The notes below the pieces were generated by a model. The model searched no databases. It was not told the origin of the DNA and was given only the letters and a program-made list of their open reading frames with translations. This document shows, in pieces, positions 1 to 64,000 of a stretch of 64,000 bases of DNA. The position numbers and the translations under genes were made by a program. The stretch lies in the NCBI GenBank assembly GCA_020845515.1, contig JADLFQ010000046.1:1-64000 (forward strand), read 5' to 3'. Numbering within the stretch: position 1 is the first letter of the stretch; every line of letters begins with the position of its first letter. Source of the DNA: Anaerolineaceae bacterium (lineage in GTDB: Bacteria; Chloroflexota; Anaerolineae; Anaerolineales; Anaerolineaceae).

Positions 1-729
1 AAACTTGGTGTGAAGCGGCTGGACATCTGGTGCTGGCGGCTGGTGGATATGGCTGCGCTCTCGGCAGAATGCAAACGGGTTGGCTCGGTGATCAACTCGA
101 CGTTTGACGACCAGATGGGTTCGCTGGCTGACCCGAACGACAATGAGTTGACATTGCGTTCCTGGGCGGAGAGTCTGGAGATGGCAGAGCGCTATGGGGT
201 GGACACTCTTTTCATCTTCTCCAATCAGGTGGACCTGGTGAACGGCAAGGAATGGACACGGCGGTTATCGCGCTATGTCTCGGATGCGGAGCAGTACGCC
301 AATTTGCTGGATCAGAGCGAAAAAATTCTCAAGCTGGTGGAGCAAACCAAAGTTAAAGTGTGGGTGGAAGCTCTTAATACGTTCCATATTCAAGGCGGGG
401 TGCTGGTGCATGACCATGACCTGGCTGCCGACTGGGTGCGCCGGATGAACCATCCGCAGTTCCGCCTGGCTTTTGACTGTTACCACCAACAGCGCACGGC
501 AGGCAACCTGATGTACGGGCTGGAAGCCTACTACGGTCTTTACGATACCTTCCATGTGGGCGATGTGCCCACGCGACAGGAACCCGGTACCGGCGAGATT
601 AACTTTCCCAACCTGTGGGCAAAGCTGCGCTCGCTTGGTTTTGATGGCTATGTTGGGATGGAGTTCCGACCGTCGGGAAATGAAGCTGAAACATTTGAGC
701 GTGTCAAGGCAATTTTCAAAGCCGGTTAG
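1..729 (+). CDS. Sugar phosphate isomerase/epimerase-like TIM-barrel protein, 5'-truncated by window edge
   Basis: Frame is open to base 1 (KLGVKRLDIWCWRL...); C-terminal motif HVGDVPTRQEPGTGEINFPNLWAKLRSLGFDGYVGMEFRP is typical of the AP_endonuc_2/xylose-isomerase-like family (hydroxypyruvate isomerase/IolE type). Confidence 0.85.
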   Translation, partial: KLGVKRLDIWCWRLVDMAALSAECKRVGSVINSTFDDQMGSLADPNDNELTLRSWAESLEMAERYGVDTLFIFSNQVDLVNGKEWTRRLSRYVSDAEQYANLLDQSEKILKLVEQTKVKVWVEALNTFHIQGGVLVHDHDLAADWVRRMNHPQFRLAFDCYHQQRTAGNLMYGLEAYYGLYDTFHVGDVPTRQEPGTGEINFPNLWAKLRSLGFDGYVGMEFRPSGNEAETFERVKAIFKAG

Positions 730-897
730 TGCATTATTCCAGGGGTGGCCGCGGTGAAATTGCCGGGGGTATTCCCCCAGGTTCTTCTTGATATAATGAA
801 GACTCCCCTGAAGGATTTGTAAATGTTTTCAAGAGGGCTTGCCTCCTGCATAGCGATGTTCGAACAGAAAAACTCTGTCTAAGAAGCGAGGCATAAG

Positions 898-1692
898 ATG
901 GAATTTACCGGATTTTTGAATTTCTGGTTTACTGACCGGCCCTTGGTCGAGCGAATCGAAGCTTTTTCCAGGCTGGGTATCCAGCGTGTTGGTGTATGGA
1001 GCTGGCGGATGGAGGATATGGCTGCCCTTTCGACTGAGTGCAAGCGGACTGGCTGTATTCTGGATTCCACCTTTGACGACCAGATGGGTTCGCTGGTTGA
1101 CCCAAACGAGAACGAGTTGACATTGCGTTCCTGGGCGGAGAGTCTGGAAATGGCAGAGCGCCATGGGGTGGAGAATCTGTTTATCTTTTCCAACCAGATC
1201 GAGCGTGCCTCCGGGCAGAGCCGGACACGGCGGCTTTCGCGCTATGTAACCGAAGCCGAACAGTACGCCAACTTGCTGGAGCAAACTGAAAAGATTTTAA
1301 AACTGGTTGAGCAAACGAAAGTGAAGGTGATTGCAGAGGTGCTCAATACATTTTACATCCAGGGCGATATTTTGGTGCGAGACCACGATCTTGTCGCGGA
1401 CTGGGTGCGCCGGATGAACCACCCGCAATTCAAGATGGTGTTTGATTTCTTCCATCAGCAGTTAACGGGCGGGAACCTGGCTTATAAAATGGAGGCGTGC
1501 TGGGGATTGTATGATACCATTCACGCGGCAGATGTCCCGGGACGGGTGGAACCCGGCACGGGCGAGATTAACTTCCCCAATCTGTGGGAGAAGCTGCGCT
1601 CGCTTGGTTTTGATGGCTATGTCGGGATGGAGTTCCGACCGTCAAGGAGTGAAGCCGAGACATTTAAGCATGTTAAGACAATTTTTAAATAG
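898..1692 (+). CDS. Sugar phosphate isomerase/epimerase-like TIM-barrel protein (full-length paralogue of the preceding gene)
   Basis: 264-aa ORF, clearly homologous throughout to the 1-729 ORF (shared ...DDQMGSL.DPN.NELTLRSWAESLEMAER.GV...GTGEINFPNLW.KLRSLGFDGYVGMEFRPS). Confidence 0.88.
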   Translation: MEFTGFLNFWFTDRPLVERIEAFSRLGIQRVGVWSWRMEDMAALSTECKRTGCILDSTFDDQMGSLVDPNENELTLRSWAESLEMAERHGVENLFIFSNQIERASGQSRTRRLSRYVTEAEQYANLLEQTEKILKLVEQTKVKVIAEVLNTFYIQGDILVRDHDLVADWVRRMNHPQFKMVFDFFHQQLTGGNLAYKMEACWGLYDTIHAADVPGRVEPGTGEINFPNLWEKLRSLGFDGYVGMEFRPSRSEAETFKHVKTIFK

Positions 1693-1713
1693 TACAAAAC
1701 AGGAGTTTGTCGA

Positions 1714-2466
1714 ATGGAAATAAAAGGTAAAACTGCGCTGGTTACTGGCGGCGCGCAGCGCGTCGGTAAAGGGATCACGCTTGGATTGGCGCGCGCCGGA
1801 GCGAATATCGTCGTCAACTACCATAGCTCTGCTGAGGAAGCCGCACAAACCGTACGGGAAGCCGAAGCACTGGGTGTTTCAGGATTGGCGGTGCAGGCTG
1901 ATGTGTCCGATTGGGAACAGGTTCAGCGGATGTTTGAAGAGGTCAACAACAAAACCCCGGGTGTAGATATCCTGGTGAACAATTCCTCGCTTTTCCTTAC
2001 CACCCCGGTGCCGAGCATGGATATGGGAAACTGGCATAAAGTGACCAGTGTGCTCCTTGATGGCTCGTTCTATTGTACGAATATGGCCGCCTTTCACATG
2101 TTAGAGAAAAAAGAAGGGGCGGTGATCAATATAGTAGACTTGTCGGTCTGGGAAGCCTGGCCGAGATTTTCGGCGCACGCGGTTGGAAAATCCGGGCTGA
2201 TGGCGCTGACGCGCCAGTTCGCGTTAGACCTGGCACCGTATGTGCGAGTGAACGCGGTGTGCCCCGGGCCGGTGCTGCCCCCTGACCATTACAGCCCGGA
2301 AAAAATAAAGCGTTCTGCTGACAAGACTTTGCTGCACCGCTGGGGCTCCCCGGAGGATATTTCGAAGGCGGTGAACTTCCTGGTGGATGCGGACTATATC
2401 ACCGGCGAGGTGATCATCGTTGATGGCGGACAGCGCTTTGGACACCGCCAGACAGAAGAAGGTTAA
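1714..2466 (+). CDS. SDR-family oxidoreductase
   Basis: N-terminal ALVTGGAQRVGKGI Rossmann motif, NNSS, C-terminal ITGEVIIVDGGQRFG; 250 aa. Confidence 0.9.
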   Translation: MEIKGKTALVTGGAQRVGKGITLGLARAGANIVVNYHSSAEEAAQTVREAEALGVSGLAVQADVSDWEQVQRMFEEVNNKTPGVDILVNNSSLFLTTPVPSMDMGNWHKVTSVLLDGSFYCTNMAAFHMLEKKEGAVINIVDLSVWEAWPRFSAHAVGKSGLMALTRQFALDLAPYVRVNAVCPGPVLPPDHYSPEKIKRSADKTLLHRWGSPEDISKAVNFLVDADYITGEVIIVDGGQRFGHRQTEEG

Positions 2467-2523
2467 CTGCTCGCTGAATACCCGCGAGATTATCAATCAC
2501 CTATTATTAGAGGAGTAATAACC

Positions 2524-3309
2524 ATGAGCGTAGTACGAAGAATGAAACGAATTTTTGCACCTGATGGCAAAGCACTGATTGTTGCAATGGATCATGGCAG
2601 CATGGATGGTCCGTGCAAAGGGTTGGAAAACCCTGGAAAAACGATTGAAAAAATTGTAAGCGGTGGCGCCAATGCCATCCTGACAACTTATGGTATTTCG
2701 CGGCGCTATGCAGCGGAACTGGCTGGCATCGGTTTGATCATGCGCTCTGATGGCGGCGGCACTTCAATCGGCCCCGGAGGCGGCCCTGGCAGAATTTTCT
2801 TCCAGGTGGAAGAGGCTTTGCGGCTGGGCGCGGACGCGCTGGCGGTTTCGGCTTTTCCGGGCGCAGCGAATGAAGCAGAGACGTTGGAAAACCTGGCGTG
2901 TATTGCCGCCGAGGCGCACAAGTGGGGGCTTCCGGTGTTGGGCGAAATGGTGCCCGGCGGGTTTGATGTCAAGCCTGAGATGCGCACAACCGAAAACATT
3001 GCCCTGTCTGCCCGGGTGGGTTCTGAGTACGGTGCGGATATTATTAAAACCCCTTATGCAGACAATTTTACGGCAGTTACCAGCACCAGCTATGTGCCGG
3101 TTGTGATTCTGGGCGGGGCGAAGCGGGGCAAGGAACGCGATATGTTAGCGGATATTAAGGCAGCGATTGATGCTGGCGCTTCCGGCGTTGCCATTGGGCG
3201 TAACATCTGGCAGTCGGAGAACCCGGCTGCGATGACAGCAGCTGTGGCGGCCATCTTACATAAAAACGCCAGTGTTGACGAGGCGATGGATATTCTCACT
3301 AAAAAATAG
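2524..3309 (+). CDS. DhnA/LsrF-type class I aldolase
   Basis: [43 protein letters not shown] and [14 protein letters not shown]...[12 protein letters not shown]...[20 protein letters not shown] are class I aldolase (DeoC/FbaB) features. Confidence 0.88.
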
Positions 3310-3330
3310 GAATCATAGGAAGAGTGAAAA

Positions 3331-4125
3331 ATGAAACCAGATTTTAAACGCTTTGTCGGACAGGTGGCTGTAGTTACCGGCGGCGCCAAGGGCATCGGCG
3401 GCGCGTGTGCGCTGCGTTTTGCCCAAGAGGGCGCCAACGTGGCGATTTTAGATGTGGACATGAAGGCGGGCGAAGAAAACGCCAAAGCTTGCATGGCTGA
3501 GGGCGTGGAGGCGCTGGTGCTGAATTGCAACGTGGCGGATGAGACCAGCATGCAGGCGGCCATTGATGCGGTTGTGAATAAGTGGGGACGGATTGATGTG
3601 CTGGTGGCGGCTGCGGGCATCTACAGCGGCAAGCCGCTGACCGAAGTGACGATGAAGCAGTGGCAACGCTTGATTGATATCAACCTGACCGGCGTTTTCC
3701 TGAGCAATCGTGCGGTGGCACCGGTAATGATGAAACAGAAATCCGGAAGCATTATTAATATCTCCTCCATGGCCGGGAAAACCAGCTTCCCTGCTTCGGC
3801 GGAATATTCGGCCTCCAAGAGCGGCGTGATTGGTCTGACCCGCACGGTCGCGATGGATATGGCGCCGTATAACGTAACCGTTAACGCCATCTGCCCAGGC
3901 AACACTGTAACCGACATGGTGGTCAAAGAAGTATCGGTGCAGGTGAGCGCGGCGGTTGGCATGAGCCCGGAAGAATGGATACAGATGCGCGCCAACGATG
4001 CGCCGCTGAAACGGCTGGCCGAACCGTGGGAGATGGGAGGCGTGGCGGCTTTTCTGGCTTCGCAGGATTCCCGATATATTACCGCACAGTCCATTGAGGT
4101 GGACGGCGGCATCATTATGACATAG
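3331..4125 (+). CDS. SDR-family 3-oxoacyl-ACP reductase/sugar dehydrogenase-like protein
   Basis: [60 protein letters not shown]. Confidence 0.9.
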
Positions 4126-4141
4126 ACAGGACGAGGTTGGC

Positions 4142-5182
4142 GTGACCAAAACAAGAACAACGATTTTCACTGGACCCAAGCAGCTTGAAGTTAAGGAGGT
4201 GGAGTTACCGCCTCTGGGAGAGCGGCAGGTGCTTGTCAAGATAAAAGCTTGCGCGATTTGCACCTGGGAACAGCGCTTTTACAAAGGTTCTGCAAGCGAA
4301 GACTACCCTTTCCGTGGCGGGCACGAAACCTCCGGTGAGGTGGTTGCGTTGGGAAGCGGAGCCAAGACAGACGCCAAACCCGGCGACGGCGCCGCGCTGG
4401 CGATTATGAATCGCTGTGGTTCATGCGATAACTGCCGGCGTGGTATGGATAATTTTTGCGAGAACGATGACGGCGGGAAGGGGATTGCTGGCCTGCCGTG
4501 GGGACCTGGGGGGTTGAGCGATTATATAATCGTGGAAGATTATCAACTTTATAAAGTGAACGCGGTGCACGATTACGCCGCGCTGGCGCTGGCAGAACCG
4601 GTAGCTTGTGTGCTGCGCAGTGTACATACTCCCGAATTGGAAGAGGGTGATACTGTTTTGGTGCAAGGCGTGGGGATGATGGGCTTGCTGCATGTGCAAC
4701 TGCTGCAACACCGCGGGGTGCGCGTCCTGGTCAGTGAGCCTGATGCTGCCAGGCGCAAGAAAGCATTGGAAGAAGGCGCTATCGCGGGTTATAACCCGAT
4801 GGAAGCAGACGGGAAACAATTTGTCAAGGACCATACCGGCGGAAGAGGCGTAAAAGCTGTATTCTTCACCGCGGGAGGGGTTCCGGCAGTTGAGGCGGGT
4901 ATTCCGCTGCTTGCCAAGCGTGGTTGGATGTGCCTGTACGGTTCAATTCACCCGAAAGGGATGATGGCAATTGACCCGAATATTATTCACTATGAAGAAT
5001 TGGTGATCACGGGGAGTTTCTCGCATACCAAAGCGAGTTTCCGTCAGGCGGTGGCTTTGCTGGCGCAAGGACAGGTGAACACGGCACCTTTCATCAGCGA
5101 GCGGGTCGCTTTCCCGAATGTTGACTATGCCTTTGAACGCGCCATCAGCCCGGATACTTACCGGGTGGTGATGGAATTTTAG
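4142..5182 (+). CDS. Zinc-dependent alcohol dehydrogenase (threonine/sorbitol dehydrogenase-like), GTG start
   Basis: GGHETSGEVVALG, CGSCDNCRRGMDNFCEN structural-Zn site, VLVQGVGMMGLLHVQLL Rossmann motif. Confidence 0.88.
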   Translation: MTKTRTTIFTGPKQLEVKEVELPPLGERQVLVKIKACAICTWEQRFYKGSASEDYPFRGGHETSGEVVALGSGAKTDAKPGDGAALAIMNRCGSCDNCRRGMDNFCENDDGGKGIAGLPWGPGGLSDYIIVEDYQLYKVNAVHDYAALALAEPVACVLRSVHTPELEEGDTVLVQGVGMMGLLHVQLLQHRGVRVLVSEPDAARRKKALEEGAIAGYNPMEADGKQFVKDHTGGRGVKAVFFTAGGVPAVEAGIPLLAKRGWMCLYGSIHPKGMMAIDPNIIHYEELVITGSFSHTKASFRQAVALLAQGQVNTAPFISERVAFPNVDYAFERAISPDTYRVVMEF

Positions 5183-5200
5183 TGCAAGACGGGAGTTATC

Positions 5201-6721
5201 TTGTCGCCTGATAAAGTATTACTGGGAATTGACATTGGCACACAAGCTGTAAAGGCGCTGGCAGTGGATTTGAAAGGCCGCGTTCTGGCACAAACTGCGC
5301 TGGAACGCGGCCCGCAACACCCGCGCCCGGGCTGGGTGGAGATGGATGCCGCCCAGGACTTGTGGAATCCGGCGGCACAGCTTCTGCGGCGGCTATTCCG
5401 GAGCGAAAAAATTAACCCGCAGGATGTGGCTGTGGTGGGGGTGAGCGCGCTGGTGCCTTGCCTGTGTGCGCTGGATGAGCATGGCAGCCCGGTGAGCGAG
5501 GTTATTTTGTATTCCGATAACCGCGCACTAAAAGAACTGGAATGGGTCAACCAAACGGCAGAACTCAACCTTACCGCCGAGGCTGTCATTCCCAAGCTGG
5601 TTTGGCTGCGCAACAACCACCCCGACCGCTTCAGCCGCATTCGGACCATCTTCTCTGCACATAACTATGTGGTGTACCGGCTGACGGGTGCGCGCCATGT
5701 GGATTACGATACTGCCGGGATTCTGGGCGGGATTTTAGACTCGCGTGCCAGGCGCTGGAAAGAAGAAGTTTTTGAGCGCCTTGATCTCCCTTTGCCCATC
5801 CTGCCGCCGCTCTCTGCGGCGACTGGGCTGGTGGGAACAGTGACACCGGAAGCTTCCCGGCAGACCGGATTGCCTGCCGGCACCCCGGTAATTGCCGGTA
5901 CGGGTGACACCTTCCCGACGATTGTTGGGTGCGGCGTGATTGATGTGGGCGATGCGATGGTCTCGTATGGAACCACCGGCCTGCTCACATTGGCGCAGAA
6001 ACCGCTGGCGCTTTCTGCGGGGGGGCCGCATTTTGACGATGGCAGCGGGGAAGCCTCGCTTTTGTGGATCGCGAACATTCTTTCTGCCGGGCGGTTGATC
6101 CGCTGGTATTTTGAGCAATTTGGCCAGATGGAGGAGATTGTTGCAGGCCGCATGAGAACGAGCATGCATGATTTACTCGATGCTCAGGCGGGGTACCTGC
6201 CGCCGGGTGCGGATGGTTTGATCGCGCTGCCACACTGGCTTGGCCGCCGCACCCCATTGCCCGACGCGCACATGCGCGGAGCGCTGCTTGGTTTTACCCC
6301 CAGCCACACCCCGGCACACATCTACCGTGCCATCCTGGAAGCTTTTGGCTACAATATGCGCCAGTCTTTTGAGGCAGTGCGGCCACTGGCGAAACGGATG
6401 GTCGCCACAGCAGGAGGGGCACGCAGCCGTTTGTGGCGGCAGATTGTCGCCGATATTCTCAAGACACCGCTCGAGTATTATCCTGCTGCCAGCGGCGCGT
6501 TAGGCATTGCTTTTCTGGCAGGCTACGCTGCCGGTCTCATCCAAGACTTTGGCACAATTAAAAACACCTGGCTGCAAGACCCACAAATCACACTGCCTGA
6601 TGAACAGGCATCTTCAGTTTACGACCACTATTTTGAAATCTATTGCAATTTTGACCGCCAAGCGGCGGCGACTTTTGCGAAACTGGCACAGGTTACCGCC
6701 CAACCCATAGGCGAAGCGTGA
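5201..6721 (+). CDS. FGGY-family carbohydrate kinase, TTG start
   Basis: LLGIDIGTQAVKALAVDLKGRVLA, GTGDTFPTIVGCGVIDVGDAMVSYGTTG, TAGGARSRLWRQIVADIL. Confidence 0.9.
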   Translation: MSPDKVLLGIDIGTQAVKALAVDLKGRVLAQTALERGPQHPRPGWVEMDAAQDLWNPAAQLLRRLFRSEKINPQDVAVVGVSALVPCLCALDEHGSPVSEVILYSDNRALKELEWVNQTAELNLTAEAVIPKLVWLRNNHPDRFSRIRTIFSAHNYVVYRLTGARHVDYDTAGILGGILDSRARRWKEEVFERLDLPLPILPPLSAATGLVGTVTPEASRQTGLPAGTPVIAGTGDTFPTIVGCGVIDVGDAMVSYGTTGLLTLAQKPLALSAGGPHFDDGSGEASLLWIANILSAGRLIRWYFEQFGQMEEIVAGRMRTSMHDLLDAQAGYLPPGADGLIALPHWLGRRTPLPDAHMRGALLGFTPSHTPAHIYRAILEAFGYNMRQSFEAVRPLAKRMVATAGGARSRLWRQIVADILKTPLEYYPAASGALGIAFLAGYAAGLIQDFGTIKNTWLQDPQITLPDEQASSVYDHYFEIYCNFDRQAAATFAKLAQVTAQPIGEA

Positions 6722-6724
6722 GCC

Positions 6725-7393
6725 TTGGAAGAGGTTAGCTTGATAACTAAAAAAACCAGCAACGAGCAGGGACGCATTAGCGGGCGCCTGAGGAAAAAGC
6801 GACTTCAAGCAGGTTTGAGTATTCGCGAGCTGGCAAGGCGCACCAACCTGACAGCATCCTTCCTCAGCCAGGTGGAAAATGAAAAAGCGAACCTTTCACT
6901 GGAGTCGCTGCGGCGCATATCTGAGGTTTTGGGCGTACAAATGTTGTATTTTCTTTCCGATTTTCCGGACAGCAGTGTTGAGTCCATGGCAGTTCCTGAA
7001 AGCTTGATTACCCCTGACGGATTGGCGGAGGCGCGGAATCTGTTAGACCGCACCTACCCACTGATCAAAGCAGATTTAAGGCCACAACTCTCTTTGCCGG
7101 ATGCCGGTGTTACGTATGAATTGCTGACCTCACGCCTTGACCATAAAATGGAAGCCTTTTTGGGGAGAATATCACCGGGAACAGGAAATGTGAGCAATAC
7201 GTTAAGGACTGCGACGGAGGAATTTGTCTTTGTTCTTTCCGGTGTGTTGAAGGTGGGAATTAAGGACCGGATTTTTCTGGTTGAAGCGGGAGATTCGATC
7301 TATTTTGAAGGGCAGTCTCTGACTTATATGGCAAATGGCAGCGATACCGAGGAGACTGTCTGGCTCTCGGTGGTCTCACCTCCGGCGTTTTAG
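6725..7393 (+). CDS. XRE-family HTH plus cupin transcriptional regulator, TTG start
   Basis: RLRKKRLQAGLSIRELARRTNLTASFLSQVENEKANLSLESLRRISEVLGV (HTH) followed by a C-terminal cupin segment (EEFVFVLSGVLKVGIKDRIFLVEAGDSIYFEG). Confidence 0.9.
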   Translation: MEEVSLITKKTSNEQGRISGRLRKKRLQAGLSIRELARRTNLTASFLSQVENEKANLSLESLRRISEVLGVQMLYFLSDFPDSSVESMAVPESLITPDGLAEARNLLDRTYPLIKADLRPQLSLPDAGVTYELLTSRLDHKMEAFLGRISPGTGNVSNTLRTATEEFVFVLSGVLKVGIKDRIFLVEAGDSIYFEGQSLTYMANGSDTEETVWLSVVSPPAF

Positions 7394-7424
7394 GCTGGGG
7401 AAATCCATCCCGATAAAGTGCTAC

Positions 7425-7454
7425 TTGACTTTGTGTACTTAAATATTATATAAT
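7425..7454 (+). promoter_or_regulatory. Candidate sigma70-type promoter upstream of the mch/transporter operon
   Basis: TTGACT (7425-7430), 18-nt spacer, TATAAT (7449-7454), upstream of the 7528 small ORF and mch. Confidence 0.6.
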
Positions 7455-7527
7455 CCTTTTCATTACAGATAACAAACCTTGTGCAAGTATTTTTCGATTC
7501 GACGATTTAAGTTTGAGGAGAGATTTT

Positions 7528-7662
7528 ATGCAGAGGTATCGTTTTGAAAAACGGGTAGTACCGTGGAGCAATTTCCCGGACGCATATTCAAATGACAGCG
7601 CAGCTATGTGTCAATTTCCTGCCGTTGCTGAACCTCCCGATACTTTATGTCTTGGCAACTGA
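7528..7662 (+). other. Candidate 44-aa small ORF upstream of and in frame with mch, ending in TGA
   Basis: ATG 7528 after a purine-rich GAGGAGAG; translates MQRYRFEKRVVPWSNFPDAYSNDSAAMCQFPAVAEPPDTLCLGN then TGA (7660-7662). No family recognised. Not in the supplied track because it is short. Confidence 0.35.
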
Positions 7663-7878
7663 GCAAAGTGGAAAACACTTCTAGTAACAGCAATCCCCAC
7701 GACCCTTTATCCTAGGTTCTACAAAATTTATCTGGACGCTCTGGACCTGACGGAGTTTCCATTAACCCGGTTGACCTGCAATAGCGAATGGTATGATGCT
7801 TCGACAATGGGAGAAATTTCTCAACAAATTGCTTGTAAACCTACAGCCAATTCTTATCATTCATTACGGAGGCAAGGC

Positions 7879-8850
7879 ATGATTAGTATCAATCGAGAAG
7901 CAATGAAACTTGTCCGAGAGATTCTTGAATCTCCGGCGGTATTTGATGTGCAGGTTTCGCAACTTCAAAACGGCGCCACAGTAATTGATATGGGGCAAAA
8001 AGCTATGGGAACATGGCTTGCGGCAAAGTATTACACCTTGATCAGTATGGGCGGTATCGGACAGGTGAGTTATGAAGGTTTTATGCTCGACCATGTCTCT
8101 TTGCCTGCCGTAAGAGTGATGATTGATTATCCAATTGAAACTTGCGTCGCTTCCCAAATAGCAGGCTGGAGACTGGAATCAGGAGAGGATTCGGTAATCG
8201 TTGCAGGACCAGCCCGAGCTTTGAATAAAAAGAACCCGGATCATTTTATGAAAATTGTTCCATACCGGGACGAAAATAATGAGGGAGTCATTGCTCTACA
8301 GACTGCCAGGCCTATCTCGGAAGGGATAGCTGCACAGATTGCCGAATCTTGTGGGCTGGCGCCGCAGAATCTTTATATTCTGGTTGCAGCGAATTCCAGT
8401 TTGGTTTGTGCAGTTCAAGTATCGGCGCGGGTGATTGATATTTTATTACACCGGCTTGCAGTTGCAGATTTTGATATTAATATCTCTCGATTTGGACAAG
8501 GGTACTGCGTCATTCCTCCTTTGATAAATGACCAGCATATTTCTTTTGGACGGATCAATGATGCTATTGTGTATGGCAGTGTTGCTATGTTGTACGTCGA
8601 AGGGGACGATGAGGAAATCGAGAACATAGTCAAACAAATACCCTCTTCGGTTTCCCCGGTTTATGGGAGGCCCTTTCTTGAAATTTATGAGGATGCAGGG
8701 CGGGATTTCTATAATATTCCGATGAATTTGAACTCCCCTGCTGTAGTGCACATAAATAATTTAAACTCCGGAAACACCTTTAGCGCAGGGGAAATTAATT
8801 ATGATGTGCTCAGTCATTCTTTCTTTGGAAAGCCGTCATCAAAAAAGTAA
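7879..8850 (+). CDS. mch: Methenyltetrahydromethanopterin cyclohydrolase (Mch) homologue
   Basis: Protein starting MISINREAMKLVREILESPAVFDVQVSQLQNGATVIDMGQKAMGTWLAAKYYTLISMGGIGQVSYEGF...LPAVRVMIDYPIETCVASQIAGWRLE...GPARAL...SSLVCAVQVSARVIDILLHRL...RINDAIVYG matches the archaeal/methylotroph Mch family pattern. ATG 7879 has an upstream GGAGG and is preferred over the track start TTG 7771. Confidence 0.85.
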   Translation: MISINREAMKLVREILESPAVFDVQVSQLQNGATVIDMGQKAMGTWLAAKYYTLISMGGIGQVSYEGFMLDHVSLPAVRVMIDYPIETCVASQIAGWRLESGEDSVIVAGPARALNKKNPDHFMKIVPYRDENNEGVIALQTARPISEGIAAQIAESCGLAPQNLYILVAANSSLVCAVQVSARVIDILLHRLAVADFDINISRFGQGYCVIPPLINDQHISFGRINDAIVYGSVAMLYVEGDDEEIENIVKQIPSSVSPVYGRPFLEIYEDAGRDFYNIPMNLNSPAVVHINNLNSGNTFSAGEINYDVLSHSFFGKPSSKK

Positions 8851-9015
8851 GGCAATTAATAAAGGAGGATTTGATCAAAAGAAGTGATAGCAAGAATAAA
8901 ACACCCCAAGCTCTGATCTTAAGCCAGACTCTTGGGAATTCAGAGAGATTCACCCACTCATCGAGCGGTGAGCAAGCTGGTGCCCATCCGCGCTCTAAAT
9001 AAGGAGAGAAAAGCC

Positions 9016-10035
9016 ATGAACCGTATTAGAATATTGGTGTCCGTTTTGATTGCCTTTGCGATCCTAAGTGGCTGCAGTAGTCCAGCGACCTCCGCCGCAG
9101 GTGATCAACCTACTGCAGGTGCAGCAAAGCCGTTTAAGGTGGGGTTGTTAACGACAGGGCCTGTGAATGATAAGGGGTATAACCAGCAAGGTTATGAGGG
9201 GTTACAGAGAATTAAAAATGAATTAGGGGCAGAGATTAGCAATGTTGAGCTGGAAGATAACCCCTCCCTTTATGAGAAAGCAATCCGTGATTATGCAAGC
9301 CAGGGTTATGATCTGATCATGGCACATGGGAAGCAATTTCAAGATGCAGCCAATACCGTTGCACCAGATTTTCCCGACACGATTATTTCTGTCACCAGCA
9401 GCAGCGTGGCCAAGGATAATGTGATTGGGGTCGCCTTGGATATTCCGCAGAGTTTTTACGTTCTGGGGGTAATCGCTGGCAGTATGGCGGATAAAGTAGG
9501 GATGATCGGCGGACAAGAAATTCCCTCTATTCAAGGCAGTTTCACCGGTTTTATGAATGGCGCCCGCAGCGTCAACCCGGATGTGGAATTCAGTGTTGTT
9601 TATTTAGGTGGATTCACGGATGTAGCCGGGGCAAAGGAAGCGGCGCTGAGTATGGTAGCTTCTCAAGGCGTAGAGTTTTTGCTTCCGAACGCCAACATTG
9701 CCAGTCAGGGTGTGTACCAGGCATGCGCTGAAGCGAATGTTCTGTGTATAGGAGTGTTTGGGAACCAAACAGATTTTGCCCCAAAAAACATTGTGGTTAA
9801 TTATGCTTCGGATTTCGGTGTAGCCTTGAATATTTTAGCCAAGCAGGTCAAGGATGGTACTGTAGTTCGTGGGAAGCCAATTGTTTTGGGTCTGGAGGCA
9901 CAAGGTGTGGCTGCTTACCTCTACAATGAAAATGCCAATGTGCCCGTCCCAGAGAGTGCCCGCAAAGCTGTGGATGAGGCAAAGCAAAAACTCATTAATA
10001 AGGAAGTTGACCCAAGTGCCCCTGTAACGCCATAG
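9016..10035 (+). CDS. BMP/PnrA-family ABC transporter substrate-binding lipoprotein
   Basis: Start ATG 9016 with GGAGAG RBS; signal peptide with lipobox LSGC; KVGLLTTGPVNDKGYNQQGYEGL...YEKAIRDYASQGYDLIMAHGKQFQDAA typical of BMP family. Confidence 0.92.
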   Translation: MNRIRILVSVLIAFAILSGCSSPATSAAGDQPTAGAAKPFKVGLLTTGPVNDKGYNQQGYEGLQRIKNELGAEISNVELEDNPSLYEKAIRDYASQGYDLIMAHGKQFQDAANTVAPDFPDTIISVTSSSVAKDNVIGVALDIPQSFYVLGVIAGSMADKVGMIGGQEIPSIQGSFTGFMNGARSVNPDVEFSVVYLGGFTDVAGAKEAALSMVASQGVEFLLPNANIASQGVYQACAEANVLCIGVFGNQTDFAPKNIVVNYASDFGVALNILAKQVKDGTVVRGKPIVLGLEAQGVAAYLYNENANVPVPESARKAVDEAKQKLINKEVDPSAPVTP

Positions 10036-10096
10036 AAAAGCAAGGAAAAAATATTGTGCTCAATCAATATTTAGGCCATCTGTAAACTTCACTTAA

Positions 10097-10138
10097 TCAT
10101 GCTATGCCGGCCTTACAGATTTACCCGGCATAGCATGA
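10097..10138 (+). promoter_or_regulatory. 14-bp perfect inverted repeat between substrate-binding protein and permease genes
   Basis: TCATGCTATGCCGG (10097-10110) / CCGGCATAGCATGA (10125-10138), 14-nt loop; no U-tract. Confidence 0.75.
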
Positions 10139-11280
10139 CAATGGATTTCACATTTATGCAACCGCAACTTTCTTCCGGTTCGAGTGGTAAAGCTTCTCAT
10201 TCTAAAATTAATAAAACATCTCTCTCACGGGATTTGAGATTTGTATGGGAGCGGAGCAAGAAATTCCTTACCCCTTTAGTGGCGATTGCCCTCGCTTTAG
10301 GAATAGGCGCTGTTCTTATGTATTTAAATGGGTATTCTCCACTCCGTGCTTATTCCACGTTGTGGTGGGGAGCCTTCGGGAACCTTAGAAATATAAGTGA
10401 AGTTCTTGTTAAGGCGACACCCTTAATGTTTACCGGCTTGGCGATGGCGGTTGCATTTCGCGCCAGTATTTGGAACATGGGCGCTGAAGGTCAATTTTTT
10501 GTAGGGGCTATTGCCACAACATGGGTGGGCATTCACCTGGGTTATCTTCCGCCCTGGATTCTTATCCCCTTGGAGATGGCCGCCGGAATCATGGCTGGTG
10601 CTTTGGCAGGGATGTTAGCCGGGTATTTGAAAGTCCGTTTTAATGCCAATGAAGTAGTCACTACAATAATGATCAATTATCTGATCATTATTGGGACGAA
10701 CTATCTGGTAACCGGGCCGATGAAAGAGGTAACCCAGGATAGCTTCCCTCAATCAGCGCTTATCTCGGCAAATGCCTTTCTGCCAAGGATCGTACCGACG
10801 ACTCGTTTAAATATTGGTTTTCTAATTGCCATCGTTTTATCCATAATCATGTATTTATTGATTTTTAAGACCAGCTTTGGTTATGCTCTTCGCGCTACTG
10901 GAATAAACCCTGAAGCAGCGCGGTTTGCCCGAATGGATACAAAAAAGATCGCTTTGCTGGTAATGGCTCTCAGTGGCGGTCTGGCAGGGTTAGGGGGGTC
11001 TATCGAAATTGCCGGATTAGCCCACCGGCTTTTCTCAAATGTATCTCCCGGGTATGGTTGGGACGGTATTGCGGTATCCCTGTTGGTAAATAACAATCCC
11101 CTGGGAGTTATGTTCTCCGGGATTCTGTTCGGAGCACTTCGTTCAGGGTCAGAAATTATGCAAATTAATGCCGGTATCCCCTCGGTGCTTAACTCTGCTA
11201 TTCAGGGAATTGTCATTTTATCCGTGATTGCGTTCGGCGCTTATCGGTTTATTTCCAACAAAAAAGAAGGTAAGGAGTAA
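10135..11280 (+). CDS. ABC transporter permease (nucleoside/BMP-type, branched-chain permease fold)
   Basis: KATPLMFTGLAMAVAFRASIWNMGAEGQFFVGAIATTWVG typical of YufP/NupB permeases. The track start 10099 lies inside the hairpin; in-frame ATG 10135 or 10141 is more plausible. Confidence 0.9.
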   Translation: MTMDFTFMQPQLSSGSSGKASHSKINKTSLSRDLRFVWERSKKFLTPLVAIALALGIGAVLMYLNGYSPLRAYSTLWWGAFGNLRNISEVLVKATPLMFTGLAMAVAFRASIWNMGAEGQFFVGAIATTWVGIHLGYLPPWILIPLEMAAGIMAGALAGMLAGYLKVRFNANEVVTTIMINYLIIIGTNYLVTGPMKEVTQDSFPQSALISANAFLPRIVPTTRLNIGFLIAIVLSIIMYLLIFKTSFGYALRATGINPEAARFARMDTKKIALLVMALSGGLAGLGGSIEIAGLAHRLFSNVSPGYGWDGIAVSLLVNNNPLGVMFSGILFGALRSGSEIMQINAGIPSVLNSAIQGIVILSVIAFGAYRFISNKKEGKE

Positions 11281-11285
11281 CTTCG

Positions 11286-12227
11286 ATGGAAGACATACAA
11301 TGGATAGTTGGGCTGCAAGGTATCCTGGTCGCAACTATTCGGTTGGCGACTCCATTAATCTTTTCCGGGATTGGCCTGGTAATCGCTGAACAGGCCGGGG
11401 TGGTGAATATCGGCCTGGAAGGGATTATGCTATTAGGCGCCTTTACCGGCTGGACAATAGGTTTTTATTCGGGCAGTCTGATCTTGGGGCTGGCGGCTGT
11501 CATCATTGTAGGTTTAATTTCCGGGTTAATTTTCGCACTTTTTACCGTCACGATCAGGGCAAATCAAATTGTGGTGGGCGTAGCTTTTAATATGTTAGGA
11601 ATTGGGCTTTCCGGTTTTCTTTACCGCACTTTATTTGGGCGTGAAATAGGCCTTTTGAAATTGGAAAGTTTTCAATCCATTGAAATTCCCTTTCTAAGCA
11701 ACTTACCTTTCATCGGTAAAATACTGTTTCAGCAAAATATCCTGGTATATAGTTCCTTTGTTTTTTGTCTTCTGGCGATCTATGTTCTCTACCATACTGC
11801 CGCGGGGCTTGCAATACGCTCAGTCGGCGAGCATCCACGTGCAGCGGATACAATGGGGATAAATGTATTTTTAGTGCGATATTTATGTGTTTTGATGAGT
11901 GGGGTTGGTGCGGCTCTTGGAGGCGCATTTCTGTCTATAGCCTACACCAACATATTTGTTGAAAACATTGTCTCAGGCCGTGGATACATAACCCTCGCGA
12001 TTGTTGCATTTGGACGTTGGAAACCCGTTGGGACCCTGATAGGTGCTTTAATTTTTGGTCTTTTTTATGCCATTCAACTTAATTTGCAATCGCTGAGGGG
12101 AATTGTCATTCCTTACCATGTTTTCCAGGCTTTACCCTATTTCATGACTATTCTTGCACTGCTCAGTATGCGCGGCCGCGCAATCAGACCGAAAGCATTA
12201 GGCAAACCTTATGAACCCTCAGCATAA
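11286..12227 (+). CDS. ABC transporter permease (nucleoside/BMP-type)
   Basis: RLATPLIFSGIGLVIAEQAGVVNIGLEGIMLLGAFTG...RSVGEHPRAADTMGI typical of YufQ/NupC permeases. Confidence 0.9.
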   Translation: MEDIQWIVGLQGILVATIRLATPLIFSGIGLVIAEQAGVVNIGLEGIMLLGAFTGWTIGFYSGSLILGLAAVIIVGLISGLIFALFTVTIRANQIVVGVAFNMLGIGLSGFLYRTLFGREIGLLKLESFQSIEIPFLSNLPFIGKILFQQNILVYSSFVFCLLAIYVLYHTAAGLAIRSVGEHPRAADTMGINVFLVRYLCVLMSGVGAALGGAFLSIAYTNIFVENIVSGRGYITLAIVAFGRWKPVGTLIGALIFGLFYAIQLNLQSLRGIVIPYHVFQALPYFMTILALLSMRGRAIRPKALGKPYEPSA

Positions 12228-13773
12228 ACAATCGGAATCGAGAGGAGAAAATTTGCTTCTCTCAATGGAGAAAATCAATAAAATCTTTCCGGGAAACGTT
12301 GTTGCTACCAATAACGTCAGTTTGGAAGTTAGACAAGGAGAGATACATTGCTTACTGGGAGAGAATGGGGCAGGTAAAACTGTACTCATGAATATACTCT
12401 ATGGAATGTATCAGCCTGATTCCGGGCAGATATATTACAAGGGTCAGCCAATCTCTATTCATTCTCCGAAGGATTCTATCGAAAATCGCATTGGAATGGT
12501 CCACCAACATTTTATGCTGGTTGAAACTTTGACTGTCGCAGAGAATATTATTTTAGGACAATGGAAGCCGTGGAAAAATCTGAAGGAAATGGAAAAAGTC
12601 CACGAGCGCATTAAAAATTTAGGCGAAGAGTATGGGTTGTTTGTCAATCCAAATGCGTTGATAAGAGAGTTATCCGTGGGGGAACAGCAGAGAGTGGAAA
12701 TCCTTAAAGCTCTCTATCGTGGAACGGACTTGCTCATTCTTGACGAACCCACATCCGTATTAACACCTCAAGAGACAGTGCAGTTACTTAATCTTTTGCG
12801 CGGGCTGGCCGATAAAGGATTGACCATAATTTTCATTACGCACAAATTTGAAGAAGTCTTCCAGGTTAGTGATCGGGTTACAGTACTTCGAGACGGTCAA
12901 CTGGTTGGCACCACGGACACTGCTCAGACGACATTCGGGGAACTGGCTAAATGGATGGTGGGCAGGGAAGTCTTCATGGATTTGGATCGGTCTAAATCCA
13001 ATTCCAAGGAAGTCGTACTTTCTGTGCGGGGTTTGCAGGCTACAGATGAACGCGGTTTATTGGCGGTCAAGGATGTATCCTTCGACGTACACGCAAATGA
13101 AATCGTTGGAATTGCGGGAGTATCAGGGAACGGGCAAACAGAACTGGCGCTTGGGCTGGCCGGATTAATTGAAATAAAGTATGACCGGCTGGAGCTATGC
13201 GGCCAAGAGCTAAAAAAAATTACAGCAAAAAACCTTGATCGGATAGGATTTGGTCACATTCCAGAGGACCGCCAAGGAATGGGATTGATTTTACCTTTTT
13301 CCGTGGCAGAGAATTTTATTCTGGGAGAATACAATAGTGAACCCTATTCTCATTATGGTTTCCTCCAAAACCGGCAAATCATTAATCATGCCCAGTTATT
13401 GGTTAACAAGTTTAGTGTACGCGTTTCGAATGTAAAAGAAGAAATCACCAATCTTTCGGGTGGAAATCAACAAAAAGTGGTTGTGGCGCGCGAGTTAAAT
13501 CGAAACCCGAATTTCTTATTGGTCAATCAACCGACAAGGGGTATTGATATTGGTGCAACTGAATTTGTATATCAACAAATCTTAAAACAACGCGACGCGG
13601 GGTCAGCCGTGTTACTGATTTCCACCGACCTGGAAGAGGTCTTCAAGCTCAGTGATCGAGTTTTGGTGATGTTTGAAGGACAAATTATTGGGGAGGTTCC
13701 CCCCGACCGGGAACAGATATTTAAGGTGGGTTTGATGATGGCGGGCAAACAGGTAGAAGAGGAATTGGCGTGA
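12211..13773 (+). CDS. ABC transporter ATP-binding protein with two ABC domains (BMP/sugar type)
   Basis: Walker A GENGAGKT, LSVGEQQRVEILKALYRGTDLLILDEPTSVLTP; second domain LSGGNQQKVVVARELNRNPNFLLVNQPTRGID. Confidence 0.95.
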   Translation: MNPQHKQSESRGENLLLSMEKINKIFPGNVVATNNVSLEVRQGEIHCLLGENGAGKTVLMNILYGMYQPDSGQIYYKGQPISIHSPKDSIENRIGMVHQHFMLVETLTVAENIILGQWKPWKNLKEMEKVHERIKNLGEEYGLFVNPNALIRELSVGEQQRVEILKALYRGTDLLILDEPTSVLTPQETVQLLNLLRGLADKGLTIIFITHKFEEVFQVSDRVTVLRDGQLVGTTDTAQTTFGELAKWMVGREVFMDLDRSKSNSKEVVLSVRGLQATDERGLLAVKDVSFDVHANEIVGIAGVSGNGQTELALGLAGLIEIKYDRLELCGQELKKITAKNLDRIGFGHIPEDRQGMGLILPFSVAENFILGEYNSEPYSHYGFLQNRQIINHAQLLVNKFSVRVSNVKEEITNLSGGNQQKVVVARELNRNPNFLLVNQPTRGIDIGATEFVYQQILKQRDAGSAVLLISTDLEEVFKLSDRVLVMFEGQIIGEVPPDREQIFKVGLMMAGKQVEEELA

Positions 13774-14762
13774 TCAAACTTGGAACAGCTTTAAATTACA
13801 CCCCCAATATGTCTGTAGGGAAGATCGTTGAACTTGCCCAGGAGGCAGAACGTTTGGGTTTTTCGCGCTGCTGGATTGCAGATGAAGGTATTGTAACTCG
13901 GGATTGTTATGTAACGTTGGGCGCCATTGCACAGAAGACCAGCTCCATTTTATTGGGGACTGGCATTACAAACCCCCTGAGCCGCCATCCGGCTGTGACT
14001 GCAGGAGCGATTGCCAGCCTGGACGACATTTCCGGTGGCCGTGCCTTTCTCGGTATTGGCGCCGGAGGGAGTGTAACCTTCAACTCTCTCGCGCTGAAAC
14101 ATGAAAAACCCCTCACCGCAGTACGGGAGACGCTGCTTGCAACCAGGGCGCTCTTTCACGGAGAGGTAGTCACTTTCAATGGCGAGGCGGTGAAACTTCA
14201 TGAGGCGCACTTGGCTTATGCCAGACCGGATATTGAAATCTGGCTCGCCGGCCGAGGCAAAAAAATGCTATCACTTGGCGGAGAACTGGCCGATGGGGTT
14301 TTACTATCCTTTATGCATAGAGCACTGATTCCTGAGTATATTGATATCATCAAAAGCGCCGCCGCCGCGAAGGATAAGAAGCCCAAGATTTGCTATGCGT
14401 CCTATATTATTCCCAATGATAAAATTTTTAATGAGATGCGCGGCCAGTTGCTTTTTCGTATTCTAGATTCTCCCCCCCAGGTAAAAGAGTTAATCGGATT
14501 TACACCCAAAGATGAGAAAATGATCCGTCAGGCAATCGACGCGAATGATAGTAAACAAGCCTCCAGTCTATTAAAAGTTGATTGGGTTCGCCCGTTTGTA
14601 ATTATAGGATCGAGCGAAGAGTGTGCTGCTCAGATGGCTGATTTAATGAATACATTTCAGGTTGATGAATACATGCTTTCCATTTACAATCCAGAAACAG
14701 CACCTGAATTAATGGAGCACACCGCCAAAACCCTAAAAACACTCCAGAAGAATATGCCCTAG
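13770..14762 (+). CDS. Luciferase-like (LLM) flavin/F420-dependent oxidoreductase, 5,10-methylene-H4MPT reductase (Mer)-like
   Basis: SVGKIVELAQEAERLGFSRCWIADEGIVTRDCYVTLGAIAQKTSSILLGTGITNPLSRHPAVTAGAIASLDDISGGRAFLGIGAGGSVTFNSL resembles Mer. GTG start overlaps the ATPase stop. Confidence 0.75.
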   Translation: MIKLGTALNYTPNMSVGKIVELAQEAERLGFSRCWIADEGIVTRDCYVTLGAIAQKTSSILLGTGITNPLSRHPAVTAGAIASLDDISGGRAFLGIGAGGSVTFNSLALKHEKPLTAVRETLLATRALFHGEVVTFNGEAVKLHEAHLAYARPDIEIWLAGRGKKMLSLGGELADGVLLSFMHRALIPEYIDIIKSAAAAKDKKPKICYASYIIPNDKIFNEMRGQLLFRILDSPPQVKELIGFTPKDEKMIRQAIDANDSKQASSLLKVDWVRPFVIIGSSEECAAQMADLMNTFQVDEYMLSIYNPETAPELMEHTAKTLKTLQKNMP

Positions 14763-14850
14763 GCCCTCTATCCAACCATTCCGGCGTTTTTTACCACCCT
14801 ATGTCGGGCCGGGAGTCGTAGTTCGTTTAAATGGCAGAATGAGTTAAATA

Positions 14851-14881
14851 AAAGGGCTGCCCTGTGAAGGGGCAGCCCTTT
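14851..14881. terminator. Bidirectional intrinsic-terminator-like hairpin between convergent genes
   Basis: 12-bp perfect stem AAAGGGCTGCCC (14851-14862) / GGGCAGCCCTTT (14870-14881) between convergent LLM (+) and AOR (-) genes. Confidence 0.85.
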
Positions 14882-14916
14882 ATTATTGTGATAAGCCGTA
14901 TTTTATGCGGTTACCG

Positions 14917-16644
14917 CTAATTCCACATCGCGTCCAGTTCCGCGGCGGGGACGTCGAAGGTGGTGTTGTTGGGTGCGACCTGGTCGTTCACGAAGTAATC
15001 CGGCAGGCGGTCGTCTTCTGCGGTGAAGCCGGCAGCGCGATTAAAGGCGATTTCCATACGAATGGTGCGCAGGCCAAGTTCGTTCAGCCAGTCATCCGGC
15101 AGATCAATGTCGTAGGTGGTACGTATCATGTTGACGGCAAAATCAGGCCGCTGGCCAACGGCACCAGTATTGAAGGAACACAATCCCAAGGCATCATACG
15201 CGGCGCGCTGGATTTGCATGGCGCGCGAAGCGCTTACGGCTTTGGAAGCGTCCATGTGGTTGATCGGCAGAAAGACGGTTAGGCCAGCGGTATGGTCGGC
15301 GCCCATTGGGCTGGTAGCATAGGTAACGCCGGTGCCCTTGACGACACGCGGGTCATAGGCGCTCATGGCCTGTCCTTTGACGGCCGGGATGCGCTTGACG
15401 CCCAGCGTTTTACCGGTATGTACAACGCCGTTGGCGATGAGTTTGCCCAACTCTCCACCGGTTGCGATTTCCTCCAATACTTCGGCAGCGCGCTTGCTAT
15501 CGCCAAAATACGGCAGGTTCATGCTCTTGTAGGGTTCGGGGGCGCAGCCTGTTTCTGCGGCTTCCATCATTACACCCAACGCAGCGCCGACTTCGATGGT
15601 ATCTAAACCGAGCTCATTGCACAGGCAATTAAGCCGGGCGATCTCATCAATGTTGGTGATGTCCAGGTTGGAACCGCACAAGCCGAGCGTTTCGAATTCA
15701 ACAGGCGAAACAGCCAGAGTGCCGTCTTCTTTGGGAAAGATGTTGCTACATTGGATGACGCAGCCGCGCATGCAGGCGTGAGTGGGTGATCCGGCACCGC
15801 CACGCTCCAGAATCAGGTTGTACATTGTTTCGGCGCTTAAGCCTTCGGCGTTCTCTATCTGGCCGATGCTGAAGTTGCGTACGGGCAGGCCGCCCATTGT
15901 TTGCACTGGCATGACAGTTGATGCAGTACCAAACTTCCGCAGAGTGACGACGCGCTCGCTTCCGGCGACAAATTTATTAAAATCTACGATTTTTGTACGG
16001 GCGTCTTTGCTGGTCGCGAGGATGGTTTTAGAAGTAATTTTACGCACTAAAACGGCTTTCAACCCTTTGCTGCCCATCACCGCGCCCAACCCGCCGCGCG
16101 CTGCCAGCCGGAAGGGTTGGTCTTCGACATCCGAGACAGCCACGCCAGCAGCTTTATATTGATGTTCGCCGGCATAGCCGTTGCAAATAAAAACATAGCC
16201 ATCGCCAAAGTCCTTTTTGAGGGCTTTTACCAACTGGCTGTTCCACATGTTTGCGTAAGCCCGGCCGTCTGCAAGGCGGCCGCCTTCTTCGTCCAGGATG
16301 AAAATGGACAGGTCTCCGGCGGGGCGCATACCGGTAAAGACAATTGCACGGTAGCCCAATGCGGCAATGCTATCGCCGCCCATCCCCCCGGCGTTGGCTT
16401 CTTTAATACCCTGGGTGAGGGGGCTTTTTCCGCCGACGGAAAGACGTCCGCCGGTGGAGACATTGCGCCCGGAGAGTGGGCCAGCTGCAAAGGCCAGGAT
16501 GTTTTCCGGACCGAGCGGGTCGGTTTTAGGCGGCACCAATTCGGAGACCAGCATGCCGGTGAGCAATCGCCCGCCAAGCAACGGATCTGCCAAAGGTTTC
16601 TCTTGCAAGGTTCCCGTAGCAAGGTTGACAGTCAGGGTTTTCAC
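14917..16644 (-). CDS. Aldehyde:ferredoxin oxidoreductase family (tungsto/molybdopterin) protein
   Basis: GGRLTG/FAAGPLSG...STGGRLSVGGKSPLT, HACMRGCVIQCSN and GLCSFNTGA Fe-S cysteine motifs; 575 aa. Confidence 0.93.
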   Translation of the reverse strand: MKTLTVNLATGTLQEKPLADPLLGGRLLTGMLVSELVPPKTDPLGPENILAFAAGPLSGRNVSTGGRLSVGGKSPLTQGIKEANAGGMGGDSIAALGYRAIVFTGMRPAGDLSIFILDEEGGRLADGRAYANMWNSQLVKALKKDFGDGYVFICNGYAGEHQYKAAGVAVSDVEDQPFRLAARGGLGAVMGSKGLKAVLVRKITSKTILATSKDARTKIVDFNKFVAGSERVVTLRKFGTASTVMPVQTMGGLPVRNFSIGQIENAEGLSAETMYNLILERGGAGSPTHACMRGCVIQCSNIFPKEDGTLAVSPVEFETLGLCGSNLDITNIDEIARLNCLCNELGLDTIEVGAALGVMMEAAETGCAPEPYKSMNLPYFGDSKRAAEVLEEIATGGELGKLIANGVVHTGKTLGVKRIPAVKGQAMSAYDPRVVKGTGVTYATSPMGADHTAGLTVFLPINHMDASKAVSASRAMQIQRAAYDALGLCSFNTGAVGQRPDFAVNMIRTTYDIDLPDDWLNELGLRTIRMEIAFNRAAGFTAEDDRLPDYFVNDQVAPNNTTFDVPAAELDAMWN

Positions 16645-17780
16645 AAATATTCCTCCAGCAATTTAACGCAATCTTCCGCAGTGGCCTGACGGACGTTGTT
16701 GCCAAACATTGCCATGCGGGTGGTGTTTTCTGCCAGTGTGGGGATATCGGCCTTTTGCAGTCCGACCTCGCTCAGGCGGGTTGGCAGCCCCAACCCGGCG
16801 ACAAACTTTGTCGCCCAGGGGGAGAAGTCTTTTGGCTGGCTGTTTTCCGGCAAGCGCAGCGCCTCGCGCAGCGGCTGCCAGCGTTCGGGGGTGATGGAGG
16901 GCGCGCCGAAAGCGAGCGTGGGCGGCAGCAAGACCGCGACGGTAAGGCCATGATGCAGGTGATAGGTGTTGGCAACGGGACCAGCAATGGCATGTGCCAG
17001 TCCGAGGCCGGCCTGGTCCATGGCAATGCCTCCGATGGTTGCGGCTTCAGTCATGGCTTTGCGGGCTTCCAGGTTTTTGCCGTTATGAGTAGCTTCGGGC
17101 AGCCAGCGCACCGCTGCACGAATGGCACCCAAAGCGAACATATCGGTCATCGGGTTGGCGCGTTTTCCAAGGTAGGCTTCAATAGAATGTACGAGCACAT
17201 CCATACCAGTCGAGGCGGTGAGTTTGGCGGGGAGCGAAAGAGTGAGCGAACCATCCAGAATGGCGATCTTTGCGAAAACTTCAGGGTGAACAACGCCTCT
17301 CTTGAAACCGGTGTGGTCACCAATCACAGTGACATGCGTTGATTCGCTTCCAGTGCCGGCGGTGGTTGGAATGGCGATAACGGGCAAGGCAGGCTTTTCG
17401 ATCTTTGAACGTCCCCATTGCAGATCTTCCCAGTCCAAGCCGGGGTTACCGAGCAAAATACCGACGGCTTTGGCGGTGTCAATGACAGAACCACCGCCCA
17501 GGGCGACGATGTGAGTTGAACCGGCTTTTTGGGCGGTTTCAAAGGCGGGCAGGACATCTTGAATGTTGGGGTTGCCGGGGATGTTGCTAAATACTTCTGC
17601 CGGGACACCAGCAGCATCCAGTTTCTTTACAAAGCTGTCGGCCATTCCGGTTGAGAGAATGCCTTGATCGGTGAGCAAAGCCACCTTTGGGCTGCTAATA
17701 TTGCTCAGTTCCTGAACCAAGTCTTCAGCAGCATCGGTGGAAAAGATCAATCGGGTTGGAAAGTAAAAGACGGATCCCAT
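16641..17780 (-). CDS. Iron-containing alcohol dehydrogenase
   Basis: VALGGGSVIDTAKAVGIL, AIPTTAGTGSESTHVTVI, GLAHAIAGPVANTYHLHHG metal-site motif; overlaps AOR start by 4 nt. Confidence 0.93.
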   Translation of the reverse strand: MGSVFYFPTRLIFSTDAAEDLVQELSNISSPKVALLTDQGILSTGMADSFVKKLDAAGVPAEVFSNIPGNPNIQDVLPAFETAQKAGSTHIVALGGGSVIDTAKAVGILLGNPGLDWEDLQWGRSKIEKPALPVIAIPTTAGTGSESTHVTVIGDHTGFKRGVVHPEVFAKIAILDGSLTLSLPAKLTASTGMDVLVHSIEAYLGKRANPMTDMFALGAIRAAVRWLPEATHNGKNLEARKAMTEAATIGGIAMDQAGLGLAHAIAGPVANTYHLHHGLTVAVLLPPTLAFGAPSITPERWQPLREALRLPENSQPKDFSPWATKFVAGLGLPTRLSEVGLQKADIPTLAENTTRMAMFGNNVRQATAEDCVKLLEEYL

Positions 17781-17997
17781 AACTATACCTCGCTTTTTAA
17801 AAATAAAGATAGGGAAAAGATTGTACGATCCACTTCAGTCATACTTAAAGTATTATACTATTGCTTACACAGATGTCGAGCGTCATTCAGCACATATTTT
17901 CGGTAAAAATATCAGTTTCGCTGCCGGGAAGATTCCCAAGGGCGGCGGGAGAGGTTTCCCAAAAAAAGTGCCACCTGTCACCTATCTCCGGCCATTT

Positions 17998-18013
17998 ATC
18001 ACGGTTTGGTGAT
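17998..18013. promoter_or_regulatory. Candidate operator: ATCAC-N6-GTGAT inverted repeat
   Basis: ATCACGGTTTGGTGAT in the divergent intergenic region; a further TATCAC/TTATCAC pair lies just downstream. Confidence 0.35.
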
Positions 18014-18052
18014 GACAGAAAATGCCAACTATCACAGAATATTAATTATCAC

Positions 18053-18081
18053 TTGACAGGCAAGATTGATTTGGGTATCCT
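18053..18081 (+). promoter_or_regulatory. Candidate sigma70-type promoter
   Basis: TTGACA (18053-18058), 17-nt spacer, TATCCT (18076-18081), upstream of the 18390 amidohydrolase. Confidence 0.55.
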
Positions 18082-18389
18082 ACATAGATAGACAGTTCCT
18101 TCTCGTTTTGAAGGCGTAAAAAGAAAACCGTTTGACAGCTTTCTCTGCCCTTTGTTCCGTTGTCGCCGTTGAAAGTTATGATCATAAAACTAAAGGACTT
18201 CTTTTCTGTCAACACTCCTGTTCTGCTGTTAAGATTACCCTGTTTTTCCGAGGATGAGCGCCTGTAGTATAGAAACGGCTTGCACTCTCCTGTTATTGAC
18301 AAAATTCCTTGAACTTTTATTGGCGAAAAAATACGCATTGCAGAACAGCACGATAAAAAATATCTAAACATTACTGGAGGCCGCACCCG

Positions 18390-19751
18390 ATGCATACAGA
18401 CCAAAGCCTGCTGATTGAAAATGGAACCATTGTTACAGTGGATGACCGCGATACGGTGCATTCAACCGGATATGTGCTGGTGCAAGGAGATTCCATCGCG
18501 GCGGTTGGCGCAGGCGCTCCGCCGGCAGCGATGAAGCAGCAAGCCCAAACCGTGCTGGATGGCACCAATATGGCGGTGATGCCCGGCATGGTCAACAGCC
18601 ACACACACTTGTTCCAGTCCTTCATTCGGGGACGCGGCGATGATAAAACTTTATTGGAATGGATTAAGGCATACATCTGGCCGATTGCTGAAAATATGAC
18701 CCAGGAAGAGACTTACCTGGCCGGACTGGTGGGGTTGATGGAGAATATCCGCTGCGGTGGAACGGCGGTGCTTGATCACCAATACATTCACGCCGACCCA
18801 ACCTGCGATGACGGCTTTTACCGGGCAGGGCGTGAGACGGGTGTACGACTGATGCTGGCGCGCGGCTGGGCGGATATGGCCTACCGCGAAAGCTTGATGG
18901 AGAGCCCGGAGCAGATTATTGCCGAGTCAACCCGCCTGTTTGAGACCTATCATGGGTCTGAGAACGGGCGGTTGCTTTTTGAATTTGGGCCGGTGATTCC
19001 CTGGGGATGTACAGATGAAACCATGCGCAAGACTTACGAATTGGCGCAGAAGTGGGGGGTTGGCACACACATTCATGTAGCCGAAACCCGTGAAGAAGTG
19101 GAAATAAGCATCAAAAACCGCGGCAAACGGCACATTGAATGGCTGGCGGATCTTGGTATTTTAGGACCGGATGTACAACTGGTGCACAGTGTGTGGCTGG
19201 ATGACCATGAACTGGATTTGGTGCAGCAGCACGACGCGGTGATTGTACATTGTCCGGTCAGCAATATGTATCTGGCTTCGGGCGCGGCGCGCATCCCCGA
19301 GATGCACAAAATGGGTATTACGATCGCTCTGGCGAGCGACGGCCCCGGCAGCAACAACAACCAGGATATGATGGAGGTGCTGAAAACCACAGCCCTGCTG
19401 GCAAAACTTTCTACATTAAATGCTCAGGCGGTACTCCCGGAACAGGTGCTGCGCATGGCGTGCAGGGGTGGTTCAAAAGCCTTTGGACAGCCGGACAAAC
19501 TGGGCTCGCTTGAGGTTGGCAAGAAAGCCGATATTGTCATGGTGGACCTGGATACGCCTTTTGCCATGCCGGTACATAACGCGGTTTCTGCGCTGGTATA
19601 CAATCTGAGCTATGGCTCTGTGGATACGGTTGTGGTGGATGGCAAAATTTTAATGAAGGGGAAAGAAATTCTGGTGGTAGATGAGAAAGAAGTGCTGAAG
19701 GAAGCGCGCATAGTTTGTAAAAAGTTGTTTGAACGTGCGGGTGTACGATAA
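18390..19751 (+). CDS. ATZ/TRZ/SsnA-type amidohydrolase (deaminase-like)
   Basis: MPGMVNSHTHLFQSFIRGRGDDKTLLEWIKAYIWP, HIHVAETREEVE, HCPVSNMYLASG, ASDGPGSNNNQDMMEVLKTTALLAK. Confidence 0.9.
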   Translation: MHTDQSLLIENGTIVTVDDRDTVHSTGYVLVQGDSIAAVGAGAPPAAMKQQAQTVLDGTNMAVMPGMVNSHTHLFQSFIRGRGDDKTLLEWIKAYIWPIAENMTQEETYLAGLVGLMENIRCGGTAVLDHQYIHADPTCDDGFYRAGRETGVRLMLARGWADMAYRESLMESPEQIIAESTRLFETYHGSENGRLLFEFGPVIPWGCTDETMRKTYELAQKWGVGTHIHVAETREEVEISIKNRGKRHIEWLADLGILGPDVQLVHSVWLDDHELDLVQQHDAVIVHCPVSNMYLASGAARIPEMHKMGITIALASDGPGSNNNQDMMEVLKTTALLAKLSTLNAQAVLPEQVLRMACRGGSKAFGQPDKLGSLEVGKKADIVMVDLDTPFAMPVHNAVSALVYNLSYGSVDTVVVDGKILMKGKEILVVDEKEVLKEARIVCKKLFERAGVR

Positions 19752-19757
19752 GACAAA

Positions 19758-20474
19758 ATGATAAAAGAAACGAGACGCGGTTTAGCGGTAAGGGAGAAAA
19801 GGCCCCTCAATCGGGTGCAAAAAGCCATGGCGAAAGGGATGAAAGCCAGTGTTGAGACACTGGCGCTGAGCCAGTTGAGCCGTGAGATGGATGTTACCGG
19901 GCTGCAGGCGGTACGAAAGCCGGCAACTGGCGGCGGGAAAGCGCTCTCGCTTAATACGCTCATCATGGCTGCGGCGGCGCGAACCCTGCCGGCACACCCG
20001 CTTTTGAACGCAGAACTGGTGGAAAGTGAGATTGTAGTCTTTGAAGCGGTTAATGTAGGGATGGCGGTTGCCACCCCGGCGGGTTTGATCGTTACGGTGA
20101 TTCAGAATGCAGATCAGCTCTCCCTGCAGGAGATGGACGGAGAAATCAACCGGCTGGCTGGACGGGCGCGCAGCGGAAAGCTGGAACTGGCTGATATTGA
20201 GGGCGGAACTTTTACGGTGAGCAACTTGGGGATGTTCGGTGTTGATAGCGGCAACCCCCTGCCCCGCCCTCCGGAAAGTGCGATCATGCTGCTGGGCGCA
20301 GTACGCCCGCGAGCCGGAGTTGTGGATGGACAAGTGGCGGTGCGCGAAACTTGTTGGATGACGGTTTCCTACGATCATCGCTTTATTGATGGTGCAACTG
20401 CGGCTGCTTTTTTAGAGGATTTGAGCAAGGTATTGGCGGAGCCTCAACAGTTGTACGAGGGAACACGAGGATAA
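19758..20474 (+). CDS. 2-oxoacid dehydrogenase acyltransferase (E2) catalytic core lacking lipoyl and peripheral-subunit-binding domains
   Basis: RPLNRVQKAMAKGMKAS, TVSNLGMFGVDSGNPLPRPPESAIMLLGAVRPRAGV, SYDHRFIDGATAAAFLEDL (HxxxDG catalytic motif); only 238 aa. Confidence 0.88.
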   Translation: MIKETRRGLAVREKRPLNRVQKAMAKGMKASVETLALSQLSREMDVTGLQAVRKPATGGGKALSLNTLIMAAAARTLPAHPLLNAELVESEIVVFEAVNVGMAVATPAGLIVTVIQNADQLSLQEMDGEINRLAGRARSGKLELADIEGGTFTVSNLGMFGVDSGNPLPRPPESAIMLLGAVRPRAGVVDGQVAVRETCWMTVSYDHRFIDGATAAAFLEDLSKVLAEPQQLYEGTRG

Positions 20475-20484
20475 AAAAGGATAT

Positions 20485-21894
20485 ATGGACAAAGCAGATC
20501 TCTTGCTTACGCATGCATTGATCGTTACCCAGGACAAGGGGCGTGCTATCATCCCGGATGGTGCAATTGCCATCTGGCAGGGGCGCATCGCAGCACTTGG
20601 AGCGACGGGTGAGATTGCCAGCCGCTTTAAGGCGGATGAAACGCTTGATATGACAGGCAAGATCGTCTTTCCTGGTCTGGTTAATACACATGACCATCTC
20701 TTTCAAGTTGCTACGAAGGGATTGGGCGAAGATATGCCGGTTGAAAAGTGGGTGGCGGCTGTCACCTCTCCGACGGCGCTCAGTATTTCGCCGGAAGAAA
20801 TTTATATCTTTGTGCTGACAGGCTGCCTTGAGCTTATTCACAGCGGGGTGACGACTGTCGTGGATATGAATTATAAGGGGATGCAATTTAAATCGCATGA
20901 TGAAAATATTCGTGCCATGACCGATAGCGGCTTGCGCGGGCGGTACACGACCACGATCACGGACTACGGGAAAGAATACAATGTCCTGCCGCAGATGGTT
21001 GACCCAATCGAATGGTATATTGAGGAATACACCCGCCTGTTTGAAAAATATCCGCCGACTGACCGGCTGGCAGTATGGTTTTCAATCGGTGCTCCGTGGA
21101 CGATTACACGGGAAGGACAAATGGCGATTAAAAAGGTTTCGGATGAAACCAATACGCCCATTGTCATGCACATCAACGAAAACTATGCGGATAATGAGAC
21201 GATTATACGCCGCTATGGCAAACCTGTTATCCCGTTCTATGATGAGATTGGTTTTTTGAGCCCAAAACTGTTGGCGATTCACTGTGTGGAAATGAGTGAT
21301 ACGGATATTGAACTGTTTGTCAAGCATGATGTCAAAGTTTCGCATAACCCGGTCAGTAACATGTATCTTGGTTCCGGTATTGCTCCGGTTATGAAAATGC
21401 ACAAAGCCGGGTTAACAATCTCGCTGGGTGTGGATGGCGCCGGCAGTAATAACTCGCAAGATATGCTTGAGACGTTAAAATGTGCAGCACTCCTGCAGAA
21501 AGTCGGCGCGAAGGATGCTTCCGCAGTGGATGCACAAACTGTATTGGATTGGGCGACATTGGGTGGCGCTAAAGCCCTGGGGTTGGAAAAAGAAATTGGT
21601 TCGCTTGAGGCTGGCAAACGGGCGGATTTGTTCGCGATTGCACTCAATACCCCGAAAGTTGTGCCGGTTCACGATCCGGTCGCTTCGCTGATTTATTCTT
21701 GCGGGCAGCAAAATGTCGTTCTGACGGTTGCGGATGGTAAAGTGCTGATGAAGGATAGCGTTATTCAACATATTGATGAGGCAGGTATCATTGCTCAATG
21801 CCAGGAGGCTGCGCTTGCATTGGCAACGCGTTGTGGCTCCAATTCAAAGGTAAAACGCGGCTGGTGGGGAAACGTCACGGAAAAGTATTCATAG
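20485..21894 (+). CDS. ATZ/TRZ/SsnA-type amidohydrolase (paralogous to 18390)
   Basis: FPGLVNTHDHLFQVATKGLGEDMPVEKWV, HNPVSNMYLGSG, GVDGAGSNNSQDMLETLKCAALLQK. Confidence 0.9.
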   Translation: MDKADLLLTHALIVTQDKGRAIIPDGAIAIWQGRIAALGATGEIASRFKADETLDMTGKIVFPGLVNTHDHLFQVATKGLGEDMPVEKWVAAVTSPTALSISPEEIYIFVLTGCLELIHSGVTTVVDMNYKGMQFKSHDENIRAMTDSGLRGRYTTTITDYGKEYNVLPQMVDPIEWYIEEYTRLFEKYPPTDRLAVWFSIGAPWTITREGQMAIKKVSDETNTPIVMHINENYADNETIIRRYGKPVIPFYDEIGFLSPKLLAIHCVEMSDTDIELFVKHDVKVSHNPVSNMYLGSGIAPVMKMHKAGLTISLGVDGAGSNNSQDMLETLKCAALLQKVGAKDASAVDAQTVLDWATLGGAKALGLEKEIGSLEAGKRADLFAIALNTPKVVPVHDPVASLIYSCGQQNVVLTVADGKVLMKDSVIQHIDEAGIIAQCQEAALALATRCGSNSKVKRGWWGNVTEKYS

Positions 21895-21898
21895 ACGG

Positions 21899-22102
21899 GA
21901 CTGTTCTGCCAGTTGCTGGGCCTGTTTGGGTTTTCGAGGAAACTGGCTTAAGGCAAACAGGCGACGACTATAAAACGAGATATTCGTTTTGATTGCAGAG
22001 AGGAGGTGATGAATCCGGGCGATTATTTCTGAGGCTCCCGATGTTGTCGTGTCGTATCCAATAACCAGTTCACATGTTTTTTGAAACAAGGAGAAGGACA
22101 AA
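21899..22102 (+). repeat. Copy A of duplicated leader upstream of a BMP lipoprotein gene
   Basis: Aligns along its length with 27481-27682; includes the identical 37-mer AGGAGGTGATGAATCCGGGCGATTATTTCTGAGGCTC (22001-22037). Confidence 0.88.
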
Positions 22103-23233
22103 ATGAAGAAAACGCTTGTGGTTTTGGTCTCTTTACTGGTGCTCTTTACGATGATGCTCTCGGCTTGTGCGCCGGCAGCTGCACCCGAAAAGGTGGTTGA
22201 GACCGTTGTAGTAGAGGTGGAGAAGGAAGTAGAGAAAGTTGTCGAGAAGACGGTTGTGGTCGAAGCTGAAGCACCCGAAGACCCCATGGCAGTGGCCAGA
22301 GAGAAATTGGCTGGAAAGAAGTTGGCAGGTATTCTCTCCGGTGCAGTGAATGATGCAGGTTGGAACACCCAGGCTTATATGGCTATGGTTTCAGCCCGCG
22401 ATACGTTTGGCCTGGATATTGCCTATACGGAGCATGTGAAGGTTGAGGATGCCGCCCAGGTTATGCGGGATTATGCGGATGCAGGTTTTGACATAATCTT
22501 TGCGCATGGCTATGAATATGCCGATCAAATTGCCCAGGTTGCACAGGAATACCCGAACATTCCGTTTATCCAAACCAATGGGAGCGTAGGGGACATTAAA
22601 AACCTGTACACCATCACGCTCTCAACTGGTGAGGGTGGCTATTTTATGGGCCGGCTGGCTTGCCAGGCAACAAAGACCGGAAAGATCACTATCATTGGGG
22701 CGGATGAATTCCCAATCTGGTCTCACCATATCTTGATGTTCAAGCAGGCATGCACTGACCTTGGTTCAAAAGCTGAGGTTTCAGAAGTGTATATCGGCAG
22801 TTGGAATGATCCTGCAAAAGCCAAACAATTAGCAACCGCTGCGATTGCCAATGGATCGGACATCATCATCAGCAATGCAGATTCCGGCGACACCGGTACG
22901 GTTGAGGCTGTCAAAGAGGCCTATGACAAAGGAAACAAAGACGTACGGATGATTTCCTGGGTAAAAGACAAGAATTATCTTGGCCCGGATTTTGTGATCG
23001 GTGGTTGGACAGAAGACGTCGCAGCTGAATTGCTTTACATCCTGGCGGATAAAATTGCAGCAGGAGAACCCGGCGGACACTTCGCAATTGGCATGAAAGA
23101 ACATGCTGCGTACATGAACCCGATCTATGGTCTGGTGTCGATGGACATCGAGAAGGACGTGGTTGCCAAGATAGAAGGCTACTTGAAAGACCCCGGTTCC
23201 ATACCGACTCTAAAAGTACGCACTGATCTTTAA
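22103..23233 (+). CDS. BMP-family ABC transporter substrate-binding lipoprotein
   Basis: MKKTLVVLVSLLVLFTMMLSACAPAAAPEKVVETVVVEVEKEVEKVVEKTVVV signal, lipobox (LSAC) and linker; AGILSGAVNDAGWNTQAYMAM, DAGFDIIFAHGYEYADQIAQVAQEYP. Confidence 0.93.
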   Translation: MKKTLVVLVSLLVLFTMMLSACAPAAAPEKVVETVVVEVEKEVEKVVEKTVVVEAEAPEDPMAVAREKLAGKKLAGILSGAVNDAGWNTQAYMAMVSARDTFGLDIAYTEHVKVEDAAQVMRDYADAGFDIIFAHGYEYADQIAQVAQEYPNIPFIQTNGSVGDIKNLYTITLSTGEGGYFMGRLACQATKTGKITIIGADEFPIWSHHILMFKQACTDLGSKAEVSEVYIGSWNDPAKAKQLATAAIANGSDIIISNADSGDTGTVEAVKEAYDKGNKDVRMISWVKDKNYLGPDFVIGGWTEDVAAELLYILADKIAAGEPGGHFAIGMKEHAAYMNPIYGLVSMDIEKDVVAKIEGYLKDPGSIPTLKVRTDL

Positions 23234-23312
23234 GATGATTTGTTGAAGTATAAATCCCTGAGCGTTTAACTTCGCTGGTCATCCATCGAGCGAAGATGCA
23301 GGGAACCTCTAT

Positions 23313-23348
23313 CGGGTGTCTCCCGACAGTACATTCGGGGGACACCCG
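23313..23348 (+). promoter_or_regulatory. 14-bp hairpin between substrate-binding protein and ATPase genes
   Basis: CGGGTGTCTCCCGA (23313-23326) / TCGGGGGACACCCG (23335-23348), one T-G wobble, 8-nt loop. Confidence 0.8.
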
Positions 23349-23429
23349 GAATTGCAATGAATTTTTTAAAACCCATCAGCTCCGAAGAGCTACCTGCGGC
23401 AATCGAGCACTTATTATCATTCTGAGGCT

Positions 23430-25004
23430 TTGGTTATGACTGAACTCCTTCGACTGGAAAAAATCTGTAAAACTTTCCCGGGGGTTGTGGCAAACGATCA
23501 CGTTGACCTTGAGATCAAAAAAGGTGAGATTCATGCTCTCTTAGGTGAGAATGGAGCTGGGAAGACCACTTTGATGAATTGTGTGTATGGTGTTTACCGG
23601 CCTAACAGCGGGAAGATTTTCTGGAAGGGCCAGGAGGTTGAGATACACCAGGCACGTGATGCCATTGCACTGGGAATTGGAATGGTTCATCAGCATTTCA
23701 TGCTGGTGCCACCACTGACAGTGGCGGAAAATGTGATCCTGGGATTGCCAACCCGCCACGAACCCTTTTTGGACCTCGCCAGTGTGGAAGAGAAGATCTT
23801 TGAAAGCGGCCAGAAATTTCACCTGAAAGTGGACCCAAAAGCACGCATTTGGCAATTACCGGTCGGGATTCAGCAGCGAGTTGAGATCTTGAAAGCACTC
23901 TACCGGGATGCTGAACTGTTGATTCTGGATGAGCCTACCGCAGTGCTTACGCCGCAGGAAGTTGAAGAGCTTTTCCTGGTTCTTGAGGCGTTGACTGAGC
24001 ATGGACTTTCGATTATTTTCATCACACACAAACTGGAAGAGGTCATGCGCTCCTGTAACCGGGTGAGCGTACTGCGGGATGGCCGCCGGGTTGATACCCT
24101 GGCTATTGAAGACACCAACCCACAATTGCTGGCAAAGATGATGGTGGGACGCGAGGTTTTGCTGAAAGCGGATAAAACCGATCTCCCACCGGGTGAGGTC
24201 GTTTTGTCGGTGAAGGAGCTCTCTGCGATTGGCGGTAGAGGCTTGCCGGCGGTTAAGAACGTTTCCTTTGAGGTTCGCAGAAACGAGATCTTTGGCATTG
24301 CCGGAGTGGACGGCAATGGCCAAACCGAATTGGGCGAGACGATCTCCGGTTTGTTGCGCGCCACGGGCGGGAAGGTGACCATCTCCGGGAAGGATGCCAC
24401 CAACAAAACGCCGTTTGATATTCTTAACATGGGAGTCGCTGTTATTCCACCTGACCGGCAAAAATTGGGGTTGTTGATGAATTTTGCGGTGGACGAGAAT
24501 TTGATTGCGAAATCCTATTGGAAGCCACCCTTCTCAAAGAGCATCTTTCTAAGGAAAAAAGAAATTGATAAATTTTCCGAGAAGGCGATTAAAGATTTTA
24601 ACATCCGAACGCCCGGGCCGGAGATCCAAGTAAAGCTGCTTTCCGGCGGGAATCAACAAAAGGTTGTAATTGCACGGGAGCTGAGCAAAAACCCGGACCT
24701 GTTAATCGCATCACAACCGACGCGCGGTCTGGATGTTTCGGCGACGGAGTATGTTCACAAGCAACTTCTGGCCGCACGCGAGGCTGGAGCAGCGATTCTG
24801 TTTATTTCGACTGAACTGGAAGAGATTCTATCGCTGTCTGACCGCATTGGTGTTATTTACGAGGGTGAGATTATGGGCATCCTGCCAGGGAAGGGTGCAA
24901 ATATCCTGGAGATTGGGGAAATGATGGCAGGCCTTCGCCGTTCGAACACCGGCAGTGAACAACCAAAAAAGGAGGCTGAAAATGCAAGCGAAGCATCAGC
25001 CTAG
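23430..25004 (+). CDS. ABC transporter ATP-binding protein with two ABC domains (BMP type)
   Basis: GENGAGKTTLMNCVYGVYRPNSG, LPVGIQQRVEILKALYRDAELLILDEPTAVLTP, LSGGNQQKVVIARELSKNPDLLIASQPTRGLD. In-frame ATG 23436 is an alternative start. Confidence 0.95.
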   Translation: MVMTELLRLEKICKTFPGVVANDHVDLEIKKGEIHALLGENGAGKTTLMNCVYGVYRPNSGKIFWKGQEVEIHQARDAIALGIGMVHQHFMLVPPLTVAENVILGLPTRHEPFLDLASVEEKIFESGQKFHLKVDPKARIWQLPVGIQQRVEILKALYRDAELLILDEPTAVLTPQEVEELFLVLEALTEHGLSIIFITHKLEEVMRSCNRVSVLRDGRRVDTLAIEDTNPQLLAKMMVGREVLLKADKTDLPPGEVVLSVKELSAIGGRGLPAVKNVSFEVRRNEIFGIAGVDGNGQTELGETISGLLRATGGKVTISGKDATNKTPFDILNMGVAVIPPDRQKLGLLMNFAVDENLIAKSYWKPPFSKSIFLRKKEIDKFSEKAIKDFNIRTPGPEIQVKLLSGGNQQKVVIARELSKNPDLLIASQPTRGLDVSATEYVHKQLLAAREAGAAILFISTELEEILSLSDRIGVIYEGEIMGILPGKGANILEIGEMMAGLRRSNTGSEQPKKEAENASEASA

Positions 25005-26253
25005 AAAACAAAATCTTTGGCAGGCCTTTTTAGAAAAGTCATTCAACATCACGATTCCTGTTGTTGCGATTCTGGCGGCTTTTGCGATCAGCGGGTTGCT
25101 GATTTTGGGGTGGGGATCCAATCCTATTGCCGCTTATAAAGCGATTTTTCAGGGGGCATTTGGCAGTCCTAATGCAATTGCGACGACATTGACCCGTATG
25201 ACCCCCCTGGTATTTACAGGGTTGGCGGTGGCGTATGGCTATAAGGCGGGTTTCTTTAATGTTGGCGCTGAAGGACAGCTTTACATGGGCGCGCTGGCAG
25301 CGACGTGGGTAGGGGTGACTTTTACCAATTGGCCGGGATGGTTGCTTGTGATCGCCTGTTTCCTGGCAGCTTCTCTGGCTGGGGCATTTCTGGCGCTGAT
25401 TCCTGCGTATCTGAAGGCCAAACGTGGATTTAATGAAGTATTGACGACATTGCTGTTTAATTACATCGTTATGCAGTTTTTTGCATGGTCACTGCGTATA
25501 GATCATCCCATGGCGGGAGTGGATGAGAAATGGGGATTGGTCAACTGGTTTGGAATTAAAGACCCAACCCAACCCTATCCCAAATCGGCATTTGTTGCCG
25601 AACAGTCCTGGCTTCCATCCGTCAACAGTTTTTTGAAAACCGGATTTATCAACAGCATCTTTGGCGGTACGCACTGGTATCAGGCGAGTCTGGCTGAACC
25701 TGCATTGGAAAGGATCACACTGGCGCCGCTGCTGGCAGTTTTGGGGGTCATTATCGTATTTGTTCTGATGTTTAAGACCACCATCGGATTTCGGGCAAGA
25801 GCAGTGGGCGTGAGCCCTGACGCTGCCCGCGCTATGGGGATTAATGTCAGCAAGACAATCCTGGTCACCGCGCTTATCAGCGGGACACTGGCGGGCCTGG
25901 CTGGAGCGATGGAGATATTGGGAACGCAGCACCGGGTAATGGAAAGGTTCCTGGTGGATGCTGGTTTTACAGGAATTCCGGTTGCCCTGATTGGACAGTT
26001 GCACCCTGTGGGCGCCTGGCTGAGCGCATTCTTCTTTGGCGCCTTGCGAGCTGGGGCTAACCGGATGCAGATCACTACTGCAGTACCTGTAGCGATGGTC
26101 TATGTTATTCAGGCGTTGACGATCCTGTTCGCGATTGCCGGAACCACCATAGAACTCGTATCGTATTTCAAGAAATCCAGGATGACATCCCTTAGTGAGC
26201 GAGCAGAGGAAGAAAGATTGAGCCTGGAGAACAATGAGGTGCTCGATGCTTGA
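24982..26253 (+). CDS. ABC transporter permease (BMP type)
   Basis: TRMTPLVFTGLAVAYGYKAGFFNVGAEGQLYMGALAATWVG. Start at 24982 shortens the overlap of the 24955 track ORF with the upstream ATPase. Confidence 0.9.
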   Translation: MQAKHQPRKQNLWQAFLEKSFNITIPVVAILAAFAISGLLILGWGSNPIAAYKAIFQGAFGSPNAIATTLTRMTPLVFTGLAVAYGYKAGFFNVGAEGQLYMGALAATWVGVTFTNWPGWLLVIACFLAASLAGAFLALIPAYLKAKRGFNEVLTTLLFNYIVMQFFAWSLRIDHPMAGVDEKWGLVNWFGIKDPTQPYPKSAFVAEQSWLPSVNSFLKTGFINSIFGGTHWYQASLAEPALERITLAPLLAVLGVIIVFVLMFKTTIGFRARAVGVSPDAARAMGINVSKTILVTALISGTLAGLAGAMEILGTQHRVMERFLVDAGFTGIPVALIGQLHPVGAWLSAFFFGALRAGANRMQITTAVPVAMVYVIQALTILFAIAGTTIELVSYFKKSRMTSLSERAEEERLSLENNEVLDA

Positions 26254-27202
26254 GTTTTTGGGAATCTTTACAACAGTTGAGTTTTATATTGCGGTTGTGC
26301 AGATGACAACTCCCATACTGCTGGCCGCGATGGGCGGGTTGATTGCCGAACGCTCTGGGATTATTCCCTTTGGCATGGAAGGTATGATGCTGATGGGCAC
26401 TGTGGGAGGGGTTATCGGGAGTGGATTAACGGACAGGGTGGAGGTTGGTTTGCTGCTGGCTATGCTGGCGGGTGTTTTTATTGCCGTGCTTTATGCAATA
26501 ATGGCGGTATCCGTTGGCGCAAACCAGGTTGTCACCGCGGTCGCGCTGAACATGGGTGCGCTGGGTTTATCCAGTCTTCTGTATGTGCTTGCTTTTGCGG
26601 GCGGGAAAGGCGAGGTTATCGAAGATGTCATCAGGGTGCGCGCCATGCCTTTGTGGAAAATTCCGGTGCTAGGCGAGATCCCATTCATCGGTAAAGTACT
26701 TTTCAACCAATATCCGCTGGTTTACCTGGCTTTTTTTATGGCGCCAGTGGTTTGGTTTATTCTCTATCGCACCAGTTGGGGACTCAAGATTCGAGCAGTA
26801 GGCGAGCACCCGCACGCCGCAGATACAGTGGGTATTCATGTACTTAAGGTGCGGTATCTCACGTTGATTGTGTGTGGTATGTTGGCAGGGCTGGCGGGCG
26901 CTTTCCTTTCAATCGGTGCTTTTAATGCCTGGCAGGAGAACATGACCAGCGGGCGAGGTTTTATTGCATATACATCCATTGTATTTGGCAGATGGGAGCC
27001 GATCGGAGCTTTTTTGGGATCTTTTCTATTTGGGGCTGCTGATGCGCTTCAACTACGAATGCAGACTCAGAATATCCAGGTACCATTCCAGGTTATGGTG
27101 GCCTTCCCTTATATAGTGACTGTGATCGTTCTTGTACTCTCTGGTAAAAGTGCAAAATGGCCGGCCGCTTCAGGTGAAGCCTTCAAACGAGAAAGCAAGT
27201 AG
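26246..27202 (+). CDS. ABC transporter permease (BMP type)
   Basis: MLEFLGIFTTVEFYIAVVQMTTPILLAAMGGLIAERSGIIPFGMEGMMLMG...RAVGEHPHAADTVGI; overlaps the upstream permease stop. Confidence 0.9.
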   Translation: MLEFLGIFTTVEFYIAVVQMTTPILLAAMGGLIAERSGIIPFGMEGMMLMGTVGGVIGSGLTDRVEVGLLLAMLAGVFIAVLYAIMAVSVGANQVVTAVALNMGALGLSSLLYVLAFAGGKGEVIEDVIRVRAMPLWKIPVLGEIPFIGKVLFNQYPLVYLAFFMAPVVWFILYRTSWGLKIRAVGEHPHAADTVGIHVLKVRYLTLIVCGMLAGLAGAFLSIGAFNAWQENMTSGRGFIAYTSIVFGRWEPIGAFLGSFLFGAADALQLRMQTQNIQVPFQVMVAFPYIVTVIVLVLSGKSAKWPAASGEAFKRESK

Positions 27203-27437
27203 ACTCTATTTTCTGATTAGGCAGGTGATACCCAGATTTTGACAATACTTGCGGCAAAATAGCGGCATAGCAGACAGTACCCGCCAACACTTTGTGTGTT
27301 GACGTGAACACCAGATGCGGGCAGACAGGTATCAACACGCGGCTGATAATCCAGGATCAAGTGGGTTGTCCGTTGGCTCAGTTGGTGTATGATATATCTT
27401 GTATAAAGCCGTGCCGGGACTCAAGATACGCAAGTGT

Positions 27438-27473
27438 GGCTGGCGGGGAAATGTCATGAAAGGAAATGAATAG
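27438..27473 (+). pseudogene. Relic of the 3' end of an amidohydrolase gene (duplicate of 21859-21894)
   Basis: GGC TGG CGG GGA AAT GTC ATG AAA GGA AAT GAA TAG aligns codon for codon, stop included, with GGC TGG TGG GGA AAC GTC ACG GAA AAG TAT TCA TAG at the end of the 20485-21894 gene; a TGA interrupts the frame shortly upstream. Confidence 0.65.
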
Positions 27474-27480
27474 ATAAAAT

Positions 27481-27682
27481 GACTGTGCCAGCTGCAGAGC
27501 CTGTTTGTGCTTTTAAAGAAACCAGTTTAAGTAAGACAGGCGGTGGTTATAAAATGAGATGGTTTGTTTTTAGTTGTGGAAAGGAGGTGATGAATCCGGG
27601 CGATTATTTCTGAGGCTCTCGATGTTACCGCGTTGTACCCAATAACCAGATCATATATTTTTGAAACAGGGAGAAGGACAAA
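27481..27682 (+). repeat. Copy B of duplicated leader upstream of a BMP lipoprotein gene
   Basis: Homologous to 21899-22102; identical 37-mer at 27582-27618. Confidence 0.88.
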
Positions 27683-28837
27683 ATGAAGAAAACACTTGTG
27701 GTTTTGGTATCTTTACTGGTGCTCTTTACAATGATGCTTTCGGCTTGTGCGCCGGCAGCTGCACCTGAAAAGATAGTAGAGACCGTTGTGGTGGAGAAGA
27801 AGGTGGAAGTAGAGAAAGTTGTCGAAAAGACGGTTGTGGTTGAGGTTGAAGCTGCACCGGCTGAAGATGACATTGCCAAAGCCAAGGAATTTCTGAAAGG
27901 CAAGAAGATCTGTGCGGTTCTGCCCGGCCCAGTGAATGACGGCGGCTGGAACGGCGCGGCTTATGGCGGCCTGACCAACCTGCGCGATAACTTCGGGATG
28001 GCAATGGCTTACCGGGAACGCACCAAACCGGAAGAAGCCGCCGACCTGATGCGCCAGTACGCGGAATCGGGCTGTAACATCATCCAGGCTCATGGTTCAG
28101 AGTACATGGACCAGATCAATGCCGTTGCGCTTGAATACCCCGACATTCAGTTTATGCAGCTCAGCCGCTGCGCCGGGCAGGAACCCAACCTGATCGGTTT
28201 GTGCTTCAGCACCGGCGGCGGCGGTTATGTGATCGGCCGTCTGGCTGCTTACATCACCAAGACCGGTAAAGTGGCCTTTGTCGTCGGGCAGAAGTACCCG
28301 AATATGGACTGGCAGCCGAACATGGCTCAGGTGGCCGCGAAGGACCTGAAGGACGAAGGCAAGATCTCGATAGATGTGGCCGTTGAAGAGAAGGAAGTTG
28401 GATCCTGGGATGACCCGGCAAAGGCCAAAGAAATTACTAAGGCGCTTATCGAGCAGGGTTATGATGTATTTGTGGGTATTGCCGACGCCGGTGATGTGGG
28501 TACGATTGAAGCTGTGAAAGAAGCCCACGCTGCAGGTAAAGAGGTCTGGTTCATCCCCTGGGTGAAAGACCGCAACTATCTTGGCCCGGACTTCATCCTG
28601 GGTGGTTGGACGGAAGATGCCGCTTTGCAGGTACAGTATGCGGCTGTACACTATGCTTTGAACGGCGCCCCGATTGGCAAGGGCTTCCCCCTGGGTGTGG
28701 AAGACGGCGTTGCCTACCTGAACCCGACCTACGGCCTGGTTTCACAAGAAATTGACATGGATGTTTATGCAACCTTTGCAAAGGTGCGTGACGATCCCGC
28801 CAGCATCCCCAACCTGGTTGTCCGTGACGACCTGTAA
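27683..28837 (+). CDS. BMP-family ABC transporter substrate-binding lipoprotein
   Basis: Signal peptide and linker nearly identical to the 22103 gene; CAVLPGPVNDGGWNGAAYGGL, ESGCNIIQAHGSEYMDQINAVALEYPD. Confidence 0.93.
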   Translation: MKKTLVVLVSLLVLFTMMLSACAPAAAPEKIVETVVVEKKVEVEKVVEKTVVVEVEAAPAEDDIAKAKEFLKGKKICAVLPGPVNDGGWNGAAYGGLTNLRDNFGMAMAYRERTKPEEAADLMRQYAESGCNIIQAHGSEYMDQINAVALEYPDIQFMQLSRCAGQEPNLIGLCFSTGGGGYVIGRLAAYITKTGKVAFVVGQKYPNMDWQPNMAQVAAKDLKDEGKISIDVAVEEKEVGSWDDPAKAKEITKALIEQGYDVFVGIADAGDVGTIEAVKEAHAAGKEVWFIPWVKDRNYLGPDFILGGWTEDAALQVQYAAVHYALNGAPIGKGFPLGVEDGVAYLNPTYGLVSQEIDMDVYATFAKVRDDPASIPNLVVRDDL

Positions 28838-28907
28838 ACCGGCTTGAATTTGTTCGATGCTGCGAGCCTCGTGTGTGAGGTTCCATAAAAACCAGTAAGA
28901 CAGAAAA

Positions 28908-28939
28908 GGGTGCTCCCCGGTTTCTGACAAGGAGCACCC
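28908..28939 (+). promoter_or_regulatory. 9-bp hairpin between substrate-binding protein and ATPase genes
   Basis: GGGTGCTCC (28908-28916) / GGAGCACCC (28931-28939). Confidence 0.7.
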
Positions 28940-29287
28940 ACCCTGTATTTATAAAGTTTTCACAAAGATCTTTGAAAACACAGGCCTCCATTACTTGTAG
29001 CATCACCTTATGACCTTTAATTCAAAAAGCCCTGTACAGCGAACTGGATTAGAGCGCATTAGCTGATCAAAAACAGCGGCCGGCCGGATGGGAAATTCTA
29101 CGGGCCGCGAAACTTGAGCTTCCATTGGGCCGGGCGGTCTCTTGAAAAACCTGGGAGAGGACAGCCCCGTGCCCATTCGTGGAAGATGTGGTTGATTGAA
29201 CTTACAAGGAATGGATGGTATTTGCAGTATTTTATAGGACGACCCGGTTTGTACACCGCGAACCCGGGAATTTATACTTAAAATTGA

Positions 29288-30853
29288 TTGGGAGATGTTA
29301 TGACTGAACCCATCCTCCGATTGGAAAATGTTCGCAAGACTTTTCCAGGCGTGATTGCCAACGACCAGGTGTACCTGGATATCCGGGTTGGCGAAATTCA
29401 TGCCCTGTTGGGAGAGAACGGCGCCGGGAAGTCCACCCTGATGAACTGCCTTTATGGGGTGTACCGGCCTGACGGCGGCAAGATATTCTGGAAAGGAAAG
29501 GAAGTTGATATCTACCAGGCGCGCGATGCAATTGCCTTGGGGATTGGCATGGTGCACCAGCATTTTAAATTGGTTCCGCCGCTTACTGTTACGGAGAATG
29601 TTGTACTGGGATTGCCTTCCAAGCGCGAACCTTTTCTGGACGTAAAAACACTGGACAAAGAGATCGGCGAGATCGCCAAGAGATATGGATTTGACATTGA
29701 CCCGACGGCCCAAATCTGGCAGCTTCCGGTTGGCGTGCAGCAGCGGGTGGAGATACTGAAGGCACTTTACCGCAAGGCGGAGCTGCTGATCCTGGATGAG
29801 CCGACTGCGGTTTTGACCCCGCAGGAAGTGGAAGAGTTATTCTCGGTATTAAAAAACTTGACCAAGATGGGCCTGTCAATCATCTTTATCACCCACAAGC
29901 TGGAAGAGGTGATGGCGGTATGTGACCGGGTGACCGTCCTCAGGCTGGGGAAGGTAATTGACACAGTTAACACCAGCGACACCAGCACCCGCGAACTGGC
30001 AAAGATGATGGTAGGGCGCGAGGTGTTCATGACGGTGAACAAACCTGAGCTTGTTCCTGGTGAAGTGGTGCTGAAACTGAATGCAGTTTCGGCGTTGGAT
30101 AACCGGGGGTTGAAGGCTGTCAACGACATCAGTTTAGAAGTCCGGCGCAATGAGATTCTGGGGATTGCCGGGGTAGATGGAAACGGCCAAACCGAACTTG
30201 CCGAAGTGGTGACCGGGCTGCGCCCTGCAACGGGCGGGAAGGTTGAGATCCTGGGGAAGGAGGCGACCAACCGGTCGCCGCTGGAGATTATGGAAATGGG
30301 TGTTGCTTATATTCCTCCGGACCGCCAGCATACTGGACTGCTGATGGATTTTTCGATCACCGAGAATCTGATCGGAAAGAGTTATTACGAAGAGCCGATT
30401 TCCAAAAAGGGTGTTTTCCAGAAGGATGCGGTGAACACATTCACCGAAAAAGCAATCAAGGATTACGATGTGCGCACACCAGGACCGGAGCTGAAAGCCA
30501 AGAGCCTTTCGGGAGGAAACCAGCAAAAGGTGGTACTGGCACGTGAGCTGAGCTCAAATCCGGACCTATTGGTGGCAGCCCAGCCGGTACGCGGGCTGGA
30601 TGTGGGTGCTACGGAATATGTGCATGACCGCATGGTGGAAGCCCGCAGCAAGGGCGCCGCGATTCTGTTGATTTCCACTGAACTGGAAGAGATTTTATCG
30701 CTTTCAGACAGGATTGCAGTTATGTTTGAAGGTAAGATTATGGGGATTCTCCCGGGAAAGAATGCAGATATCCATGAGATTGGTGCGATGATGGCAGGTG
30801 TGCATCAGACGGAGAGCGGGACGGTTGTGAGGGAGGCTGAGAAGCCGCTATGA
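29288..30853 (+). CDS. ABC transporter ATP-binding protein with two ABC domains (BMP type)
   Basis: GENGAGKSTLMNCLYGVYRPDGG, LPVGVQQRVEILKALYRKAELLILDEPTAVLTP, LSGGNQQKVVLARELSSNPDLLVAAQPVRGLD. Confidence 0.95.
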   Translation: MGDVMTEPILRLENVRKTFPGVIANDQVYLDIRVGEIHALLGENGAGKSTLMNCLYGVYRPDGGKIFWKGKEVDIYQARDAIALGIGMVHQHFKLVPPLTVTENVVLGLPSKREPFLDVKTLDKEIGEIAKRYGFDIDPTAQIWQLPVGVQQRVEILKALYRKAELLILDEPTAVLTPQEVEELFSVLKNLTKMGLSIIFITHKLEEVMAVCDRVTVLRLGKVIDTVNTSDTSTRELAKMMVGREVFMTVNKPELVPGEVVLKLNAVSALDNRGLKAVNDISLEVRRNEILGIAGVDGNGQTELAEVVTGLRPATGGKVEILGKEATNRSPLEIMEMGVAYIPPDRQHTGLLMDFSITENLIGKSYYEEPISKKGVFQKDAVNTFTEKAIKDYDVRTPGPELKAKSLSGGNQQKVVLARELSSNPDLLVAAQPVRGLDVGATEYVHDRMVEARSKGAAILLISTELEEILSLSDRIAVMFEGKIMGILPGKNADIHEIGAMMAGVHQTESGTVVREAEKPL

Positions 30854-32139
30854 ACAAAGAATCGAAAATCAAAGAAATTTGGACCGCGTACCTCGATAAG
30901 AGCTTTAGTATTACCGTCCCGTTGGCGGCTATCTTGCTCGCTTTTCTGGTGAGTGGAATAATTATGCTTATTTGGGGAGCTAATCCCCTGGAGGCTTATG
31001 AGGCATTGTTTGCGGGGGCTTTTGGCAGCCCGAATGCCTTTGCCACCACCCTGGAACGAACAACACCGCTGATCTTCACCGGGCTGGCCGTGACGCTTGG
31101 TTACCGTTGTGGTTTCTTTAATGTCGGGGCAGAGGGGCAGCTTTATATGGGTGCGATTGCGGCAATCTGGGTCGGAATTATGCTGCCGAATCTTACAGGA
31201 TGGATTCTGATTCCGCTGGCTGCGCTTGCTTCGGCGTTTATGGGTGTGTTGTGGATATCAATTCCGGCTTTTTTGAAGGCAAAGCGGGGCATTAATGAGG
31301 TCTTGACCACCCTTTTGATGAACTATATTGCAATCCAGTATTTTGAGTGGGAGATCCGAGTAGATCATTTTAAGGAAGGTGTGCTGGATTATTACGGCAA
31401 CGTACCTGAATGGGGTTTTTTGAACTATTTTATCGGGCTGAAAGACCCAACCCAGCCTTACCCCAAGACACCACTGTTGACAGATAATACGTTTATGCCG
31501 TCATTGAAGAGACTGATGGAACTGCCCTTTGTGGAGAACCTCTTTGGGAACATGGTATGGTATCAGGAATTTGTAAAAGTCCCGGCAATCGGGCGTATGA
31601 CGCTGACACCGGTGCTGGGCTTGATTACAGCAGGGCTGCTGTTCTTTCTGCTTTTTCGCACGGTGACAGGTTACAAGGCCAGAGCAGTAGGGATCAATCC
31701 GGCGGCAGCAAAATTTATGGGCATCAATGTGCCGAATACATTGCTCACCACGGCATTGATCAGTGGTGCGCTTGGAGGTCTGGCTGGCGGGATGGAAGTG
31801 CTGGGAACGCAGCACCGGGTCATTCCGAACTTTCTGGTGAGTGCGGGGTTTGATGGCATTCCTGTGGCACTAATTGGCGGGCTGCATCCATTCGGGGCGC
31901 TGCTTAGTGCGGTTTTCTTTGGGGCGCTGCGGGCTGGATCAAACCGCATGCAGGTTGTCACCACCATCCCGGTTGCGGTGGTGTACATCATCCAGGCCCT
32001 GGCGATCCTGTTTGCGATTGCCGGTACAACGATAGACTTCCAGGCCATTCTGAAGAAGAACAGGCTTAAAAGAGCGGCAGCAAAAAAGGCGGCCCTCGAA
32101 GCTGCACATGCAGGAGAAGGGGAGGCGTCCCGTGTTTGA
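30850..32139 (+). CDS. ABC transporter permease (BMP type)
   Basis: Homologous to the 24982 permease (FTGLAVTLGYRCGFFNVGAEGQLYMGAIAAIWVG); start overlaps the ATPase stop. Confidence 0.92.
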   Translation: MNKESKIKEIWTAYLDKSFSITVPLAAILLAFLVSGIIMLIWGANPLEAYEALFAGAFGSPNAFATTLERTTPLIFTGLAVTLGYRCGFFNVGAEGQLYMGAIAAIWVGIMLPNLTGWILIPLAALASAFMGVLWISIPAFLKAKRGINEVLTTLLMNYIAIQYFEWEIRVDHFKEGVLDYYGNVPEWGFLNYFIGLKDPTQPYPKTPLLTDNTFMPSLKRLMELPFVENLFGNMVWYQEFVKVPAIGRMTLTPVLGLITAGLLFFLLFRTVTGYKARAVGINPAAAKFMGINVPNTLLTTALISGALGGLAGGMEVLGTQHRVIPNFLVSAGFDGIPVALIGGLHPFGALLSAVFFGALRAGSNRMQVVTTIPVAVVYIIQALAILFAIAGTTIDFQAILKKNRLKRAAAKKAALEAAHAGEGEASRV

Positions 32140-33088
32140 AGGTTTTAGCTCGATAATTTTGAACATAGATTTTTATGCCGCCATTGTGCGGATGAGTACA
32201 CCGCTGCTGCTGGGAGCTATAGGAAGCCTGATGGCTGAACGAGCTGGAATTGTGACCTTCAGTATGGAATCGATGATGTTGATGGGTACAGTAGGGGGGA
32301 TCATCGGCAGCGGGTTGATGAACAACGCCTGGGCCGGGGTTGGCCTGGCGATCATTTTCGGCGTTTTGATCGGCTTGATTTATGGAATCTGGGCGGTTTC
32401 GATCGGTTCTCATCAGATTGTGACGAGCGTTGGGCTTAACCTTGGATCTCTGGGAATTACGAGCATCCTTTACGCCTTGACCTTCATGAAGGGCGGAGAG
32501 GTTGTAGAGGAGATCATCAAGGTGCCAACCCTGCCGATTACCAAAATCCCTTTGCTGGGAGATATCCCATTTATCGGACCTGTTTTTTTCAACCATTATC
32601 CTCTGGTCTATGTTGGTTACCTGCTGGTGCCAATGGTGTGGTATATCCTGTACAAAACCACCTGGGGACTCAAGGTGCGCGCAGTTGGTGAGCATCCACA
32701 TGCTGCCGATACTGTGGGTATCAGTGTGATTAAGGTGCGCTATCAAACCTTGATCCTGTCCGGCGCGTTCAGCGGACTGGCTGGCGCGTTCCTTTCCATC
32801 TGTATGCTGGGTTCTTTCCAGGAAAATATGACAGCCGGACGCGGCTTTATCGCTTACACGGCGATCGTGTTTGGAAAGTGGCAGCCGATTGGGGTGGCGC
32901 TTGGCACTCTGCTGTTTGGCGCGGCGGACGCATTGCAATTGCGCATTCAAGCAATGAATGAGAATATTCCTTATCAGTTCCTGATCATGCTTCCGTATGT
33001 GGTTACGATGATTGCACTGATCTCGGTGGTGGGACGTGCCAGTTGGCCGGCTGCTTCCGGACTGCCCTTCAAGCGTGAGGAAGGGTAA
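32132..33088 (+). CDS. ABC transporter permease (BMP type)
   Basis: Homologous to the 26246 permease (RMSTPLLLGAIGSLMAERAGIVTFSMESMMLMG...RAVGEHPHAADTVGI). GTG 32132 preferred over track start 32108. Confidence 0.9.
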   Translation: MFEGFSSIILNIDFYAAIVRMSTPLLLGAIGSLMAERAGIVTFSMESMMLMGTVGGIIGSGLMNNAWAGVGLAIIFGVLIGLIYGIWAVSIGSHQIVTSVGLNLGSLGITSILYALTFMKGGEVVEEIIKVPTLPITKIPLLGDIPFIGPVFFNHYPLVYVGYLLVPMVWYILYKTTWGLKVRAVGEHPHAADTVGISVIKVRYQTLILSGAFSGLAGAFLSICMLGSFQENMTAGRGFIAYTAIVFGKWQPIGVALGTLLFGAADALQLRIQAMNENIPYQFLIMLPYVVTMIALISVVGRASWPAASGLPFKREEG

Positions 33089-33106
33089 CCTGCCGTTACC
33101 CTTCCT
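33078..33106 (+). terminator. Terminator-like hairpin overlapping the permease stop codon
   Basis: 12-bp perfect stem AGGAAGGGTAAC (33078-33089) / GTTACCCTTCCT (33095-33106); stop TAA lies inside the stem; no clear U-tract. Confidence 0.6.
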
Positions 33107-33135
33107 GAAACGATGATGATCAGTTAACAGGTTCA

Positions 33136-33178
33136 GGCGGTTCTTTCGGACACAAAACTGCGCCGCGAAAGAGCCGCC
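33136..33178 (+). terminator. Second hairpin in the transporter/aldo-keto reductase intergenic region
   Basis: GGCGGTTCTTTCG (33136-33148) / CGAAAGAGCCGCC (33166-33178), one T-G wobble. Confidence 0.5.
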
Positions 33179-33290
33179 GCCGAAACCATTTTTGAATTCT
33201 TAAAAGTTAACTCCACCTGTGGGTGACGATTCGCCGGCAGCTCTTTCGGGTTGTTGGCGTTTTAAATAATACGTTCTAAAGGAGTGTTTT

Positions 33291-34310
33291 ATGGAATACA
33301 GACGGCTCGGCAATGGAATTTTGAAAGTCAGTGAGCTCTCGTTTGGGGCGTGGGAAACGATTGGCCGCGTAGATTTTGAAACCTCGCGCGAATTGATGCT
33401 GACGGCCTATGAAGCCGGGGTCAACCATTTTGACAATGCCGATGAGTACAGCGGGAAGGGCAACGCTGAACAGGCGATGGGTAAGATCATCAAGGAAATG
33501 AAGCGCAGTGATATTATCCTCTCCAGTAAAGTCTTTTGGGATGTCGGCCCCGGCCCCAATGACCGGGGACTTTCGCGCAAGCATATCGTCGAGACGGTCA
33601 ACACTTCCCTAAAAAATATGGATGTGGAGTATATTGATTTTTATTACTGTCATCGTTACGAGGCTGCTGTGATCGGACAGACCGACCCGAACCTGGAGGA
33701 GGTTGTGCGTGCCATGGATGACATGATTCACCAGGGTAAAATCCTATATTGGGGCACGAGCTGCTGGAATGCCTTCCAGCTTATGCAAGGTTACGCCACG
33801 GCAGAACGTTTCAATGCTTACAAACCCTCCATGGAACAACCGCAGTATAATATGTTTGTTCGTGAAGCAGTGGAGAAAGACCTGGTGTATGCGGCGCGCA
33901 AGCTGGGGTTTGGTATCATCACCTGGAGCCCCTTGTATAATGGTATCTTGACCGGCAAATATAATAACGGCATTCCTGGCGACAGCCGCCTGGCAGACCC
34001 TGCCTTTGCCTGGCTTCAATTTGACAGAGAAATCACGCCGGAACGCATCGAAAAGGTCAAAAAATTAACCACGCTAGCGCAAGACCTGGGCGGCAGCATG
34101 CCGCAACTTGCCATTGCCTGGCTGCTGCGCCTGCCCGAAGTAAGCAGCGTTATCCTGGGTGCGAACAAGGTGGCACAACTCCAAGAGAACCTCAAAGCGG
34201 TAGAACTGAGAAAGAAATTGACGCCCGATGTGCTGGCGCGTATTGAAGAAATTTTGGATAACAATCCATGTCCGCCGCTGTTTGCACCGGACAAACCCTC
34301 TTTTGATTAA
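33291..34310 (+). CDS. Aldo/keto reductase (Kv-beta/YghZ-like)
   Basis: MEYRRLGNGILKVSELSFGAWETIG, ANHFDNADEYSGKGNAEQAMGKII-type motif, SVILGANKVAQLQENL. Confidence 0.93.
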   Translation: MEYRRLGNGILKVSELSFGAWETIGRVDFETSRELMLTAYEAGVNHFDNADEYSGKGNAEQAMGKIIKEMKRSDIILSSKVFWDVGPGPNDRGLSRKHIVETVNTSLKNMDVEYIDFYYCHRYEAAVIGQTDPNLEEVVRAMDDMIHQGKILYWGTSCWNAFQLMQGYATAERFNAYKPSMEQPQYNMFVREAVEKDLVYAARKLGFGIITWSPLYNGILTGKYNNGIPGDSRLADPAFAWLQFDREITPERIEKVKKLTTLAQDLGGSMPQLAIAWLLRLPEVSSVILGANKVAQLQENLKAVELRKKLTPDVLARIEEILDNNPCPPLFAPDKPSFD

Positions 34311-34361
34311 TCTCTTGCCTTATAGGCGGAGAAACCTTTTACAGGTACAGGAGTAAGAAAT

Positions 34362-35834
34362 ATGCCTATTTTTTCCCCAAAACCTTTTCAGAAGCCTTAT
34401 TTGCCGGTTGAACAAGACCGTGCCTGGTCAGTGCGGACGTTTACTGCGCTGGAGCGTTCCAGCAAGGAGGTACTCTTTGGGTGCCGGATGTGTGGCAACT
34501 GCATTCTTCAGGAGACGGCTTTTATCTGCCCGATGACCTGCGCCAAGGGATTGCGCAATGGCTTTTGTGGAGAGGCTGCCGAAGGACGCTGTGTCGTAGA
34601 CTCTTCACGAACCTGCACCTGGCTGGAAATTTATCATCGAGCCGAAAGCATGGGGCGGATGGATAAGTTAATGGAGATCAATGCACCGGTTGACGGGGGA
34701 CAAGCCGGGCATTCCGCCTGGCTGCCTCTGATGAAGTTATGGTCTGAACGCGGGAAGCCAAATTTATTAGACCTGGTGAGGAGTCCTCGAAAATTTAAGA
34801 AGGAATTGGATGAACTGTTTTTTGATTTCCGGCAGCCTGCCTGGTGGAATGGGGATTCTGTGTTCCACCCGCCTGCGTATCAGGAGCCGGTCTCGCGCCT
34901 GGAAGCGGCGCTTCGCAGCCAACCTTTTGTCCTGACAACGGATATCACACAGCCGTCGGGCTGTACGCCCGAGGAAATTGTGGAAAAATGCCGTCTCCTA
35001 GAACCGTACGTTGTCAGCTTTAATATTGATGATAATCCCTATGCGGTCAGCCGGGCGAGTTCAGTGGCCAGTTGTAAAGTATGTATTGATCATGGGTATG
35101 AGCCTGTGCTGCAAATGACGGTGCGGGACCGCAGCCGCAATGCAATCCTCTCGGATGTTCTGGGCGCCTCTATGTTAGGTATACGAAACGTGCTTTGCCT
35201 TGGCGGTGACTATCACAACAAAGAGCTCAAGACCTACCCGGTCCAACCGATTCAATATGATGTTGACCCGGCTCAGATGTTGTGGATGCTGCGGCGGATG
35301 CGGGATGAGGGGAAACTCCCGAACGGCCGTGAAATTGAGGATAGGCCGCAGTATTTCCTTGGGGCGGCAGGGTCGAATCTCACACTCCCGCCACACTACA
35401 GCGCTATGAAGCTGGAGAAAAAAATCAATGCCGGGGCGCAGTTCATTCAGACACAATTAATCTTTGATGTTAAGATATTTGAAGGATGGTTGGGAGCTGC
35501 AGAAAAGCGCTCCCTATTGGATAAAGCTGCAATTTTAGCAGGCATCTACCCGCTGCGCACCGCAGAAGAAGCACATCTTCTGGCTGTAGAGCCGGGAATC
35601 AGCATCCCGAAGGAAATCATCAAGCGTATGGATGCCGCCGCAGAGAAAGACCGGCTCCAAGGGACAGACTCAACCTCCCAAGAATTTCAAGAGGCGGAAA
35701 GCCGGGAAATAACGCGGGAATTAATGCAGCAGATACGGCAGCTACCGGGAATCCGAGGTATCCACCTGATGACCGGTGGGCGGGGAGAGATTATCCCTGG
35801 ATTGCTTGAAAACATGGAATGGCCGGCTTCCTGA
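34362..35834 (+). CDS. Fused MetV-like zinc-binding (MTHFR C-terminal family) domain plus MetF-like methylenetetrahydrofolate reductase domain
   Basis: N-terminal Cys-rich VLFGCRMCGNCILQETAFICPMTCAKGLRNGFCGEAAEGRCVVDSSRTCTWLEIY followed by a MetF-like barrel (VLTTDITQPSGCTPEEIVEKCRLLEPYVVSFNIDDNP...LQMTVRDRSRNAILSDVLGASMLGIRNVLCLGGD). Confidence 0.82.
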   Translation: MPIFSPKPFQKPYLPVEQDRAWSVRTFTALERSSKEVLFGCRMCGNCILQETAFICPMTCAKGLRNGFCGEAAEGRCVVDSSRTCTWLEIYHRAESMGRMDKLMEINAPVDGGQAGHSAWLPLMKLWSERGKPNLLDLVRSPRKFKKELDELFFDFRQPAWWNGDSVFHPPAYQEPVSRLEAALRSQPFVLTTDITQPSGCTPEEIVEKCRLLEPYVVSFNIDDNPYAVSRASSVASCKVCIDHGYEPVLQMTVRDRSRNAILSDVLGASMLGIRNVLCLGGDYHNKELKTYPVQPIQYDVDPAQMLWMLRRMRDEGKLPNGREIEDRPQYFLGAAGSNLTLPPHYSAMKLEKKINAGAQFIQTQLIFDVKIFEGWLGAAEKRSLLDKAAILAGIYPLRTAEEAHLLAVEPGISIPKEIIKRMDAAAEKDRLQGTDSTSQEFQEAESREITRELMQQIRQLPGIRGIHLMTGGRGEIIPGLLENMEWPAS

Positions 35835-35835
35835 A

Positions 35836-36981
35836 ATGCCGGATATTCTGATCATTGGCGGTGGTTTTGCGGGGCTTGCGCTGGCTTATTACCTGTCCAA
35901 GGACGGCGCCAGTGTCACCCTTTTGGAGGGGGGCTCGCTGGGCGGCGGTGCATCCGCTGCCCCAGCCGGGCGGGCACAGATTATTGACAGTGAGACGGAA
36001 GAATATCTCGATTTGGTCATACGCGGCGTGGCGCGGCTGGAAACACTGGGCGAAGAGTTAGGTGTTGACCTGGAATGGACACTGCCCGGACATTTGACGT
36101 TGATTTCCAACGACGAGGAATGGCGCCATTTTGAGAGTCTGGTGAGGCGCTTGCAGCGACATGCTGTTCCGGCGGAGATGCTGGACATTCAGTCTTTGAG
36201 AGCGGCGGAACCTTACCTGCAAGCAGAGGGCTTTCTGGGCGCGGCGTACTCTCATGAAGGGCACCTTAACCCGTTTAAGTTTACTGCGGGATATGCACAA
36301 GCCGCCCGGCGCGCGGGCGCGGAAATTATTCACCATGCACGCGTAATTGGATTTGAGCAGTGCGATGGGCTGATTACAGCCGTTCTGACCGAAAAGGAAC
36401 GTTTTTCCGGGCGGGTGGTCTTGATGGCAGCCGGCCCCTGGATGGGAGAACTGGCTGAGATGGCGGGCACCTCTTTTCCGATGAAATCCACACACGCGGA
36501 GGCCATTGTTAGTGAAAAGCTGCCGCGTTTGCTGCACCATCATATTGGAATGACGGGCTTCTACAAGGTTGTGCACGGTGCTGAGCGCTCAGTGACATTG
36601 GGGATTGCCCAGCACCCCAACGGGACGTTGTTTGTTTCAAATGCGGTTCAAAAGATGGAAACACTGGACCTCACCAGTACATATTGGGGCATGCCGGCTC
36701 TGTGCCGTGCTGTGCGGACGTACTTTCCGCGCCTGGCGGGAGCACGGATTATGCGCACCTGGGCGGCTCCAAGCCCTTTTACCCCGGACTACTTGCCGGC
36801 AATTGGATGGATGCCGGGTTTTGATAACCTGTATGTTGCCGCGGGTTTTCACCTCGCGATCCCTACTATTCCGCTTTTGGCGGAGGAAGCAGCGAAGTCA
36901 ATTTTGGAGTTTGAAGAACGACCCATGCTGGCGCCCTACAACCCAGGACGGTTTTACCCCGCAGAGCTCCCGGAGGGGTGA
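35836..36981 (+). CDS. DAO-family FAD-dependent oxidoreductase (sarcosine/glycine oxidase-like)
   Basis: ILIIGGGFAGLALAYYLSKDGASVTLLEGGSLGGGASAAPAGRAQI dinucleotide-binding motif and C-terminal DYLPAIGWMPGFDNLYVAAGFH. Start 35836 lies just after the upstream stop; track start 35776 overlaps. Confidence 0.88.
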   Translation: MPDILIIGGGFAGLALAYYLSKDGASVTLLEGGSLGGGASAAPAGRAQIIDSETEEYLDLVIRGVARLETLGEELGVDLEWTLPGHLTLISNDEEWRHFESLVRRLQRHAVPAEMLDIQSLRAAEPYLQAEGFLGAAYSHEGHLNPFKFTAGYAQAARRAGAEIIHHARVIGFEQCDGLITAVLTEKERFSGRVVLMAAGPWMGELAEMAGTSFPMKSTHAEAIVSEKLPRLLHHHIGMTGFYKVVHGAERSVTLGIAQHPNGTLFVSNAVQKMETLDLTSTYWGMPALCRAVRTYFPRLAGARIMRTWAAPSPFTPDYLPAIGWMPGFDNLYVAAGFHLAIPTIPLLAEEAAKSILEFEERPMLAPYNPGRFYPAELPEG

Positions 36982-37126
36982 GAGCAACCGGTTTGTTTTT
37001 CGTGACAGCGGCCCGGTTATTGTGGGGTAAGTTTATTCTTAAGAGAAATTAGTACAGCTGGCCTGTACCGGAAAATTTTTGCATACCGGGAAGCAGATAC
37101 AGTTATCTAATTTAGGAGAAAGTCGT

Positions 37127-38566
37127 ATGGCTGAGAAACATAGATCGTTACGCGAGTCCATTCTGTATAACGACCTGGTCGCCATCCTGGGCGTGGAAAA
37201 CGTTTCCAGGGACGAAGTCGAACGTCAGGCCTATATAGGGGATGTTTCCTTCCTCGGAATGGTAATGCCCCGACATAATATGGAGGTGGACCGGCCGGAT
37301 TTCATTGTTTGGCCGACCAGTACAGAGCAAGTTTCTGAAGTGCTCAAGGCGGCGAATACTCATAAAATCCCTGTTACACCCTACTGTGGGGGCGCCGGTG
37401 TGCAGGGGGCGGCTGTTCCGATGTTTGGGGGTATTGTCATGGATGTCAAGAAGATGGACAAAATTCTTGAGATTGACGAGACCAACCTGATGGTCACCTG
37501 CCAGACTGGCCTGATCGGGCAGGCACTGGAATGGGCATTGAACGCCAAGGGATATACCTACGCACATATTCCGCAATCCACCTATTGTTCAGGAATTGGT
37601 GGTTTCCTGGCGGGACATTCTGCCGGTGTTCTTTCCACCAAGTATGGCAAAATTGCCAGTATGGTGCTGGGGATGGAAGTGGTTTTACCGGACGGGCGGG
37701 TGATGCGCACGCGTGCAGTACCACAATCGGCGGCAGGCCCCAATCTCAACCATCTGTTCATCGGTTCGGAAGGTACGCTGGGTGTGATTACAGAAGCCAC
37801 AATGATCATCCATCCACTGCCCGAACTGCGCGAGTTTCGCAGTTTTTTATACCCCAACTTACATTCTGCTTTTGAAGCGGCACGCAAGATTATGCGGCGG
37901 GGTTTGCTGCCCGGCACATTGCGCATATCCGATGAAGAGGAGAGCAAAGAGCTGTACAAACAGGAAGGGGCTTTTATGACGATCTCTTATGATGGGTTTG
38001 AAGAGCTGGTTAAACTGCAACACCGCGAGACAATGAAGATTGCGCTGGAAGAAAACGCGGTAGATATCGGCTCTGCGCCTGGAGATCGTTGGTGGAATCG
38101 CCGGTTCTCCTCGGTTTACCCCAAAGATAACGGCAACCCGCTGGATATGGGGCGGCATACATTGAACGTCGGCAATGTGATTGAATCGGCTGGGTCGTTT
38201 ACTTATCTGGAAGCAGCTCACCGCGAGCTGCGCCGGACACTCTTGAAAATACCAGGCCAGACTTTCATGGCGCATTTTTCTCATTGGTACAAAACCGGCG
38301 GGATGATGTATCCGTACTGTGTCAATTCCGGCGCGGCCAGCGAAGAGGAAATGGTTGACCGCTATTTCCGTATGCATCGGGCGGCTGTTGAGGTGATTCA
38401 CCGGCTGGGTGGGACGATGACCCATCATCACGGCGTGGGCTTGTCGTTGCGCGGCTTTATGCGTGAGGAATTTGGAGAGTCGTTTGAAATGCTGCAAAGC
38501 ATTAAACGCACACTCGACCCGAATAACATTATGAACCCAGGCAAGCTGGGTTTTGATTGGAGATAG
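37127..38566 (+). CDS. FAD-linked oxidase (GlcD/D-lactate dehydrogenase-like)
   Basis: FIVWPTSTEQVSEVLKAANTHKIPVTPYCGGAGVQGAAVPMFGGIVMD FAD_binding_4 motif; GTMTHHHGVGLSLRGFM...LDPNNIMNPGKLGF. Confidence 0.92.
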   Translation: MAEKHRSLRESILYNDLVAILGVENVSRDEVERQAYIGDVSFLGMVMPRHNMEVDRPDFIVWPTSTEQVSEVLKAANTHKIPVTPYCGGAGVQGAAVPMFGGIVMDVKKMDKILEIDETNLMVTCQTGLIGQALEWALNAKGYTYAHIPQSTYCSGIGGFLAGHSAGVLSTKYGKIASMVLGMEVVLPDGRVMRTRAVPQSAAGPNLNHLFIGSEGTLGVITEATMIIHPLPELREFRSFLYPNLHSAFEAARKIMRRGLLPGTLRISDEEESKELYKQEGAFMTISYDGFEELVKLQHRETMKIALEENAVDIGSAPGDRWWNRRFSSVYPKDNGNPLDMGRHTLNVGNVIESAGSFTYLEAAHRELRRTLLKIPGQTFMAHFSHWYKTGGMMYPYCVNSGAASEEEMVDRYFRMHRAAVEVIHRLGGTMTHHHGVGLSLRGFMREEFGESFEMLQSIKRTLDPNNIMNPGKLGFDWR

Positions 38567-38568
38567 AC

Positions 38569-39699
38569 ATGGAGTTGCAAAAAGTTGAACGGCTGGCAAG
38601 GCTGTGCGAAACCTGCCCGAAGATGTGCCGGCATGTATGTACGACGCACGTGGTAACGCGTTCCGAAGCAGATACTCCCAATGAGCGCAGTTCAATTGCT
38701 TACCGGGCACTGCTGCGCGGCTATTTTTTCCCGGAAGAGGCGCCCTACATGTATGAAAAATGCGCGACTTGCGGGCTGTGTTTGGCGTGGTGTGAGACGG
38801 GGATTGATGTTGGGGAGATCATGCTGGCGGCGCGGGTGGACCTTGTGAACGCCGGGATGGCTCCGGCTGCTGCGGCTGCAGTTCAACGAAATGTTCAGAA
38901 TCAGGGCAACCCACATGGAGAGCCGGCCTCCGAACGCTACGCCGCGATCATGGATGAATTTCAGGCATTGCCAAATACTGCTGAAGTTTTGTATTACGCC
39001 GGCTGCGATACGCTTTACCGCCAGCCAGAAATTGCCAAAGCAGCGTTGAAGGTTCTCCGGGCGGCGGGTGTGGATCATACGATGATTAAGTCCGGCGAAC
39101 CATGCTGTGGCGAACCACTGCGGTTGATGGGATATATTGAGGATTTTAAAGCAACTGCCCGCAAAGTAATGGATGGCATTGCCGAAACACGAGCAAGAAC
39201 GGTGGTGTGCACCTGTCCCTCCTGTTTGCGGATGCTGAAGGAAGTCTATCGTGAGCACGGCATTGAAGCGCCTGCGGGCGTGGAATTTTTGCATATGTCG
39301 GAATATCTCTTGCGGTTGACCGCCTCGGGGCAGCTCAAGCTTACAACCCCTGTGCATTTGAAGACGACCTACCACGACCCGTGCGATCTGGGGCGCCGCC
39401 AGGAAATTTACGAACCACCCCGCGAGGTGTTAACTTCCTTGCCAGGCATTCAATTTCAAGAGATGTTTTTTAACCGGCGGGATGCGCGTTGCTGTGGCGC
39501 GGGCGGCGGTTTGGCGGCGACTAATCTGGAATTGGTGATTAAAGCGAGCAAGACGGTGGTGAACCTGGCGCAAGACGTATCTGCCGAGGTGTTGGTGACG
39601 GCTTGCCCGACTTGCAAGACCAGCTTTCACCGGCAGACGTACAAGCTCGACGATTTGAAGACGATGGACCTGATTGAGTTGGTTGCAATGGCGCTTTAG
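38569..39699 (+). CDS. GlcF/HdrD-like (Fe-S)-binding protein with CCG domains
   Basis: CETCPKMCRHVC, CATCGLCLAWCETG, two CCG-type motifs (YYAGCDTLYR...GEPCCGEPL; YHDPCDLGRRQEIYEPPR...RCCGAGGG...CPTC). Confidence 0.88.
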   Translation: MELQKVERLARLCETCPKMCRHVCTTHVVTRSEADTPNERSSIAYRALLRGYFFPEEAPYMYEKCATCGLCLAWCETGIDVGEIMLAARVDLVNAGMAPAAAAAVQRNVQNQGNPHGEPASERYAAIMDEFQALPNTAEVLYYAGCDTLYRQPEIAKAALKVLRAAGVDHTMIKSGEPCCGEPLRLMGYIEDFKATARKVMDGIAETRARTVVCTCPSCLRMLKEVYREHGIEAPAGVEFLHMSEYLLRLTASGQLKLTTPVHLKTTYHDPCDLGRRQEIYEPPREVLTSLPGIQFQEMFFNRRDARCCGAGGGLAATNLELVIKASKTVVNLAQDVSAEVLVTACPTCKTSFHRQTYKLDDLKTMDLIELVAMAL

Positions 39700-39712
39700 G
39701 GAGTGAGGGCAG

Positions 39713-41224
39713 GTGGAGCAGGATCTGATTATTGGGATTGACAGCGGCACGCAGAGCGTGCGTGTCATCATCTTTGACCTGAAAGGTCAGATCGTTTCAT
39801 ATGGCTCTGCCATCCATGCACCGTGTACGACACTGCAAAATGGCGGGGTGGAACAGGACCCGACGGACATCTGGCGGTGCTTTTGCCAGGCCTGCCGGCA
39901 AGCCATGTCAGCCTTGCCGGGCTCTCCCGCGCGCATTGCGGCATGCAGTATTACCTCGCAGCGTTCCACGATGCTCGCTGTGGATAAAAATGGAAACGCG
40001 CTGCGACCGGCTTTTAGCTGGATGGATCAGCGTAAGAACGAAGAGATTTTGACCAGCCTGCCGGAACGATATCGCATGATCCAATCGGGCGCAAAAGCGC
40101 ACTGGATGAAGATTAACGAGCCGATGGTTTACGACGCGGTGCATTGCTTTTTGCCGGTCAGTGGCTGGCTGACGCGGCGGCTGTGCGGCAGCTTTTATGA
40201 TTGTGAAGGCAGCGTGGCGGGGATTTGGCCTTTTGATATCGCAAAACTGGCCTGGTCGGAGGATGTGCAGCTTTATGAAGCATATGGGCTTTTGCCTGAA
40301 AAACTGCCGCGTGTCTTCCCACCTGGAGAGCTGCTTGGCTGGATAACGCGTGAGGCGGCGGAGGAAACGAATCTGCCCGAAGGGCTGGCGCTGCGTGCGG
40401 GGTCCGGCGACAAGATGTGTGAAATGCTCGGCGCGGGCGCAATCCAGTTAGACCAGGGATACATTACCTATGGTTCAATGGCTGGGCTTGAGGTTAACAT
40501 ACTTAAGCCGTTTTTTGCACCAGCCGGGGAATACTGGACGAACCCGGCTGCCATTCCGGGGGTGTGGAATCTTGAGTTTGCGGTACAGCGCGGCTACCTG
40601 ATGCTTTCGTGGTTCACCCGGCAGTTCAACCTTGGAGAGGATATTGGCTGCAGCGGCGAGGAATTTTTAGGACGGGAGGCGCAGGCACTGCCAGCCGGAT
40701 CGGATGGGCTGGTGGTTGCACCGTACTGGATGCCCACGCAGATTGTGCACGGGGCGCGCAGCGTTATCATGGGATTGGATGACCATCACAGCCGGGCACA
40801 TCTGTTCCGCGCTGTGCTGGAAGGGACAGCTTATGCCCTGCGGCAGGGGATGAACCGCATGGTTGAAGATACGAGGCATCCGCTGACGGAAATTGTGGCT
40901 GGCGGCGGAGGGGCGCGCAGTGACCTGGTGATGCAGATCACTGCTGACGTCATTGGTTTACCAGTCTGGCGGGTGCAGACGGCAGATACATGCAGCCTGG
41001 GCACGGCCATGCTCGCGGCTGTGGGCGAGGGACTTTGCGAAAGTTTTACAGAAGCAGTGGACAGGATGGTGCTGCGCCGGGAGTGTTTTGAGCCACACCC
41101 GCGCCGGCAGGCCATTTATACGGAAATTTATCAAAAAATCTATAAAGAGATCTACCCTTCCATGAAACAAGTTTACGATCATTTCAATGAAGTCTTTGAA
41201 GCAATCCGGAAAGAGGGAGAATGA
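39713..41224 (+). CDS. FGGY-family carbohydrate/polyol kinase, GTG start
   Basis: LIIGIDSGTQSVRVIIFDLKGQIV, AGSGDKMCEMLGAGAIQLDQGYITYGSMA, VAGGGGARSDLVMQITADVIGLPV. Confidence 0.9.
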   Translation: MEQDLIIGIDSGTQSVRVIIFDLKGQIVSYGSAIHAPCTTLQNGGVEQDPTDIWRCFCQACRQAMSALPGSPARIAACSITSQRSTMLAVDKNGNALRPAFSWMDQRKNEEILTSLPERYRMIQSGAKAHWMKINEPMVYDAVHCFLPVSGWLTRRLCGSFYDCEGSVAGIWPFDIAKLAWSEDVQLYEAYGLLPEKLPRVFPPGELLGWITREAAEETNLPEGLALRAGSGDKMCEMLGAGAIQLDQGYITYGSMAGLEVNILKPFFAPAGEYWTNPAAIPGVWNLEFAVQRGYLMLSWFTRQFNLGEDIGCSGEEFLGREAQALPAGSDGLVVAPYWMPTQIVHGARSVIMGLDDHHSRAHLFRAVLEGTAYALRQGMNRMVEDTRHPLTEIVAGGGGARSDLVMQITADVIGLPVWRVQTADTCSLGTAMLAAVGEGLCESFTEAVDRMVLRRECFEPHPRRQAIYTEIYQKIYKEIYPSMKQVYDHFNEVFEAIRKEGE

Positions 41225-42828
41225 AAATGTGGACAAAAGGATGGCGCGAGAGCATATTAAGCCAGGTGGATGAGGAAGAATGGGACATCGTTATTATCGG
41301 GGGTGGCATCACTGGCGCCGGAATTTTGCGTGAGGCGGTCAACGCCGGGTTAAAAACCTTGTTGGTAGAAGCCAGAGATTTTTCCTTTGGCACATCCAGC
41401 CGGTCTTCCAAGCTGATACATGGTGGTATCCGTTACCTGCGTAACCGCCAGTATGGTGTAACCTATGAATCGGTGCGCGAGCGTGAACGAATGTTGAAGG
41501 AAGCCAGGTTTCTGGTGACGCCTTTGCCATTTTTATTGCCAGTATTCACCGCCAACGAAAAGAATCAGCGCGGCACAGATTTACAGATTCTGATCTATGA
41601 TCTAATGGCGGGGCGCTGGCAGCATCGTTCTTATACACGGGAGGGGTTGTTACGGGTATGTCCCCAATTCAACCCGGAGGGTTTGCTGCGGGGCTACTTA
41701 TATGGTGACGCTCTGATGGATGATTCGAGGGTGTTGTTGCGCGTGATCCGCGAGGCTGCGCAGGACGGCGGAGTGGCAGTGAATTATACCGCCGTAGAAG
41801 AACTGCTTAAAGACAAAGGGGGAAAGGTGTGTGGTGTCGTCCTCAAGGACCGCGCCGCTCCAAGCGGAAAAACCTGGGAGGTCAAAGCCAAGCTTGTCAT
41901 CAATGCGGCCGGTCCGTGGGTGGATGAGATGCGCAGTTTTGTGCAAGCGCCGCCTCGACTGCGCAAACTGCGCGGCAGCCATGTGATTCTACCGTTGGAA
42001 AAGCAAGTCTCGAAAGAATATGCCGTTCATTTCCTGCACCCAAAAGACTATCGTACGATGTTTGCCTTTCAATGGGAAGGCATATTCATGGCAGGCACTA
42101 CTGACCTGGATCATGCTGCGGAGGTGGAGCATCGCCAGCCGGAGCCGTGTGCCAGCCTGGAGGAAATTGACTATATCATCGAGGGGCTTCAGTTTACCTT
42201 TCCGGAAGCGGGCATCCGGCATGAAGATGTCATCTCGACTTTTGCGGGGCTGCGTCCGGTGGTTAATACCGGTAAAGCCAGGCCATCGGACGAATCGAGG
42301 GCGCATGTCATTTGGGATGAAGATGGACTTATTACCATTGCAGGCGGCAAGTACACTATTTTTCGTGTTATGGCGTCTGACGTTCTCAATCGTGCGACAG
42401 CGCGTTTGTCTGGCAACTTAACCTTCCCGACCGGTAAACGCCTGTTTGCACGGCTGCCGGATGCTTTACCAAATGTGGAGCTGCCGCTTGAGACAATGCA
42501 GTACCTGGCAGGGCGCCACGCCGCCGATCTGCCGGCGCTTTTGGCGGCTGCCGCACCGGGTGAGTTGGAAAGTCTCGAGGGGCTGCCGAACATCTGGGCG
42601 GAACTGCGCTGGGCAGCCCGCAGTGAGGGCGTGGTACACCTGGATGATTTGTTGCTGCGGCGTGTGCGCATTGGTTTGACGCTGCCCAATGGCGCGCTTG
42701 GCAGTATGGAGCGCATCCGTGCCATTGCCCAACCTGAATTGGGGTGGGACGATACCCGCTGGGAAAAGGAAGTCCAAACTTATCGTGAAATCTGGCAGGA
42801 CAGTTACAGCCCCTCTCCGCAGTGGTGA
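41221..42828 (+). CDS. GlpD-like FAD-dependent glycerol-3-phosphate dehydrogenase family protein
   Basis: DIVIIGGGITGAGILREAVNAGLKTLLVEARDFSFGTSSRSSKLIHGGIRYL; GLRPVVNTGKARPSDESRAHVIWDEDGLITIAGGKYTIFR. Confidence 0.92.
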   Translation: MKMWTKGWRESILSQVDEEEWDIVIIGGGITGAGILREAVNAGLKTLLVEARDFSFGTSSRSSKLIHGGIRYLRNRQYGVTYESVRERERMLKEARFLVTPLPFLLPVFTANEKNQRGTDLQILIYDLMAGRWQHRSYTREGLLRVCPQFNPEGLLRGYLYGDALMDDSRVLLRVIREAAQDGGVAVNYTAVEELLKDKGGKVCGVVLKDRAAPSGKTWEVKAKLVINAAGPWVDEMRSFVQAPPRLRKLRGSHVILPLEKQVSKEYAVHFLHPKDYRTMFAFQWEGIFMAGTTDLDHAAEVEHRQPEPCASLEEIDYIIEGLQFTFPEAGIRHEDVISTFAGLRPVVNTGKARPSDESRAHVIWDEDGLITIAGGKYTIFRVMASDVLNRATARLSGNLTFPTGKRLFARLPDALPNVELPLETMQYLAGRHAADLPALLAAAAPGELESLEGLPNIWAELRWAARSEGVVHLDDLLLRRVRIGLTLPNGALGSMERIRAIAQPELGWDDTRWEKEVQTYREIWQDSYSPSPQW

Positions 42829-42851
42829 AGGTCCAGGAGATAAGAGAAACC

Positions 42852-43268
42852 ATGTCCCTCTCGTGGAAATATCCGGAAACTCTGTATTATGATCGCAAGC
42901 ATGGCTGGCTGGCGGTTGAAGAAGGCCTTGCTGTGCAGGGCATGACATCTTACGGTCAGCATCTTGCCGGCAAGATCATGTTTATTGAAATTCCCCGTTT
43001 GGGACGGCAGGTTCGTCAGGGGGAAAATTTGCTCTCGATGGAATCCGGTAAGTGGGTGGGCAGGATTCCGTCTTTGGTGAGTGGAAAAATTATTGCAGTT
43101 AACCAAGAACTGGAAGACACACCCTCCCTGATTAACGATTCTCCGTATGATTTTGGCTGGCTGGTGAAGATTGAGATGAGTGATCCAACAGAGTTGGGAC
43201 GGTTGATGCGTGCCGGGTCGCTGGAGATGGAGCAATTTCTAAAAGAGGAGGCCGAGAAATATGCTTAA
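42852..43268 (+). CDS. GcvH-like lipoyl carrier protein
   Basis: KHGWLAVEEGLAVQGMTSYGQHLAGKIMFIEIPRLGRQVRQGENLLSMESGKWVGRIPSLVSGKIIAVNQELEDTPSLINDSPYDFGWLVKIEM; ESGK retains the lipoylatable lysine position. ATG 42852 preferred over track start 42822. Confidence 0.88.
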   Translation: MSLSWKYPETLYYDRKHGWLAVEEGLAVQGMTSYGQHLAGKIMFIEIPRLGRQVRQGENLLSMESGKWVGRIPSLVSGKIIAVNQELEDTPSLINDSPYDFGWLVKIEMSDPTELGRLMRAGSLEMEQFLKEEAEKYA

Positions 43269-43283
43269 TGGAACAGTTATGGG

Positions 43284-45245
43284 ATGACGATGAATCTTGA
43301 AACTGTTTTTTGGGTGATCCATCTGCTCTTGATGGCGGTCTTTGCGGCTGGAATATGGAATCTGTTTGTGCCATGGCGGAAGAGTGCGCTGCCTGCCGTA
43401 TTTCCACATGCGCCCTCGGGCTGGGGAGCTTTGTTGCGCGCCTGGTTTGTCGAAGGCTGGTTTAACCGCCGTCTGGGGCAGCGAAGCACCTGGCGTTGGG
43501 CGGGTCATTTCTTGTTGTTGAATGGGTTTCTTCTACTCGCCTTGCTCTCTGCGGTTTCTGTTCTATTCGAAAAGATCCTGCCGCTCTTTCCGGGGTTGGA
43601 TGGCGCGGCGCTTGCGAAAATGGTGAGTCGTGATCAGCCGCTCAAAGCGTTTCTGAATGACACTGGTTCGCTGATGATGAGCATCGGATGGCTTTTTTAT
43701 GCTGTGCGGCGCTATCTTGCCCGGCCAGCGCAGTTGCGCAGCGACGGGCGGGACAGCGGGCTGCTGCTGGGATTGGGTTTAATCCTGCTGACCGGCTGGC
43801 TGTTGGAAGCAGTGCGCATCAACGCCGTGCAGTCTCCGGCACAATTCTCCTATATCGGCGTGCCACTTGCCCAGTTGGCGGGGAGGCTGCCCCTCGCCTG
43901 GGGAGAGGTCTTTGAGCTTTCTTATCTCGTTCACGGGCTGTTAGCTTCAGCGCTGATTGCTGCTGTGCCGTATTCCAAGTTTATGCATGCATTGGCAGCC
44001 AGTTTCACAACTGCATTATCCGCAAACCCTGCGGAGGGAGGATCCGGCACGAGCCCGGAGTACACGCTGCGACAGCACTTTGAACTGAATGCATGTACAC
44101 GCTGCGGAGAGTGTATTCCGTGGTGTCCAACCTACCAGGAAAAACCCGGCAGTGAAGCGATCACCCCGCTGCAAAAGATTGCGTTTGTGCGCGAAGCTGC
44201 CTATCGGCGGCAGGGTTTTTTGGGTATCAGGAGCAGAGAACTTGCCCTTTCGGACTGGCAGAATCATGCGCACGGAGTGTATGATTGTACATTATGCGGA
44301 CGCTGCGCGGTGGTTTGCCCAGTGCACATCCGGACGCGCGACTTGTGGATCAATATGCGTGCCGAACTGGCAGGTGCAAACCTGCTGCCGGAGCCGATAC
44401 AACAGTTGAGCGCGACATTGACAACCACGCACAACCTGGCGGGCGACCCTGCCAATGACCGTTCGGGGTGGAGTGACAACCTGGAGGTTCCCCCCTCGCG
44501 GGTAACGCAGACCGGAGCGGTGGAAACGCTGTATTTTGTTGGGTGTGTGGCTTCCCAGTATCCGCAAACCTTCTCAATTCCCCGGGGGATGAGCCGGATT
44601 TTGGAGAGATGCGGCGAATCTTACGGTGTGTTGGGAAACGAAGAGAGGTGCTGTGGTTTCCCGCTGATTGTCGCGGGGCTGCGTTCGGAAGCGGCTGCGC
44701 TGGCGCGGCACAACCTGGAGACAGTGCGGCGTTTGGGCGCAAAAACACTGCTGACAACCTGCCCTTCATGTTACCGCACCTGGAAAGAAGAATACCCCCG
44801 CCTGCTGGGGGAAGCGCTGGGTTTTGAGATGGCACATGCAGTGGAATGGCTGGCGGATAAAGCCGCTGCGGGCGCGCTGCCGTTGAAACCGCTCAAGTGC
44901 ACGGTCACTTATCACGACCCATGTGACCTGGGGCGGAGCAGTGGTTTATATGATGCGCCGCGTGCCGTCATTCGGGCTGTACCGGATATTGAACTGATTG
45001 AGATGGCACACAGCCATGAGCTGGCGCTGTGCTGCGGCGGCGGGGGCGATGTTGAGATGGTGGATAAGGGGTTGACATCGGCGGTTGCACAACGCAGAAT
45101 GGATGAAGCCCGTTCCACCGGCGCGGAGCTGGTATTGACCGCCTGTCAGCAGTGTGTGCGCACCCTTTCTGCCGCGGCGCGTGAAATGAAGAGCGGCTTG
45201 CAGGTTTCAGATCTGGTGACATTCATAGCGAAACAAATGTTGTAG
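43284..45245 (+). CDS. HdrD/DsrK-like membrane-anchored Fe-S oxidoreductase (NarI-like TM region, two 4Fe-4S motifs, two CCG domains)
   Basis: Several hydrophobic N-terminal helices, then CTRCGECIPWCPTYQ, CTLCGRCAVVCPVHIRT, YFVGCVASQYPQ...ERCCGFPL, YHDPCDLGRSSGLYDAPR...LCCGGGGD...CQQC. Confidence 0.9.
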   Translation: MTMNLETVFWVIHLLLMAVFAAGIWNLFVPWRKSALPAVFPHAPSGWGALLRAWFVEGWFNRRLGQRSTWRWAGHFLLLNGFLLLALLSAVSVLFEKILPLFPGLDGAALAKMVSRDQPLKAFLNDTGSLMMSIGWLFYAVRRYLARPAQLRSDGRDSGLLLGLGLILLTGWLLEAVRINAVQSPAQFSYIGVPLAQLAGRLPLAWGEVFELSYLVHGLLASALIAAVPYSKFMHALAASFTTALSANPAEGGSGTSPEYTLRQHFELNACTRCGECIPWCPTYQEKPGSEAITPLQKIAFVREAAYRRQGFLGIRSRELALSDWQNHAHGVYDCTLCGRCAVVCPVHIRTRDLWINMRAELAGANLLPEPIQQLSATLTTTHNLAGDPANDRSGWSDNLEVPPSRVTQTGAVETLYFVGCVASQYPQTFSIPRGMSRILERCGESYGVLGNEERCCGFPLIVAGLRSEAAALARHNLETVRRLGAKTLLTTCPSCYRTWKEEYPRLLGEALGFEMAHAVEWLADKAAAGALPLKPLKCTVTYHDPCDLGRSSGLYDAPRAVIRAVPDIELIEMAHSHELALCCGGGGDVEMVDKGLTSAVAQRRMDEARSTGAELVLTACQQCVRTLSAAAREMKSGLQVSDLVTFIAKQML

Positions 45246-45304
45246 TTTTTGCTTTTTGATTGTGCGGAAAGGGTGTAGGATTAGAATGAGTGAAAGGAGA
45301 CAGG

Positions 45305-46465
45305 ATGCAGGAACCGTTTGAGGTCATTGTGGTTGGGGCGGGCTACGTTGGTTCCAGTATAGCCTATCACCTGTGCACAGCAGGCGTAAAGACGGCTCTG
45401 TTTGATCGGGGGTTGTTTGCGGCTGCCGCCTCGCGGGCAAATTACGGCAATATCCAAATCCAGGATATGGAGATGGAAAACAGTATTGAAATGATCCAAA
45501 TGGCCGCTAAAAAGTTCGAGACGCTTGAAGAGGAATTGGATTGGAAGGTTGGCCTGCGCCGTATTGGCGGCTTGCTGCTCATCGAGAACGAAAATCAGAT
45601 GTATCTGATGCGGGAGCGGGAGAAAGTCGGCCGGATGGCGGGATTTCAATCCGAATTGCTGACAGACAGAGAGCTTCAAGAGGTGGAGCCATTGATTGAT
45701 ACAAGCAGGCTCCTGGGCGGCCTGTATCACGCCAAAGAAGGGCAGGTGGATCCTTTTCAGTTTATATGGGGGCACCTGACACGCGCCCGGCAGCGCGGTC
45801 TTAGAGAATTTTATGGCGTTGAGGTGACCGGTTTTATCGAAAATTCCGGACGGATCGAAGGTATTCGCACGACGCAAGGTGATTTTTACGCAAAGTTGGT
45901 GGTACTGTGCACCGGCGCCTATACGCGTGCTCTCGGGAAAACGTTGGGACGGGATTGGGATGTCCGGTATGTTCTTGGGCAGGCAATGGTCACCGAGCCG
46001 GTCGGGCTTGCGTTGTGCGGCCATATCTCCTCCGCCTCATTTTTTGAGCAAGGCGATGAAATTGTTGGGGGAGGTGCTGTGATCGCCAACCTTGCGCTCA
46101 GCCAGACCATGCATGGGCATCTTTTGCTTGGGGAGGCGATGTACACAGCGGAACACTTCAAGAAAGATGTTCCTTATGCCTCTTTGCCTGGTGTGGGCAG
46201 AGCTGCGGTTCGATATTTCCCTGCTTTTGGAAAGCTGCGGGTTTTGCGAGGCTGGTGTGCACCGGTTGCACACACCAGCGATGGCTGTCCGTTTTTGGGA
46301 CCTGTTCCTGAACTGGAGGGTCTGTTTCTGGCGACGGCTTTTCGTTCAACAGTCATCATTTCTCCCCTCATTGGGGAAACAGTTATGCAATGGTTTGTAC
46401 GCGGGAATTGTGATTTGAATATTGAGAAATTTTCTCCAGAAAGGAAGAACCAGCATGCGCATTGA
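45305..46465 (+). CDS. DAO-family FAD-dependent oxidoreductase (HcnC/opine or sarcosine oxidase beta-like)
   Basis: FEVIVVGAGYVGSSIAYHLCTAGVKTALFDRGLFAAAASRANYGNIQIQD; C-terminal TSDGCPFLGPVPELEGLFLATAF. In-frame ATG 45305 preferred to 45290. Confidence 0.88.
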   Translation: MQEPFEVIVVGAGYVGSSIAYHLCTAGVKTALFDRGLFAAAASRANYGNIQIQDMEMENSIEMIQMAAKKFETLEEELDWKVGLRRIGGLLLIENENQMYLMREREKVGRMAGFQSELLTDRELQEVEPLIDTSRLLGGLYHAKEGQVDPFQFIWGHLTRARQRGLREFYGVEVTGFIENSGRIEGIRTTQGDFYAKLVVLCTGAYTRALGKTLGRDWDVRYVLGQAMVTEPVGLALCGHISSASFFEQGDEIVGGGAVIANLALSQTMHGHLLLGEAMYTAEHFKKDVPYASLPGVGRAAVRYFPAFGKLRVLRGWCAPVAHTSDGCPFLGPVPELEGLFLATAFRSTVIISPLIGETVMQWFVRGNCDLNIEKFSPERKNQHAH

Positions 46466-46760
46466 TCAATCTTCTTCTTTACTTCCTGAAGTGAAGCGTG
46501 GGAAGAAAATCCGAATAGTGGTGGATGGAAGCTTTTTGGATGCATTTGAAGGCGAAACGGTGGCAGCGGTGCTGCTTGCCGCGGGCGTGATCAAGTTTCG
46601 CTTGACGCGTGAACACCGCCACCCACGCGGGGTGTATTGTGGCATGGGGGTGTGTTATGAATGTCTTGTCCGGGTGGATGGCGTAGACAATGTGCGCGCC
46701 TGCATGACGCCGGTGGTTGACGGAATGAACGTGGAAACTTGCAGGGAGGTGGAATTATGA
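46455..46760 (+). CDS. Small [2Fe-2S] protein (HcnA/SoxA N-terminal-like)
   Basis: GSFLDAFEGETVAAVLLAAGVIKFRLTREHRHPRGVYCGMGVCYECLVRVDGVDNVRACMTPV, a Cx4Cx2C-type [2Fe-2S] pattern. Confidence 0.9.
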   Translation: MRIDQSSSLLPEVKRGKKIRIVVDGSFLDAFEGETVAAVLLAAGVIKFRLTREHRHPRGVYCGMGVCYECLVRVDGVDNVRACMTPVVDGMNVETCREVEL

Positions 46761-48184
46761 CCGAAACTTTTCAACTGGCGGTTATTGGCGGCGGCCCCGC
46801 CGGGATGGAAGCAGCCATTACTGCCGCGGAAGCGGGCGTAACAGTGATTATTATTGACAACTTCCCAAGCCTGGGCGGGCAGTATTACAAACCGCTGCCC
46901 GATGAGTTTGGGGCACGCAAGAAAACGAAGACGGAACGAGAAGCGGAGGTGCTCTTTAAGATGGTGAAAGGGCTTCCGATTACCCAGGTGCACGGTGCGC
47001 TGGTGTGGGGGCTTTTCCCGGATGAAAAACAAGGCGGCTGGCTGGTAGCGGTGCACGGTGAGGGCGCGCCGAAGAAAGTCCATGTTCAGGCTGTGGTTCT
47101 GGCAACGGGCGCGTACGATACGCCGGTGGCCTTCCCGGGATGGACACTGCCCGGCGTGTTGACGGCTGGTGCGGCGTTGACGCTTGTCAAGACTCAGCGC
47201 GTTGCCCCCGGCAGGCGCGCTCTGGTAGTGGGGACAGGGCCCTTATTGCTCTCAGCGGCGGCGCACCTGATTGATGCCGGTGTGCAGGTCCCGGCGGTGT
47301 GCGAGGCCTCGCGGCCGTTTTTTAAAGCCATCCCGTATGCCTTTACGGCGCTCGGACAGTTGGGGCGCATTGAGGAAGGGATAAAATATGCCAGTAAAAT
47401 GGCCTCCGCCCGGACGCCCTATAAAATGGGCTGGTCAATTGTGGAAGCGCGCGGCACGGAGCGGGTGGAAGAGGCAGTGATCACGCGGTTGGATTCGGCT
47501 TACCGGCCGGTGGAGGGTAGTGAGCAAACGATTGCGGTGGATACGGTGGTAACCGGCTTTCACCTTATTCCTAATACCGGGCTGGCACGCATGATTGGCT
47601 GCGAGTTTGAATATTGCCAGGAAAAGGGCGGCTGGGTGCCATTGCGCGACAAAACCATGCAGTCCAGTCAACCGGGGGTTTATATTGCCGGGGATGGCGC
47701 AGGGATCGGCGGCGCGGAGATGGCCCGCCTGGAAGGGCGTATGGCCGGGCTGGCTGCGGCGGTGCAGGTTGGGGGGATTACACAAGGAGAAGCTGGCGGA
47801 GTTTACGGCCGCTTGAAATCCGAACTGAAGCACCAGCGGGGCTATGCCCGCATGCTGGGTGCGCTGTTCACCCCACGACCAGGTTTAACCGCGCTGGCAA
47901 AGGATGATACTCTGATCTGTCGCTGCGAAGAGATCACGCTGGGCGAGATCAGATCTGCGGTCGCGGCAGGGGCGCGCACACTCGGCGAAGTGAAGATGAT
48001 CACCCGCACAGGCATGGGGAACTGTCAGGGACGCATGTGCGAGCACGGCGTGACCAATGCCATTGTAGCAGCGCTGACGGCTGAAAAAGCCACGCACCAG
48101 CAGGTCGGGATGTACAGTATCCGGCCCCCGCTGCACCCGCTGCCGGTGGATGTGCTTGCAGATGCTGCAGAGGAACTGGATTAA
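46757..48184 (+). CDS. NAD(P)/FAD-dependent oxidoreductase with C-terminal BFD-like [2Fe-2S] domain (HcnB/OoxA-like)
   Basis: LAVIGGGPAGMEAAITAAEAGVTVIIIDNFPSLGGQYYK; C-terminal LICRCEEITLGEIRSAVAAGARTLGEVKMITRTGMGNCQGRMC. Confidence 0.9.
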   Translation: MTETFQLAVIGGGPAGMEAAITAAEAGVTVIIIDNFPSLGGQYYKPLPDEFGARKKTKTEREAEVLFKMVKGLPITQVHGALVWGLFPDEKQGGWLVAVHGEGAPKKVHVQAVVLATGAYDTPVAFPGWTLPGVLTAGAALTLVKTQRVAPGRRALVVGTGPLLLSAAAHLIDAGVQVPAVCEASRPFFKAIPYAFTALGQLGRIEEGIKYASKMASARTPYKMGWSIVEARGTERVEEAVITRLDSAYRPVEGSEQTIAVDTVVTGFHLIPNTGLARMIGCEFEYCQEKGGWVPLRDKTMQSSQPGVYIAGDGAGIGGAEMARLEGRMAGLAAAVQVGGITQGEAGGVYGRLKSELKHQRGYARMLGALFTPRPGLTALAKDDTLICRCEEITLGEIRSAVAAGARTLGEVKMITRTGMGNCQGRMCEHGVTNAIVAALTAEKATHQQVGMYSIRPPLHPLPVDVLADAAEELD

Positions 48185-48197
48185 GATTAAGAAACGA

Positions 48198-49022
48198 TCA
48201 AGCGGCCAGGGCTTGCTGCCAAAAAGCAACCAGTTCAGCCAGACTGTGGACGACCAGGTCTGGCTGAATGTTCTTCAAGGGGATGGAAGTTTCGTCGTCT
48301 ATGCCGGTAGTAATCAGGATTGTCATCAACCCGGCTTGCTGCCCGCCGTGGATATCGGTTTCCAACCGGTCGCCGATCATAGCGGTGTTTTCCGGATGAC
48401 TGCCCATCCTTTGCATGCCCGCCTGAAAGAGGTGAGGCTGAGGTTTGCCGATGATCACTGGTGCGGCGCCTGAAATGGCTTGCAGGGCTGCCAATGTCGC
48501 GCCGCACTCCGGTGCGAGCCCTTCTTCGGTGGGGTAGACGATGTCGGGGTTCGTCCCAATAAAGGCCGCGCCACGTTGTAAGAGGAAGGCCGCATGCTTG
48601 AGTTTATCGTAGGTCAGGCGGCGGTCGCCGCCAACGACAACTGCTGCCACGTTCTGCTGCGAATCCATACGGAGGTTGAACCCGGCAGCCTCTACTTCCC
48701 CCTTTAATCCCTCTTCTCCAATGACATACACCGCAGCGCCCGGCGCGAAATGGGCTTTCAGGTAGATGGCGGTGGTTTGAGAGACGGTCAAAATGTTTTC
48801 TGGTATAAGTTCAATCCCGAATGCGGCCAAACGTTCCCGATAGACGGCGGCCGGCTTCACGGCACTGTTGGTCGCGATGGTGAAGGCGATATTATGCCTC
48901 TTAAGGAAATCAACAATTGTTTCCACTCCTGGTAAAGGGGCATTCCCCCGCCAGAGGGTGCCGTCCAAATCGAGCAGCAATGCCCGAATGTTTTTAAGCT
49001 GTGTGTGGTTATTGTATGGCAT
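48198..49022 (-). CDS. HAD-superfamily IIA hydrolase (NagD/phosphoglycolate phosphatase-like)
   Basis: ALLLDLDGTLWRGNAPLPGVETIVDFLKRHNIAFTIATNSAVK; IGKPQPHLFQAGMQRMG...AMIGDRLETDIHGGQQAGLMTILI. Confidence 0.93.
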   Translation of the reverse strand: MPYNNHTQLKNIRALLLDLDGTLWRGNAPLPGVETIVDFLKRHNIAFTIATNSAVKPAAVYRERLAAFGIELIPENILTVSQTTAIYLKAHFAPGAAVYVIGEEGLKGEVEAAGFNLRMDSQQNVAAVVVGGDRRLTYDKLKHAAFLLQRGAAFIGTNPDIVYPTEEGLAPECGATLAALQAISGAAPVIIGKPQPHLFQAGMQRMGSHPENTAMIGDRLETDIHGGQQAGLMTILITTGIDDETSIPLKNIQPDLVVHSLAELVAFWQQALAA

Positions 49023-49112
49023 TCTGTGAACCCCTATGGACTTTATCCCTGGCAGAATGGATGGATCCCGCTGCGGGCAAAGTAACGCAAGCTGAGAATA
49101 ATAGTCTCAAAC

Positions 49113-50615
49113 TTATATTTTATTGCACAAAGGGCTGTCAGCAAGCTGTTTGTAGCGTGAATAATGTTCATCGTATAGAATTCGGTCGGCCTCATTGGGT
49201 TCTACACAGTGCGGTTTTAAATCAAAATGGGCGCGCCCGGCTTCGATGTCGGGGTAGATCCCCAGAGTGACACCGGCCAGAATGGCTGCCCCGAGGGCTG
49301 GCCCGTGCGAATAATGGGTCAGGGTAACGTCCACCCCGGTGAGCGAAGCCACAATTTGTGGCCAGTGTGGGCTGCTGGCAGCCCCGCCGATCATCCAGAG
49401 CTGTTCCATCGGAAGGCCTGCTGTTTTAAGCTCTTCCAGCGAGCAGCGCACTTCGCAGGCTGCGCTTTCTTGAATGGCGCGGGTCATGCTGGCGCGGGTA
49501 TGTTCCCAGCACAAACCCCAAAAACCGCCCGCGCCGAGACTTTTTGGCGTGCAGCGGCTGCCTCCCAACGGGAAGAAGAATAACCCGCTGCTTCCTGGGT
49601 GAGTGTGCGCCAAACCTTCGTCCATCAGAGCATATAAGCGGGCACGCGGCAGCGGCGCTTGTGGGTCTGGTGACTGCCACAAACGGTTGATCCACCATTC
49701 CAGCGTCCCACCCAACCCACCGAGGTAATGGGAGAGCGTCCAGCAATGCGGGATGACGTGAAAATTTAAGTTCATCCCTGGCGGAACGGCGGCCATATCC
49801 GCCTGCTTGGAAGCGGTGTTGATTACCCAGGCTGTGCCGCAAGCCAGCAGGGCGATGCCGGGGCTGGTCATGCCGATTGCCAGCGCCTCACAGGAGTGGT
49901 CTTGCCCGCCGTTAACGACGAGCGTATCATTCCGCAAACCAGTTTCGCGACTTACTTTTGACAGGATGGGGCCGAGCACAGCATCAGAAGGCCGGATGGG
50001 GGAAAGCTGTTCCGTCCGGATGCCAGCTATTTTGCACAGGTCAGGGCTCCACTCGCCGGTTACGATGTCCGTCAGCATCATCTCGCCTGCCATGGAGGGA
50101 TTCATTGCATAGATGCCTGTCAGACGGTTGGTTAAGAAATCGTTGACGGAGAGAAAATAGGCGCTTTTTTTAAAAGCTTTGGGGCGATGGGCACGCAGCC
50201 AACCGATCATCGCAAGTGGCAGGCCAGCTTCCAATGACCAGCCACAGATTTGGCGGATGGCTGCCTCCAACCCTTGCTCACGCCACTCCTCCACTACGCT
50301 CCGAGAGCGGTTGTCCATCCATGTCAGGATGGCAGTGGTGGGGCGCCCATGCCGGTCGGCAGCCAGAAAAGAACCCCCTTGCGTGGTGAGCACGAGGGTG
50401 CGGATGGTGCGGGCGCGGTTCTGTTGTGCAGTCTCAGTGAGCACACTTAACACAGCCTGCCAGAGTTCTTCCGGGTCTAATTCCACAAACCCCGGCTGTG
50501 GAGTGTGCAGGGTGAGGGTATGCTGGGTGATAAAAAGCTCACTTCCCTGTGGGTCAAACAAGACCGCCTTAACAGCGGTTGTGCCAACATCCAGGCTGAG
50601 GAGGGCTTCTGTCAT
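49113..50615 (-). CDS. FGGY-family carbohydrate kinase (xylulokinase/glycerol kinase-like)
   Basis: ALLSLDVGTTAVKAVLFDPQGSELF; MIGGAASSPHWPQIVASLTGVDVTLT. Confidence 0.9.
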   Translation of the reverse strand: MTEALLSLDVGTTAVKAVLFDPQGSELFITQHTLTLHTPQPGFVELDPEELWQAVLSVLTETAQQNRARTIRTLVLTTQGGSFLAADRHGRPTTAILTWMDNRSRSVVEEWREQGLEAAIRQICGWSLEAGLPLAMIGWLRAHRPKAFKKSAYFLSVNDFLTNRLTGIYAMNPSMAGEMMLTDIVTGEWSPDLCKIAGIRTEQLSPIRPSDAVLGPILSKVSRETGLRNDTLVVNGGQDHSCEALAIGMTSPGIALLACGTAWVINTASKQADMAAVPPGMNLNFHVIPHCWTLSHYLGGLGGTLEWWINRLWQSPDPQAPLPRARLYALMDEGLAHTHPGSSGLFFFPLGGSRCTPKSLGAGGFWGLCWEHTRASMTRAIQESAACEVRCSLEELKTAGLPMEQLWMIGGAASSPHWPQIVASLTGVDVTLTHYSHGPALGAAILAGVTLGIYPDIEAGRAHFDLKPHCVEPNEADRILYDEHYSRYKQLADSPLCNKI

Positions 50616-51451
50616 GCTGTGGCCGGTGTCCCGGCAGAATTTGCGGAGTGCGGAGGAGGGTTGAGAGGCGGACCGGCTTCCAGGATGCCCAGGGCGCTGT
50701 CTACAGGGATAAGCGCGCCGTTGATATAACTGGCGGCGTCTGAAGCCAGGAAGGTGATCACCCGGGCGAGTTCTTCGGGCTCGCCAAAACGCCCCGATGG
50801 GACGTACCCGCGCACGCGCGCCTCTTCTGCTGCGTCTTCAAAGCTGTCCAGCAACATATCGGTGCGCACAAGGCCGGGCGCGATCGCGTTGACGCGGATA
50901 TGGTAAGGCAGCAGGTCAATCGCCAGCGCTCTTGTCAGGCTTTCCAATGCGCCTTTGGCGGCGCAGTAGGCGCTGCGCTGTGGAATTGCCAGGCGCGCCA
51001 GGATTGAACTGATGAACAGGATGCAGCCTTGTTTTCGGGCTGTCATGTGGCGGGCAGCCATCTGGCTGAGGAAGTAGGGTCCCCGCAAGTTGATACCGAG
51101 CAGTTCATCAAATTCTTGCGGAGTGGTATCCAGAAAGGTGCGGCGTAATGAGAGCCCCGCATTATTGACCAGGACATGAATAGGTCCCAGTTTATTCTCA
51201 ACGGTTTCAATCAGGTTTTCGCTGTCTTTCAGGTCGCACAGATCGGCGCGTACTGGCAAGGCACTGCCACCAGCTTTTTCAATTGCGCCGACCGTTGCGA
51301 TCGCGCCGCTGCCGTTGCTGCGGTAATGCACTGCCAACGCCGCGCCTTGCGCGGCGAAAGCAAGAGCGGCTGCCTGTCCAATGCCACGAGAAGCCCCGGT
51401 GACGAGGACGACGCGGTTTTCAAAAGGGCGTTCCGCCCCTGGAGTGTTCAT
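50612..51451 (-). CDS. SDR-family oxidoreductase (FabG-like)
   Basis: VVLVTGASRGIGQAAALAFAAQGAALAVHYRS, NNAG, YCAAKGALESLTRALAIDL, AIAPGLVRTDML. Confidence 0.93.
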   Translation of the reverse strand: MNTPGAERPFENRVVLVTGASRGIGQAAALAFAAQGAALAVHYRSNGSGAIATVGAIEKAGGSALPVRADLCDLKDSENLIETVENKLGPIHVLVNNAGLSLRRTFLDTTPQEFDELLGINLRGPYFLSQMAARHMTARKQGCILFISSILARLAIPQRSAYCAAKGALESLTRALAIDLLPYHIRVNAIAPGLVRTDMLLDSFEDAAEEARVRGYVPSGRFGEPEELARVITFLASDAASYINGALIPVDSALGILEAGPPLNPPPHSANSAGTPATA

Positions 51452-51464
51452 CCTGGCCGTGTGC

Positions 51465-51710
51465 TTAGTCTTCTTCTATTTCACACAGGACGGTTCCGAC
51501 AGCGATTCCCTCTGTGCCGGCGGCCACTTTTAAGCTTTTGATCACGCCATTGACAGGTGATTCTAGATCGTTGACGACTTTATCGGTTTCAACATGGGCA
51601 ATAACCTGACCTGCTTTAACCGGGTCGCCTTCTTTGACGTCCCATTCGACCAAAACCCCTTCTTCCATGGTGAGACCCCACTTGGGCAAGATGATTTCAG
51701 TAATTGCCAT
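51465..51710 (-). CDS. Stand-alone lipoyl/biotinyl-attachment domain protein
   Basis: 81 aa: MAITEIILPKWGLTMEEGVLVEWDVKEGDPVKAGQVIAHVETDKVVNDLESPVNGVIKSL; ETDK is the E2 lipoylation motif. Confidence 0.92.
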   Translation of the reverse strand: MAITEIILPKWGLTMEEGVLVEWDVKEGDPVKAGQVIAHVETDKVVNDLESPVNGVIKSLKVAAGTEGIAVGTVLCEIEED

Positions 51711-51832
51711 GCTTTTAACTCCTTTCTTTTGAGTTTAAATCAGGTTGGAGGGAAAACACTTCCCCTCCACCCGGATAGTATGCATGTATTATAAACAAAA
51801 TTGGCTGTCGGGCACAACAAATTTAACAAATA

Positions 51833-52603
51833 TCAGAGATGCTTTTCTGGCCGAGTTTCGGAGATGATTTGACCGTCGGCAATGGAGATTACCCGTGCGG
51901 CGCGTAATGCCAGGTCTGGGTCATGGGTGACCATGATAATGGTTTTGCCTTGCCCCACAAGGCGCTCAAAAAGTTCGATAACTTGATTGGCGGTGGCCGA
52001 ATCAAGGTTGCCGGTGGGTTCATCGGTGGCAATGATTGGCGGATCGTTTGCCAGTGAGCGGGCAATCGCGGCGCGCTGCTGCTGTCCGCCTGAAAGTCGT
52101 GCCGGGGTTTTGCCGGCTTCTCCGGACAGATCAACCAGATCCAATAAGGCCATGGCGCGGTCATTGCGTTCGGGGCGCGGGAAGATATCACAAAAGTCCA
52201 TAGGCAGGCGGATATTCTCCAGCAAGGTCAGCGTAGGCAGGAGTTGAAAGAACTGAAAAACCACACCCAGTTTTTCGCCGCGCCAGCGTGCTATCTGGCT
52301 TTCGTTCAGGGTGTGTACAGGTGTTCCGGCGACGTAAATTTCTCCCCGGCTGGGGCGGTCAATTCCGGTCAGCATATTAATTAAGGTGGACTTGCCGCTG
52401 CCAGATTTCCCCACCACCGAAACAAACTCACCGGCTTGAATGGTGAGGTTAACGCCGCGCAGCGCCGGAAAGACCCCGGCTTCGCTCTTAAATATCTTGG
52501 CAACATCAACAAATTCGATAAGCGGCCTGGAAGAATTCGTGGATGCAGTCGTGATTAATTCCCCGGTGTTGAATTTGGCAAGCATGGGTTCAACGTTTTT
52601 CAA
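51833..52603 (-). CDS. MacB/LolD-type ABC transporter ATP-binding protein
   Basis: GKSGSGKSTLINMLTGIDRPSRGEI, LSGGQQQRAAIARSLANDPPIIATDEPTGNLDS. Confidence 0.94.
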   Translation of the reverse strand: MKNVEPMLAKFNTGELITTASTNSSRPLIEFVDVAKIFKSEAGVFPALRGVNLTIQAGEFVSVVGKSGSGKSTLINMLTGIDRPSRGEIYVAGTPVHTLNESQIARWRGEKLGVVFQFFQLLPTLTLLENIRLPMDFCDIFPRPERNDRAMALLDLVDLSGEAGKTPARLSGGQQQRAAIARSLANDPPIIATDEPTGNLDSATANQVIELFERLVGQGKTIIMVTHDPDLALRAARVISIADGQIISETRPEKHL

Positions 52604-52606
52604 CCT

Positions 52607-55030
52607 TTATTCGTATTCTAATACTTCGCGTACCGTCAGCCGGGCAGCGTCGCGTGCTGGCGCCAGGCTGGAGAATATTCCAATGAGCAGGATGAGAACC
52701 AGCCAGATCAACAAGCCCCAACCGGAATACCGGTAATTAACCTGCGCCTGTAAAACTGTCTCCACCACAGCCCAAGCGAGCACCCAGCCGGAGGGCACAG
52801 AGACGATGGCGCCAAGCACCCAACTGATCAGGCCGACGACGATTCCTTCGACCACCACAACCTTTACAACCGAAGTGTTGGTGGCGCCGATGGCGCGCAG
52901 CACGCCGATTTCACGCGTTCTTTCCAGGATATTAAGGCCCATCACACCCGTCAGGCCTAACCCGCCAACGACAGAAAGGATGGACGCCATGATGACCAGT
53001 ACGATCAGGATAATATTGAATGGCTGTGAGAAGTTGGCAAAAATGACGTGTTGGGTGGTGGCTTTTTGTTTGCTTAAACCGGCGTTGTCAAAATGCTTTT
53101 CCAGTTGCAGGGAAACCTGGCTCTGCGCCTCAGCCGAGGCGACTGTCTCTGGCGAAATGCGCACACGAATGCTGTCCACCTGGCTCTGCCGTCCGGTGAA
53201 CCGGCCGAAATCTTCGAGCGTCATATAAATGCGCGGGCCTGAGAGGTGCTTGGACGTGATGCCAACAATTGTAAAGGTGCGCCGCGTTTCGCCGGTCTTT
53301 AATTCGATTGGGTCGCCGATACTCAACCCTTTTTCGGTTTCGAGCAGGTCTTCGTTGATTACGACTGTCTGACTGTCGCCAGACCTCAACCAACGTCCTT
53401 TGAGCAGGAGTGGATCAATGGTCTGGGCGTTATATGGAAGCCCCACCAGTTCCAGTGCCTTACTTTCGCTGCCGTCATAATGGATGATTACACCACTGCC
53501 GCTTGCCCAGCCCTCTGCGACGCTTACGCCGGGGATGCGCATGGCCTCGCGGATTGCGGTGGGCCGCTGTACGCCGCCGTTGAGACCCAACGAGGCGTCA
53601 AAAGCAACATAGCGGCTGATCTGGTTAATCTGCTCTGTCAAAGATGTGCGTGTGCTGAAAACCGAGATGAACATCGCCCCGGCAAGTGTCAGTGTAACCA
53701 GGGTAAAGATCAACCGTGCCTTTTTGCGGAAGGTATTGCGCAGGGAGAGCAAGACCGGCGGGCTGATATGGCGCAAATTATAGAGCAGGCGATCTATCGG
53801 TTTTTCTTTTTCTTCGGCCTGAATACCCTGCTGGTAAACTGCCTCATAAACTGACATGCGTGTCCCTTCCAAAATAGGATACAACGCCGCCAGCAGTGGC
53901 ATGAACAACCCCAGCCCTGCCTGTAACAGCAGTACATTCAGCGGAATGATGAATAACACCAGGTCAAAATTCAAAAAATCAGCAGCCAGACGTCCAATTC
54001 CGTAGGCTCCCAATTGCCCCAAAGGCAGCGCGATGAGCAGTGCCAGGATGCTGAGCAGCAGCACATTAACGAAATACATACCCACCAATTGGGAGCGCAC
54101 ACCGCCCATGGCGCGCAGTACGCCAATCTGGCGGATCTGCTGGGTAACAATCGCAGAGACTGTGTTGATGATCAATCCGCCGGAGAGGATGATCGCCATC
54201 CCTCCCATAATTTGCAGGATGAGCAAAAAACCGTTAATTTGGTTGTGCGCCCAATGCTCACCGGGATCGGAGCTGATGCCGGGGATCTGGAGGCGGTAAG
54301 TCTGATAGCCGGCAGACTTGATCACACGGTCGCGCACGGTTTCGCCGACCTTGAGGACGTGGTCGCGGTCGTTCTTGTTTTCTGCAACGACCAACGAAAT
54401 TTGGTTGTAATAGGGCTGCTCCCCCATCCATTGCAGCGTTTCCATACGCACGAATCCAGTCGCTTCGCCCAACAGCGAAAATGGGAGGACATAGACATCA
54501 TGCACGATGCCGGCGACTTTCAAGCTGTAGGTGCGGCCATCAGGCATTTTGATGGAAATCTCATCCCCAACGTTTATACCCATCGCGTTGGCTGTATCGC
54601 GCTCCAGCAAAATCTCACGCCCCCCAGGGATGGCGGAGCCTTTTTCCAGCGTAAACCGGTCAATTTTAAGGTTGTTGTAATTGGGCAAGACCGTCAGTTG
54701 AATATCTTCCCACTGATCTTTGGGCGCCAAAATTTCGGCTGCCACAGTGCGGCGTGCTTCGGCTGTCTCGACCTCGCGCATATTCTGAACTGCTTCAGAA
54801 AGATCTTTTTGAAATGGTGAGGTGTAAACATACAGACTGGCTGGGTTGCCTGACAAGAAGCTCCCATACAGGTCGCGTTGAATGATCTGTTTGGCGGTGT
54901 TGATCATACCGACCGCCGCTACACCGACGGCAATGGACAGAATCACGAGCATGGAGCGCTTTTTATTGCCCCCGATGTCCTTAAGCACCTTGATCCAGCG
55001 GGTTTTTAACACAATCGGAAAGAGCTTCAT
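52607..55030 (-). CDS. FtsX/MacB-like ABC transporter permease (807 aa, two FtsX-like modules)
   Basis: KKRSMLVILSIAVGVAAVGMINTAKQIIQRD, QQIRQIGVLRAMGGVRSQLVGMYF, ERTREIGVLRAIGATNTSVVKVVVVEGIVVGLISW. Confidence 0.92.
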   Translation of the reverse strand: MKLFPIVLKTRWIKVLKDIGGNKKRSMLVILSIAVGVAAVGMINTAKQIIQRDLYGSFLSGNPASLYVYTSPFQKDLSEAVQNMREVETAEARRTVAAEILAPKDQWEDIQLTVLPNYNNLKIDRFTLEKGSAIPGGREILLERDTANAMGINVGDEISIKMPDGRTYSLKVAGIVHDVYVLPFSLLGEATGFVRMETLQWMGEQPYYNQISLVVAENKNDRDHVLKVGETVRDRVIKSAGYQTYRLQIPGISSDPGEHWAHNQINGFLLILQIMGGMAIILSGGLIINTVSAIVTQQIRQIGVLRAMGGVRSQLVGMYFVNVLLLSILALLIALPLGQLGAYGIGRLAADFLNFDLVLFIIPLNVLLLQAGLGLFMPLLAALYPILEGTRMSVYEAVYQQGIQAEEKEKPIDRLLYNLRHISPPVLLSLRNTFRKKARLIFTLVTLTLAGAMFISVFSTRTSLTEQINQISRYVAFDASLGLNGGVQRPTAIREAMRIPGVSVAEGWASGSGVIIHYDGSESKALELVGLPYNAQTIDPLLLKGRWLRSGDSQTVVINEDLLETEKGLSIGDPIELKTGETRRTFTIVGITSKHLSGPRIYMTLEDFGRFTGRQSQVDSIRVRISPETVASAEAQSQVSLQLEKHFDNAGLSKQKATTQHVIFANFSQPFNIILIVLVIMASILSVVGGLGLTGVMGLNILERTREIGVLRAIGATNTSVVKVVVVEGIVVGLISWVLGAIVSVPSGWVLAWAVVETVLQAQVNYRYSGWGLLIWLVLILLIGIFSSLAPARDAARLTVREVLEYE

Positions 55031-55749
55031 GTTGCAGTTCCTCCGATAAATTTGCCATCTTTCAGGTAGAGAGTGCGGCCGGCGCGCGCTGCAATTTCTT
55101 TGTCGTGGGTAACCACGAGGATTGTCTTGCCGCTTTCGGCTAGCCTAGAGAAGATATCGAGAATGCCATCGCGCGTTTTGGTGTCGAGGTTCCCGGTTGG
55201 TTCATCGGCGACAAGAATGGGAGGGTCGGCGGCGAGGGCGCGGGCAATTGCCACGCGTTGCTGCTGCCCGCCAGAAATTTTTGAGGGGGGCTTGAGGGCG
55301 TGCTCGACAATTCCCACCTGCTCCAAAAGCTGTAGGGCGCGCTGCTTTTGCTCGTGCGCGGGGAAGGTATTGGTCAAATCCATGGCCATGGTGATATTTT
55401 CAATCAAGTTCAGCGAAGGCAGCAGTTGGAAGAATTGAAAGACCACCCCCAGGTTTCTGCCGCGCCAGCGTGAACGCTGGTCTTCGTTGAACGTGTGAAT
55501 AGGCGAGCCATTGATAATCAGCTCGCCAGAATCGGCTTGGTCAATGCCGGTAAGTACATTGACCAGCGTGGATTTCCCTGCGCCGGATTTTCCCATGATG
55601 GCGACAAATTCACCTGGAAGTATGCTTAAGTGAATGTTACGCAGCGCCAGAAACGGCCCTGCGGGGGTGTGGTAGCTTTTATAAACCTCGCGCAAAGCGA
55701 TAATTGCCTCCTCGCGAGATTTTGCCTGACCGGCTTCCGTCGCCTCCAA
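55027..55749 (-). CDS. MacB/LolD-type ABC transporter ATP-binding protein
   Basis: GKSGAGKSTLVNVLTGIDQADSGELII, ISGGQQQRVAIARALAADPPILVADEPTGNLDTKT. Confidence 0.94.
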   Translation of the reverse strand: MEATEAGQAKSREEAIIALREVYKSYHTPAGPFLALRNIHLSILPGEFVAIMGKSGAGKSTLVNVLTGIDQADSGELIINGSPIHTFNEDQRSRWRGRNLGVVFQFFQLLPSLNLIENITMAMDLTNTFPAHEQKQRALQLLEQVGIVEHALKPPSKISGGQQQRVAIARALAADPPILVADEPTGNLDTKTRDGILDIFSRLAESGKTILVVTHDKEIAARAGRTLYLKDGKFIGGTAT

Positions 55750-55948
55750 AAACTCAATCTGATTTCCTATCTTAATACCCTCACAGTTTGCTTTCCATCT
55801 TTCTCTAACGTGCCATAAATCCTTTCCAGAGGATTATAACGGGTTAAGATAAGAAAATTATTGGATGTAGGGAAACTGTAAGCTATTTTTAATGTAACTT
55901 TTCTGTTGTCATGGGGTTTTATTTTAGTTAATGGGGGGCGAAGAAAAC

Positions 55949-56767
55949 TTAAAGAAAAATATAGAAGCTGACAGCCAACAGTGCGCCGGTCAGCGCACAA
56001 GCAATGTTCACCCAATCATTTTCCATCCAGGCGTATCCGCGCAGCAGTGCAGTTGGGTTTTGGCAGATATGCAGAGGGTGGTGCTCGGTCTCCTGCTTGC
56101 AGCGCGGGCAATAATAGATTGCCTGAAGGGTGGCGCCCAGCAGCGAATCAAGCAGGCTGCCCGCCAGACCGGAAAGCGTGATGATTAAGAAAGTGATGTC
56201 CCCAACTTTGCCCGCTTCTGGAGCAGCCATCAGGGCAGCCAGCGCAGCGATGAGGGCGGCGCCCAACACCGCGGCCAGTGTACCTTCAATTGTGACGCCG
56301 CCGGATGTTCCGCGTTCAACCGGTTTGCCGGTGGTGATGGCGCGCGGAATGCTGTGGCTGAGGACACCCAATTCGGTCGCCCAGGTGTCGGCGTTCACCG
56401 CTGCTATTGCCCCTGCAAAACCCATCCAGGGCCAGTGCGCCCCCGGAAATACCAGATGCAGCAGGACGAACACACCGCCTATCCCGCCGTTTGCAAGTAC
56501 TTGCGCGGCGTCGCGCTGCGAACCCTTGGCAAACTTTTCATTGAAGCGCGTTTTACGCTTACCGAAGAGCCGCGACAACGCGCTGGAGGATACAAAAAAA
56601 GTGAGCAGTAAAACTGCCCAGTGCAATCCACCCAGTCCAAATACAACCGTACCCAAGCCGGCAGCCGCCAGCGCGCCGGGCAAGTTCAGGCTGCGGGCGC
56701 GGTAAGCCAGCCCCGAAAACAACACCGCGACGACCAGACCCAGTAGAAAGGTCACCATAAAGGGCAA
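55949..56767 (-). CDS. DUF92-family membrane protein
   Basis: FAGAIAAVNADTWATELGVLSHSIPRAITTGKPVERGTSGGVTIEGTLAAVLGA and LLDSLLGATLQAIYYCPRC are DUF92 features. Confidence 0.88.
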   Translation of the reverse strand: MPFMVTFLLGLVVAVLFSGLAYRARSLNLPGALAAAGLGTVVFGLGGLHWAVLLLTFFVSSSALSRLFGKRKTRFNEKFAKGSQRDAAQVLANGGIGGVFVLLHLVFPGAHWPWMGFAGAIAAVNADTWATELGVLSHSIPRAITTGKPVERGTSGGVTIEGTLAAVLGAALIAALAALMAAPEAGKVGDITFLIITLSGLAGSLLDSLLGATLQAIYYCPRCKQETEHHPLHICQNPTALLRGYAWMENDWVNIACALTGALLAVSFYIFL

Positions 56768-56904
56768 TTATAAACGACGTTCCTGGGACTCTTTGCCTAC
56801 AATAATCAGTGCACGGTGGAAACCAGCGGAAGCCCTTAAAAGACTTATTCCGTGAGTATTATTCGCGGAATAAGTGGATGGGGGGTTTGTGGTAATTTTT
56901 TGGT

Positions 56905-58293
56905 TTACTTTTTCAGATGGCGGATTACGCGTTTCCCGAAGCCGGATTTGCCGACCAGTTCACCTTTTTTGATGACAAATGACCCGCGGCAGAGCACAGT
57001 CTCTACTTTTCCTTTGATCTTGAAGCCCTCAAAGGGGGAGAAATCCGTGTTCATGTGGTGATTTTTCGCGCTCATAACCCATTCCGGTTTCGGGTCATAG
57101 ATGGTGACATCTGCATCCGCTCCAGGCGCCAGATGGCCTTTTTGGGGGTACAGGCCAAATATCCTGGCTATGGCGGTGGAAGTGATGGAAACCAGTTTAG
57201 GCATGTCAATCTTGCCCTTACAAACGCCTTCGCTATAAAGGATCGCCAGCCTGGGCTCAACTCCTGGCATGCCGCTGGGCACTTTGTCAAAGCGTCCTTC
57301 GCTTATACGGATGCGGTCTTCCGTTGGGACGCCCGCGTCATCACTGCCAATGGTTTCTATACAACCGGCTGCCAATCCTTTCCAAAGCGCCTCGTTGTCC
57401 TTTTTCGTTCGCAGAGCCGGACTGCAAATGTAGAGATAGCCGTCTTTCTCTTTGAGCTTTTCCTCTGTCAGGGTCAGGTAGTGCGTACAGGTTTCGCTAT
57501 GGATGGGCAGACCCTCTATGCGGGCGGATTGAATCATCCCCACGCTCTCCGCCGTAGATGTATGCACAATATAAACTTTGGCAGCAACTTCTTTCATCAG
57601 GTCAATGACACGCTGGATGGAGATATTCTCTGCTGAAGCGGGGCGGCTGCGGGCGTGATAAATAGGTTCAAAGTGTCCCTGGGCAAGTTCTTTCTGCAGA
57701 TGGTATTCCAAGATGCTGTCATCTTCACAATGCACCATCAAAATACCTCCGGCTTCGGCGGGTATCTCAAGGATTTTGAGAATGCTGGCGTCATCCATCA
57801 GGCGGTCGGAATGCTTGTAGGTGGTAAAGCACTTGTAAGAAGGAACGCCCTCCCGGACTAATTCGGGAATCTCGCGCAGAGTCTCCGGGCTTGCATCCAA
57901 CAGGATGCCGTGCATACTCCAGTCAATATATGATACCTGCGCCTCTTTTTCTTTTTGCCTCAGGTTTTCTACAATTGAACCCCTCTTGGGCTGGGTGCTG
58001 AAGTCAATAAGTGTGGTTGTGCCGCCGTACGCGGCGGCAATTGTCCCATTGGAATAATCATGTAATGAAACAGTTCCCATAAAGGGAGAGTTAAAGTGAA
58101 CATGGGGGTCAATCAGGCCGGGCAGTACGTATTTTCCAGACGCATCAACAGTTTCATCCACTTTTATGTTGTCAAATGCGCCTTTTGTACCTTGCGCTTT
58201 AATCTGCTCACCCTCGATTAGAAGGTCTCCTTCGAGAATTCCGCTCTCGCTTACAATACGGCCGCCTTTAATCAGAATACTTCTTTCCGTCAT
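56905..58293 (-). CDS. Dihydropyrimidinase/hydantoinase/allantoinase-family cyclic amidohydrolase (HyuA-like)
   Basis: GLIDPHVHFNSPFMGTVSLHDYSNGTIAAAYGGTTTLIDF, VPSYKCFTTYK (position of carboxylated Lys), SETCTHYLTLTEEKL, IGSDDAGVPTEDR. Confidence 0.92.
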   Translation of the reverse strand: MTERSILIKGGRIVSESGILEGDLLIEGEQIKAQGTKGAFDNIKVDETVDASGKYVLPGLIDPHVHFNSPFMGTVSLHDYSNGTIAAAYGGTTTLIDFSTQPKRGSIVENLRQKEKEAQVSYIDWSMHGILLDASPETLREIPELVREGVPSYKCFTTYKHSDRLMDDASILKILEIPAEAGGILMVHCEDDSILEYHLQKELAQGHFEPIYHARSRPASAENISIQRVIDLMKEVAAKVYIVHTSTAESVGMIQSARIEGLPIHSETCTHYLTLTEEKLKEKDGYLYICSPALRTKKDNEALWKGLAAGCIETIGSDDAGVPTEDRIRISEGRFDKVPSGMPGVEPRLAILYSEGVCKGKIDMPKLVSITSTAIARIFGLYPQKGHLAPGADADVTIYDPKPEWVMSAKNHHMNTDFSPFEGFKIKGKVETVLCRGSFVIKKGELVGKSGFGKRVIRHLKK

Positions 58294-58354
58294 AATAAAT
58301 ATCCTTTTCTAATAGTTGGTATTTATTTTAAATGTTTTTTGGGGCTCTTGATAA

Positions 58355-59575
58355 TCAGTTTATGGAAGATTTTTCATATTCTTCCGGCAGGCTGATTGCC
58401 AGCGCCATTGTTCCGAGGAGAGATTCCTTTAGCAGGCTGATATCCACCTGATCGTGAACGGTGTGAGCGTGTTTTTCCTCGCACGGCGAAAACCCGATGG
58501 TCGGGATCCCCGCTTGTACGAGATATCCGCCATCTGTAGTGAATCCCCAGGGTTTTATTGAGACCTGACGGTTCAACACGCTTTCCAGTACGCTGCAGGC
58601 AGCGGCAGGCAGAGGGTGCTCTTCCGGCAAGAGGTAAGCCGGAGCATACGCAGGCAGAACGCCGGTATATCCGTTATACGAGGTAACATTACTTGAAAAA
58701 AGTTTTGCGGAACCCCGAACTGGCGCCTGGCAGATCTGGTCGAGGATTTCTTGCAGGGTGTGCAAAAGATCTGTCAGTGAATCCTCCGGCAGGCTGCGCC
58801 AATCAAGGTGCAGTTTGACCAGGTCTGGAGTCATGTTGCCGCTTAACTGGTCTGTGTAACAGCGCGTAGGGTTAATCGAATTTTTTCCAAGCAACGGGTT
58901 AAGGGAAATAGGCAATTGTGCGATTTTCTGTAAAAAAGAAACCAGAGGGAAAAGCGGGTTGTCGCTCTTTTGTGCAGCTGCGGCATGCGTGCTGACGCCC
59001 TGAAATTCCACCAGAATTTCGGCCCTGCCACGATGTCCGTTTGCTATCTGATTTCCGGTGGCTTCGCCCAGCACTGCCAGATCGGTTTTGAAGTGTTCAA
59101 GCAAATATTTTGACCCCCAACTGCCGGTTTCTTCCTGTACTACGCACACCATGTACACATCGCCATGAAAAGAGATCCCCGATTGTTTGAGCCTGCCGAG
59201 TGCATGGATTTGGGCTGCGATGGCTCCTTTCGTATCGCTTGCACCGCGACCGTGCACAGCGCTTTCTACAATTTCCCCCCCAAACGGATCATGCTGCCAG
59301 CTCTCCCGATCCCCGATATCCACTTGATCCATGTGACAATTGAATTGAAGGGAAGGGCCGCTTCCCCCTTTTAATTTGCCGATGACGTTCCCAACCTCAT
59401 CGGTGCTGATTTCATCGAAAGCAAATTTCTTCATCTCGGCTTGAATCAGGGCTGCGATCTCCCCTTCATGTCCTGATAAGCTGGGCGTCTGAATCAGGCG
59501 TTGACAGAATCCGATCATTTCTGCCTGCCAGGCAGAAGAGACGAGGCGGGGTATTTTTTGCAATGGAGAGTTCAT
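58355..59575 (-). CDS. M20-family metallohydrolase, YgeY/ArgE-like
   Basis: CHMDQVDIGDRESWQHDPFGGEIVESAVHGRGASDTKGAIAAQIHAL, VQEETGSWGSKYLLE, FTTDGGYLVQAGIPTIGFSPCEEKHAHTVHDQV. Confidence 0.9.
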   Translation of the reverse strand: MNSPLQKIPRLVSSAWQAEMIGFCQRLIQTPSLSGHEGEIAALIQAEMKKFAFDEISTDEVGNVIGKLKGGSGPSLQFNCHMDQVDIGDRESWQHDPFGGEIVESAVHGRGASDTKGAIAAQIHALGRLKQSGISFHGDVYMVCVVQEETGSWGSKYLLEHFKTDLAVLGEATGNQIANGHRGRAEILVEFQGVSTHAAAAQKSDNPLFPLVSFLQKIAQLPISLNPLLGKNSINPTRCYTDQLSGNMTPDLVKLHLDWRSLPEDSLTDLLHTLQEILDQICQAPVRGSAKLFSSNVTSYNGYTGVLPAYAPAYLLPEEHPLPAAACSVLESVLNRQVSIKPWGFTTDGGYLVQAGIPTIGFSPCEEKHAHTVHDQVDISLLKESLLGTMALAISLPEEYEKSSIN

Positions 59576-59584
59576 CCTTCGGGA

Positions 59585-60352
59585 CTACCCCTCACTTTCC
59601 CCTCTGTTTCTCAAGAAGGCAGTCATTTCACTCGAAAATACGCGCTCAAGAGAATTCATCCGTTGTGGGGACGGGGTGCTGTAAAGCCCGGAGCGGCTGA
59701 TATTTAACTTGGATTCCACTACAGTCTGAATCATACGACAACCGGCTTCTACCGGGTCAATGATCACAACCGGAACCAGTGCCTGTATCTCCTCTATAAA
59801 ACTGGTCAAACCAGCACACCCTAGCAGCAGGACATCCGCCCCGCGCTTGACCAGTTCCTGACTGGCTGCCTCCAGGGTTTTTAGCGTCTGGGCGCGGTCT
59901 TTTTCGAACCCCAATACACGCATATCCATTGACACGGTGCCGCAATATCTGCCTTCCATGCCATAGGTGCGCACCATGCTATCCATAAGTTGAACGGCTC
60001 TGTTCATTCCTGCCAGGATGCCAAACCTGCCGCCGACAAGCAAGCTCATTGCCATGGCGGCCTCGGCAATCCCGACTACCGGTGCTTTACAGATCTCCTT
60101 GAGGACATATAGGCCGGGGTCGCCGAAACATGCAAGCACGACACCCTCTATGTCGGGGTATTGCGCCAACAAAGGCAGAATAGTGACGCTGGCAAGGTGG
60201 TAATCGTACCAAGATTCCAGAGACTCCGGCCCGGCGAGCGCATTGGCTACTGATACCTCCCATGGCGTTTTGAATACTTTTTGGGCTGTCGCGCGAATGT
60301 CCGCTGACATTGACGCAGAAGTGTTTGGGTTGATAACCAGAATTTTTGGCAT
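59585..60352 (-). CDS. Asp/Glu/hydantoin racemase family protein
   Basis: KILVINPNTSASMSADIRATA, LACFGDPGLYVLKEICKAPVVGIAEAAMAMS, DVLLLGCAGLTSFIEEIQALVPVVIIDPVEAGCRM. Confidence 0.93.
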   Translation of the reverse strand: MPKILVINPNTSASMSADIRATAQKVFKTPWEVSVANALAGPESLESWYDYHLASVTILPLLAQYPDIEGVVLACFGDPGLYVLKEICKAPVVGIAEAAMAMSLLVGGRFGILAGMNRAVQLMDSMVRTYGMEGRYCGTVSMDMRVLGFEKDRAQTLKTLEAASQELVKRGADVLLLGCAGLTSFIEEIQALVPVVIIDPVEAGCRMIQTVVESKLNISRSGLYSTPSPQRMNSLERVFSSEMTAFLRNRGESEG

Positions 60353-60520
60353 TTATGCCTCTTGCGCTGGAAATTTCACAATCCTATAACATGCAAAATT
60401 GTCATACAATTAATGAGTATAGGGGGATTTATTTCCCTTGTCAATCTTTTTTGTTTGACGGGCGACCGGCATTATGCCGTGTTAGAGGCAAGCCCCGGGA
60501 AGATGAAAACAATCGCTTGT

Positions 60521-61423
60521 TTAGAACAGGATAAAAACCACCGCGGCGATTAATAGAAGCGGAGTGATAATGCCGCTGATCCACAAGAGGTAGGCGGCTG
60601 GTCGTTGCGCCTGTCTCTGGTAGAAGTACAACCCTAGAATCAGGTCGCCCGCCAGCATGATCGCCGCCAGAGTGGGCAGCAACAAGAGGCGCTGTGGCGC
60701 TGCAGGCGCGAGCGGCATCGCGTTGATATCGTATCCCAGGGAAATACTGTTCTGACTGGGGATAAGGATGCCCGTCAGAATGAACAAGGTCAGGGTTAAT
60801 CCCAGCCCCACAGCGATAAGAGTACGCGCCAGCCGGTCATCCCAGACGTGCTGCAGGAAAACCGCCGGCACGGTTGAATGTGATTCCAGCGGTGTGAGAC
60901 TGCCCAGTTCTATAGCGCGCCGGTAATTGTGGATGAAGCGGTTGGGGTCCTCCGGCGAGACCGCGTAAATACACGCCGGGGTGGCGATGAGCAGAAGAGT
61001 GCTGGTCTCTGAAGCCATAAATTCTACCAGGCCGAGATCGCTCATGTTACGGCGGCCGAGAATGGCGCCGGGAACAGCGAAAGGCGGCATATGCAGGCGA
61101 AAGCCCAGGTCACTGGCGGGGCGAATCCATTCAATCTGCGGGAGTGGAATATCCTCACCCCGCAACCCCCAGCGCAGCCGAAGCCCGTCACGCTCGAGAG
61201 TGTACCTGGCTTTCCAAAGCGCATAGGCGCGGTAAACCTACAGGGCAGCCGGCGGCAGTAGAACCAGTGAGAGCAGCAAAAACAAGACAAAGCTCGATCC
61301 GGCTTCCTGGTTGAGGGCGGCGGCCAGACTGAGTGCACTGCCCCCCAGCAAAACAACTGCCAGACCGCTGTGGATCAGCAGGCCGGTTCTGCGGGGGGGG
61401 AGGAATACCGTTTCAGTCGTCAT
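60521..61423 (-). pseudogene. PH-domain-like membrane protein interrupted by an in-frame TAG
   Basis: ORF 61238-61423 (two hydrophobic segments, ...LLPPAAL*) continues in the same frame past TAG (61238-61240) as VYRAYALWKARYTLERDGLRLRWGLRGEDIPLPQIEWIRPASD... into ORF 60521-61165. Confidence 0.75.
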
Positions 61424-62618
61424 GAGGGTCGGGCTGGAGTGCGGCGCGCAGCGCCTGGCAGACGGTCTCTACCTGTTCATACGTCATTTTTCCAGAGAAA
61501 GGCAGCGCCAGCCCGCGCGCGCTCAAATCTTCTGTTACCGGAAAATCACCTGGGCGGTAACCGAAGCGCTCCACCATGTAGGGATGCAGGTGAATGGCTG
61601 AAAAATAAGGCCGCACCGGGATGCCCTTTTGTGCCAGCCGGGCGGAAAGAGCGGCACGGTCGGTTCCTTGAGCAAGACGGATGACGTAGACAAACCAACT
61701 TGCACGTGTGGTTTCGGGGGCGAGCTGGGGCAGTTCGATGCCAGTTACTCCTTCCAGCAATTCGCTGTACCAGGCAGCGGTGCGCTGACGGGCAGCCAGC
61801 AGGCTTTCCAGCCGCTGCATCTGTACCGTACCCAGCGCTGCGCTCATTTCGTCGAGACGGTAGTTGAACCCCAGGTAGGAGTGTTCCAGCCAGGTGTCTC
61901 CGGGGGCGCGCCCCTGGTTGCGCAGCGCCCGCATCTTCGTTGCGGCGTTGTTGTCGCTGGTTACGATCATGCCGCCCTCGCCAGTGGTGATTTGCTTGTT
62001 TGGGTAAAAAGCAAACACACCCATATCCCCCAGTGTGCCGGACGGGCGCTCTTTATAGGTCGCGCCCAGTGATTCGCATGAATCCTGGATCAACCTGAGG
62101 TTGTAGCGGTTTGCAGTCTGCCGCAGGCGGTCGTAATCGGCCATCTGCCCGAATACATCCACTGCCAAGATTGCTTTGAGCGGGCCAGGCTGTGCGCTGC
62201 CGCGGCGCGGTAGTCGCTGACGTGCGGCGCGGCCGCCAGCGGCCAAATCGGCGGCCGCGGCTTCCACGAAGGCGGGGTTGATATTACCGGTGTGCGCATC
62301 CACATCCACGAAGACGGGGATAGCGCGCTCATACAACAATACATTACTGGAGGCGACAAAGGAGAAGGGGGTTGTGATTACAAGGTCATGGTCTTGGATG
62401 TCACAAGCGAGTACACAAAGGTGCAGCCCGGCCGTGCCGGAATTGACGCCTATGGCGTGGGGCAGGCCGGTGTATTTGCAGAAGGCATCTTCAAAAGCCG
62501 TGATGTATGGCCCCATACTGAGCGCAGAAGTGTTGACAACTGAAAGCACTGCCTGGCGTTCAGCCTCGCTCAAATCGGGTGAAGACATGGGGACTAAGGG
62601 AGCGTTGTTGTAATCCAT
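61413..62618 (-). CDS. DegT/DnrJ/EryC1-family PLP-dependent aminotransferase
   Basis: GVNSGTAGLHLCVLACDIQDHDLVITTPFSFVASSNVLLYERAIPVFVDVD, FAFYPNKQITTGEGGMIVT, GFNYRLDEMSAALGTVQMQRL. Confidence 0.95.
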   Translation of the reverse strand: MDYNNAPLVPMSSPDLSEAERQAVLSVVNTSALSMGPYITAFEDAFCKYTGLPHAIGVNSGTAGLHLCVLACDIQDHDLVITTPFSFVASSNVLLYERAIPVFVDVDAHTGNINPAFVEAAAADLAAGGRAARQRLPRRGSAQPGPLKAILAVDVFGQMADYDRLRQTANRYNLRLIQDSCESLGATYKERPSGTLGDMGVFAFYPNKQITTGEGGMIVTSDNNAATKMRALRNQGRAPGDTWLEHSYLGFNYRLDEMSAALGTVQMQRLESLLAARQRTAAWYSELLEGVTGIELPQLAPETTRASWFVYVIRLAQGTDRAALSARLAQKGIPVRPYFSAIHLHPYMVERFGYRPGDFPVTEDLSARGLALPFSGKMTYEQVETVCQALRAALQPDPHDD

Positions 62619-62624
62619 CGTGGC

Positions 62625-63677
62625 TCACAGTCCGGGGGTGATCAGAATTGTTGTACCGCTTTGCAATCCTGGCCCAATGTTAACCTGGAGGCTGCGTTCG
62701 CCTTTGCGCGCCAGCAAGATAAAGACCGGGGGTGAGGCAGTTTCGTTGATGATCTCCCAACCGTTGGCAGGAAGCTCGGTACGATAGAAATTGGCCGCTG
62801 CTGCGGGGGCGGTGGGGCTGTTGTAGCTGATTGTCCCGCCATAGGTGGTTTGGTCACCTGCATCCGGCAGGATGGGGATATCGGTGCTGATGCTCTCTTC
62901 GTCCAGGCAGGCCTGGGGCAGTTCGATACTGCCAAGTTGGTTGACCTCCAACAAGTTATATTCCCACTGTGCGGTGCCGGTGATTGTCTCACTGGAGAGG
63001 GAGAAAGTCCCTTCGGCCTGACCGGTGAAGCGCACCGGGTATCCGCCGTCTTGTGCCAGCCAGATCTCGCCTTGCTGTGAGGCGGGGGTGCCGAAGAGCA
63101 TTTGCGCCGCGCTGAGAACAAAATGGTCGCTGGGAGTATTGTTGACTTCTTCACCTTTTGCAATTAGATCGCCGGTTGTGAGCCGGGCAAACAGGTCGGT
63201 GAACTCTTCGTAGGACGTATGAGTAAAGTTGATGGGGTCTGCGCTTAAAATAAAACAGGGTTTGGCGCTGCTGACCGGGGTGAAGATATAAGCTTTCTGG
63301 CCCAGGACGAATAACTCGGATGGGGTGTTGTCGCTGCCGGGGTTGATGGCGTCGCCGCGAACACTGACATGCCGGGCGTTTTGGGATTTAATGGTTTCGT
63401 TTACCAGTTCAAGGGAACGGGTTACGCTCTCGCCGGTCTGATTCTGCCCTTGCAGGGTCAGGTTAAGAACGCCGCGATAGCTTTCCAGATCGTTGAGTAG
63501 AAAGAAGCTCAGCCCCTCCAGTTTTGCGCTTTCGGGAGTGGGTGGCAATTCGGGCGGCAGCGCGGTCGCAGCCGGGGTTTCTTTGGTCGGCAGGATGCCG
63601 GTTACGGCGCAGGCCAGACTGGTAAACGCCAGTAGTGCCGCCAGGGCGACCACTCGTGTGAATTTTGGGTGGTTCAT
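62625..63677 (-). CDS. Predicted lipoprotein of unknown function
   Basis: N-terminal hydrophobic segment with lipobox-like FTSLAC; remainder has no recognised family signature. Confidence 0.8.
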   Translation of the reverse strand: MNHPKFTRVVALAALLAFTSLACAVTGILPTKETPAATALPPELPPTPESAKLEGLSFFLLNDLESYRGVLNLTLQGQNQTGESVTRSLELVNETIKSQNARHVSVRGDAINPGSDNTPSELFVLGQKAYIFTPVSSAKPCFILSADPINFTHTSYEEFTDLFARLTTGDLIAKGEEVNNTPSDHFVLSAAQMLFGTPASQQGEIWLAQDGGYPVRFTGQAEGTFSLSSETITGTAQWEYNLLEVNQLGSIELPQACLDEESISTDIPILPDAGDQTTYGGTISYNSPTAPAAAANFYRTELPANGWEIINETASPPVFILLARKGERSLQVNIGPGLQSGTTILITPGL

Positions 63678-63749
63678 ATCAACCTCCTCTTTTTTACGCC
63701 ATCCTGAGCATAAATTGTAACAGAAAAGCAGGGTTGCCTTTGTGCGCCC

Positions 63750-64000
63750 TTACCCCACCAGATTGCGGACATGGTCCACGAACCCCTCCAGTGGGAGCAG
63801 GCCGGATTTGCTGTCCAATCGTTTCTTGTATTCAACACCGCCTTTCTGCAGGCCGCGCTCGCCGATGGTGATACGCAGCGGCAAGCCGATCAGGTCGGCG
63901 TCGTTGAATTTTACACCGGGGCTCTCGGCGCGGTCGTCAAAGAGCGGCTCCAAGCCAGCAGCAGTCAGGCTGTGGTAGAGCTCCTCGGAGATTTTCTCCG
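63750..64000 (-). CDS. proS: Prolyl-tRNA synthetase C-terminal (anticodon-binding) fragment, truncated by window edge
   Basis: Reverse frame open to the window end: EKISEELYHSLTAAGLEPLFDDRAESPGVKFNDADLIGLPLRITIGERGLQKGGVEYKKRLDSKSGLLPLEGFVDHVRNLVG, typical bacterial ProS C-terminus. Confidence 0.85.
   Translation of the reverse strand, partial: EKISEELYHSLTAAGLEPLFDDRAESPGVKFNDADLIGLPLRITIGERGLQKGGVEYKKRLDSKSGLLPLEGFVDHVRNLVG

Follow-up and report, generated by a model that had tools for sequence, protein, structure and literature searches.

The window analysed in this study is a stretch of 64,000 nucleotides from an Anaerolineaceae bacterium (GenBank assembly GCA_020845515.1, contig JADLFQ010000046.1), whose Anaerolineae-type genome (G000) is 85% complete. 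Matches to Pfam and NCBIfam models confirmed that the six same-strand genes of the first-pass annotation are all present at the coordinates it gave; they encode a protein of the Mch family, the solute-binding protein (SBP), two permeases and ATPase of a BMP importer, and a luciferase-like (LLM) oxidoreductase (Table 1). The short or overlapping junctions claimed from the first permease onward were borne out by the ORF coordinates: the two permease genes are 5 bp apart, the second permease gene overlaps the ATPase gene by 17 bp, and the ATPase and LLM genes overlap by 4 bp. The gap between the mch-like and SBP genes is at least 81 bp, and it is larger if the SBP starts at its lipoprotein Met.

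Table 1. Genes of the six-gene locus and of the surrounding window
Feature	Position	Strand	Remarks
SDR, DhnA-type aldolase, SDR, Zn-ADH, FGGY kinase	1714-6721	+	Lead into the operon
HTH-cupin regulator	6725-7393	+	Pfam HTH_3 and Cupin_2
mch-like gene	7879-8850	+	Pfam MCH 4e-100; TIGR03120 above cut-off; Gln141, Arg184, Asp187
BMP/PnrA-family solute-binding lipoprotein (SBP)	8932-10035	+	Pfam Bmp 3.5e-50
ABC permease 1	10099-11280	+	BPD_transp_2 2e-45
ABC permease 2	11286-12227	+	BPD_transp_2 2e-34
Duplicated ABC ATPase of the BMP importer	12211-13773	+	ABC_tran 2e-51, two matched stretches
LLM (luciferase-like) oxidoreductase, Mer-related, without Mer Glu6/Asp96	13770-14762	+	Bac_luciferase
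COG0402 amidohydrolase, E2 acyltransferase core, second amidohydrolase	18390-21894	+	
Two further complete BMP ABC importers	22103-33088	+	
DAO, GlcD/GlpC-like, FGGY, GlpA, Hdr-like, DAO, HcnA/HcnB genes	35776-48184	+	Some matched in L045
D-hydantoinase, YgeY-like M20 hydrolase, Asp/Glu-racemase-like gene	56905-60352	-	

The first-pass annotation had proposed the six genes as an operon. Its gene calls and architecture are right, but the boundary is too narrow, because for most same-strand genes of the window between about 1 and 48 kb, relatives occur next to Mch-like genes at other loci, and for much of this region the closest match falls in Mch-like loci. The gene classes of the segment that leads into the operon recur beside Mch-like genes at L045, L052, L059 and L196, and the best relatives of the amidohydrolase-E2-amidohydrolase block lie in the Mch-like loci L102, L053 and L122. 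On the opposite strand, the D-hydantoinase passed its model (TIGR02033, 459.6 against a cut-off of 393), and the YgeY-like hydrolase scored 275.9 with PRK13004, under the cut-off of 321. The window amidohydrolases reached 249 and 200 bits with the SsnA equivalog model, below its cut-off of 455.5.

The window Mch-like protein is homologous to canonical Mch (PF02289, TIGR03120) over its full length, carries the catalytic Arg and scores 291.6 bits with TIGR03120, above the equivalog cut-off of 228.8. It is set apart, however, by phylogeny and by residues. In a tree built carefully from 35 local sequences, a split with 100/100 support separated six canonical Mch, encoded inside or adjoining Fhc operons, from 29 others including the window copy. 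In a larger but quick tree of 119 rows, built from loci of a genome-wide scan and three archaeal PDB sequences, and in which canonical Mch is under-represented because the sampling was seeded with paralogs, 108 rows formed a clade with the window protein (SH-aLRT 100), apart from the Fhc-linked and archaeal Mch. Residue 141 is Glu in the archaeal and local canonical Mch but Gln in 105 of the 108 paralogs, the three that retain Glu being of Halanaerobiales type; the paralogs also mostly carry His285 where canonical Mch has Phe. Arg184, the counterpart of the catalytic Arg183 of A. fulgidus Mch, is found in 119 of 119 aligned rows. Residue 187, the equivalent of the catalytic Glu186 of that enzyme, is Glu in 112 rows, Asp in six, the window copy among them, and Ala in one; at this residue the window protein departs from Mch. 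The E186D form of A. fulgidus Mch is reportedly a weak enzyme, and Asp187 may likewise give the window copy low activity. In the 98%-complete genus mate (G001), canonical Mch is a separate gene within an Fhc operon and the window-type genes are located elsewhere; the window family has catabolic neighbours instead of Fhc and Ftr. As judged by these comparisons of sequence, the Mch-like protein is a member of a separate paralog family, and its original assignment as the Mch of an H4MPT pathway is not supported.

This family ranges over Chloroflexota, Acidimicrobiia, Clostridia, Spirochaetes and Atribacterota. Five Mch-family matches each were found in G000, G001 and G010, 14 of 101 relatives had any at all, and the highest copy number was seven, in one Clostridia genome; the culturable Pseudoflavonifractor sp. 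524-17 has five genes of the family. Two divergent Mch-like copies lie within a single operon in Clostridia, which is hard to reconcile with an enzyme of a C1 carrier.

For the LLM protein, Mer is the nearest characterised family and the closest named one, and the luciferase-like fold is shared with Mer and other F420/FMN enzymes. The protein nevertheless missed both Mer equivalog cut-offs, scoring 197.5 bits against 276 and 177.5 bits against 348.7. In Mer, Glu6 is catalytic and Asp96 is placed at the pterin ring (PMC11094777); the aligned residues of the window LLM are Asn and Gly, and Glu6 is replaced in every aligned LLM of the clusters; Gln178, which aligned with uncertainty, is left out of this comparison. 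The identification as Mer thus fails on both scores and residues, an outcome that the first-pass annotation had itself named as counting against its reading.

That annotation had also made the presence of H4MPT and F420 biosynthesis genes a test, and here the results were divided. No match to Ftr, CofH or CofD was found in the 85%-complete window genome, while G001 has Ftr, together with its Fhc operon and the canonical Mch therein, and CofD, but not CofH. Ftr was also absent from the 99%-complete G008 and the 97%-complete G027, both of which carry Mch-like genes, and 17 of 19 distant genomes with Mch-family genes lacked it too. Two other markers were set aside: RFAP synthase (TIGR00144) gave no match above cut-off even in Ftr-positive genomes and is uninformative for H4MPT synthesis, and PF01933 conflates CofD with YvcK, the sole match in G000 being YvcK. 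CofD was above cut-off in 46 of 61 relatives of G000 and the FO synthase CofH in one, with two more under the threshold; CofD without FO synthase across most of the order suggests FO salvage or another cofactor.

To compare gene neighbourhoods we used loci that come almost all from MAGs, with genes called by a simple ORF script. Counting up to six genes away from each of 106 Mch-like genes, we found SDR (60), E2 (56), E1a with E1b (44), LLM (42), amidohydrolase (29), HTH-cupin regulator (21), DAO (17) and a full BMP importer (16), whereas the neighbours of the six canonical mch genes are FhcA, FhcB, FhcD and RimK, each beside five of the six. The gene maps fell into three types. The first, E1a-E1b-E2-SDR-Mch-like-LLM, in which E1/E2 is a TPP dehydrogenase, occurs in Acidimicrobiia and Chloroflexota; the second, SDR-Mch-like-E1a-E1b-E2-Mch-like, in Clostridia; and the third, seen in Clostridia and Atribacterota, is ATPase-SBP-Perm-Perm-Mch-like-amidohydrolase, accompanied by DAO, HcnA and HcnB. 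Among 32 cases in Acidimicrobiia, the SDR gene is directly upstream of the Mch-like gene in 22 and an LLM gene lies at most three genes downstream in 25. YgeY above cut-off stands beside Mch-like genes at L056, L059, L100 and L200, and XDH-like, RibD_C and Pterin_bind genes also lie near them. The copy number of RibD_C did not discriminate, being found in all controls, and the PALP gene of L140 is TrpB. The locus L129, labelled 'Fusobacteria', is near-identical to the Bacillota loci L132 and L133, and the 'Methanothrix' locus L157 resembles Anaerolineae clusters; both are probably misbinned, and phylum counts are approximate because of these doubtful labels.

Across the compared loci the components are associated far above chance, but the conservation of order expected by the first-pass annotation was found by half only, since the orders differ elsewhere. 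The exact order mch-SBP-Perm-Perm-ATPase-LLM was found at no other locus among those examined; the nearest, mch-LLM-SBP-Perm-Perm-ATPase, is that of a second copy in the window genome (L031) and one in the genus mate (L036).

The BMP importer of the window is complete as in BMP/PnrA-type ABC importers, with a Bmp binding protein, two permeases and a double ATPase. The relatives of its SBP in the PDB are Lbp, BmpA and AtzT-type proteins; solved PnrA and RfuA are distant, and RfuA is too weak a relative for the importer to be named a riboflavin transporter. Some Clostridial and Spirochaete clusters have instead an ECF importer, with an S component matched to the riboflavin-transporter family PF07155. 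Judged from the neighbour families, nucleoside scavenging is unlikely as the sole role. A search for a riboswitch that would name the ligand covered the window plus 18 related loci and returned only tRNAs.

A parallel to this set of genes is the anaerobic reductive urate pathway (XdhD-YgfK/UacX-SsnA-HyuA-YgeW-YgeY-YgeX), which employs SsnA, HyuA and YgeY and combines ring reduction with amidohydrolase cleavage, and for which an F420-type luciferase-family reductase has been proposed to replace YgfK/UacX in Chloroflexota (PMC12507026). The Mch-like clusters share this logic of reductase and amidohydrolase, and the YgeY, XDH-like and hydantoinase classes with it. We infer the breakdown of an imported N-heterocycle: the operon would be one case of a family of catabolic clusters that import and dismantle such a compound, most likely pteridine, flavin or purine-like and often with a polyol arm. 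We give this reading a probability of about 0.4, ahead of the others. Its direction agrees with the suggestion of the first-pass annotation that a pterin, deazaflavin or purine-like compound is imported and processed, which the wider comparison favours; the H4MPT pathway attached to that suggestion is not retained. It counts against the catabolic reading that the amidohydrolases, YgeY-like protein and LLM of the window are all under their named equivalog cut-offs.

We infer the substrate, the order of the steps and the Mch-like reaction from sequence and gene context, as follows. The BMP importer, or elsewhere the riboflavin-type ECF importer, would bring the compound in, and the LLM enzyme would reduce, and so dearomatise, its ring by hydride transfer. 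The Mch-like enzyme would then use its inherited pair of Arg and Glu/Asp to hydrate a cyclic amidine (N-CH=N) to an N-formyl product, the same ring opening that true Mch performs on methenyl-H4MPT. Amidohydrolases, YgeY-type hydrolases and hydantoinases could process the nitrogen-rich part, and SDR, TPP E1/E2, FGGY kinase and aldolase the side chain.

The conservation of Arg184 in every row and of Glu or Asp at 187 in all but one fits methenyl-pterin chemistry equally well. A dedicated C1 branch is a serious rival, although we hold it to be somewhat unlikely. Here the Mch-like enzyme would act on a methenyl-tetrahydropterin (H4F, an H4MPT-like or a modified carrier), each operon having its own copy to oxidise the C1 units that its substrate gives up, for instance through N-demethylation of the DAO type. 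The DAO and Pterin_bind neighbours described above agree with it, as does a MetF-related gene that adjoins DAO in the window (34362-36981). It is favoured too by a true Ftr that adjoins BMP importer and amidohydrolase genes in the Clostridia genome G108, and by an Ftr-family gene that stands together with DAO, FhcA and FhcB at L207. Against it are the lack of Ftr in most distant carriers and in two nearly complete genomes, the replacement of Glu by Gln and of Phe by His, the two divergent copies in one operon, and an LLM without the Glu and Asp used by methylene-pterin reductases.

Rather less probable is a variant of the reductive purine/urate pathway, with a purine such as 2,8-dioxopurine or an N-alkyl purine as substrate, the LLM as ring reductase and the Mch-like enzyme replacing or complementing SsnA. 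It would account for the LLM, which has been proposed as yanthine reductase in Chloroflexota, for YgeY above cut-off at four related loci, for the D-hydantoinase and YgeY-like genes of the window and for the XDH-like genes near several Mch-like genes. The clusters differ from the urate pathway, however, in the added Mch-like, SDR, TPP E1/E2 and polyol genes; no route of purine breakdown is known to involve the SDR-E1-E2 set, no SsnA at cut-off was seen among the proteins tested beside Mch-like genes, and some clusters have the riboflavin-type ECF importer. The first annotation, in which true Mch and Mer serve an H4MPT pathway alongside a pterin or deazaflavin importer, is highly improbable and already contradicted by the sequences, since the TIGR03120 score and the nearness of the LLM to Mer are outweighed by the separate clade, the residue changes, the missed Mer cut-offs and the lack of Ftr and CofH in the 85%-complete genome.

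A literature search for Mch paralogs, or for a link between Mch and acetoin dehydrogenase, gave nothing relevant, and as far as the literature searched goes this family of Mch-like catabolic clusters is undescribed. Annotation pipelines label the paralogs methenyl-H4MPT cyclohydrolase, the window copy itself scoring above the curated cut-off, and an archaeal-type C1 pathway can therefore be ascribed to genomes that do not have one. If the catabolic reading is true, a widespread route for the breakdown of cofactor-like heterocycles has been missed, in culturable gut Clostridia among others. The recurrent E1-E2-SDR-Mch-like-LLM set opens the question of the substrate to direct test. It is conceivable, although we consider it doubtful, that the Mch fold was recruited many times in several phyla as a ring-opening hydrolase in an undescribed form of vitamin catabolism, the import and degradation of pteridine- or flavin-type cofactors, in which a TPP complex of the acyloin type takes off the side chain.

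Ftr-family genes were also seen in one Clostridia genome at L206 (325-1239), L207 (9204-10109) and L208 (8703-9614), where they belong to catabolic clusters that include amidohydrolases and a BMP or ECF importer and that parallel those of the Mch-like genes; the one tested was above cut-off. In the window itself, the two additional BMP importers stand in tandem downstream of the amidohydrolase-E2-amidohydrolase block, and their ATPases are 68% identical to each other. The MetF-related protein beside the DAO gene (34362-35834) has a long Cys-rich N-terminal extension and resembles a MetV-MetF fusion.
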